A DNA stretch of 36,550 nucleotides from a virus. The stretch is taken from the IMG/VR virus record IMGVR_UViG_3300042466_000653, positions 1 to 36,550 of that record; one strand, written 5' to 3'. Made by a program: the position numbers and the translations under genes. This document shows positions 1 through 36,550 of the stretch, piece after piece; the stretch's first letter is position 1; every line of letters starts with the position of its first letter. The notes below the pieces were generated by a model that did not search any database, was not told the origin of the DNA, and worked only from the letters and a program-made list of their open reading frames with translations.

Positions 1-1918
1 ATAGTTCCCATTTCAAATCCACATTATATATGTCAGATTTTTCCAATTTTGAGTTACCCAATATTTGTGCGTTTCTTACAAAATCATAATAAGCAAAATT
101 AGCTACTTCTCTAAATTCAGGTCTTGCCAATGTTTTACTTAATGAGAATCTATATTTTACTTTATCTAAATTATATGAAAGGTTTAATGATGGTAAAAGG
201 TCTAAATACTCTCTATTCACATTTACTTTCTGTCCACTAAAATCTGCAGTATTAACATTGAATAGATTATACTCACCTCTTAACCCTGTATTTAGTTTCC
301 ACTTACCCCATTCGTTTTCATACATTGAGTAAAGAGACCCTAAATCAAAATCAGCAGTGTATCTATCGGTATTGTTTGTTATCTCATCTAACATATCGGT
401 TGAAAGGTATCTGAATATTCTTGCATTAAATCCTCTAATCTTTTTTAGATAACCCCCACCAACTTTAATATTACCAAATGATTTGTTGATGTTACCATTA
501 AAAGAGTTTTCATCCATCACACTCCAAAAACGATATGTATCTCTCCATGCAGTAGCATAAGGTTCGTTCACACCTAATGATTTTGTAATTGGATTTACTC
601 TATAATCGGGTTGTTCTCTGAATATGAAATTATATCCTAAGTTGAAATCCCAATCTTTAAGTTTACCATCAAATTGAGAATTGATGACAATGTTATTAAT
701 ATGATTGGATGAATTACTTAAAACATTTTGAACATTATCAAAGTTATCACCATTACGGGTTAAGTAGGTATCATCGGTTTGATAGTTTACTAATGTTTTC
801 CAGCTATATCTATTCTCACCCAAATAAGTTAAGTTTAATAAACCATTTGTGGATAATCTTTTTGTATATAAAATATCTTTATAATCGTATGCTAATTCAG
901 TTGATGATTGGTAATCCTTTCTTTCAATATTATTTAGTGTGAATGAGTTTCTTACAGTTGAACTAAATAAGGAATTGAATTTACCTTTCGTATAACCAAA
1001 TGAAAGGCCGCCGTTTAAGTTTGGATTGGATGTAAAAGATTCTTCCAATGGATTACCAAATTGCTTTGTAAATAATCTCTTATCACCATTTCCACTAATA
1101 CGATATTTGTAAGTTGAAGGGAATGTGGAAGGGAATTCGGTAGCTTGAACTAACTTGAAACCTTTCGAAGTTGAAACCGAACCCCAACCACTTCCCAATG
1201 AGATATTGAAGAAATTATCCGATACTTCCTTTGTTGTAATTTGAACCAACCCACCACTCCAATCACCTGGTTGATTTGCTGATGCTGATTTAGAAACTAT
1301 AATATTATCAATTAGTGCTGTTGGGATTATATCAAATGAAAATGCTCTCCTATCAGGTTCGGTTGATGGTAGTATGGTTTTATTTAAGATAGCTGAATTG
1401 TATCTATCTGCCAATCCTCTTACTAATACAAACTTATCGTTTTGTATAGTTACACCACTTACTCTTTTAAGTGCATCACCTACATTTCTATCGGGTGTTT
1501 TTTTAATGAATTCTATGGATACCCCATCGGATACTACATTACTATTTCGGATTGTTCTAACTACTGCTACATCAGTTACTTTTTGATTTGCTGCTCTAAC
1601 AACGACTTCTGATAATTGCTTTGTATCATCTAAAAATATAATATCAAATGTAGTATCTGATATTAAGTTTATTTGTGTTGTATAGGTATTATATCCAACA
1701 TAAGATGCTTTGATTTTATATACACCTAATTTTAGATTGATTTTGTATTCAGCGTTTTCATTAGAAATTGTAGAAAACTTATTACCATTCACATCTTCAA
1801 ATGTAATATGTGAAAAATATATTTTTTCGGTTTTGGATTTTGTTTCTCCACTTAATTGGGAGGTTTGAGAAAATGCTACAAATGGAAATAGTAACAAAAT
1901 AAAAAAGAAACGGGCCAT
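1..1918 (-). CDS. TonB-dependent outer-membrane receptor (C-terminus cut by window edge)
   Basis: Translating the minus strand from the ATG at 1918 gives about 639 codons with no stop to the left edge, so the C-terminus is missing. Residues 1-18 are a signal peptide ending in AFSQ. Residues about 30-100 form a carboxypeptidase-regulatory-like beta-sandwich (GVYKIKASYVGYNTYTTQ), typical of Bacteroidota receptors. LSEVVVRA (about 102-109) opens the plug domain, with VGDALKRVSGV at 146-156, VRGLADRYN at 166-174 and the plug end SGGLVQITTKE at 221-231. Beyond that come alternating aromatic barrel strands, including the common LARPEFRE segment. Such receptors import siderophores, vitamins or glycans using TonB energy; the substrate is not readable here. 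No SusD-like partner is in the window. The family call is firm. Its presence beside T4-like phage genes is the surprise, and neither codon use nor base composition looks different from its neighbours. Confidence 0.93.
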   Translation of the reverse strand, partial: MARFFFILLLFPFVAFSQTSQLSGETKSKTEKIYFSHITFEDVNGNKFSTISNENAEYKINLKLGVYKIKASYVGYNTYTTQINLISDTTFDIIFLDDTKQLSEVVVRAANQKVTDVAVVRTIRNSNVVSDGVSIEFIKKTPDRNVGDALKRVSGVTIQNDKFVLVRGLADRYNSAILNKTILPSTEPDRRAFSFDIIPTALIDNIIVSKSASANQPGDWSGGLVQITTKEVSDNFFNISLGSGWGSVSTSKGFKLVQATEFPSTFPSTYKYRISGNGDKRLFTKQFGNPLEESFTSNPNLNGGLSFGYTKGKFNSLFSSTVRNSFTLNNIERKDYQSSTELAYDYKDILYTKRLSTNGLLNLTYLGENRYSWKTLVNYQTDDTYLTRNGDNFDNVQNVLSNSSNHINNIVINSQFDGKLKDWDFNLGYNFIFREQPDYRVNPITKSLGVNEPYATAWRDTYRFWSVMDENSFNGNINKSFGNIKVGGGYLKKIRGFNARIFRYLSTDMLDEITNNTDRYTADFDLGSLYSMYENEWGKWKLNTGLRGEYNLFNVNTADFSGQKVNVNREYLDLLPSLNLSYNLDKVKYRFSLSKTLARPEFREVANFAYYDFVRNAQILGNSKLEKSDIYNVDLKWEL

Positions 1919-2000
1919 AAATTATTTAAGTTAGTTCCTCAATAATTATGCTCTCGCTTCTTTTAATAGGTTAATTCAATATTAACAAATTATTATCATA
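1919..2000 (-). promoter_or_regulatory. Intergenic leader of the TonB receptor gene with a small dyad
   Basis: This 82-base gap lies between the end of the cargo-protein run and the receptor start. It contains a perfect 6-bp inverted repeat, GTTAAT-N5-ATTAAC, at 1970-1986, the only notable symmetry. A purine-rich GAGGAA lies roughly 15-20 bases before the ATG, farther than usual for a Shine-Dalgarno. The nearest promoter-like string is an imperfect TAATTTG near 1991. The gap may hold the receptor promoter and an operator, but AT-rich DNA gives such dyads by chance. Confidence 0.2.
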
Positions 2001-2702
2001 TTACCACTTTCTACAAGACCAATAATTTGCTTTTGTTCTTGGCCCCGGTGAATCACAATTCATTCTTGCTCTAAATGATTTTCTAGCAGCAGGATTATCT
2101 TTCTTAATTACCATTCCCTTTTGACCAAAGTTTACTTTAATAACTTTACCTGTCTTAGGATTCTTTACATATACTTTAAACTTCTTAACATCACCTTGCA
2201 TTGGTTTGCCTAACTTAACTTCTCTACCTTTGTATTCTGCTTCATAAACACAATTACAATTTGCTTCTTTTAGTTCGGTTTTATATCCTTTTAAATAATT
2301 TAAGAAATCCTCCTCATCATCATCCTCTACATCCAATTCATCGTACTCATCTGAATTATCGTATCCACATTTATGACAAGTATACGGGTCTTCTCCCCCA
2401 TCTTCTAAATCCCAATCCCAACCACACTCTGCACATTTTATTGTATCAGTTTCTACACCTTCTTTAATACTTCTTTTTTGTTGAATTATTTGTTGTATTT
2501 GTGAGAATATACTTTGTATATCTTTGTCTAATTGTTTTTCATCCGCACTCATTGGGGATTCTATATCCATATTAGAATACAGTTTTTTCTTTTTAGCAAT
2601 TAGAACATCTACTTTTTTAATTAAATCGTGTCTTACCTTATCTAAATCTTTTATAATATCAGATGCGGTTGCTTCGTTTAATATTTTCTTTAACTTTATC
2701 AT
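2001..2702 (-). CDS. Leader-tagged candidate internal head protein with zinc ribbon
   Basis: A 233-residue protein starting MIKLKKILNE, a leader shared with the next two upstream genes. In T4 a 10-residue N-terminal capsid-targeting sequence (MKTYQEFIAE) sends internal proteins into the prohead and is cut by gp21 after a hydrophobic-X-Glu site. This leader has the same length and ends L-N-E. After it come a lysine-rich helical stretch (about 12-80), a CxxC...CxxC zinc ribbon (CAECGWDW and CHKCGYD, about 90-115), an acidic run, and a basic C-terminal domain ending in FRARMNCDSPGPRTKANYWSCRKW-like residues (about 210-233), with conserved Cys, Trp and Arg. I recall similar tails in marine T4-like phage virion proteins but cannot confirm that. 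The start overlaps the previous stop by ATGA. Function is inferred only: a packaged or injected protein. Confidence 0.75.
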   Translation of the reverse strand: MIKLKKILNEATASDIIKDLDKVRHDLIKKVDVLIAKKKKLYSNMDIESPMSADEKQLDKDIQSIFSQIQQIIQQKRSIKEGVETDTIKCAECGWDWDLEDGGEDPYTCHKCGYDNSDEYDELDVEDDDEEDFLNYLKGYKTELKEANCNCVYEAEYKGREVKLGKPMQGDVKKFKVYVKNPKTGKVIKVNFGQKGMVIKKDNPAARKSFRARMNCDSPGPRTKANYWSCRKW

Positions 2703-2716
2703 TTCTTTTGTTTATT
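2677..2716 (-). repeat. 40-bp direct repeat, copy 1 (gene-seam repeat)
   Basis: Bases 2677-2716 are identical to 3138-3177. The repeat spans the junction between two genes: the last codons of the upstream gene (Asn-Lys-Gln-Lys-Lys-stop), the overlapping ATGA, and the first codons of the next gene encoding MIKLKKILN. A diverged third form of the leader part lies at about 3542-3567. Perfect nucleotide identity, including third positions, points to recent duplication or recombination and not just selection on the peptide. Confidence 0.9.
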
Positions 2717-3163
2717 GTTGGTTTTAACATTAGGATTGGTTAATACCACATAATCTCCAGATTTACTAACATCCCAACCATTTAAGTTTTTTTTCAAATA
2801 TACATCATACAACTTTGCACGTCTTAAATCTGTATCAAAGTTTTTAGCAGGACTATATTGTAATTTTTCTGGGTTCTTTTTACTTATAAAATCCTTTATT
2901 ATTTTTACAATAGTAGCCATTACAGAATACATTTCACCACTATTAATTACTTCATCTCCGTTTTTAGAACCAATTGTTGAAAATGATATGTCCCAAGCAT
3001 CCGATTTACTGATATATTTAAAAATGATATAATAGGGTATTTTTTTTTCTTTTGTTAAAAACATATATTGGTATTCATTCTTACCACTAATTGTTAATAA
3101 AAAATTAAATGGTTTTGCAGATGAATCACCTATTTCATTTAATATTTTCTTTAACTTTATCAT
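2699..3163 (-). CDS. Leader-tagged candidate internal head protein
   Basis: A 154-residue protein with the leader MIKLKKILNE, then a globular region of unknown fold rich in aromatic and beta-prone residues (FNFLLTISGKNEYQYMFL), and a C-terminal segment KLYDVYLKKNLNGWDVSKSG ending in KQKK. The leader matches the length and L-X-E end expected of a T4-type capsid-targeting peptide, so cleavage after Glu10 is predicted. The gene is coupled by a 4-base overlap to both neighbours, and its first and last codons lie in the two copies of the 40-bp repeat. No catalytic motif is recognised. I do not know its mature function; one inference is a protein delivered into the host with the DNA. Confidence 0.7.
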   Translation of the reverse strand: MIKLKKILNEIGDSSAKPFNFLLTISGKNEYQYMFLTKEKKIPYYIIFKYISKSDAWDISFSTIGSKNGDEVINSGEMYSVMATIVKIIKDFISKKNPEKLQYSPAKNFDTDLRRAKLYDVYLKKNLNGWDVSKSGDYVVLTNPNVKTNNKQKK

Positions 3164-3177
3164 TTCTTTTGTTTATT
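3138..3177 (-). repeat. 40-bp direct repeat, copy 2 (gene-seam repeat)
   Basis: Identical to 2677-2716 over 40 bases. It covers the end of the gene at 3160-3567 (encoding NKQKK-stop) and the start of the gene at 2699-3163 (encoding MIKLKKILN). Recombination between the two copies would cleanly remove or swap one whole reading frame, because both ends of the intervening gene fall inside repeats. Confidence 0.9.
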
Positions 3178-3567
3178 TAATATCTTAAATATAAAATCGG
3201 TCTCATTCCAAATTGTTTTTAAACTTTCTTTACTTATTAATTGATAGAGTTGAGCATCTGTAATTTTTCCTAATTTGCGTAATTGAATACCAAAATGTTT
3301 AATCAATACAATAGGATACTTATCAGACCCGTATTTTTTCTGCTTTATTTCTTTAGCAGTATTTTGTTTTGCAAGTTTTAGTTTATCGTATATCTGTTGC
3401 TTTAATCCAGGTTCGGATGGTTCATTATCCTCATCGTATCTTTCTAAGTATCTATCCGCAAATGCTTGACCAAAAGCATTTAATAATTTATTATACTCTT
3501 TTTGCACATCAGCTGGATACTTTTTTAAGTCCTTTACTTCATTTAATATATCCTTTAACTTAATCAT
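3160..3567 (-). CDS. Leader-tagged candidate internal head protein
   Basis: A 135-residue protein when started at the ATG at 3567, which gives MIKLKDILNE, matching its two neighbours; an in-frame start six codons earlier would hide the leader and overlap the CsgG-like gene. The stop of that gene (3569-3571) is one base away. The body is mostly charged helix (YPADVQKEYNKLLNAFGQAF, ADRYLERYDEDNEP) and ends KILNKQKK. It has no recognisable enzyme motif. By analogy with T4 internal proteins I infer prohead targeting and cleavage after Glu10. It is the most diverged of the three leaders at the DNA level. Confidence 0.7.
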   Translation of the reverse strand: MIKLKDILNEVKDLKKYPADVQKEYNKLLNAFGQAFADRYLERYDEDNEPSEPGLKQQIYDKLKLAKQNTAKEIKQKKYGSDKYPIVLIKHFGIQLRKLGKITDAQLYQLISKESLKTIWNETDFIFKILNKQKK

Positions 3568-3568
3568 A

Positions 3569-4288
3569 TTATTTTTCAAATACACCTTTTTTAACCATTC
3601 TGCCTAAGATTCTTGCACATGCTATATCCAATGCTTTCTTTGTAGATGTTCCGATTGTTGATTGGTTAAATTTAACCTCATCCACAGTTGCATCTGAAAG
3701 GAGTGATAATTCTCTTGTTGTAACAGCTTCACCCAATCCACTTGCTGCTATAATTTCTCCTGTCTCTGCATTTGTAAATCTAACTTGTAAACCCAAACGA
3801 GTTACTACTTTATTCTTAACCCCATTACTTAAATTTACGGTCTCATCTTCGGATACTGAAAAATCATATACTTCAATTTCTACAAAATAATGTGCTAATC
3901 TAATCTTTCCTCTACCATCTAACTTATCTTGTGAAATACCAGATTGAGAAGCCTGAAATTGCTTTACCATGCGATTCTTAATTTCTGTCTTATCCTCCGT
4001 AAACGTAAACCTGTTAAGATTCTCCAGATATTCCATCGTGATATTAGCCACACCCAAACCCACTTTCTTTTCTTTGAGTTCAGGATATTGCTCATAAACC
4101 TCATCACCAATACCACATTTGAGAATCTGTATTGGGATTTGTTTGCCTTCATAATCTAAATATTGACTAATGTCTACTTTTGTTTCGAATGAAGCTTTGT
4201 AATTTTCTGTCTTTGTTGTTCCCACAGTTTGGGCAATGGCAACATTGCTTAGTAAAACACCAAGCAAGAATACTAATAATTGTTTCAT
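3569..4288 (-). CDS. CsgG-like exported protein
   Basis: A 239-residue protein with a clear Sec signal peptide (residues 1-20, ending VAIAQ) and no lipobox Cys. The mature part contains the pattern of CsgG-family proteins: a YFVEIEVYDFSVSE strand, a VTRLGLQVRFTNAETGEIIAA strand pair in which a modification or transport domain usually sits, GLGEAVTTRE, and a C-terminal helix with serial Ala (TKKALDIACARILGRMV). CsgG forms the outer-membrane pore that exports curli subunits in enterobacteria. I recall CsgG-like genes reported in marine T4-like phages. Here the nearest neighbours are the leader-tagged cargo genes and a lipase. The fold assignment is moderate; pore formation is not shown, since lipidation is absent. 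Confidence 0.65.
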   Translation of the reverse strand: MKQLLVFLLGVLLSNVAIAQTVGTTKTENYKASFETKVDISQYLDYEGKQIPIQILKCGIGDEVYEQYPELKEKKVGLGVANITMEYLENLNRFTFTEDKTEIKNRMVKQFQASQSGISQDKLDGRGKIRLAHYFVEIEVYDFSVSEDETVNLSNGVKNKVVTRLGLQVRFTNAETGEIIAASGLGEAVTTRELSLLSDATVDEVKFNQSTIGTSTKKALDIACARILGRMVKKGVFEK

Positions 4289-4297
4289 ATACTTTTT

Positions 4298-5041
4298 TTA
4301 TGGATTCCATTTATTTAATGCACTTATATAATTATTTGTCATATGGTCTTTAACAGTCTTGCCAGAGAAAACCGCTTTAAGGTATTCACCTACTCTTTGC
4401 CAATCAACCATCCATTCTTTTATTTTACCCTCATCATCAATCCTTAATTCAGTATTAACATGATGATATCCAATATTTGGTGCACGGGTTACCACATCTA
4501 AATTATGAACTATTCTCAATGATTCTATTGGTGATTTATCAAAGTTTTGTTTAAATATTTTATTTCCAACTCTTGGACTACCAATTGTACAACATATAAT
4601 TTTATTTGATTTGTAAATTGAATAAATCTCATAAGCACATAACGTAGAAACTGCAGCACCCAAACTATGGCCACAAACAATAATATTATCTATTGAATGT
4701 TCTTGACCTAAGTTTTTAAGTGCAACATCTAATGCCTGATATGTTTTATCTTTAACTGTTTGCCACGATGATTTGAAACCAATATGAACTTTTTCACCTT
4801 CTCCAATGAAAGGAACTTTATCAATTGATGCATCATTTTGGAAATCTTTTTTAGATGAACTTCCTCTCCAAACAATATAAATGGATTTATCTTTTGTGGC
4901 AACGAATCCCTGCGTATCGGATTTTTTATCCTCAACCCACTTAACCAATTTCAAACCCAATGATTTAAAATCAATATCTTTTTGGTCAGAATAAACTTTT
5001 TCAGTTAAACCAACATTATATAATATTTCTTCTTTTGTCAT
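4298..5041 (-). CDS. Class 3 (alpha/beta hydrolase) lipase
   Basis: A 247-residue protein from the ATG at 5041; a GTG ten codons earlier would run into the upstream gene. The lipase_3 landmarks appear in order: IVWRGSSSKKDF (about 56-67), the VHIGFKSSW motif (about 85-93), the nucleophile elbow GHSLG with Ser126, SPRVGN (155-160), the acid LDVVTRAP with Asp182, and HH followed by the likely catalytic His233 in KDHMTNNY. The triad is complete, so an active esterase or phospholipase is likely. There is no signal peptide, so it would stay in the cytoplasm until membrane failure or holin action. It follows a cluster of small membrane proteins, which suggests a role in membrane damage or lysis; the substrate is unknown. 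Confidence 0.88.
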   Translation of the reverse strand: MTKEEILYNVGLTEKVYSDQKDIDFKSLGLKLVKWVEDKKSDTQGFVATKDKSIYIVWRGSSSKKDFQNDASIDKVPFIGEGEKVHIGFKSSWQTVKDKTYQALDVALKNLGQEHSIDNIIVCGHSLGAAVSTLCAYEIYSIYKSNKIICCTIGSPRVGNKIFKQNFDKSPIESLRIVHNLDVVTRAPNIGYHHVNTELRIDDEGKIKEWMVDWQRVGEYLKAVFSGKTVKDHMTNNYISALNKWNP

Positions 5042-5060
5042 AGTATTTTTATATTTTATA

Positions 5061-5777
5061 TTATGCACCAAACGCTTTAGTAAATCCTTGAGGACAAGTT
5101 TTTGTACATATCAAATCTGCAATAACAGGTGCAAATGCTGCTCCAATTGCGATACCAACTCCAGCTGGTGTTGCCCATAACTCAGCCGAATCTAAACTTT
5201 TAGCTAAACAATTTGAAATTATATTGTTTAATAAAGTGTGGTCAATACTATCACTAACATATGGTATTAATAAAAACCCATCTGTTATAATTTTACTCAT
5301 TTCTCCTACTACCGCAACTTTAACTGCCATACTAGTAATAGTTGATGCCATTACCGATAGAGTAGTTGATGTTGCTACCGCAGTTGGGTTTGCTGGTTCT
5401 GGAGTGAATGCGTAAACAATTCCTGCTGAAATTGCTGCTGTAACTGCTATATTACAAGCGTTTGCATCTACCCAATTGTATGCATCTATTACACCTTCTT
5501 TCACTTCTGCATAACCTTCTTTAATTACAGACTCTATTTCATTTCCAATATTAATGAGTACCGGTACTACTTCTTCTTCCCACTCTCTACCAGTCACATC
5601 TTCAATTCTATGATTTATTTCAGGATGGTCGTGTATGTACCTTATTGCCCTATCGGTAAGTCCCCATGATTCACATGTTGAACAAGGACCGTCACCACCA
5701 AATCCATACCATCTTACATTGTTATCTCCGCAATCTGAGCGATGATATACTATTCCGTCTCCGTTTCTGTCTGCCAT
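5061..5777 (-). CDS. Unknown Cys/Gly-rich protein with long hydrophobic region
   Basis: The likely start is the ATG at 5777 (MADRNGDGIVYHRSD), preceded by AAAGGA; the longer frame back to 5918 overlaps the upstream gene and the terminator. The result is 238 residues. The N-terminus has DRNGDG and three Cys (about 16-37). The middle is acidic helix (VLINIGNEIESVIKEGYAEV). Residues about 108-160 and 195-225 are long Ala/Gly/Val/Ile stretches that could insert into membranes (AVTAAISAGIVYAF; GVGIAIGAAFAPVIADLI), and the end holds CTKTC. I do not recognise a family. Position directly before the lipase gene suggests that the two act together, perhaps as a membrane-active pair. Confidence 0.65.
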   Translation of the reverse strand: MADRNGDGIVYHRSDCGDNNVRWYGFGGDGPCSTCESWGLTDRAIRYIHDHPEINHRIEDVTGREWEEEVVPVLINIGNEIESVIKEGYAEVKEGVIDAYNWVDANACNIAVTAAISAGIVYAFTPEPANPTAVATSTTLSVMASTITSMAVKVAVVGEMSKIITDGFLLIPYVSDSIDHTLLNNIISNCLAKSLDSAELWATPAGVGIAIGAAFAPVIADLICTKTCPQGFTKAFGA

Positions 5778-5812
5778 AATTTTTTCCTTTTTAATTTGTT
5801 TTATATAAATAT

Positions 5813-5840
5813 AAAAAAAGGGAGAAATCATCTCCCTTTT
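5813..5840 (-). terminator. Rho-independent terminator
   Basis: On the minus strand a perfect 10-bp stem AAAAGGGAGA/TCTCCCTTTT with the 5-base loop TGATT is followed by a further run of T. It sits directly after the stop of the gene at 5845-6099. The A-rich 5' arm and U-rich 3' arm mean it could work in both directions, but no plus-strand gene exists nearby. It would separate the small membrane-protein genes from the hydrophobic-protein/lipase pair. Confidence 0.8.
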
Positions 5841-5844
5841 CAAA

Positions 5845-6099
5845 TTATCCCAATTCTTCTTCTTTTGGTTCTTCTTTTTTATTAAAGATTTTACCCACTT
5901 CAGCGATACCAAAAGCACCCAATGTTATGTACATAAATGAATTATAAATAAATTCATTTACAAGTAATTCTTTTCCTAAATAACCAGTTACTAAATCAGT
6001 AACTGCAAATGCTGTCATTACAATAAATGATGCAAACCCTACGATTGTTTTCTCATTCAAATCATTTGAATCTTTGAAAATATCAGTAAATTTAGCCAT
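5845..6099 (-). CDS. Small two-helix membrane protein, holin-like
   Basis: An 84-residue protein with two predicted membrane helices (about 18-40, IVGFASFIVMTAFAVTDLVT, and 48-68, around YNSFMYITLGAFGIAEVG), a short N-terminal KFTDIFKDSNDLNEK segment and a charged, acidic tail (NKKEEPKEEELG). The size, two-helix hairpin and charged C-terminus fit phage holins, and I recall similar small proteins from Bacteroidota phages, but no specific holin family can be proved by eye. An AAGGA lies upstream of the ATG. A strong terminator follows. Alternative: a structural inner-membrane protein of unknown role. Confidence 0.7.
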   Translation of the reverse strand: MAKFTDIFKDSNDLNEKTIVGFASFIVMTAFAVTDLVTGYLGKELLVNEFIYNSFMYITLGAFGIAEVGKIFNKKEEPKEEELG

Positions 6100-6145
6100 A
6101 GTCTTTTTCCTTTTTTTTTAATTATGAAACTATGTAACCTTTATT

Positions 6146-6769
6146 TTATCCTACTTGTTCGGCATCCTCATCTTTGATTTTGCCACATTTTAAACATTCT
6201 TCTTCACCATCACCATCTAAATCTCCCCATACGTGCTCACATTGTCTATGTGCAAAGTACATATCGATTTTACCATCACCATCAAAATCAATACCATCCA
6301 TCGTACCATCACCATCCTCATCCACTTCAATACCTGTTCTAGGTTTTGTAGTTGGTACTTGTTCAAATGTATCGTTTACCTTTTCTATTTTTGAGTTTTC
6401 AATAGCGGTTTGAAACGCCTCTGGTATGATTGGTGTATTATTTGGTGGAGTTACCGGCATATCAGCAGTGTTACTCATTGCCGTACCATCTTCCTCATCC
6501 ATTTTCTGAACCAACATTTTATCTTTATCAGTATCACTAAACCAATAGTCAATGATTTTACCATAAGAACCAATGAACGCTCCTAATAACAATAATAGAA
6601 GTTCTTTCCATTCACCTTCTATTGCTGATTTATTTAATATAGCGAAGAACATTCCACCTATAATAAACATAAATCCACCCAATACCAATGCGGTGATGTA
6701 CCATCTTCTGGCCATCATATTACTTAATAAATCTTTAAAACCACTTGGGGGTTGATTATTTTCTGACAT
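6146..6769 (-). CDS. Membrane protein with DxDGDG calcium loops and Cys/His tail
   Basis: A 207-residue protein. Two membrane helices lie at about 22-46 and 57-77. A Pro/Thr-rich linker follows, then a soluble C-terminus with repeated calcium-type loops: DEDGDGTMDG (150-159), DFDGDGKID (161-169) and DLDGDGEEE (183-191). The last loop is embedded in a CxH...CxxC pattern (Cys177, His179, Cys192, Cys195) that resembles a small zinc ribbon. The N-terminal half looks like a phage membrane hairpin. The combination suggests a membrane-anchored metal-dependent binding module. The biological role is unknown; the gene lies among other small membrane proteins ahead of the lipase. Confidence 0.7.
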   Translation of the reverse strand: MSENNQPPSGFKDLLSNMMARRWYITALVLGGFMFIIGGMFFAILNKSAIEGEWKELLLLLLGAFIGSYGKIIDYWFSDTDKDKMLVQKMDEEDGTAMSNTADMPVTPPNNTPIIPEAFQTAIENSKIEKVNDTFEQVPTTKPRTGIEVDEDGDGTMDGIDFDGDGKIDMYFAHRQCEHVWGDLDGDGEEECLKCGKIKDEDAEQVG

Positions 6770-6792
6770 TTTACTTATTCTCTTTTTTTAAG

Positions 6793-6954
6793 TTACGGCC
6801 TATGTGGCCATTTCCAACCTTTTTTTCTACCTCGTATTACTAAATAACTACTACCTCCAATAAAAGATGTTAAAAACATCAATGGAGAATTAAACACAAA
6901 CATAGCTATCGTACACAATACAATTACCACTATAAAACCTAATCCTTGTTCCAT
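6793..6954 (-). CDS. 53-residue hydrophobic membrane protein
   Basis: A small reading frame read directly from the sequence: ATG at 6952-6954 to TAA at 6793-6795. The product begins MEQGLGFIVVIVLCTIAM, continues with a second hydrophobic segment (NSPLMFLTSFIGGSSYLVI) and ends in a basic tail, RGRKKGWKWPHRP. That is two closely spaced membrane segments or one hairpin, with a positive-inside tail. It fills the gap between the genes at 6146 and 6964 on the same strand, with spacing of 23 and 9 bases, which supports it being real. No family is recognised; it fits a small holin or spanin-type component. Confidence 0.7.
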   Translation of the reverse strand: MEQGLGFIVVIVLCTIAMFVFNSPLMFLTSFIGGSSYLVIRGRKKGWKWPHRP

Positions 6955-6963
6955 TTTAATTTT

Positions 6964-7272
6964 TTACCACTTAGGGGCTTCTTCTTTAAATTCGTCACCT
7001 TCTTTTTTCTTAGGTTTTGGTGCCGGTGCTGGTTTAGCATTACCATCTCCACCCTTGTTGATGATTATAGTTTTAGTACCACCTGATACTTGTTGAGGTG
7101 CTGCTTGGTTGATGTTGATTACCGGTGCTGATTGTTGTACCGGTGTTTCATCTTTTTCACCCGTAATAATTTTTGTTACATATGCTGCAATACCTAATGA
7201 TATTGTACTTACAACTGTAATTAGGATACCTTTAAAAGATTTTCCTGTTGATTCCTCTTGTTCTTCTGCCAT
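6964..7272 (-). CDS. Single-pass membrane protein with Pro/Gln-rich tail
   Basis: A 102-residue protein with an acidic N-terminus (MAEEQEESTGKSFKG), one membrane helix at about 15-36 (ILITVVSTISLGIAAYVTKI), a PVININQAAPQQ linker, a segment TKTIIINKGGDG, and a Pro/Lys-rich tail (KPAPAPKPKKK). A good GGAG ribosome site lies about 8 bases before the ATG. The topology resembles a short anchored scaffold, such as a spanin-like or TonB-like stalk. No catalytic motif is seen. It belongs to the run of small membrane proteins between the lipoproteins and the lipase. Confidence 0.65.
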   Translation of the reverse strand: MAEEQEESTGKSFKGILITVVSTISLGIAAYVTKIITGEKDETPVQQSAPVININQAAPQQVSGGTKTIIINKGGDGNAKPAPAPKPKKKEGDEFKEEAPKW

Positions 7273-7287
7273 TGTTAATTCTCCTAT

Positions 7288-7659
7288 TTATAGTTTGTTA
7301 AAATCCGTTATTCCTAATTGTTTACCACTTGCATCAAATAATCCTATTCTATATCCAGATGATGGTAATGCGTTTGTGTATACTTTTAAAATATTGTCAC
7401 CCACTTTTACTTCACTTGTAGATTTAGATACTACTCTATTAGCAATATCAAAAATTTTAATAGTTACAGTTTGTGCTACATCACTTTTTACATTCATAGC
7501 AACTTCCGATGTTACAAATGGGGTTTGTAATTTGATACCAACCGCATTAGCTATTTTTAAATCATCAGTAGCCTGAGGTCTTATTGGTTCTATAATATCA
7601 TCTTTATAACAACCTGTTAATAGTACTGATACTGCAATTATTGAAATTAATTTTTTCAT
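7288..7659 (-). CDS. Exported lipoprotein (paralog of the next gene upstream)
   Basis: A 123-residue protein with a lipoprotein signal: MKKLISIIAVSVLLTG followed by Cys17. The mature part, after a linker, has a beta-sandwich pattern (VTIKIFDIANRVVSK, GDNILKVYTNALPSSGYRIGL) like the small sandwich domains seen in Bacteroidota secreted proteins. It aligns over its C-terminal half with the lipoprotein at 7670-8011 (VVSK/VVSR, then GDN/GEN, then KVYTN/KIYTN), so the two are tandem paralogs. It ends the operon that starts with the exported proteins at 13.5 kb. It probably sits in the outer membrane and may act with the barrel protein two genes upstream. Confidence 0.78.
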   Translation of the reverse strand: MKKLISIIAVSVLLTGCYKDDIIEPIRPQATDDLKIANAVGIKLQTPFVTSEVAMNVKSDVAQTVTIKIFDIANRVVSKSTSEVKVGDNILKVYTNALPSSGYRIGLFDASGKQLGITDFNKL

Positions 7660-7669
7660 GTGGTTTCCC

Positions 7670-8011
7670 TTATTTGGTTATTATTGTTGTTTTACTTATT
7701 TCTTTTTTAGTAACATCTTCTAATAACAAATATAAATATTGAGATTGTATTGAATTCGTATAAATCTTCTTTACATTTTCTCCATTCTGTCCAATAAACC
7801 TTTCTCTACTAACTACTTGTCCACTTTCTTTATCAATTAAAGTTAGTGTGTATGTTCCAGCTGATGGTAAATCAAAGAAAATAGATTGTCCATTTACTAC
7901 TTTACTTTCCTTTACACTAAATATCTTTTCAATAGGTATAGTTGGGGTTGGTAGTTCTGGTTTAGTACACCCTACCAATAAAATCAATGATATCAATATT
8001 ATTTTTTTCAT
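7670..8011 (-). CDS. Exported lipoprotein (paralog of the downstream gene)
   Basis: A 113-residue protein with a lipobox LLVGC (Cys15). The mature sequence starts with a Pro/Thr-rich linker and then a beta-sandwich pattern (GQSIFFDLPSAGTYTLTLID, VVSRERFIGQ, KKIYTNSIQSQYLYLLL). It shares the spaced motif VVS(K/R)...G(D/E)N...K(V/I)YTN with the gene at 7288. The start overlaps the stop of the outer-membrane barrel gene by one base, so translation is coupled. A likely role is as an outer-membrane accessory lipoprotein of that barrel; this is inferred from position only. Confidence 0.78.
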   Translation of the reverse strand: MKKIILISLILLVGCTKPELPTPTIPIEKIFSVKESKVVNGQSIFFDLPSAGTYTLTLIDKESGQVVSRERFIGQNGENVKKIYTNSIQSQYLYLLLEDVTKKEISKTTIITK

Positions 8012-8904
8012 TAGAATTGAAAGTTTGTTCCTATCATAAATAGGATTGGGTTACTCTTTTTATATCCAACTGATTCACTTAATTTATCCCAAGTTGTATT
8101 ATATCTGATGTTAGTGTTTAATACAAATCTTTTAGTTACCTTCCAATCAATAGATGCACCATAATATAAGTCCAAATTGAAATCATCTACATATGCTAAA
8201 TCCGATTCAGTGCCATCTTTGAATACTTTATATACATCACTCATTGCAAATACCTGTGGTGATATGTTTACTCTCTTTGTTTTGAATGTATATGTGTACA
8301 TTGCCATACCTCTATAACTCAATTCACTTGATGCCGGTATTTGTGGATATATTAAATCTTTAAAATCACCATTCTCATCAATTGTATATTTTCCTTCCCA
8401 CTCACCATCATAAGTTCCCCAAAATGATTTTGATGCAATTACACTATAACCAAATGTTCCCCATTTTTTAGTTCTGAATACATCGATGAATGATAGTGTA
8501 ATATCTTTTTGGAAATCAAAATCTGTTGAATAAAATGATTGTAATGTGGTTGTTCTTTTTTCGGTATTTTTACTAAGACCGTATCCCACACCATAATAAT
8601 TCCATATAGGATTTATTGATGCTGCAAATGTATGCCCCCACTGTCCATTCATAGATGATTTATTGTAACCCAAATTAAGAGTAGTTGATATTTGCTTTCC
8701 AATAATACCTACCGATAAGTTTGAAGATGAAAGTACATCTTTTGAAAAATTAACATACGATTGTAATATACCCACATCGTTCCAATCATCACTTTCTCCA
8801 AATAATTCTTTTGGTGATAATTGTAATGTATCAGGTTTTACGATTTGTGCGTTTGTAACAAATGTAGTCAAAATTAGTGACAGAATTATTATTAGTTTTT
8901 TCAT
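8011..8904 (-). CDS. Outer-membrane beta-barrel protein
   Basis: A 297-residue protein with a signal peptide (MKKLIIILSLILTTFVTNAQ). The mature part is a series of amphipathic strands separated by short turns (SVGIIGKQISTTLNLGYNKS, WNYYGVGYGLSK, GYSVIASKSFWGT, YRGMAMYTYTFKT, FVLNTNIRYNTTWDKL). It ends ILFMIGTNFQF with a terminal Phe, the usual C-terminal signature of outer-membrane barrels. Roughly 10-14 strands fit the length. It is translationally coupled to the large dockerin/cohesin protein upstream and to a lipoprotein downstream. Possible roles are an export pore or anchor for the secreted pair, or a modified surface receptor. The family is not recognised. Confidence 0.8.
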   Translation of the reverse strand: MKKLIIILSLILTTFVTNAQIVKPDTLQLSPKELFGESDDWNDVGILQSYVNFSKDVLSSSNLSVGIIGKQISTTLNLGYNKSSMNGQWGHTFAASINPIWNYYGVGYGLSKNTEKRTTTLQSFYSTDFDFQKDITLSFIDVFRTKKWGTFGYSVIASKSFWGTYDGEWEGKYTIDENGDFKDLIYPQIPASSELSYRGMAMYTYTFKTKRVNISPQVFAMSDVYKVFKDGTESDLAYVDDFNLDLYYGASIDWKVTKRFVLNTNIRYNTTWDKLSESVGYKKSNPILFMIGTNFQF

Positions 8905-11189
8905 TAGTTCATTTTTACTTTTAATTGTGTTCCATCTTTATTAACTGCATCAGTATTTGATATTGATGTTAATCCCAATATACCATTTAATCCTATTGAT
9001 GGTAAGAATGTTATTTTGTATTCAGTTGTTTTATCTAATATAGTTGAACCATCCGTTATCAATGAACCCAATGTTAGATATGTACCTCTATCAGTTCCAA
9101 AATTAGTAGGTGTTCCTTTTGTAATGAATTCCACCTTTTCAAATTTTAGAGCGGTATTATCGTAGTTTAAATTGAATTGAGTACCTACTAATTCTTGTTG
9201 TAATGGGTCTACTGATATCGTTACTATCAATTTACCACCAACATTTTCACCCATTAGATATGCATTAATTTGATTAGAAACTGAATTAGTTGATAAACTC
9301 ATTGTTCTTATTGAATTGGTTGTAACACTACTTACACTTTGTTGTGCCGAATGTGAAAGATTTACATCACCCAACCAAGTTACATTTATATTATATGTGT
9401 TATTCAAACTACCCAATGTAAATGGAATTAAGTTACGAGTTGAATTAAATTGAGTTGCCCAATTTGATGTTGTTATCCCATCGTAATCAGATTTGTTATA
9501 TAATTTCATCAAATAAGTTAATGCCGTAGATTGTGTAAGTGGTTCAACTCCTGTTAAATGTTGTAATAGCTTGTATGTATCACTTTCGTTAAATACACCA
9601 TTACCATCCACATCTGCGTTCAAATACTGAATAGCATTTGTTAATCCCAATCCACTTTGATTTCCAAATATACCTTTATCTGCCAATTCTTTAAATGCCA
9701 AATATACATCGGATACCCCTACTATATTACTATATAGTGTGTTTAGTTCCGTTTGGTTTGAATGGGTTAATTCTATTCCATGTGATTTATATACCATTGC
9801 CGGTGAAAAACTAAATTCGGCTCTTGTTCCATACCAACCATCTTGTAATCTTAATTGAGCTTGAAATGTTGATGAAGTTATTTTGGTTGTTAAATTACCG
9901 GGCATTATATATGTTTTCCAAAATCCACTTACATTATTAATGGTAACCGGTCCATCGTATATATCAAATAATTTAATCGATGTTATATCGTTTGGAGATA
10001 CTCCCGTTCCATCAAATTCTCTTTCATCTATTAACAATTGATGTCCACCTAAAGTTACATTATATGGATTTATTATTGCCCATTCAGTTTGTCCTGCAGA
10101 TGTCAGTGCTTTATATCCATTTGCGGTTTTAGCAGTATCTAATAAACTTGTCAAATCAACTTTACCTAAACCACTTAATTGTTTAGCAGTTCCGTTTACT
10201 ATATTCCAAGTATTATTTGTATATGTGTATCCTTTTGCTGAAAATTTAGTTTCATCTACATTTGTTCCAAAATCAATATTGAATGCTGCTCTTAATACTT
10301 CTCCGTTTGAGTGTGTTACCGAATTTGTATAAAACTCCGTAAATGTAGCATCATCGGGATTAGACCAAGTTCCATATTCAATTATATATGGATTACTCCA
10401 ATTGTTTGATAAATCATTCCATGTTGATGCACCACCCCAGTTTGTTACTGCATAATCCTCACCATGATTATATCCATTTGGTTCACCACCTGCCCAGTTG
10501 TTATACACACCGGCAATGTTTCCTGCAGTTTGTCCATTTGAGGTTTTCATTACAGTTCCCTTTTCAGGCCCTGCATCAATTACCCATCTTCCATCTATAA
10601 CCTCATCAGTTGCTGCAAACCATACATTCGCTTGAGGAACATTGGCAAATATAAAAGCATTTTCTGATGCTGATGTTATTGTTACCAAATATCCAGTCTG
10701 TCCCTTGAATGTTGTTAATAAGGATGCTGCTCTTGCTCCGGTGTATGTTGTACCGGCGGTTACGGGTTTGTAAAAATGGCCATTAACACCATTGTAATAA
10801 AATCCAACGGGATTAACAGTTGCTGCTACCGATATTTGAACATTGCCAACTACTGAACCTGTATTTATTTTTAGGGATTCTAATGCAGTATTAATACTAG
10901 CCATTGTACCTGTTACCACCAAACGAGTTTTATTACCTGTTAAAGTAAATCCACTTGCCGCGGTTAAGCCGGTTGTTGTAATTAAGTAAAATGTAGTATT
11001 TGTTGATGGGTTGATTAAACTGATTGAAGCTAGTAATGTAGATGTTGAAGTAAATCCACTTAATTGAAATCCACTTCCATCTTGTGCGGTAGTGGATGGT
11101 ATAAACGATTTAGAGTCCGGAGCAGATACACTCTGTCCGAACCCTAAAAATGATATAAATAAGAATAATGTAACTAATAAGTGTTTCAT
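8904..11189 (-). CDS. Large secreted protein: C-type-lectin-like, dockerin-like and cohesin-like domains
   Basis: A 761-residue protein from the ATG at 11189 (a TTG nine bases earlier is less likely). Residues 1-19 are a signal peptide ending GFGQ. Residues about 25-125 are a beta-rich, Ser/Thr-rich region. Residues about 135-273 match a C-type-lectin-like domain (GYLVTITSASENAFI; the WAGGEPNG motif at 232-239; WNDLSNNWSNPYIIEY). At 492-547 is a dockerin-like module with a calcium loop DVDGNGVFNESD (526-537). Residues about 640-761 form a cohesin-like sandwich (GTQFNLNYDNTALKFEKVEF). The dockerin-to-end architecture is shared with the downstream paralog at 11191-12852. It is likely displayed at the cell surface, binding glycan through the lectin-like part; self-assembly by dockerin-cohesin contact is inferred. 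Confidence 0.8.
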   Translation of the reverse strand: MKHLLVTLFLFISFLGFGQSVSAPDSKSFIPSTTAQDGSGFQLSGFTSTSTLLASISLINPSTNTTFYLITTTGLTAASGFTLTGNKTRLVVTGTMASINTALESLKINTGSVVGNVQISVAATVNPVGFYYNGVNGHFYKPVTAGTTYTGARAASLLTTFKGQTGYLVTITSASENAFIFANVPQANVWFAATDEVIDGRWVIDAGPEKGTVMKTSNGQTAGNIAGVYNNWAGGEPNGYNHGEDYAVTNWGGASTWNDLSNNWSNPYIIEYGTWSNPDDATFTEFYTNSVTHSNGEVLRAAFNIDFGTNVDETKFSAKGYTYTNNTWNIVNGTAKQLSGLGKVDLTSLLDTAKTANGYKALTSAGQTEWAIINPYNVTLGGHQLLIDEREFDGTGVSPNDITSIKLFDIYDGPVTINNVSGFWKTYIMPGNLTTKITSSTFQAQLRLQDGWYGTRAEFSFSPAMVYKSHGIELTHSNQTELNTLYSNIVGVSDVYLAFKELADKGIFGNQSGLGLTNAIQYLNADVDGNGVFNESDTYKLLQHLTGVEPLTQSTALTYLMKLYNKSDYDGITTSNWATQFNSTRNLIPFTLGSLNNTYNINVTWLGDVNLSHSAQQSVSSVTTNSIRTMSLSTNSVSNQINAYLMGENVGGKLIVTISVDPLQQELVGTQFNLNYDNTALKFEKVEFITKGTPTNFGTDRGTYLTLGSLITDGSTILDKTTEYKITFLPSIGLNGILGLTSISNTDAVNKDGTQLKVKMN

Positions 11190-11190
11190 A

Positions 11191-12852
11191 TTATTCAACT
11201 ATTAAGTTGATTTTGTTACCTTTAGCATCTACTGCATCTGATAATATAAAGTAAAATAATCCCGCAGTATTACTTAAAGTTTCTTTTGGTGTGAATATTA
11301 ATTTATATGGAGTACCTACTTTAATTCTTGCAGTTTTTAATTGGTCAATAGAACCAAATGTTAATCTACCATTATCATGTGTTGAGAAGTTAGTAATTGT
11401 ACTTCCTGCATCGAATATTACATTATCCAAAGTTAATTTAGATTCGTCATAATTCATTACTACTTGTAAACCTGCTAATTCTGCTTTTGTTAAAGTTGTA
11501 GTTAATACTACTTTACCACCTTCTAATGTAGATGTAATACCCAATTTTGCCGTTTCTACCGCTAAAGTTTGATAAGCCATTGGTGCAGTACTCATAGATT
11601 TAATTGAGTTTGTACCTTTATCATTTACTGAATTAGTAAATTGTCCTGCAGTTATTTTGGTTGCAATTACTGCTGGGTCTGATGAATGTGACCAGTTCAA
11701 ATCCCCGCCCCATGCGAATACTGCATATACTTCTTTTATTGGAGTATCAATTAGTACTCTATTCTTTACAACACCATCTAACCAACTTTGATTTAATAAA
11801 CCACTATACCATCTTACTGATGTTGAAGTTGAAGTAGGAATCATTGCGGTTGTTGACATGTTTTGTCCCATTACGTGTGCAAATAATGCATATGAATCTG
11901 CTTCACCAAATGGACCATTACCTAAACTAACTTTACCAACCTTCTTTTCTAATGCAGGTAATGTAAAATAATTTGTAGTTCCACTAATATCAGTTTGAGA
12001 GTGTCCTAAAAATGCTTTGTAAGCATCTGATACAGTTACGATGTTATTCATCCAACTTTTTTGGAATGCTCCTCCAACAAATACACCAACCGAATCACCC
12101 ACTTTAACTTGAGTTGTGAAAAGTGCTTCACCACTTGCATCTAATGGTAATTGTGCGATGGGTTGTTGTGACCAATCGATGTCCCCACTACCATCCGTTT
12201 TCAATTTCATCAATTGAACACTATGGTCAGTAATAGTATATCCTTGTGGATATAAAACTTTTACTTTAAATTGAGATGTATTACCCGTTACACCTGTTAT
12301 AGATGAGAATCCACCACCAGTAATAGCTCCAACGTTTCCACCAACAGTATCAGTACCAGTTGCCAAATCTATTTTGAATATGTTTGAATAACTATTTTGG
12401 TCTTTTAAGATATATTTTTGAGTAGCTATTAATCCACTAATAGATTGGTCTGCTCTTTGAACTGTTAATTGTCCTACATTCCAATCTGCATTTACTGCAT
12501 ATGCCCAAGGGGTTAACCCATATTGTGCATAAATATCATTATCATTTGCTCCTGCGTTTGGAGTAAACTTATAGTTAGTCCAACCGGTATAAAATGTTTG
12601 TGCAGATGTACCTTGATTAAATGTAGTTGAAACATATGTTAATGCTTTATTGTTAAATTGATATCTAAACCAAAGATAACGAGGATTAACAATAGTCGGA
12701 CCTTTAGTTAAATTGTACTTAACTGTCAAAGTATCACCAACTTTTAACCCCGTTTCTGGCGTCATTGATTGACCAATTTTTAATTGTGCATTAGACGTAA
12801 ATGCGATAGTGGATAGTATTAATATCCCTAAAAATGTTAATAGTTTTTTCAT
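11191..12852 (-). CDS. Secreted cohesin/dockerin-like protein (paralog of 8904-11189)
   Basis: A 553-residue protein with a signal peptide (1-23, ending TSNAQ). Residues about 24-165 look like a first cohesin-like sandwich (LKVGDTLTVKYNLT; FRYQFNNKALTYV). Residues 273-329 are dockerin-like (VSDAYKAFLGHSQ...ADSYALFAHVMG), aligning with the neighbour's VSDVYLAFKE...SDTYKLLQHLTG, but the calcium loop is degenerate (SLGNGPFGEADS). Then come WGGDLNWSHS, the NSIKSMS segment and a C-terminal cohesin-like domain (about 430-553; GLQVVMNYDESKLTLDNVIF). The protein is exported and probably surface-associated. The order is the same as in the neighbour's C-terminal third, so the two arose by duplication. 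It is coupled to the anchored protein upstream by an ATGA overlap. Confidence 0.78.
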   Translation of the reverse strand: MKKLLTFLGILILSTIAFTSNAQLKIGQSMTPETGLKVGDTLTVKYNLTKGPTIVNPRYLWFRYQFNNKALTYVSTTFNQGTSAQTFYTGWTNYKFTPNAGANDNDIYAQYGLTPWAYAVNADWNVGQLTVQRADQSISGLIATQKYILKDQNSYSNIFKIDLATGTDTVGGNVGAITGGGFSSITGVTGNTSQFKVKVLYPQGYTITDHSVQLMKLKTDGSGDIDWSQQPIAQLPLDASGEALFTTQVKVGDSVGVFVGGAFQKSWMNNIVTVSDAYKAFLGHSQTDISGTTNYFTLPALEKKVGKVSLGNGPFGEADSYALFAHVMGQNMSTTAMIPTSTSTSVRWYSGLLNQSWLDGVVKNRVLIDTPIKEVYAVFAWGGDLNWSHSSDPAVIATKITAGQFTNSVNDKGTNSIKSMSTAPMAYQTLAVETAKLGITSTLEGGKVVLTTTLTKAELAGLQVVMNYDESKLTLDNVIFDAGSTITNFSTHDNGRLTFGSIDQLKTARIKVGTPYKLIFTPKETLSNTAGLFYFILSDAVDAKGNKINLIVE

Positions 12853-13514
12853 TGTTGTTGTTTCTCAATTTGTTTTACTAATGATTCACATGCTTTTTTA
12901 ATAGCATTACTTAAACTTTGTTGATTGAATTTACCACCCTCATCAACTATTAGTGTAGACATTGAGACTTCAGATGAACCCGCTTCAACAACAATATCTT
13001 TTCCTTTTTTGCCTTCTTTGAAAAGATTTGCTTTTAAGCGAACGACAACTTCATCTTCATTTTTATGAAATACTGAAATGTTTGTTTTAGTTGATAGGAC
13101 ATCTAAATAAACGATTTCAACTTTTAATCTATATTTGGCATCTTCGGATAATCCATATCCCTTTTCTTGTAAAAACTCTTCTAAGATATTTTTTACACCA
13201 AAAGCAAGATTACGATTTCCTGCTAACTTACCAATTTTAACCTGATTTTCTACGGATTCAACAAAGATATGGTCTTCGGCATCATACCATATATTTTCTG
13301 GATTATTTTTGAATGTACCATCGATTCTCCATTCAATCCAATTTACAATATTTCTTTGTAATTCATGTTTACCAGAAAATTCTAAATAAACAAAGAACAT
13401 TTGGAAAGATATGGCGAATATAATCCATAACCCTACTAACGAAAGAAAAGCTGTGAATGCTTTTTCTTTTAACGAATCTACATTAATGTGTAAACTTTTA
13501 ATTACCTGTTTCAT
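12849..13514 (-). CDS. Membrane-anchored periplasmic protein heading the exported operon
   Basis: A 221-residue protein with one uncleaved-looking membrane helix at about 19-46 (FTAFLSLVGLWIIFAISFQM), then a periplasmic region. The soluble part has alternating strands (YRLKVEIVYLDVLSTKTNIS, DEVVVRLKANLFKEGKKGKD, IVVEAGSSEVSMSTL) and a C-terminal helix rich in Ala and Lys (NAIKKACESLVKQIEKQQQ). This strand-strand-Ala-helix order recalls CsgG or FlgT-like periplasmic proteins, as in the gene at 3569, but similarity is weak. It is the first gene of the operon that includes the two secreted paralogs, the barrel and the lipoproteins, and it could link that surface set to the inner membrane. Confidence 0.65.
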   Translation of the reverse strand: MKQVIKSLHINVDSLKEKAFTAFLSLVGLWIIFAISFQMFFVYLEFSGKHELQRNIVNWIEWRIDGTFKNNPENIWYDAEDHIFVESVENQVKIGKLAGNRNLAFGVKNILEEFLQEKGYGLSEDAKYRLKVEIVYLDVLSTKTNISVFHKNEDEVVVRLKANLFKEGKKGKDIVVEAGSSEVSMSTLIVDEGGKFNQQSLSNAIKKACESLVKQIEKQQQ

Positions 13515-13559
13515 ATAATACCTTTTTTTAATTGAAAACTAAAACTAAAAAAAATAACC

Positions 13560-13567
13560 TATTTATG
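13560..13567 (-). promoter_or_regulatory. Possible T4-type late promoter element (CATAAATA)
   Basis: On the minus strand CATAAATA lies 46 bases before the start at 13514, in the only sizeable gap between the glycan locus and the exported operon. T4 late promoters use TATAAATA, and marine T4-like phages use NATAAATA, recognised with gp55/gp33. No TAnnTTTG host-type element is seen in this gap. The placement just beyond a terminator supports a transcription start here, but an 8-mer in AT-rich DNA is weak evidence. Confidence 0.4.
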
Positions 13568-13600
13568 AAACATGTTGTTGCTAATAAGTATTATTCAAAA

Positions 13601-13627
13601 ACAAAAAACCTCATTGTTAAATGAGGT
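13601..13627 (-). terminator. Rho-independent terminator ending the glycan locus
   Basis: On the minus strand an 8-bp perfect stem ACCTCATT/AATGAGGT with the 4-base loop TAAC is followed by TTTTTG and more T. The stop codon TAA of the glycosyltransferase gene at 13617 lies in the loop region, so the hairpin doubles as the end of the coding sequence. It marks the boundary between the glycan locus and the exported-protein operon. Confidence 0.82.
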
Positions 13628-14510
13628 CTTGTAATTCTTGATTAAAATTTTCTTCGGATATTTTTTTAAATTCATCTCGTTTATCAAAAGCACTGAGATG
13701 ATTTAATAAATGAGAATTGTTTCGGTATTTATAATTTTCACAAACTACTAAATTTTTTATTTTAAATTGATAGATTTCCATATCAGTAGTTGTCATCAGT
13801 TTTTCTGCAGCCCACATTATAAATGTATCTTCAAATCCATAATGACTAAATGTTTCCGGTATTCCAATTCTTCGTAATAATTGGCCGGATAAACAAGTAA
13901 ACCAACCTCCATTAAATTTATATTTTGGTTGATTATCTATTACATTATTAACTATTTCTATTGTAACCTCTCCCTTAACTCCACAATCTATATATGGATT
14001 ATTTGTAAGATGATAATCCAATGGTTTAGTTAAATACTTTTCATTAACTAAACAATCCCAAGTGGAATCACCAACTCTAACAATCTCCGGTGTTATGATA
14101 GTATATGGATATACATCATTAATTGCTATTAGGGTTTCCTCCATATAAGATAAAGTCTTTTCATCAAATATGATATCACTATCTAACCAAATATAATAAT
14201 CTGCAGTTTCTTGAGTTTCTAATGTATGTTTTCTATGAGATACACACCCCTTTATATCTTCAGATGCAGTGAAGTATTTTGCACACCAATCACTATGTGC
14301 TGATAGTTTTAATAATTTATCAATGAAATAACTTTTTGGTAACGCAGAACGTTTCCAATCTACCATATCATTCGCTATACACATACTTATATCCAATACC
14401 CATTCGTGTTTTCCACTTAGGTATTTTGATGCACGTCTTAACTGAGTTAGTAGAGTTTCTAAATCATCAATTTCATGTGGTAAAGTAAATATTGATATTA
14501 CTATCCTCAT
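13617..14510 (-). CDS. GT-A-type glycosyltransferase
   Basis: A 297-residue protein. N-terminal MRIVISIFTLPHEIDDLETL opens a nucleotide-binding fold. YYIWLDSDIIFDEKTL (about 108-123) carries the D-S-D metal/UDP motif. KFNGGWFTCLSG is followed by HYGFEDTFIMWAA (about 220-235), with the Glu-Asp pair typical of the acceptor-side catalytic region in GT2/GT7-like enzymes. It is homologous along its whole length to the next gene upstream (LDTDIIFD, GLDDTYLMWGA), so the two are tandem paralogs. It is the last gene of the glycan locus, and its stop lies in the terminator hairpin. Donor and acceptor are unknown. Confidence 0.8.
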   Translation of the reverse strand: MRIVISIFTLPHEIDDLETLLTQLRRASKYLSGKHEWVLDISMCIANDMVDWKRSALPKSYFIDKLLKLSAHSDWCAKYFTASEDIKGCVSHRKHTLETQETADYYIWLDSDIIFDEKTLSYMEETLIAINDVYPYTIITPEIVRVGDSTWDCLVNEKYLTKPLDYHLTNNPYIDCGVKGEVTIEIVNNVIDNQPKYKFNGGWFTCLSGQLLRRIGIPETFSHYGFEDTFIMWAAEKLMTTTDMEIYQFKIKNLVVCENYKYRNNSHLLNHLSAFDKRDEFKKISEENFNQELQDLI

Positions 14511-15400
14511 TTGTTATTTAATATATTTTGTAAACCGATATAAAATAATTCTTCGTTATACTTTTTATACTCCTCACGTTTATCTATAAATTGTATTTGG
14601 TCTTTATAAGTGGTGATTCTATCGTAATAATTTTCACACACAACTGTATTTTTTAATTTGAATTGTTTTATGGTAGGGTCTTGCAATATATTTGCACCCC
14701 ACATTAAGTAAGTATCATCCAACCCATAGTGTCCGTAGTTTTCTGGAAATGGTATAACCTTCATTAATTCTTTTGATATCAATGCGAACCACCCACCACC
14801 AAATTTCATATATGGTTGGTGATGGACATTATTATGTACCTCCTCTAAGTGTGGGTCTCCATAAATAGTGGCATCAATATATGGATTATTAGTTGCCTGA
14901 TATCCTATTGGTTTATTTATAAATCTTTCATTTACTAAACAATCCCATGTGGAATCCCATTGCCTTACGATTTCTGGAATAGATACAAATTTAGTAAATC
15001 CTGCATATTCAATTACATCTATTGAATTGATTGAATGTGCTAGGGTTTGTGGGTCAAAGATTATATCAGTATCTAACCACAAATAATAATTTGAATCAGA
15101 ATACGATGCTAATCTTCGCATTGAGGTACATCCATTTATAGTAGTTGTAGTTTCAAACGTACCATTAGATGCCCAATCGGTTAATGGTTTTAATCCTAAA
15201 AACTTTTCAGTACATTCTTCTTTGGTAACACTACTTTTACTCCAATCAATTATCTCATCAGACACACACATAACAATATTAAATTTAATATTATCACATT
15301 GTTCTTTTGTTAGATAATCCTTTCCAATATACAATCGATTTAATGATTTTTCTAAATCATCAATATCGGTGGGTGATATCCAAATTACAATTTCTATCAT
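14507..15400 (-). CDS. GT-A-type glycosyltransferase (tandem paralog)
   Basis: A 297-residue protein started at the ATG at 15400 (MIEIVIWISPTDIDDLE), which aligns with the paralog's start; a start 13 codons upstream would run into the previous gene. Motifs: YYLWLDTDIIFDPQT, STWDCLVNERFINKP and NNPYID (both shared word for word or nearly so with the gene at 13617), and HYGLDDTYLMWGA. The equal length and conserved spacing indicate duplication. It overlaps the upstream gene by ATGA. It probably adds a related sugar in the same glycan; specificity cannot be read. Confidence 0.8.
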   Translation of the reverse strand: MIEIVIWISPTDIDDLEKSLNRLYIGKDYLTKEQCDNIKFNIVMCVSDEIIDWSKSSVTKEECTEKFLGLKPLTDWASNGTFETTTTINGCTSMRRLASYSDSNYYLWLDTDIIFDPQTLAHSINSIDVIEYAGFTKFVSIPEIVRQWDSTWDCLVNERFINKPIGYQATNNPYIDATIYGDPHLEEVHNNVHHQPYMKFGGGWFALISKELMKVIPFPENYGHYGLDDTYLMWGANILQDPTIKQFKLKNTVVCENYYDRITTYKDQIQFIDKREEYKKYNEELFYIGLQNILNNK

Positions 15401-15888
15401 ACTAATTCTGCAACTTTTGCCATTCTGCCAAACACACATATTGTATTTTGTCCAACCAATGGTAAGTTATCAGTTAACATAACCAATTGGTCTTTATCTA
15501 TTATATATTTGTATTCATCTTTTATCTGAACTGATTCACCCTTACTCTTTTTGTTTTTAATATAATTGATAAATGTGTTTGGATTACTACCCCATGTGAT
15601 ATTACCAATTCTAATAATATTATAGTTTTCAAAATTAGATTTGATAAGCAATTCCATTCTTCTTTTATGTTGTAAGTATTTGTTACTACCTACCTTTTCA
15701 ATATCATCAACTGAAATGGAACTAAAATAGAATAAACAGTTTGTTCTATCTTGTTTATCTAACAATTCTATTTCACGCATAAATTCAGATTCTCTAATTT
15801 CATTACTATTGGAAACTCCAGATACAAAGAATGTTGCCCCTTCTCTATCGTTTAAGACAGATGCTATATCACCTCTACCTATAATCAT
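15397..15888 (-). CDS. Shortened NAD-epimerase/SDR-like protein
   Basis: A 163-residue protein from the ATG at 15888, which overlaps the preceding stop as TAATG. The N-terminus MIIGRGDIASVLNDREGATFF resembles a Rossmann start but lacks the full GxxGxxG. CLFYFSSISV supplies the SDR Ser, NKYLQHKRRME gives the YxxxK pair, and YNIIRIGNITWGSNPNTFIN matches the region after the active site in extended SDRs. At roughly half the length of a normal epimerase (about 300), it is either a divergent minimal SDR or a decayed sugar-nucleotide enzyme. Its reading frame is intact and coupled on both sides, which argues it is still used. Confidence 0.6.
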   Translation of the reverse strand: MIIGRGDIASVLNDREGATFFVSGVSNSNEIRESEFMREIELLDKQDRTNCLFYFSSISVDDIEKVGSNKYLQHKRRMELLIKSNFENYNIIRIGNITWGSNPNTFINYIKNKKSKGESVQIKDEYKYIIDKDQLVMLTDNLPLVGQNTICVFGRMAKVAELV

Positions 15889-16742
15889 TATTCGTATTTT
15901 TTTGTTATGATTCGATTCCATTCTGGAATTCTATCGTATTGGTGTACCATTGCGAATGGAATACCCGTACTTGTTTTTACAATGTCCCCATCCATAATCG
16001 GTGATGGTTCTAATAGGTTTTCACCATACTGACTGACCATTCTTTGGTCAACAGTCGTTCCACATTGTGCAGCCCAACCCTCTTCAGAATTTGTAAACCT
16101 AGTCAATTCTTTATATGGAGAAAATGATAATGCTACATTTACTGCTGCTTGGTCAGGTGTTGCCGATGGACTTCCTTGACACATTAAGTACACATTTAAA
16201 AATAATTCAGACATTGTTTTCCAATCACCTGATATTGTTCCTGCATTTACTGTTATATTTTCTTTACATCTATCATACACAATCTCACCAAAACTTTCAA
16301 TCATATTACCCCTACCCCATACCTCATCCTTATACTTAACACTTTCTCTACCTGCATTTATTTTATAATCACCTAAGTTTTTTTCTAACCATTCTGATGG
16401 GTTATATTGAAATACTACATCCTTTGGGTCTAATGCCATTACATACCTTAACCCACCGGGAGTTTCTTGTGCTAATTGATTTAATACAAGATAATAATGT
16501 AAATGTCTATCGACGGTTACTATAAAATTATCTCTATAAATGTATCGTTGGTTTGTTTCATCTTTACCAAACCCAACAACATCCCATCCTCTTTTTTTTA
16601 ATTCATCGACCGTTGAAAATGGAACATTATAAACTATCATAACTTTATGACCGGTGAATCCACTTCTATCAATTGAGTTTACAAATAGTTTAATATTTTC
16701 AAATGTATAATTTGTGATACATCCTATTACTACATCTTTCAT
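15888..16742 (-). CDS. Glycosyltransferase-like protein
   Basis: A 284-residue protein. It begins MKDVVIGCITNYTFENIKLF with a nucleotide-sugar-transferase-like fold; YVMALDPKDVVFQYNPSEW (about 102-120) carries the D-P-K-D metal-binding equivalent; NITVNAGTISGDWKTM and CQGSPSATPDQAAVN match the conserved mid-region of GT-A enzymes that act with a disordered loop; the end is FAMVHQYDRIPEWNRIITKK. This end motif (VHQYDR) is familiar from a class of short bacterial and phage glycosyltransferases. It is coupled to the UDP-galactopyranose mutase gene upstream by an ATGA overlap, so it may use UDP-galactofuranose; that is inference. Confidence 0.72.
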   Translation of the reverse strand: MKDVVIGCITNYTFENIKLFVNSIDRSGFTGHKVMIVYNVPFSTVDELKKRGWDVVGFGKDETNQRYIYRDNFIVTVDRHLHYYLVLNQLAQETPGGLRYVMALDPKDVVFQYNPSEWLEKNLGDYKINAGRESVKYKDEVWGRGNMIESFGEIVYDRCKENITVNAGTISGDWKTMSELFLNVYLMCQGSPSATPDQAAVNVALSFSPYKELTRFTNSEEGWAAQCGTTVDQRMVSQYGENLLEPSPIMDGDIVKTSTGIPFAMVHQYDRIPEWNRIITKKYE

Positions 16743-17821
16743 ATTATTTCGTTAACTTTTTTTAATGCCGATTCAATTACTTGATGCATATCATAGTATT
16801 TGTATTCTGCCAATCTACCTCCAAAGATAACATTTTTTTCTGAGTTTACCAAACTTTTATACAAATTATATTTCTCATTGTTTTCAGAATCATTTACTGG
16901 ATAATAAGGTTCGGTGGTTTTAGCATCATATTCTATTGGATATTCATGTGTAACCCATGTGGTATTACTATCTCCAAATTCAAAATGTTTATGTTCTATT
17001 GTTCTGGTATATGGAGTTTCTGAATCCGTATAGTTCATTATAGCACAACCTTGATAATTTGGAATATCCAATTGGTTATGTTCAAATTTAGTTGTTTTAT
17101 ATTCTAATTCACCAAATTTGTAATTATAAAATTTATCAATTGGGCCGGTGTAGATTACTTTTTTATATTCGGGTAGTTCATCGGTAAAATAATCCGTATT
17201 TAATTTAACATCAATACCTTCTAATAGTTTTTCAAATATTTGAGTATACCCCCCAATTGGAATACCTTGATATTTGTCATTAAAATAATTATTATCGTAT
17301 GTAAATCTAACAGGTAATCTTTTAATAATTTCCTTTGGTAATTCCGTTGCCGGTTTTCTCCATTGTTTTTCGGTATATCCTTTTATCAATTTGGTGTAAA
17401 CATCCTTACCTACAAATTTAATTGCTTGTTCTTCTAAGTTAGTAGGTTCGGTAACATCATCACTTTGTTTCTGAATCATTGTCTTTGCTTCATCCGGAGT
17501 AGTGACCCCCCACATTTGGGAAAACGTCCACATATTAAATGGTAACGAATACAATTCTCCTTTATAATTTGCAACGGGTGATAATCTAAAATGATTAAAT
17601 TTAACAAACTGATTTATCCATTTCCAAACTTCTTCGTTTGATGTGTGGAATATATGTGGGCCATAATCATGCACATTTATACCATCCCTATTTGATGTAT
17701 GACAATTTCCACCAATATGATTTCTATTATCAATTACACAAACTTTATAACCCTTTTTATTTAGTTCATATGCACATATAGAACCAAAGAAACCAGAACC
17801 AACTATTAAATAATCGTACAT
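16739..17821 (-). CDS. glf: UDP-galactopyranose mutase
   Basis: A 360-residue flavoprotein that converts UDP-galactopyranose to UDP-galactofuranose. The FAD-binding motif is YLIVGSGFFGSICAYELNKK (about 4-23), followed by NHIGGNCHT, DYGPHIFHTSNEEVW and FVKFNHFRLSPVANYKGELY, all hallmark Glf segments. The substrate-side motifs GYTEKQWRKPATELP and RLPVRFTYDNNYFND are present, with YQGIPIGGYTQIFE, and the end has IFGGRLAEYKYYDMHQVIESAL. The length matches the family (about 360-390). Because galactofuranose is rare and mostly found in microbial surface glycans, its presence identifies one likely donor made by the locus. It lies directly downstream of a GT90-type gene with no gap. Confidence 0.95.
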   Translation of the reverse strand: MYDYLIVGSGFFGSICAYELNKKGYKVCVIDNRNHIGGNCHTSNRDGINVHDYGPHIFHTSNEEVWKWINQFVKFNHFRLSPVANYKGELYSLPFNMWTFSQMWGVTTPDEAKTMIQKQSDDVTEPTNLEEQAIKFVGKDVYTKLIKGYTEKQWRKPATELPKEIIKRLPVRFTYDNNYFNDKYQGIPIGGYTQIFEKLLEGIDVKLNTDYFTDELPEYKKVIYTGPIDKFYNYKFGELEYKTTKFEHNQLDIPNYQGCAIMNYTDSETPYTRTIEHKHFEFGDSNTTWVTHEYPIEYDAKTTEPYYPVNDSENNEKYNLYKSLVNSEKNVIFGGRLAEYKYYDMHQVIESALKKVNEII

Positions 17822-18667
17822 TTATTTTATAATTTTTTTAAATACTTCTACAATATGGTTATTTATATTTTCTTTTGTAAATGTTTTTTCTGCAAACTCA
17901 TATAAATTATTTGATAATTTATCATATAGTTCTGGATTATTTTCTACATATTCGAGTTTTTCAATTAAATTAGATAAATCTCGTTTAACCATAATACAAT
18001 TTTCACCATCTACTAAACCATCCATCCAAAATTCTTGATAAGGTCTTTCATTTATAAACAAAACACGTTTAGTACAACATAAAAATTTTAATCTACCTGA
18101 CCACCCAACTCCTTCAATATCAATTAGATATTTGTATTTACAATGTTCTGCCAATGAAACAAAATTATTAGCTGTTAATTTTTCTGGATTATCTCTTATA
18201 AAATCAATCGCATTACATAATAGTAAGTTTGGATATTGAATAGCCAGTTGATTATACTTCATTCTTGTCGGTATATGTGAACCGATAGAACCAGACCAAA
18301 ATAGTTTATTTATGATTGGTATATTTTTCGCTTGTATTTTTATTTCATTTACTGTATTTTCAAAACTTTCTATGCCAATTTGTCTCCAACCATCAAATGT
18401 AAAACAAGGAATTGTTTTATATTTATCACTTGCGTGGGCGTAACTAAATCTATCATTATCAAGTTGGTCAGATGTATTGATTAGTATTTGTAACTTCTTA
18501 TTATGAAAAACTTCTTCATTTGATTTTAACCCATCTATTATAAGTTTTATTGTTGATGGATTTCTATCTTCATATCCACCATAATCATAAAAAGTAAAAA
18601 CATTTTCTACAAGACGTATTTCGAATGAATATCTTGGACCAGATTGGTTTATAATATTATATTCCAT
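17822..18667 (-). CDS. CAP10/GT90-type glycosyltransferase
   Basis: A 281-residue protein. The C-terminal half matches the CAP10-like (GT90) pattern: HCKYKYLIDIEGVGWSGRLK (about 192-211), FLCCTKRVLFINERPYQEFW, then VDGENCIMVKRDLSNLIEKLEY. These are the conserved donor-binding segments of that family, which includes LPS- and capsule-modifying xylosyl and glucosyl transferases. The N-terminal half (YGGYEDRNPSTIKL; WSGSIGSHIPTRMK) fits too. There is no membrane segment or signal peptide, so the protein is cytoplasmic. It abuts the mutase gene and the glycosyltransferase gene at 18668. Confidence 0.75.
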   Translation of the reverse strand: MEYNIINQSGPRYSFEIRLVENVFTFYDYGGYEDRNPSTIKLIIDGLKSNEEVFHNKKLQILINTSDQLDNDRFSYAHASDKYKTIPCFTFDGWRQIGIESFENTVNEIKIQAKNIPIINKLFWSGSIGSHIPTRMKYNQLAIQYPNLLLCNAIDFIRDNPEKLTANNFVSLAEHCKYKYLIDIEGVGWSGRLKFLCCTKRVLFINERPYQEFWMDGLVDGENCIMVKRDLSNLIEKLEYVENNPELYDKLSNNLYEFAEKTFTKENINNHIVEVFKKIIK

Positions 18668-19348
18668 TTAGTATAATTCTTTATATCCGTGAATAAAACA
18701 TGCGGTATCTGATACAATCCTATTTGGATATGTCATATCATCAGTGCCTTCCCATATCTGATAGGTATACCCAAAATATTGTAAAAAACAATTGATTAAA
18801 ATATCACTCCAACCTGTAATTCTACTATCGTATTTAACTAACTCTTCCAATTTAAATTCATCAATTTTTGAATATGAATCTAAAAAAGATTGTCTTCTAA
18901 AAATAGAACCACCACACATACCATACCCCCAAAGTGTATTTTTTTGGTTTCGATTCATCAATACATTTTTTATTGGGGTAGGCCAATCCCATGCTATCAT
19001 TCCACCACTATCTTCGGTTGGAAATGTTATATCAGAACTTACTGTTAATACATCATCTTCAAATATTACTATCCACTCTTCATTGTATTTTAAACAAGTA
19101 TCATTTACTCGTTTTAACCATTCATAACAACCTTCTATTTTATCAAATCTACCACCAGGAAAAACGTTAATATCTGAAAATGTAAAATCAATTCCGTATG
19201 TTTCAACAAAGTGAGAATAATCACTACCATTGTCAGATACTACTCTCATTTTAGCAGTTGGGAAAAACTCTCTAAATTTTTGTATTGTAAATTCAGTTGC
19301 CTTGTCATTTTTCCAAGTCTGATAGTGTACTGCAAATTTATTTTCCAT
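18668..19348 (-). CDS. Glycosyltransferase-like protein
   Basis: A 226-residue protein with a GT-A pattern: KFAVHYQTWKNDKATEFTIQ at the start, YNEEWIVIFEDDVLTVSSDI (about 88-107) with the E-D-D motif used for metal and nucleotide binding, then MIAWDWPTPIKNV, a GYGMCGGSIFRRQSFLD segment (about 142-158) and a late WSDILINCFLQYFGYTY. The pattern is close to small capsule-type glycosyltransferases (GT2/GT25-like). The exact family is uncertain. It lies two bases downstream of the GDPD-like gene. Confidence 0.65.
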   Translation of the reverse strand: MENKFAVHYQTWKNDKATEFTIQKFREFFPTAKMRVVSDNGSDYSHFVETYGIDFTFSDINVFPGGRFDKIEGCYEWLKRVNDTCLKYNEEWIVIFEDDVLTVSSDITFPTEDSGGMIAWDWPTPIKNVLMNRNQKNTLWGYGMCGGSIFRRQSFLDSYSKIDEFKLEELVKYDSRITGWSDILINCFLQYFGYTYQIWEGTDDMTYPNRIVSDTACFIHGYKELY

Positions 19349-19350
19349 AT

Positions 19351-19791
19351 TTATTTTGATTTATAATTAATTATATAATCAGAACATATCCCTTCACATT
19401 CACTAACATCATCATTATAAATTTCAGGCATTACTGCTATACTTCCTTTAATCGGTTGTTTACCAGGATATACCCACATCCACCCATTTGAAGTTAAAGT
19501 CATAACATCATTTTCGTGCCAAAAATAGTTAAATCCATCAAATGAATTAAACCATTCCATCGCTTCTATATTTTTACAATGTATCCATAAACTATAATGT
19601 CTATCATTTAACCATTTTTGTGAAACGCCATATTGTGGTTTATCATGCCCTAAAAATAATTGACCTTCTACCATCCATACATCCACTTCAACATTAAATC
19701 CATCTGATATTGCTTTGTCAATATACATTGGTTCGTTTTCATATGATTCAAACTTTCCATTTGTGTTTCCTCTATGTGATATTAGTATCAT
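19351..19791 (-). CDS. Glycerophosphodiester phosphodiesterase-like protein
   Basis: A 146-residue protein starting ILISHRGNTNG, then IDKAISDGFNVEVDVWMVEG and LFLGHDKPQYGVS. HRG, ExDV and LGHD are the first three beta-alpha motifs of the GDPD/PI-PLC TIM-barrel family; the remaining sequence (HYSLWIHCKNIEAMEWF; YFWHENDVMTLTSNGWMWVY) continues the barrel. It is shorter than a typical GDPD (about 230-250), as in small forms in capsule loci. The catalytic His of HRG and the acidic residues are present. It may trim a glycerophosphate or phosphodiester substituent from the glycan. Coupled to the nucleotidyltransferase fusion by an ATGA overlap. Confidence 0.72.
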   Translation of the reverse strand: MILISHRGNTNGKFESYENEPMYIDKAISDGFNVEVDVWMVEGQLFLGHDKPQYGVSQKWLNDRHYSLWIHCKNIEAMEWFNSFDGFNYFWHENDVMTLTSNGWMWVYPGKQPIKGSIAVMPEIYNDDVSECEGICSDYIINYKSK

Positions 19792-21155
19792 CTCTTATTT
19801 TCTAAATAGTAATTCAAATCTTCAGGTGTTCCTAACCCCCACATCTTTTCAATGTTGAATGTTTTTATTTTTTTACAATCTGCAATTGCTTCATTAAAAG
19901 TTGGACAAGTGTAAAATTCACCATTTGTTCTAATATCTTTACTAATCATTTGTTCTGCATATTTTACATAATCAGAACCTTTGGCCCAATAGTAAATCCC
20001 AACTGTTGCAATATCTGAAATTGGATTCTTCTCTGCTACTTCGGTTACATATCCATACTCATCCACTTTAGCGAATGACCATTTTGGATGTGTTGCGGTA
20101 AATGTAACAATTCCTCCATCTACTTTCTGCTCAATCATCTTATACATAAACTCATTACTATCCCACTCAAGGAATTGGTCAGAGTTAGCCATAACCAATG
20201 GTTGGTTATTATCAATGAATTCTTTTGCTAATAAAGTTGTACATGCTGCACCTTCGGTTATACCATCAACTTCTACAATTTTACAGTTAGGGGTGATTAA
20301 ATTTAATAGGGTATCTAAGTTATATTTTGCTCTATGTTCTTTTTGTACTACATAAATGTACGTTGCTTCTATATTAAGATTATCTACAACCACCTGAATC
20401 ATTGGTTTACCTTCCACATCAATTAGTGGTTTAGGGAATGTATATCCAGCTTGTTGAAATCTACTTCCAGCTCCGGCCATTGGGATAAGAACGTTCATCT
20501 TACCACCTTGCCATTTTGGAATACTCATAACTTTATTTTTGTTTAATTTGTTTTCTATTTTTTCTAATGTCAAATCATTTGGGTTGTCCACTCTTAATAC
20601 ACTTGCTCTACTTCTACTTGCTGCCAATAGTCCATGTGGAGAATCTTCTACTATTAGAGTTTCTTCAGGCAAACATCCCATCATACTCATAGCCTTCCAA
20701 TACATTTCAGGGTGCGGTTTAGAGTTCTTTACATCCTCATTGGAGATGATTAAATCCATATACTCAATTATACCTATCTTTGCTAACATAACCAATACAG
20801 ACCTTCTAATTGAGTTTGAAGCACATGCTAACTTATAACCCTTATCTCTCAATTCCTTAAACAATTCAATCTTTTGTAAATCGGGTTGTAATTCAGATAT
20901 TGCTTCAATTGTTAATTGTTGTTTTCTATTCCAAACAGTTTCGTATGTATCTCTTTGTAGTCCTTTGTTTTGTGTTAATAATTCTAATTTCTGATTGGTT
21001 TTTAATCCATCGTATATAGATAGGTGTTCTGCTTCTGAAATAACATATTTTGTACTCTTTGCTATTTCCCACAAAGCCTTATTCAATGTTTCAAAATGTA
21101 TTTGTTTTGCTTCTACTAATACACCATCCAAATCAAATATAATTAATTTTGTCAT
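19788..21155 (-). CDS. HAD phosphatase fused to sugar-phosphate nucleotidylyltransferase
   Basis: A 455-residue two-domain protein. Residues 1-205 are a HAD hydrolase: IIFDLDGVLVEA (motif I, Asp8/Asp10), CASNSIRRS (motif II), KPHPEMYW (Lys, motif III) and IVEDSPHGLLAA (motif IV). Residues about 220-455 are a nucleotidyltransferase: NVLIPMAGAGSRF (226-233), FPKPLIDVEGKPMIQ, and GLGTPEDLNYYLE at the end. Fusing a sugar-phosphate phosphatase with a nucleotidylyltransferase suggests consecutive steps from a sugar bisphosphate to an NDP-sugar, as in heptose pathways; other donors are possible. A smaller ATG in the linker (MSIPKWQGGKMN, about 210) could give the second domain alone. Confidence 0.88.
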   Translation of the reverse strand: MTKLIIFDLDGVLVEAKQIHFETLNKALWEIAKSTKYVISEAEHLSIYDGLKTNQKLELLTQNKGLQRDTYETVWNRKQQLTIEAISELQPDLQKIELFKELRDKGYKLACASNSIRRSVLVMLAKIGIIEYMDLIISNEDVKNSKPHPEMYWKAMSMMGCLPEETLIVEDSPHGLLAASRSRASVLRVDNPNDLTLEKIENKLNKNKVMSIPKWQGGKMNVLIPMAGAGSRFQQAGYTFPKPLIDVEGKPMIQVVVDNLNIEATYIYVVQKEHRAKYNLDTLLNLITPNCKIVEVDGITEGAACTTLLAKEFIDNNQPLVMANSDQFLEWDSNEFMYKMIEQKVDGGIVTFTATHPKWSFAKVDEYGYVTEVAEKNPISDIATVGIYYWAKGSDYVKYAEQMISKDIRTNGEFYTCPTFNEAIADCKKIKTFNIEKMWGLGTPEDLNYYLENKR

Positions 21156-21895
21156 TATCTTCCGTATTTTTGATAATCGTTATGCATAAACAATCCTTCG
21201 TTATGCCCTACTTTATATTCCTGTTGTGCCCACCATTTACTAATATTACCTTCCAATGCAATACCTTCTCCTGCAAAGGGTTTGACAGTATCTAAATAAA
21301 ATTGTTTTTTATAAAGACATGGGTTATTTGTCCAATTACCATAACGAGATGTAGTCCAAAACATATCTTCCGATTTCTTTATCAAATCAGGGAATTCAAC
21401 TGCAGGGTCTAACCAATGCAGTGAATCTAAAAGATGAGGTGATGTACATTCAATTTCATCATCATAATAAGTAAGTTCTTTTCCTATATTTCTAAATGAA
21501 AAATGTGGATTACCTGGCTGTTGTCTATGTCTTAATCTAACAACATCCATACCCATTTCAATTGCTTGATAACTTTTCTTTAATGTATCATATGTAGTTT
21601 CTTTATCTTCAATTAAATTCCAATCATGTTCTAATACTAAAACATATTCTTCCTTTGCATTTTCAGTCAAACGAATGAATGCTTGACCTATTCCGATATT
21701 CTTTTGTAACCCAATGAAATCTAATCCAAAGTGTTTTGCGATTTCCATATCTTGCGAGGTTACCTCCTGAAATAGAATCGTAACATCGTTTACCATATCA
21801 AACAAACCATTTTCATAATATGTAGTTAAAGTATCTACAAGGACTTGTCCACTACGCCATGCCAATATTCCTATACTGATTGGTAACTTATTCAT
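21155..21895 (-). CDS. Family-2-like glycosyltransferase
   Basis: A 246-residue protein with a GT-A start (PISIGILAWRSGQVLVDTLT), KNIGIGQAFIRLTENAKEEY (the GT2 GxxxARN-like helix) and YVLVLEHDWNLIED (about 84-97), whose E-H-D replaces the usual DxD. The remaining segments (VRLRHRQQPGNP; SLHWLDPAVEFPDL; FAGEGIALEGNISKWWAQQE) are not specific. The last base of its stop overlaps the next start (TAATG), so the genes are coupled. Its acceptor and donor are unknown. Confidence 0.72.
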   Translation of the reverse strand: MNKLPISIGILAWRSGQVLVDTLTTYYENGLFDMVNDVTILFQEVTSQDMEIAKHFGLDFIGLQKNIGIGQAFIRLTENAKEEYVLVLEHDWNLIEDKETTYDTLKKSYQAIEMGMDVVRLRHRQQPGNPHFSFRNIGKELTYYDDEIECTSPHLLDSLHWLDPAVEFPDLIKKSEDMFWTTSRYGNWTNNPCLYKKQFYLDTVKPFAGEGIALEGNISKWWAQQEYKVGHNEGLFMHNDYQKYGR

Positions 21896-21898
21896 AAC

Positions 21899-22501
21899 TT
21901 ATATTTTTTTATAATGTATGTTTATTTCTGCTTCAACTTCATCATTAATAGTTTCTTTTACTATTTCAAATCCATTTGACTTTAAATACTCTCGAATATC
22001 CTCAGCTTTATTACTTGTATTTTTATATAATTCAACTGCATTTGATGCTTCAATTACACCTTCATTTACAAACGATATTTTATCTTTTAAAGATTTTAAA
22101 ACATTAAAATCATTTCCTTGTGCATCTATATGTAAAAAATCGATAGTTTCAATTTTATATAATTCACAAAAATCATATAATGTAATGGTTGGTACAATAT
22201 AAGAATGAGTATTACTAAAATCAGCTCTACCTGGCCAAGTTTCATTTAAATCATCAGAAAATTCATATAAACTACTGCAACCCCAATCCCAATGACCTGC
22301 TATATTAAATTTTTTGAATGAGTTTTCAGAATCTACTGCAAATGGTAAAATTCTAATATTTTTATTTTCATATGATAGTGGCCAAAGATACTTTACTAAT
22401 AGTTCATACGTTGGTTCAAATGCATATACAATAGAACCATCTGATGCTAATTCTTCGGTTTCCGTACCTTTATTAGCTCCTACTTCAATTTTTATTTTCA
22501 T
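21899..22501 (-). CDS. FkbM-type SAM-dependent methyltransferase
   Basis: A 200-residue protein from the ATG at 22501 (MKIKIEVGANKGTETEELAS); a start 13 codons earlier would lie inside the upstream gene. EVGANKGTET is motif I (SAM binding), YAFEPTYELLVKYL the post-I acidic strand, and IDFLHIDAQGNDFNVLKSLK the FkbM signature D-x-x-G region (about 131-150). EGVIEASNAVELYKN fits motif VI. FkbM enzymes O-methylate sugars in exopolysaccharides and lipid-linked glycans. Here it sits within the glycosyltransferase run, so glycan methylation is likely. Confidence 0.85.
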   Translation of the reverse strand: MKIKIEVGANKGTETEELASDGSIVYAFEPTYELLVKYLWPLSYENKNIRILPFAVDSENSFKKFNIAGHWDWGCSSLYEFSDDLNETWPGRADFSNTHSYIVPTITLYDFCELYKIETIDFLHIDAQGNDFNVLKSLKDKISFVNEGVIEASNAVELYKNTSNKAEDIREYLKSNGFEIVKETINDEVEAEINIHYKKI

Positions 22502-22503
22502 TT

Positions 22504-23175
22504 TTATAAATTTAAGAATTTGTATGGATTTTCTGGCCAATGAGTTTCTGCATTCACATTTCTAACCAATCTATAATCCCAATTTGTTTGATGTACTTTT
22601 ATATTATTATCTTTAAGTTGTTTCCCCAAAAATGTTTCAGGATGCCATCTACCCAATTCATGTGCAAATATATTTAAATTCAAAAATGTATCTGAATAAA
22701 TTTTCATTGCATCATACGTTCCTATTGCTAGTTGGTCGTTATACCCACCCATATTAAATTCTTCAGTTGGTATATAGATATCATATTTTTTATTACTTAA
22801 ATCATTAATTATACTTTCAATATCAAATTTTGGTTGAAGTAGTAAATCAAATCTTGCTCTGATTACCACATCATACTCCCCTTCTATTAAATCAAAACAT
22901 TTCTTAATGGAATAATACATTAACACATTATTCTTAGTGTTTCCTTCTATTTTTATACCATTTAAATCTAACATTGGTACTAATACATCCAATGCTTCTT
23001 TATCTGAATTTATTTCTAATTTTTTTGGATTGTATAAATCAATTGCTCTACACTCATCCCAACTATGTATAAATGTATCAACTTGATGTTCATTATTTAT
23101 AAAGGCATCGTAAATATATGGATAACAAAACATAGAACTTCTAGGTTTTCCAGATATACATAAAGCAATTTTCAT
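22504..23175 (-). CDS. Glycosyltransferase-like protein (CISGKPR type)
   Basis: A 223-residue protein starting MKIALCISGKPRSSMFCYPY, the signature start of a poorly described family seen in capsule and phage glycan loci. DVVIRARFDLLLQPKFDIES (about 101-120) carries the R-x-R-F-D segment that serves as the donor/metal site in this family. FNMGGYNDQLAIGTYDAMKI follows, with a HPETFLGKQL loop and a late NWDYRLVRNV. It is most likely a GT-A transferase of unknown specificity. Confidence 0.65.
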   Translation of the reverse strand: MKIALCISGKPRSSMFCYPYIYDAFINNEHQVDTFIHSWDECRAIDLYNPKKLEINSDKEALDVLVPMLDLNGIKIEGNTKNNVLMYYSIKKCFDLIEGEYDVVIRARFDLLLQPKFDIESIINDLSNKKYDIYIPTEEFNMGGYNDQLAIGTYDAMKIYSDTFLNLNIFAHELGRWHPETFLGKQLKDNNIKVHQTNWDYRLVRNVNAETHWPENPYKFLNL

Positions 23176-23199
23176 AATTTTTATTTTATATACTGAATA

Positions 23200-23421
23200 C
23201 TATGGTTGTTTAAATACTTCTATACATAATACATTTTTATCGTTTACCAAAATCATTCTACCATCACTTGTCATAAGTTTAGTAAATTGACCTTGCTTAA
23301 TGTATTCTGATTCTATATTTTCAAAAGTTCGTTTTTCCCCACCTACAAAATGTATTATTTGAGTGACATATTTTCCTTGCGATTTAACACTTGATTCACA
23401 ATCTAATTTTAATAATGCCAT
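23200..23421 (-). CDS. Small conserved-looking protein of unknown function
   Basis: A 73-residue protein (MALLKLDCESSVKSQGKYVT...CIEVFKQP) dominated by beta-prone segments: YVTQIIHFVGGEKRTFENIE and KLMTSDGRMILVNDKNVLCI. The pattern resembles a small SH3- or Sm-like barrel, but no family is recognised. The stop of the upstream GT gene overlaps its start at 23421, and a 24-base gap follows. The coupling to a GT gene suggests co-expression only. Confidence 0.55.
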   Translation of the reverse strand: MALLKLDCESSVKSQGKYVTQIIHFVGGEKRTFENIESEYIKQGQFTKLMTSDGRMILVNDKNVLCIEVFKQP

Positions 23422-24308
23422 TATTTAATTTTTTTAAAATTATTAAATTCGGTTATTAGTTTATCTACTCTTTGTATTTGAGTATGAGTATTTAAAACCT
23501 TATTCATTCCATTTAGGGCAATGCGATTGAGTTCATTTCTATTTTCATTATAATAATTTATCTTTTCAATACAATCTAACATATTATCATAATAAACTAT
23601 TTCTTCACCCTCTATAAACATTTCAGAAAGACCAGTTGATTCTTTTAACCTATCAGTTATAACCATCTTACCGCATGCCATTCCTTCAAACAATCTACGA
23701 GTTATTTCTCCCCATCTACTATTCTGAATAACCATTAAACCGGAATTCAAAAATTCAGTATGTTCTATAGCATCCATTCCGTTTCGGTTTCCAATCCCAC
23801 CATCACCCCATTCCGTAAGGTAATCTAAAAATTCAGAACCACCTCTTCCTCTACTTGTAACCGCAACATATTGAGGCGGTTCATCCATTGGGAATTGAAC
23901 TGCCGTATCTGCCCAATGGGGGACCCAATCAGCAGTTATGCCTCTTTTTCTATATTCTTCTGCTGATACTTTATCTGGTGTAATTGTATAATGAAACCTA
24001 TTTGCTTTTGGATAGTTTCTTACAAAGTTTTGAGGGTCATCTCCACTTTCTTGTATCCAAAATGTGTTTGGTTTTAAACTCTTATCCAACCATTTAGAAT
24101 CAATTCTACCCCAATCCATAAACAATACAATATCCGTTGGGATATCTTGTTGAATCCATAATTGTAATTGAGAATCATCCGTTGCAGTTATTGAAACTAT
24201 TTCAGTTTCCCATCCTCTCTTTTGGAATTCATTTAATAATGATAAAGGAGTTGACCACGTTTCATTTGGAGCGTGGTTATATACGAATGTTATTTTAGAT
24301 GGTTGCAT
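23421..24308 (-). CDS. GT-B glycosyltransferase (group 1, CgeB-like)
   Basis: A 295-residue protein with the two halves of a GT-B enzyme. KITFVYNHAPNETWSTPLSL opens the N-terminal domain; NTFWIQESGDDPQNFV, KANRFHYTITPDKVSAEEYR and ADWVPHWADTAVQFP lie at the interdomain region. The C-terminal part has SRWGEITRRLFEGMACGKMV (about 198-217), the Glu-containing donor motif of group 1 transferases, and EGEEIVYYDNMLDCIEKINY. This arrangement matches the Glyco_trans_1_2 / CgeB group. It overlaps the next upstream gene by 14 bases. Confidence 0.78.
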   Translation of the reverse strand: MQPSKITFVYNHAPNETWSTPLSLLNEFQKRGWETEIVSITATDDSQLQLWIQQDIPTDIVLFMDWGRIDSKWLDKSLKPNTFWIQESGDDPQNFVRNYPKANRFHYTITPDKVSAEEYRKRGITADWVPHWADTAVQFPMDEPPQYVAVTSRGRGGSEFLDYLTEWGDGGIGNRNGMDAIEHTEFLNSGLMVIQNSRWGEITRRLFEGMACGKMVITDRLKESTGLSEMFIEGEEIVYYDNMLDCIEKINYYNENRNELNRIALNGMNKVLNTHTQIQRVDKLITEFNNFKKIK

Positions 24309-24921
24309 AGAAAGAGTTTTGTTTTTCCTGTCTTTCTATTTGTTTATGATGATATAAACAAAATTGTTCTTCTGCTGGAAAATTTGAGAATGTATTGTAT
24401 CCAGTAATTCTTTCATGTACTTTACCCATCCATGTAACATCATCCGTATTCTTATATATTCTTGTCTGATAATCAGGAAAGTTTACCCATTGGGTTTCGT
24501 TTACATTCCAACCCCATTGTTGAATATGAGATTGAGTTAAACCTTCGACTGTATTGATTCGCGGTACAAAAACAATATCTACATTATTACTATCCAACAC
24601 CTCACCCAATATTTCTATTAGATATTCGTGTGGAATCTCATCGGCATCTATTTGAAAAATATAATCCTTTGAACAATGAGATTTAAGATTATTTTTGAAT
24701 GATGCAAAATCATTATTTAATGAAAAACCAACCACTTTGTGATTGGAATGCATTACATTGATTAAATTAAGATAATCTGCTACCTCTTTAGTAACTGATG
24801 CCTCATCATATTGAATGACAATCTCATCTTCTTCTCTGATATGTAATTGTAAAAAATTAAGGAGTTGTGCTAACTCATCAATTTCATTACAAACTGTAAC
24901 TGCGTAACTTATACTAGCCAT
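24295..24921 (-). CDS. Family 2 glycosyltransferase
   Basis: A 208-residue short GT2 enzyme: SISYAVTVCNEIDELAQLLN (nucleotide-binding start), EDEIVIQYDEASVTKEVADY, and KDYIFQIDADEIPHEYLIEI (about 85-104) carrying D-A-D-E, the DxD metal site. Later DYQTRIYKNTDDVTWMGKVH holds the VHE-containing motif (VHERITGY) typical of WaaE/GlcNAc-like short GT2 members. No membrane helix is seen. It overlaps both neighbours by 8-14 bases, so expression is tightly linked. Confidence 0.8.
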   Translation of the reverse strand: MASISYAVTVCNEIDELAQLLNFLQLHIREEDEIVIQYDEASVTKEVADYLNLINVMHSNHKVVGFSLNNDFASFKNNLKSHCSKDYIFQIDADEIPHEYLIEILGEVLDSNNVDIVFVPRINTVEGLTQSHIQQWGWNVNETQWVNFPDYQTRIYKNTDDVTWMGKVHERITGYNTFSNFPAEEQFCLYHHKQIERQEKQNSFYATI

Positions 24922-25435
24922 CTTTTTCGTTTATTTCTTTTTTAATAACTTCTCGTCTTGTAGAAGCCGTATTTCCTTCTTGGAATATTTCTTGTAAAAA
25001 CCCATCTTCAAATCGGATTTCCCAAACATTAGCAATTTTATCTAAAAAATAACTTCTATAATTATCTAATTTATGTGAGTAGATTGTTCTATTTCGTTTT
25101 ACATAGGTTTCAAATAATTGATGACCATCTTTACTCATTAATTTGAGTAACTCACTTAATGGTTGGTCTTTTTCAATTGGTTTTGTTTTATCTCTAAGTT
25201 TATTTAAAAATGTAATAAAATTTGCAGGTAATACGTGATTCAATAAAAGACAATGAATTTTGTTATCAATTTTACCAATTACAAATACATATCTACTTTC
25301 CATCCCAACTTTTGTTGGTGGTACACCATCAACATATGTAGAAATACGATAAACGTTTCTAGGTAAAATTAGTGATTTACTAATTCTTCGTTCCGGTTTT
25401 AATATTTCTTTATATTGGTTGGTATAAAACTGCAT
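24914..25435 (-). CDS. Phage protein of unknown function
   Basis: A 173-residue protein (MQFYTNQYKEILKPERRISK...). RNVYRISTYVDGVPPTKVGM leads into RYVFVIGKIDNKIHCLLLN (about 48-66), a beta hairpin with a conserved-looking Cys, then a helical part. Near the end is a helix/charged segment (YFLDKIANVWEIRFEDGFLQEI). I have the impression of similar small proteins in marine T4-like phages (YIFVVGK...HCLKL), but I cannot name a function. It sits between two GT genes, where it interrupts the glycan locus. Confidence 0.55.
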   Translation of the reverse strand: MQFYTNQYKEILKPERRISKSLILPRNVYRISTYVDGVPPTKVGMESRYVFVIGKIDNKIHCLLLNHVLPANFITFLNKLRDKTKPIEKDQPLSELLKLMSKDGHQLFETYVKRNRTIYSHKLDNYRSYFLDKIANVWEIRFEDGFLQEIFQEGNTASTRREVIKKEINEKDG

Positions 25436-25436
25436 T

Positions 25437-26738
25437 TTATAATTTAGTTATCTTTGGTAAGTTTAACTGAGGTAATTTCAATTGAACATGACTTGCAACT
25501 TTAACATATTTATTAAGTAAATTACCAAAAACTTCTGTCATTTTTTCTAGTGAGAAATTATTTTTAATATTTGTTTGCAATCCCTTTGAAGTATCTGAAT
25601 ATTTATTATAATTTTTAAACACATCCATTATTTTTTGTGCTGCAGTTGAATAATTTACGGAGAACCATTGTGATTCTGCCATTAAGAATTGGTTTGCTGC
25701 TGATGGGTGGACATTTGTTAATTCTCCATCTAAATAAATAGTATTAGTTTCAGGTAAAAAATCAGTCAATCCACTCCATTTTGAAACTATAACAGGTTTA
25801 CCCGTTGTAGCAAACTCTGCAAGTGGCCTACCATACCCTTCACCCTTAGTAAATGATATCATAGCCTTTACTTTTGGATGATGATATAAATTTGCTATTT
25901 CGCTTGATTTCATATCTCCAAATAATAAATAAATAGGTGGACAGTTTTCACCATATTCTTTTGTTATGGTTTTAATTTTTTCACTAATCTCTTCTCTATC
26001 GATAATACTAAATCCAGCCATAGATGTTTTTAATATCAAACCGGGTTGTTTATTTTTTGGAACGGATTTAAAAATAGTACAAAATGTTTTAATTAACATT
26101 CCTACATCTTTTCTGTCTTGTCCTAAATCTCCACTCAACCAATGACCTACAAATAAGAAATTAAAATCAGTTTCAATTTTTTTATCTAATTTTTCAGTAT
26201 TAATAAGAACATCAGTTTCTTGATTAGTTCTATTTAAAAAAATATCTAAATCAACTCCTTCGAAAAGAACTTCAATTGGAGTTTGAACACTTATATCTCT
26301 AATTTTTTGACCTGATGCTTTATCCACTTCAGAAAACGAAGTTTTTTGTAATACCTCTTTTGTAAAGTTAGATGGTACTAAAACTAAATCCATTCTATTA
26401 CAACCATCAATAAAATCCTTTGGTGCTAAAGTAGTTTCAACTCCTGCGGTAATACCAATATTGTATTTACCCATTTTTTTAAATTCATTAGCAACTGTAA
26501 CCTGAATATATACATCCGGTTCTCTATCTAACGTTGTAATGACACTACTCAATACTTTTTTACTAAATTCACTCACACCATCGAGTTGATTTTGTGGTGT
26601 AGAACCCCAACGAGTTGGTACTACTTTCACATCATATTTATCCAAATCAAATAAACTCTGAAGTAAATCTCTACTATGGTCACCATATCCACTCCTTGTA
26701 AAAACTGGTGCTTGAAATACTAATAATGGTTTGCTCAT
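25437..26738 (-). CDS. GT4-type glycosyltransferase
   Basis: A 433-residue GT-B enzyme. PLLVFQAPVFTRSGYGDHSR (about 4-23) gives the N-terminal acceptor-side Gly-rich loop. NIGITAGVETTLAPKDFIDG and LVLVPSNFTKEVLQ lie in the N-domain, FLFVGHWLSG begins the second Rossmann fold, and SFTKGEGYGRPLAEFATTGK (about 295-314) holds the E-x7-E donor motif (GEGYGRPLAE). It is a distant relative of the GT4 gene at 27176, with a similar start (SGYG/SSGI) and GYGRPLAEF/GFGLTTAES donor sites. Cytoplasmic; specificity unknown. Confidence 0.85.
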   Translation of the reverse strand: MSKPLLVFQAPVFTRSGYGDHSRDLLQSLFDLDKYDVKVVPTRWGSTPQNQLDGVSEFSKKVLSSVITTLDREPDVYIQVTVANEFKKMGKYNIGITAGVETTLAPKDFIDGCNRMDLVLVPSNFTKEVLQKTSFSEVDKASGQKIRDISVQTPIEVLFEGVDLDIFLNRTNQETDVLINTEKLDKKIETDFNFLFVGHWLSGDLGQDRKDVGMLIKTFCTIFKSVPKNKQPGLILKTSMAGFSIIDREEISEKIKTITKEYGENCPPIYLLFGDMKSSEIANLYHHPKVKAMISFTKGEGYGRPLAEFATTGKPVIVSKWSGLTDFLPETNTIYLDGELTNVHPSAANQFLMAESQWFSVNYSTAAQKIMDVFKNYNKYSDTSKGLQTNIKNNFSLEKMTEVFGNLLNKYVKVASHVQLKLPQLNLPKITKL

Positions 26739-26748
26739 ATTTTATTTT

Positions 26749-27174
26749 TTATTTTCCTGTTGAACCGAAACCTCCGGCTCCTCTTTCGGTATTATTTAAT
26801 TCATTTACTTCTGTCCATTCTACGATTGGATGTGGTATGATTATAAGTTGACAAACTCTATCTCCCACTTTATATGCTAGGGAATCAAGTCCATTAGATT
26901 TAACGAATGTTGCTTGAAGTTCTCCCCTATATCCAGCATCAACTACTCCAACTGAATTGCTTAAAATAAGTTCGGTATTTCTAATAGATGAACGCGGGAA
27001 AATTAAACCCATAAACCCATCTGGTATTTCTAATGCTATACCCAATCCGTATGTTATTTGAAATGTAGTATTCTCTTTAATTGATGTTGCTACCAAATCC
27101 ATGCCCGCATCACTTTCTTTTGCGTAAAATGGGAGTATTGCATTTTCTTGTAACCTTTTTATATTAACTTTCAT
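26749..27174 (-). CDS. dut: dUTP diphosphatase
   Basis: A 141-residue trimeric-type dUTPase that hydrolyses dUTP to dUMP, keeping uracil out of phage DNA and supplying dUMP for dTMP. All five motifs are present in order: AKESDAGMDLVA (I), IFPRSSIRN (II, about 59-67), VGVVDAGYRGELQATF (III, Asp and Tyr), GDRVCQLIIIP (IV) and ERGAGGFGSTGK (V, the P-loop-like closing tail). Length matches the family. It sits between two GT4 genes, as a nucleotide-metabolism gene within the glycan locus; same strand and dense spacing suggest one transcript. Confidence 0.97.
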   Translation of the reverse strand: MKVNIKRLQENAILPFYAKESDAGMDLVATSIKENTTFQITYGLGIALEIPDGFMGLIFPRSSIRNTELILSNSVGVVDAGYRGELQATFVKSNGLDSLAYKVGDRVCQLIIIPHPIVEWTEVNELNNTERGAGGFGSTGK

Positions 27175-27175
27175 A

Positions 27176-28570
27176 TTATTTTAATTTATATAATCCAAAT
27201 CTATCTTTAGGTCTCCAATTTTGGAAAGCTGTTTCCATACCATCAGAAAGAGTTTTACACATATTTGTATGATTTAATCCACCTTCGTTTAACATCCATT
27301 CCCTGCCCGCTAAACCTCTCTTTTTACGGTCTTTCTTAGGAATATCATACCAATACTTCATTGCATCAGCAACTTCGTAAATATCAACCTTATCATCAAT
27401 AATATATGGCGTTGGAACTGAACCTACAAGTGTTTGAACTTTACTGAATACTGGTTTAACCCATTCTCCGTGTCCTAACTTATCTGCCCATACTCTCCAA
27501 TCATGTACCGAACCAATTTTCACATAATCTTCTGCCGTTAATTCTTTACCATCTAATGTAAATGCACATTGGTCTTGTAATCCACCCGTAACGTTTACAA
27601 TAATAGGAGTTCCGGCCATTACTGATTCTGCAGTTGTTAATCCAAATCCTTCGTTACCTGCAATGTTAATAGTAACATCTGATAAGTTATAATACCAATT
27701 TAATTCCTCTTGTGAAATTCTAGTTTCTGAGAACTTAACTTCGTAATCAGGACAAATGGTTTCCTTTACTTTAAACAAATCCGTTCCGTTTTGGTCAACC
27801 GCTTGGGTATGCATAATTAGGCAAGTCTTATCTCTATCTTCAATTGGTAAAGAATCTACAAAGCGTTTATATGCCCAAATGACATCGGATGGTTGTTTTC
27901 GTTTGATATTACGATTCATCCAAAATAGGACAAATTTATAATCTTTATCACCTAATACTCTTTTACGGAATTCATCAGGTACTTCAGCAGGTTTGAAGGT
28001 ATTTGAGTTAATACCATGCGGTACATATGATACTTGCCAATCTTCAAGGGGTTTGAATGTTGGTGAATCAGTTCGTTGACCTACTCTTCGTACAATACCA
28101 TATGTTTGTTTAGAAATACATCCTAACCAATCACAACTCTCATAATAATCTCTATTATATTGAGGGTCTGGTAAATCATCCCAAATATGATAAAAGAAAA
28201 TAGGTACGTTTTCACGTAATTCTGCTTCCATATCATACAACCATCTCCAATAACGAGGGTCGGTAAAGTGTAAGATTGCATCAGGTTGATGTCTCATTAT
28301 TAACTCGCGTAAAATATCAGCATCACCATAACCACTCCACGGAACGATTTTAACTGAAGCATCAAATACACCACTAATTTTTCTAGCATCATCACCTAAA
28401 TCAATTTCTTTACCTTTTTCAGGATGTTCTACTGCTGCACCTAATTGTATCCAATTGTACTTATCCAATGTACCAAAAATTAATTCTTTTGATACAGTTG
28501 CTATACCAGAGGACATTCTGAAATCATCGGATAATAAAAGAATTTTCTTTTTCTTTCTTACTTCTGTCAT
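27176..28570 (-). CDS. GT4-type glycosyltransferase
   Basis: A 464-residue GT-B enzyme. KILLLSDDFRMSSGIATVSK (about 9-28) is the N-terminal loop; FFYHIWDDLPDPQYNRDYYE and WLGCISKQTYGIVRR follow; FVLFWMNRNIKRKQPSDVIW opens the C-terminal Rossmann fold with the RKQP phosphate-binding segment; NIAGNEGFGLTTAESVMAGT holds the E-x7-E donor motif, and PIIVNVTGGLQDQ follows. No membrane region. It is the first gene of the glycan locus behind the small putative DNA-binding gene at 28588. Confidence 0.88.
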   Translation of the reverse strand: MTEVRKKKKILLLSDDFRMSSGIATVSKELIFGTLDKYNWIQLGAAVEHPEKGKEIDLGDDARKISGVFDASVKIVPWSGYGDADILRELIMRHQPDAILHFTDPRYWRWLYDMEAELRENVPIFFYHIWDDLPDPQYNRDYYESCDWLGCISKQTYGIVRRVGQRTDSPTFKPLEDWQVSYVPHGINSNTFKPAEVPDEFRKRVLGDKDYKFVLFWMNRNIKRKQPSDVIWAYKRFVDSLPIEDRDKTCLIMHTQAVDQNGTDLFKVKETICPDYEVKFSETRISQEELNWYYNLSDVTINIAGNEGFGLTTAESVMAGTPIIVNVTGGLQDQCAFTLDGKELTAEDYVKIGSVHDWRVWADKLGHGEWVKPVFSKVQTLVGSVPTPYIIDDKVDIYEVADAMKYWYDIPKKDRKKRGLAGREWMLNEGGLNHTNMCKTLSDGMETAFQNWRPKDRFGLYKLK

Positions 28571-28587
28571 TTACTTAAAATTAAAAA

Positions 28588-28782
28588 TTAAAATTGTGAA
28601 CCACTTGCGTGTAATTCTGAATACTCATTAATCTGAGTTCTAAATGTTTCGTCTTCAATGTATTTGTTTAAAGAACGATTAACTAATTTTTGTAGTGTGA
28701 TGTTTGATTCAAACGATAATTGTTTGAATTTTGAATAAACATCTTTTACGATTTTGACCGTAGTCAGTTTTGTATTTGTCAT
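28588..28782 (-). CDS. Small ribbon-helix-helix-like protein
   Basis: A 64-residue protein from the ATG at 28782, which has an excellent AGGAG site about 6 bases upstream; the longer frame to 28857 overlaps the preceding gene and the promoter. KLTTVKIVKDVYSKFKQLSF (about 5-24) followed by ESNITLQKLVNRSLNKYIED matches a beta-strand plus two helices, the ribbon-helix-helix layout of Arc/MetJ/CopG-like DNA-binding proteins. A tail of about 20 residues follows. It may be a transcriptional regulator; it lies immediately behind a host-type promoter, as an early regulator would. Confidence 0.65.
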   Translation of the reverse strand: MTNTKLTTVKIVKDVYSKFKQLSFESNITLQKLVNRSLNKYIEDETFRTQINEYSELHASGSQF

Positions 28783-28817
28783 AACTCTCCTTTTTTTGTT
28801 ATGTATATAAATATATA

Positions 28818-28849
28818 CAAATATAAAAAAGATAAAATTTATGACCAAA
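28818..28849 (-). promoter_or_regulatory. Bacteroidota-type promoter (TTTG-N20-TATATTTG)
   Basis: On the minus strand TTTG (28846-28849) is followed after exactly 20 bases by TATATTTG (28818-28825), matching the Bacteroidota housekeeping consensus TTG near -33 and TAnnTTTG near -7. It lies 36 bases before the start codon at 28782. Its -33 box is inside the last codons of the upstream nuclease gene. It probably drives the small putative regulator and perhaps the glycan locus early in infection. Confidence 0.7.
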
Positions 28850-29696
28850 TAGGACAAATTTTTCTGGATTTGAATTCACACCAATCACAAGCTTTTGATT
28901 TATTAGTAGGAAAATCAACTTGTTTTACTGCACCTACTTCATCATATACGGAATCAACAAACTCCATAAATCCCTTCCAAGCTGCATTGACTGATGGTTT
29001 CCCATTAGCGGGAACAAATTTAGATATACGAGGAATTGTAAACTCAGTCGTATCTGATACCTTTCTTTTTAGAATTTGATATTCAACCTCAATTTTATCT
29101 AATGGGACATTATACTTTTCTGAGTAAAACTTCTTATATAGAAGCATCTGAGATGTTTTAACCTTATCTGCTTTTTGATATTGATTCCAACCTCGTGTTG
29201 ATGTTTTTAAATCAATGATAATAATTTTACCACTTGATACTTCCTTTAATACAATATCGATAAACCCAACAAAATTAACCCCTGGTCTTACTTCTGCGTT
29301 TAGGGGTAACTCAATTGAAACTAATTCGAATCCACTTTTAGTATAAAGTTTATCTAACTTAGTTTTAAAATAGTGTAGAATTTGTCTACCATCACCAAAG
29401 AATTCCTCTAATTCGATTTGAGTACATGGAGTACCTTCTGTCATTTTAGCCTTTTCAGTAGTAAAATGTTCTACTAACTTTTCCTTTAACATTCCCTCTA
29501 CATCCAATAGAAGTGCCTGTTTTTTGGAAACGCCATACATAACGGAAAGAAAATGTTGAATGGTTTCGTGCATTGCCGAACCAAAGATTGTATGGATATT
29601 TGCAGATGATTCACCTAACTTATCTATATAACTTAGTTTGAATTGTTGTTGACAACCTGTCCACATTCCATATTGACTATAACTTACTCTTGCCAT
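28839..29696 (-). CDS. PD-(D/E)XK nuclease, RecB/Cas4-like with Cys cluster
   Basis: A 285-residue protein. ARVSYSQYGMWTGCQQQFKL (2-20) and HTIFGSAMHETIQHFL (36-50) match the start of RecB-family nucleases. NFVGFIDIVLKE gives the catalytic Asp147, and IIIIDLKTSTRG gives the D-x-K (Asp162, Lys164). Downstream, KADKVKTSQMLLYKKF has the Q-x3-Y motif. Cys15 plus the C-terminal CxxC-x7-C (Cys270, 273, 281) is the pattern of Fe-S-carrying Cas4/AddB-type nucleases. Phages carry such enzymes for recombination or host DNA processing. It has its own host-type promoter upstream. Confidence 0.85.
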   Translation of the reverse strand: MARVSYSQYGMWTGCQQQFKLSYIDKLGESSANIHTIFGSAMHETIQHFLSVMYGVSKKQALLLDVEGMLKEKLVEHFTTEKAKMTEGTPCTQIELEEFFGDGRQILHYFKTKLDKLYTKSGFELVSIELPLNAEVRPGVNFVGFIDIVLKEVSSGKIIIIDLKTSTRGWNQYQKADKVKTSQMLLYKKFYSEKYNVPLDKIEVEYQILKRKVSDTTEFTIPRISKFVPANGKPSVNAAWKGFMEFVDSVYDEVGAVKQVDFPTNKSKACDWCEFKSRKICPIWS

Positions 29697-29715
29697 TATT
29701 TGTTTTTTTATACTA

Positions 29716-29746
29716 TAAAGATACGAAAATTAATCGATATTACCAA
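29716..29746 (-). promoter_or_regulatory. Bacteroidota-type promoter (TTG-N20-TATCTTTA)
   Basis: On the minus strand TTG (29744-29746), a 20-base spacer and TATCTTTA (29716-29723) lie 20 bases before the nuclease start at 29696. Across the 31 bases the sequence matches the site at 32267-32297 in 26 positions, including both ends of the spacer (GTAATA and TTTTCG). Such similarity in two separate gaps argues for a real promoter class. Confidence 0.72.
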
Positions 29747-30995
29747 CTATTTTTGATATTATTTGTAATTCAATTTGTTTAAAATCAACCGCATTTAACT
29801 TATTAACATCAGTATTGTTCATTTTATCCATTTCCGTTGTAAAATGAAATAATCCCTCTATTGCGTTTTCAACATTATTAGTTGAATTGATGAATTTAAT
29901 TAAATCCCGTAATTCATCAATAGTTTTTTGTTCAGTTAAATCCTGTATACCATTTTCTAAAAATTCAACTAATCTTATTTTTTCATAATCAGGTAAATTA
30001 TTTAAAGATGCATAACTAGGACTCCATGCATAATAAAAATCGATATGTTCTGATGTTTTTATAAAATCATTTTCCTTCATAAATTTGATAAAATCAAAAA
30101 TATGGTATGCATTCCAAATAGTAGTAGTATATTGAAAATTATATTGTAAACCAAATCCACCTTCATATGGGGACTTAGGATTAAAATATTTTTGTATTGT
30201 TTTTAGATTTGTTATGAATTTATCATGTAAAAATCCTATTCTTTGATATTCACCCACTTCCCCTATCCCATCACATGATATAGATAAAAATACTCTATCA
30301 AATCCTTTCCATAATTCAACTAAACTATTTTCATCATATGTGATTACTGATAAATTTGTATTATAATGAATACTCAATGGTCTTACATTACCCCAATGCT
30401 GTTCTATAACTGGCATTGTATCATAAAGATGTTTTAATACTTTATAATGTTCCGGCATTATTAGGGGTTCGCCACCTGCAAAATAAAAACTTTTGATATT
30501 CTTTAAATGTGGAATCAAGTCTTCAACGATTGTATCAGAAACTTTCATTACCTTAGTTCTACCTTTATCAGTATAGTTATGTATTTTTTGGGAATCTTCA
30601 TACCAATTGGATGAAAAATCATGATTACACATTCTACATTTAAAATTACATAGGTTTGAAAAACGAATATCTATATGTTGGAATTGAGAATCAACCGAAT
30701 AATCTTCGTTCACTTCCGGCATTTTCCATAACTTATTTTTATTAAAATCAGTACGAGGAGAGTGATTGTTTAAATCTTCTTTTTTATAACAAACATCACA
30801 TACTTTATTTCGTTTACCTTCTAACATATCTTTACGAAGCTCTTTCATTTGAGATGAATTAAATGCTTCTTCAATAGTTAAGGTTTTTAAATCCAATGGT
30901 TCATCAAATCCACTTGCTATACAGCAGGGTTTCATTTCTCCCTTTGGTTCTGAGTATAGATGAACAAATGGTAATATACAAGTTGTGTTACTCAC
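29730..30995 (-). CDS. Radical SAM protein with N-terminal Cys motifs (twitch/SPASM-like)
   Basis: A 421-residue protein. The radical SAM site is RFSNLCNFKCRMCNHDFSSN, with Cys116, 120 and 123 as CxxxCxxC; SFYFAGGEPLIMPEH is the GGEP SAM motif. Before it come HLYSEPKGEMKPCCIASGF (Cys24, 25) and KVCDVCYKKED (Cys66, 69), which resemble an auxiliary iron-sulfur (twitch) region, here placed N-terminal. These enzymes modify peptides or small molecules. The gene overlaps the gp62 gene by one base, so it sits in the replication operon. A typical partner peptide is not obvious. Substrate is unknown; a role in modifying a host or phage protein, or a nucleotide, is open. Confidence 0.82.
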   Translation of the reverse strand: MSNTTCILPFVHLYSEPKGEMKPCCIASGFDEPLDLKTLTIEEAFNSSQMKELRKDMLEGKRNKVCDVCYKKEDLNNHSPRTDFNKNKLWKMPEVNEDYSVDSQFQHIDIRFSNLCNFKCRMCNHDFSSNWYEDSQKIHNYTDKGRTKVMKVSDTIVEDLIPHLKNIKSFYFAGGEPLIMPEHYKVLKHLYDTMPVIEQHWGNVRPLSIHYNTNLSVITYDENSLVELWKGFDRVFLSISCDGIGEVGEYQRIGFLHDKFITNLKTIQKYFNPKSPYEGGFGLQYNFQYTTTIWNAYHIFDFIKFMKENDFIKTSEHIDFYYAWSPSYASLNNLPDYEKIRLVEFLENGIQDLTEQKTIDELRDLIKFINSTNNVENAIEGLFHFTTEMDKMNNTDVNKLNAVDFKQIELQIISKIVGNID

Positions 30996-31444
30996 TATAT
31001 TTTTAATTTTAATTTTGTGATTTCTTTGGATTCTATACCATATCTCTCACATGTATACTTAATATGTTCTCTACCTTCCTTTGTTGAATATAGTATTTCT
31101 AAATACTCTTCAGCCTGTTTTGTAGAACATTGGTAATCCTTTGCAACCAATTCAACTAACCATTTTTCATAGGTATCTTCTTTCTTTCCTTTTACATATC
31201 TAAGATAATATTTACCTTTCGGTATGATACCAATTAATGCTAGATATAATTGTTTGGGTTCTAATATTTCAGTATAAGGTTGTATCTCTGAAATAACTGA
31301 TATCCAATCTGGATTCATTGAGATAAAACGATGTACCATATAATTAGACCAAGTCTTTTTATCTGCATCATCCAACTTATCCCAATACTTTGGGTCTTGT
31401 TCGGTTGTAATTGCTTTGATATGGTCGAATAGTGATTTGGCCAT
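30995..31444 (-). CDS. 62: Clamp loader small subunit (T4 gp62-like)
   Basis: A 149-residue protein, the size of the small T4-type clamp-loader subunit in marine phages. SLFDHIKAITTEQDPKYWDK, then NYMVHRFISMNPDWISVISE (about 32-51), EPKQLYLALIGIIPKGKYYL and a C-terminal segment YQCSTKQAEEYLEILYSTKE match the order I know from marine T4-like gp62 proteins. It would join four gp44 subunits to load the sliding clamp at primer ends. The gp44 gene is 2 kb upstream in the same direction, separated by six genes, unlike T4. Overlaps at both ends are one base. Family call by pattern memory, moderately sure. Confidence 0.75.
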   Translation of the reverse strand: MAKSLFDHIKAITTEQDPKYWDKLDDADKKTWSNYMVHRFISMNPDWISVISEIQPYTEILEPKQLYLALIGIIPKGKYYLRYVKGKKEDTYEKWLVELVAKDYQCSTKQAEEYLEILYSTKEGREHIKYTCERYGIESKEITKLKLKI

Positions 31445-31710
31445 TATTCTTGTTCTACTTTTAAACCAGGAGGTAATACTTCATTAAGTACCTCACCACA
31501 TTCACCACATAGAAATAATTCTACTGGTAGGACTTCATCCTTTGGTTTACCTGTTAATAACTTAGATATTTTTCTAAATCCAAATCCTTGTACAAAAACT
31601 TCACCACCACATTTGTTACATGCGATTGATGTTGTTTTTTCTAATGGGATTTCAACTTCGTCATTTTGTCCACCAATTGGTTGACCACCTGCTCCTAAAA
31701 TTTGTGCCAT
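31444..31710 (-). CDS. Small zinc-ribbon protein
   Basis: An 88-residue protein with CNKCGGEVFVQGFGFRKISK (Cys at about 31 and 34) and, after a LLTGKPKDEVLPVELFL linker, CGECGEVLNEVLPPGL (Cys at about 68 and 71). That is one classical two-knuckle zinc ribbon. I recall small proteins of this type next to gp62 in T4-like marine phages. It may bind nucleic acid or RNA polymerase; function unproved. It is coupled to gp62 by a one-base overlap and lies 6 bases after the GroES-like gene. Confidence 0.7.
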   Translation of the reverse strand: MAQILGAGGQPIGGQNDEVEIPLEKTTSIACNKCGGEVFVQGFGFRKISKLLTGKPKDEVLPVELFLCGECGEVLNEVLPPGLKVEQE

Positions 31711-31716
31711 ATTATT

Positions 31717-32025
31717 TTATTTTATAACCATTAATAAATCCATTTCTCTACATAAGAAATATTCATTATCATCCAATTTAATTTTTTGAATATTCATTCC
31801 ACCTGATGGTAATAATACTTTATCACCTACCGATACTTCCATTGGAATTTTAGTTCCATTTTGGGTATAAATACCATTACCTACTGAAACAATTATACCA
31901 AATTTGTTATCGCCATCTTGAACAGTATCTGGTATGATAATTCCGCCAATCTTTTTTTCTCCTGATTCCACTTTAATTAGGACTCTATCTCCTAATGGTT
32001 TTGCTAATTGTACTTCTGCTGACAT
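31717..32025 (-). CDS. GroES-like co-chaperonin
   Basis: A 102-residue protein matching the GroES fold: AKPLGDRVLIKVESGEKKIG (about 8-27), then the mobile-loop region GGIIIPDTVQDGDN (IIIP is the GroEL-binding hydrophobic motif), FGIIVSVGNGIYTQNG, SVGDKVLLPSGGMNIQ and a final YFLCREMDLLMVIK. GroES caps GroEL. Phages such as T4 carry their own co-chaperonin (gp31) to fold the major capsid protein. This one resembles bacterial GroES more than T4 gp31. It is encoded with the replication genes downstream of a host-type promoter, so it is probably expressed early. Confidence 0.9.
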   Translation of the reverse strand: MSAEVQLAKPLGDRVLIKVESGEKKIGGIIIPDTVQDGDNKFGIIVSVGNGIYTQNGTKIPMEVSVGDKVLLPSGGMNIQKIKLDDNEYFLCREMDLLMVIK

Positions 32026-32038
32026 ATTTTTTTTGTTT

Positions 32039-32248
32039 TTAGTCGAACCATTGGGTTCTGTTAGTTTTTACGTGTTTTACTCCTGTACCCTTTAGAATCT
32101 CATGCCCTTTCTTTTTCCATGAAGATACCACCTTACTATCTCTTTTTTTATGTAAGGCCAATTGGTCTAAGTATGAAAAGAAATCTTCCTCTGATAGTTT
32201 CTTTAAATCCTCATCAGTTAGGGGATTGTTTGGGTCGTATGTTATCAT
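32039..32248 (-). CDS. Small phage protein of unknown function
   Basis: A 69-residue protein (MITYDPNNPLTDEDLKKLSE...) with an acidic N-terminal half (LSEEDFFSYLDQLALHKKRD) and a basic C-terminal half (VVSSWKKKGHEILKGTGVKH). Two helices are likely. No family is recognised. It is the first gene behind the strong host-type promoter at 32267 and lies 13 bases upstream of the GroES-like gene, so it is expected to be among the earliest products; a short charged protein in such a place could bind host machinery. That is inference. Confidence 0.6.
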   Translation of the reverse strand: MITYDPNNPLTDEDLKKLSEEDFFSYLDQLALHKKRDSKVVSSWKKKGHEILKGTGVKHVKTNRTQWFD

Positions 32249-32266
32249 TATATCCGTATTTATCCT

Positions 32267-32298
32267 TAAAGATACGAAAATATATTCGTATTACCAAA
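32267..32298 (-). promoter_or_regulatory. Bacteroidota-type promoter (TTTG-N20-TATCTTTA)
   Basis: On the minus strand TTTG (32295-32298), a 20-base spacer and TATCTTTA (32267-32274) lie 18 bases before the start at 32248 and directly after the thioredoxin stop. It is nearly the same sequence as the promoter at 29716-29746 (26 of 31 positions). It would drive the small protein, GroES, zinc ribbon, gp62 and radical SAM genes as one operon. Confidence 0.75.
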
Positions 32299-32613
32299 TT
32301 ATAAGGATACTAATTTTTGAAGGTATTCTTCGATTTTTTCGGGTTTACTTCCTATTAGGGGTGTTTCTACTACATTTCCCTTAAAGACTCCTAGAAACGT
32401 AGGTATATTCGTTAAATTGATAATGTTCCTACTCTTTGGTGATACATCTGCATTAATATGAACAAATATTATATTTTCATAATATGTGTATAATCGTTGA
32501 AGATGGGGTTTAATCCGTGCACAATCAGGACACCAATCTGCATAAAACATAATGAACACTTTTGAATTCTCTTTAATAATGTCACTAAGATTATCATTAA
32601 CTAATTCTATCAT
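32299..32613 (-). CDS. Thioredoxin
   Basis: A 104-residue thioredoxin-fold protein with FIMFYADWCPDCARIKPHLQ (active site Cys28-Pro-Asp-Cys31), IIFVHINADVSPKSRNI and the cis-proline segment NIPTFLGVFKGN. Length and motif order are those of a normal thioredoxin, with CPDC in place of CGPC, as in some phage glutaredoxins and thioredoxins. It may reduce ribonucleotide reductase or aid capsid or protein folding. Coupled to the epimerase by an ATGA overlap and followed by the promoter. Confidence 0.93.
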   Translation of the reverse strand: MIELVNDNLSDIIKENSKVFIMFYADWCPDCARIKPHLQRLYTYYENIIFVHINADVSPKSRNIINLTNIPTFLGVFKGNVVETPLIGSKPEKIEEYLQKLVSL

Positions 32614-33458
32614 AACCCATTAATATATTCCTTTAATCTATTTTGAGGTGTCCATCCTAATCTATTTAGAGCATCATCATTTTCTCTAAGTGTTTTACGA
32701 TAGTTTCCCTTTTGGTCGGGTATATACATTGATTCAGTTCCGAACTTATCTTTAAACATCGCATACACTTCATTCATAGAATAGTTTACACCAGTACCCA
32801 ATTCCCAAGCATCTTCATGTTTTTCAGAACCAATTCCTATTTTAAATAATGCATCTACTATATCATCAACATGCGTAAAATCTCTTCTTTGTTCACCATC
32901 ACCCACAATAGTAATTTTTTCACCATTTTTAACTTGTCTTCTCCAAATACCAATTACTGCTGCCCAATCTCCATCTACAATTTCATTAGGGCCGTATACA
33001 TTATAAAATCTTGCTATTTCTGCTTTAACACCATAAACTTTTTTATACATTTTTACAATTTCTTCACCTATGTGTTTAAAACAAGCATAGGGTGATTGTA
33101 ATGGGTCATGCCAACGTGATGATGAACCTGCATATACAACTTTTACGTTATTATGTCTTGCAAATTCTGCCACACATTGAGTTCCTATTGTATTAACCCT
33201 AAATGTTTCAGCAGGGTCTTCGAATGATGGTTGTATTCTACTCAATGCTGCTAAATGATATACTAAATCAAAATTATCACCCTTCCAATATAAAACGGAT
33301 TCAATATCACCTCTAACGTAATTACATCCATCTATGTGATTTTCTACTAAACCACTATCGTAATTATCTAACGAATGAACTTCGTGTCCTTCAATTAGTA
33401 ATCGTTTTATTAAATTAGTGCCGATAAATCCTGCACCACCTGTAACTAATATTTTCAT
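32610..33458 (-). CDS. NAD-dependent sugar-nucleotide epimerase/dehydratase
   Basis: A 282-residue extended SDR. KILVTGGAGFIGTNLIKRLL gives the GxxGxxG NAD site (7-13), DNYDSGLVEN the acidic strand end, and YHLAALSRIQPS the NAD-binding loop. AGSSSRWHDPLQSPYACFKH gives the catalytic Ser (about 112-114) with Tyr124 and Lys128 as YxxxK. ARFYNVYGPNE (substrate side) and RRDFTHVDDIVDAL complete the pattern of GalE-type enzymes. A UDP-glucose 4-epimerase activity would feed Glf at 16739, but a dehydratase or other epimerase is equally compatible. It lies two bases downstream of gp44. Confidence 0.9.
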   Translation of the reverse strand: MKILVTGGAGFIGTNLIKRLLIEGHEVHSLDNYDSGLVENHIDGCNYVRGDIESVLYWKGDNFDLVYHLAALSRIQPSFEDPAETFRVNTIGTQCVAEFARHNNVKVVYAGSSSRWHDPLQSPYACFKHIGEEIVKMYKKVYGVKAEIARFYNVYGPNEIVDGDWAAVIGIWRRQVKNGEKITIVGDGEQRRDFTHVDDIVDALFKIGIGSEKHEDAWELGTGVNYSMNEVYAMFKDKFGTESMYIPDQKGNYRKTLRENDDALNRLGWTPQNRLKEYINGL

Positions 33459-33460
33459 AC

Positions 33461-34408
33461 CTATATTACATCATTTATTTCAATAAGAGTTGCCATAAAA
33501 CAAATCTCCTTATCTACAATCATAGCATCTTTATATTGCCCTTGTGCAAGAATCATAATTACGGCAGAAGTATTACCCACTGCATAATCATTTACCTTTT
33601 CGTAGAGATGGGTATATAATTCAGTAAAATCTTGTATACGAGAATCTGCAACTGCTTGTCTTAGGTTTACATAACGATTTCTCTTATCATCTTTTGATTT
33701 AAGAATATCTATAATTTTTACTCTAACATCTGCATCAGATATACTACTACTATCAATTTTTAATATCCCCTTTGAGGAATTAAGTTGACACGTATTAATA
33801 ATTTTACGGATATCTGGGTATGATGAATCTACTATTGGAACTAATTCTTTTAATTCAAATTGGATTCGCTCCTCCGTTAATATTTTACTGATTTGTACCG
33901 CCACATCTTTTTTAGTTGGTGGTATAATCTGAAAGGTTTGACATCTACTTTGTATCGGGTCAATAATTTTCTCCACATAGTTACAAGTCAAAATGAATCG
34001 ACAATGTTTACTAAATGTTTCCATTAGATTTCTAAGGATTGCTTGAGCTTGAGGAGTCATATAATCAAACTCATCTAAGATAACAATTTTTATATCTTTA
34101 AACCCAATTGTAGATGCAAATGATTTTACTTTATTACGGACAGTATCCACATTGTTTTCATCAGATGCGTTTAGTATCATAAAATCACAATTGATTGAAT
34201 TGACAATTAACTTTGCAAGTGTAGTTTTTCCTGTTCCCGCTTTACCAAACAAAAGTAAATGTGGGACATCTCCACTTTCGATGTAATCACGAATCTTTTG
34301 TTTTAAATGGTCATTACCAACATAATCCTCTAATTTCTTAGGACGATATTTTTCAACCCAAAGTGTATTTGGGGTTTCTTCTTTTATATTTTCTTCAAAA
34401 AATGCCAT
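33461..34408 (-). CDS. 44: Clamp loader large subunit (T4 gp44 / RFC small-subunit-like ATPase)
   Basis: A 315-residue AAA+ protein started at the ATG at 34408 (MAFFEENIKEETPNTLWVEK); an upstream GTG would run into the preceding gene. LWVEKYRPKKLEDYVGND is the RFC-box start, LLFGKAGTGKTTLAKLIV the Walker A (GKAGTGKT, 55-62), IVILDEFDYMTPQAQAILRN the Walker B (111-114) and the SRC motif QSRCQTF at about 153-159. The DILKSKDD region and a C-terminal helical collar follow. It loads the sliding clamp with gp62 (30995). The presence of an RFC-type clamp loader marks a T4-like replisome. Confidence 0.95.
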   Translation of the reverse strand: MAFFEENIKEETPNTLWVEKYRPKKLEDYVGNDHLKQKIRDYIESGDVPHLLLFGKAGTGKTTLAKLIVNSINCDFMILNASDENNVDTVRNKVKSFASTIGFKDIKIVILDEFDYMTPQAQAILRNLMETFSKHCRFILTCNYVEKIIDPIQSRCQTFQIIPPTKKDVAVQISKILTEERIQFELKELVPIVDSSYPDIRKIINTCQLNSSKGILKIDSSSISDADVRVKIIDILKSKDDKRNRYVNLRQAVADSRIQDFTELYTHLYEKVNDYAVGNTSAVIMILAQGQYKDAMIVDKEICFMATLIEINDVI

Positions 34409-34425
34409 ATTATTTATTTTATATT

Positions 34426-35121
34426 TTAAATACTCTTTTTTACAAAGGTACACAATGCATATCTACCAATTCCACCTACTACTTTAGAAACTCTATGTTC
34501 AACATCTGAATTACTTAGTGATATTATTGCTACATTTCCAAATACAGGTAATATACTTTCATTATCATCTAATATCAAAATACCACCATCTTTTTCATCA
34601 TAGGTTTCATTCAAATAAATTAAAATAGAACATACTCTTTCTTCATATTTACCATCTCTATGCTTTTCAATTTCACATCCTTCATCATAAAATGTAAATT
34701 CATTTACAATAGTGGATAATTTAATAGTGTCATCAATTAAAAAACATTTTCTAATTAATTGGAATATTGATTCATTGATAAGTGCATGTTTTATATTTTT
34801 ACTATTACATACTTTATTATTTGATTGATAATACCAAGCCTGTTGTATGTTTATTATTTGTTCTAACGCTTTTAACTTTTCAGTTTTAGCAATATCATGT
34901 GATTCATAATAATTATTAATATTTATTGATAATTCTGACTCAATTGCTTCGGATTTTAATCCTCCATCGATTCTCAATCCCGTCATAAGGGATTTAAAAT
35001 TATCAGTTGCATTACATTTAAAAGGTAGTAATAGATTATATAAATCCATATCATACTCTTTTAAATTAAAATGAGTATATCCTTTTGTTTGTAAATCAGA
35101 TTGAATTTTATTAAACTTCAT
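34426..35121 (-). CDS. 2-oxoglutarate/Fe(II)-dependent oxygenase
   Basis: A 231-residue protein whose C-terminal half is a prolyl-4-hydroxylase-like double-stranded beta helix: EFTFYDEGCEIEKHRDGKYE gives the iron ligands His154 and Asp156; VCSILIYLNETYDEKDGGIL is the conserved core strand; AIISLSNSDVEHRVSKVVGG gives His209, and IGRYALCTFVKKS gives the 2OG-binding Arg220. The N-terminal half is helical and has no recognised motif. Such enzymes are common in T4-like marine phages and hydroxylate proteins or nucleic acids. It overlaps the next gene upstream by 11 bases. Confidence 0.85.
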   Translation of the reverse strand: MKFNKIQSDLQTKGYTHFNLKEYDMDLYNLLLPFKCNATDNFKSLMTGLRIDGGLKSEAIESELSININNYYESHDIAKTEKLKALEQIINIQQAWYYQSNNKVCNSKNIKHALINESIFQLIRKCFLIDDTIKLSTIVNEFTFYDEGCEIEKHRDGKYEERVCSILIYLNETYDEKDGGILILDDNESILPVFGNVAIISLSNSDVEHRVSKVVGGIGRYALCTFVKKSI

Positions 35122-35680
35122 CGGTATTGTATTTTGCTAATTCTTCCGGTGTTGCAAATGGTTCAGGAGGTTGTTCAGACCAAAATTGTTGCTCCAATTC
35201 AGGTGTCCAACCACCATCATCAATTGCACCAAAAAAATCATTTTCTAATTCCTCCAATGATTCGCCTAATGATTGATTTATATTTTGTATAGTTGGAGAA
35301 TTTGGGCCGTGTTCCGGTTTCCATGTTGAATTCGTATAACTCAATGTACTACCACTTGGATACCCATACGCAGTATTTGTTACAAATTGTGGTGTTGCGT
35401 ATGTAATAGAACCACCACCAGGTGTTGTTGTTATTGTTGTTCCAGATGAACCACTACCACAATTTATTGTATATGGATTATGTGGGTTGTATGGTTGGAT
35501 AAATGGTAATGTTTGTATTGGTGCAGTATTCGGAACTCCAAATGGAAATCCTATTGGTTCTTCATCTTTAACCTCTGCCAATTTATCTTTTAACGCATCC
35601 CATTGTTTTGGAGTTGGTGCGTATTCGTGGCAGGCTTCTACAAAACCTTTAAGCCATATAACGTATTCTTTTGATGTCAT
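35111..35680 (-). CDS. Phage protein with conserved N-terminal WLKGFVEA domain
   Basis: A 189-residue protein. The N-terminus TSKEYVIWLKGFVEACHEYA...TPKQWDALKDKLAEVKD (2-40) is a small helical domain I recognise from phages of Bacteroidota and marine hosts (EYxxWLKGFVEA...PTxxQWdxIKdkLaeV), without an assigned function. The rest (about 45-140) is Pro/Thr/Ser/Gly-rich, low-complexity, with CGSGSSGTTITTTPGGGS, and the C-terminus is acidic (LEELENDFFGAIDDGG, then a Glu/Gln/Pro-rich end). A linker-rich protein with one small conserved helix pair; it may be a scaffold or adapter. Confidence 0.7.
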   Translation of the reverse strand: MTSKEYVIWLKGFVEACHEYAPTPKQWDALKDKLAEVKDEEPIGFPFGVPNTAPIQTLPFIQPYNPHNPYTINCGSGSSGTTITTTPGGGSITYATPQFVTNTAYGYPSGSTLSYTNSTWKPEHGPNSPTIQNINQSLGESLEELENDFFGAIDDGGWTPELEQQFWSEQPPEPFATPEELAKYNTDEV

Positions 35681-35708
35681 TATGTATAAATATTAAAATT
35701 TGTAAAAA

Positions 35709-36550
35709 TTATGGTTTGTAAAATACAAAAATGGGTTCAAACTTATACGCTTTACCATCGTGTTTAACTGCGTTCTTAATACCAGTTTTAGATGGGTCTA
35801 ATCCTACCATTCGGGTCATTAACATCTTCAATCTACCCCTATACTCACACCCTAATCCGGTTAGAATATCAATAGAATCTTGTTCCAATGCATAGTAGGT
35901 ATCCTTACCAATTTTAATATCGGCAATATTCCATAGAATATATCTATCATTTTTAAGATAATTATAAATAGTAGTTAGGGTAGGACGTAAGAAGTTCTGT
36001 CTCCAATCCTCATACTCACCATATGCTTTGAATGATTGATTCTCATCTTGTGAATATTGTTCTCTATTAAAATATGGAGGTGATGTGAATGCTAAATCCA
36101 ATTTACCTGCATACTTTTGAAACTTAGGATTATGTTGAATCAATTCCGAACCATCTTGAAATAACTCATAAGTGTTTGATTGTTTTTGAACATCAAAGAA
36201 CTTACCAAATGTTTCTGAATAATCATCTACACAATTTTTGTTGTAGAAATCAGCAACATACTCATAACGTGAAATACCTAATTCCGGTATAAAGTTATCG
36301 GGGTTCGGGTCAGTTCCAATGTAATGGGTTTTCTTACGAGAACTCATTGCACCTAATATTCTACCACCCCATCCACTTGATGAATCATAAATGTGTAAAG
36401 GTTCTGGTTGTTCAATATGTGATGTGTAATGTTCGTATAACCACTTAGCGGTTAGTGCAGGAAAATTCACTGCAGGTTGACCACAACTTAAACGAAACAC
36501 TTGTAATATCTTTGGAAAGATACCAATTGTTTTATCGTACCAACGAATCA
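35709..36550 (-). CDS. DNA methyltransferase-like protein (N-terminus beyond window edge)
   Basis: The frame is open to the right edge; a GTG at 36500 is internal, since in-frame codons (IRWYDKTIGIFPKILQ) precede it. Motifs: HIYDSSSGWGGRILGAMSS, a SAM-binding motif I with D..SGWGGR; KTHYIGTDPNPDNF, the post-I acidic strand; LDLAFTSPPYFNREQYSQDE, the catalytic SPPY (a DPPY variant); and YILWNIADIKIG. These match the N6-adenine/N4-cytosine class of DNA methylases. In phages such enzymes protect against host restriction. No specificity domain is seen in the visible part, and no restriction partner is nearby. Confidence 0.82.
   Translation of the reverse strand, partial: IRWYDKTIGIFPKILQVFRLSCGQPAVNFPALTAKWLYEHYTSHIEQPEPLHIYDSSSGWGGRILGAMSSRKKTHYIGTDPNPDNFIPELGISRYEYVADFYNKNCVDDYSETFGKFFDVQKQSNTYELFQDGSELIQHNPKFQKYAGKLDLAFTSPPYFNREQYSQDENQSFKAYGEYEDWRQNFLRPTLTTIYNYLKNDRYILWNIADIKIGKDTYYALEQDSIDILTGLGCEYRGRLKMLMTRMVGLDPSKTGIKNAVKHDGKAYKFEPIFVFYKP

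Follow-up and report, generated by a model that had tools for sequence, protein, structure and literature searches.

A ten-residue leader of the form M-I-K-L-x-x-I-L-x-E opens three adjacent genes in the 36.5 kb IMG/VR record analyzed here (the whole stretch, hereafter the window), and we consider it very likely, judging from sequence, that this peptide is a capsid-targeting propeptide of the T4 type, carried by exchangeable cargo genes whose products are delivered with the DNA. All three genes are real open reading frames (ORFs) on the minus strand, transcribed in the order g3, g2, g1: g3 (3160-3567, 135 aa) starts with MIKLKDILNE (3538..3567), and both g2 (2699-3163, 154 aa) and g1 (2001-2702, 233 aa) start with MIKLKKILNE (3134..3163 and 2673..2702, respectively). 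Successive genes share a four-base ATGA stop/start overlap (3160..3163 for g3/g2 and 2699..2702 for g2/g1, minus strand) and their bodies are mutually unrelated in sequence, which bears out the first-pass annotation of three adjacent, coupled genes united by a common 10-residue leader; together they may constitute one local, translationally coupled cargo array.

Beyond the leaders, the three minus-strand bodies differ in how much can be said about them. The predicted cargo of g3 (3160..3537, 125 aa past the leader plus stop) had no Pfam, PHROG, or NCBIfam match in profile searches. The g2 body (2699..3133, 144 aa plus stop) matches the DUF6934 family (E = 4e-7, residues 28-128, about 2780-3082), and its predicted mature N terminus is IGDSSAKPF, with IG[DE] directly after Glu10 being common to g2 homologues; its structure model (mean pLDDT 73) gave as best structural match a weak GNAT-like fold (E = 1.5e-3, TM about 0.4), which we regard as a lead only. 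The g1 body (2001..2672, 223 aa plus stop) combines predicted long helices with a C-terminal phrog_7595 domain identified by PHROG profile match (2004..2240), a domain also present in cultured Pelagibacter, Roseobacter, Flavobacterium, and Methylophilales phages, and its structure model was poor (pLDDT 55). The zinc ribbon previously assigned to one of the genes is visible in g1 as a CxxC-x15-CxxC motif (C90, C93, C109, and C112; 2367..2435), but Pfam returned only a sub-threshold DZR match there (E = 0.038), and we therefore call the motif zinc-ribbon-like.

The leader is widespread among phages and restricted to them. A degenerate DNA scan for MIKLK[KDNE]ILNE found at least 120 stretches in IMG/VR, and among the matches listed nearly all were ORF starts with many different bodies; when 257 Gb of prokaryote genomes were scanned likewise there were 0 matches, as there were for a permuted tag scanned across IMG/VR. 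We collected 365 tagged proteins and compared them all against all, which gave 127 clusters of mutually unrelated bodies. The cargo is mostly encoded as separate genes of 60-450 aa, and tagged genes form 61 tandem runs, in which a -4 overlap is the commonest spacing and the longest run (in contig G030) comprises seven genes. Domains recognized among the bodies include NUDIX, Zeta toxin, ART-PolyVal, HD, RNase T, NT5C, ATP-grasp, lysozymes, and M23; some tagged bodies, namely lysozymes, cell-wall hydrolases, and a tRNA nucleotidyltransferase, are not obvious injected proteins and count against our interpretation. Among isolated phages, Microcystis phage Mel-JY01 has gp21 and gp23 as well as three tagged proteins, which start MIKLKSLLQE, MIKLKSLLKE, and MIKLMSLVTE. 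Our search of the open-access literature found no description of the leader family, and a literature search found no paper on Mel-JY01.

Because the search expression itself partly dictates the statistics for positions 4, 7, 8, and 10 of the 365 proteins, we relied on two unbiased sets, a scan with residues 1-8 fixed and residues 9 onward free, and homologues fetched by their bodies alone. The former yielded 94 distinct start-like ORFs, 80 of which have Glu10, compared with 9 of 34 for a permuted eight-residue control (p = 8e-10); position 9 is variable (N19, L18, K15, S8, T7) and positions 11-16 hold no shared residue. Homologues of the tagged kinase found only via the body carry the leader M-I-K-L-x-D-I-L-x-E, in which positions 5 and 9 vary, and remoter kinase homologues mostly have different leaders yet retain Glu at the same joint, mostly as x-L-x-E (for instance, MIPFILKE|GLYDPG in HTVC008M and MKTFAELQE|GVYDPN in Melnitz); g1 homologues found via the body behave similarly. 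Positions 4 and 7 are hydrophobic both in the window leaders and in homologues found via the body only, and the leaders as a whole have L, I, V, or M at residue 8, narrowed to L or I at the unbiased body-found joints, with residues 8-10 conforming to the [LI]-x-E consensus of gp21. The residues kept in the leader (4, 7, 8, and 10) are also the important ones in the capsid-targeting sequence of T4 IPIII, where targeting depends on residues 4 and 7 and processing on residues 8 and 10; gp21 cuts after L/I-X-E (PMC9026906).

Two further N-terminal motifs were observed alongside the leader. The motif NMRRFGTKNL recurs after or overlapping the leader end in several proteins (L221, L219, L215, and L230), and is possibly another targeting propeptide. 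In a Flavobacterium immuto phage (L122), a repeated N terminus like MENFDLKKFLVENKLT occurs on gp076, gp077, and gp092, two of which lie near the capsid locus; such MENFDLKKFLVENKLT-like N termini may be that phage's own leader family.

The window carries no head genes (no capsid, no protease), and its close relatives of 63 and 47 kb have neither gp21 nor gp23. The cognate gp21-like protease anticipated by the first-pass annotation is thus missing from the window itself but present in longer relatives: of the 10 leader-bearing contigs that reach 100 kb or more, 9 have gp21 (PF03420; a weak and split match in one of them, G070), against 2 of 7 control contigs, a small comparison (p = 0.018). 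Of 25 leader contigs examined for gp23, mostly fragments, 8 have it. One relative of 213 kb (G050), whose clamp loader is 72% identical to that of the window, has gp21 at the contig edge along with gp22-like and gp23 genes, and the window phage therefore very probably belongs to a T4-like group. The anticipated L-X-E site was also found in the capsid protein: when T4 gp23 was aligned with seven relatives, E65, which we take to be the T4 gp23 cleavage residue, was invariant, and the relatives carry [LIV]-x-E|[AG] there. In a further contig (G021), the gp23 frame (L178) is broken by stops (1 TAG, 2 TAA), perhaps reflecting an intron or an assembly error. Leader genes also occur in the prohead locus itself, with 12 of 36 lying between portal and capsid genes, compared to 89 of 1604 ORFs (nine genomes; pooled p = 2e-7, a value that overstates independence because genomes with prohead-locus leader genes often share homologous ones). 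Several leader genes are close to gp21 within the portal-protease-scaffold-capsid locus, and three of the nine genomes have a prohead locus without a leader gene.

The Bacteroidota host suggested by the first-pass annotation is plausible, though unproven, given that the nearest cultured capsids include Flavobacterium phages and that the window contains a TonB receptor gene. That ORF (2-1918) encodes a TonB-dependent outer-membrane receptor (Plug, OMP_b-brl_3, and CarbopepD_reg_2), a Bacteroidota-style host gene adjoining the array. Other features of the window, likewise on the minus strand, are two secreted-looking proteins (3569-4288 and 12849-13514), both CsgG/LPP20-like by eye and the second with a weak Lipoprotein_16 match; a class 3 lipase just upstream of the array region (4298-5038; Lipase_3, E = 2e-27); a run of large secreted or outer-membrane-like proteins with one weak Cohesin match (8011-12852); and a dense block that by eye is glycosyltransferase-like and devoted to sugar metabolism, with radical SAM/SPASM and GroES (Cpn10) genes (13617-33458).

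T4 and two cyanophages provide a yardstick for a more general pattern, M..phi..phi[LIVMF].E. Among annotated T4 starts it fits exactly IPII, IPIII, gp24, and Alt, all of them head or internal proteins, with a fifth match in dexA.1 falling off the annotated start; IPI was missed. At internal methionines, used as a control in eight phage genomes or contigs, only 0-0.5% match. The virion proteome of the T4-like cyanophage S-CREM2 has been published (PMC10665884). Six of its 219 CDS fit the pattern and five of these six are virion proteins detected by mass spectrometry (MS), i.e., 5 of 52 MS-detected proteins versus 1 of 167 other CDS (p = 0.003), with the caveat that the proteome could include co-purified proteins. 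The five are gp6 (SAM hydrolase, MKDFDSFLEE), gp13 (MKDLHSFLTE), gp14 (kinase, VKRFDAFLTE), gp136 (MQTFSMFFSE), and gp154 (cytidylyltransferase, MKNFSSFLTE), whose leaders are like those of the window clade in architecture but unlike them in sequence. The replicate in S-SCSM1 was weak because only one of four pattern matches was a flagged virion protein (NMNAT, MKSFLQFLKE; not significant), and the unflagged matches include RecA. We found no virion proteome for the leader clade in the literature, and the paper on the Flavobacterium immuto phages contains none for those phages. Taken as a whole, the earlier suggestion of a T4-type capsid-targeting leader with a gp21 L-x-E site agrees with nearly every computational test (how residues are conserved, the occurrence of the protease in long relatives, the gp23 cleavage site as aligned, prohead-locus genes, T4, and S-CREM2), the S-SCSM1 result being the exception.

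Compared to known systems, the leader most closely recalls those of T4. Like IPII and IPIII (MKTYQEFIAE), it has 10 residues, hydrophobic positions 4, 7, and 8, Glu10, unrelated bodies, several genes per locus, and a gp21-type protease in the phage group; unlike them, it has other letters (MIKLxxILxE), forms longer coupled arrays (up to seven genes), and sits on many enzyme bodies instead of the small inhibitors of T4, and packaging here is predicted. The propeptide of T4 gp24 (MAKINELLRE), which is annotated as gp21-cleaved, shares the form M-x-K-[LI]-x-x-[LI]-L-x-E, with near-identical spacing and residues to the window leaders, although gp24 is a capsid vertex protein and not injected cargo. 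According to the T4 record note, the Alt ADP-ribosyltransferase is carried in the capsid and enters with the DNA, and ART-like bodies, one of them matching ART-PolyVal, carry the new leader, a likeness in domain type. In phiKZ and SPN3US, head propeptides are removed after Glu by a gp21-related protease, and these phages have many ejection proteins. A Glu at the leader's end and, in the long leader-bearing relatives, a gp21-type protease recur here, but the phiKZ-type motif S/A-x-E does not describe the leader, which has L/I-x-E. ART and similar domains in polyvalent proteins have also been proposed as phage-injected (Iyer et al. 2017, PMC5512222), and one tagged body matches Pfam ART-PolyVal; polyvalent proteins are single large multidomain polypeptides, however, whereas the tagged cargo is mostly one domain per separate gene, with one two-domain fusion.

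Alternatively, the shared start might be conserved as DNA or RNA, with the peptide incidental, if a recombination joint or a site of translational or RegA-like regulation had been copied before genes. The DNA of g1 and g2 is indeed near-identical over the leader and over 11 bases just upstream of the ATG (aaacaaaagaa), so that part of their local similarity reflects recent duplication or recombination. Furthermore, in a relative of 46,755 bp (G035) the segment comprising most of g2 and g3 (2714..3533) is absent: the relative aligns to window positions 1-2713 and from 3534 onward, and as the flanking matches overlap by 46 bp in the relative, the join falls inside the leader repeat. Across phages, however, all six Leu codons are in use at position 4 and the I, K, and E codons vary too; codons varying freely at fixed residues indicate selection on the leader as a peptide. 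The upstream sequence is not conserved across phages either, and conservation ends at Glu10 with position 9 free, leaving the nucleic-acid element a very slim chance of being the explanation. Leader repeats may instead serve a capsid-targeting peptide while doubling as homology for the loss or exchange of cargo genes. In a two-domain fusion in G030, an internal leader (MAKLMPMLRE) immediately precedes the g2-like domain. Cargo modules are likewise fused in the jumbo phage Atu_ph07: its gp053 (L570, 778 aa) has an ART-like segment at its start (judged by eye), a tagged-kinase domain, and a weakly matching g2-like domain, and lies in a gene cluster rich in MS-detected proteins.

Tandem arrangement and the nearly identical g1 and g2 leader DNA could also be taken to mean that one gene recently gave rise to all the leader genes and that their bodies have since diverged beyond recognition, an idea to which we give almost no credence as the bodies are distinct named families (NUDIX, Zeta toxin, HD, RNase T, lysozyme, M23, ATP-grasp, and NT5C). 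It is somewhat less far-fetched, though still quite unlikely, that the leader targets another virion part or compartment, such as the tail or baseplate, or tethers proteins to a membrane. The peptide does look amphipathic, and the tagged bodies include several that are peptidoglycan hydrolases or resemble tail-lysozyme or tape-measure families. Against this, the leader closes with the consensus of the gp21 head protease, leader genes are concentrated in the stretch from portal to capsid, and the T4 proteins that fit the general pattern are all head or internal ones. Two endolysins also occur in S-CREM2 virions, where they may be carried in the capsid according to the authors (PMC10665884), though they lack this leader. 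A Sec or lipoprotein signal was rejected on the peptide's composition alone, i.e., ten charged, amphipathic residues without a long hydrophobic core.

Under the capsid-targeting reading, leader residues 4 and 7 (with 8) would line the hydrophobic side of a short helix through which the protein docks on the prohead scaffold core, whereupon a gp21-type prohead protease would cut after L-x-E at residue 10. The mature body would stay inside the head with the DNA and enter the host at infection, where the cargo may act early in host takeover or counter-defense. A possible anti-defense role has its analogue in T4, whose Ip1-3 proteins inhibit the GmrSD restriction enzymes (PMC12373910). More broadly, we lean toward the view that T4-like phages of aquatic bacteria possess a modular delivery system, in which one interchangeable 10-residue head-targeting tag is placed on more than 100 unrelated families (ARTs, zeta-type kinases, Nudix, HD, peptidoglycan hydrolases, and unknowns) in coupled arrays, tag repeats act as cargo-exchange joints, and the injected set can be read from sequence. 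In T4, only a few internal proteins have been characterized, and finding the proteins that enter a cell with phage DNA normally takes virion proteomics on a cultured phage. A tag on more than 100 protein families offers a sequence handle for finding candidate delivered proteins. If our interpretation is true, metagenomic phage collections would become catalogues of candidate injected effectors, many without known function, whose targets (restriction, signaling, NAD-based, and toxin defenses) would be testable gene by gene.
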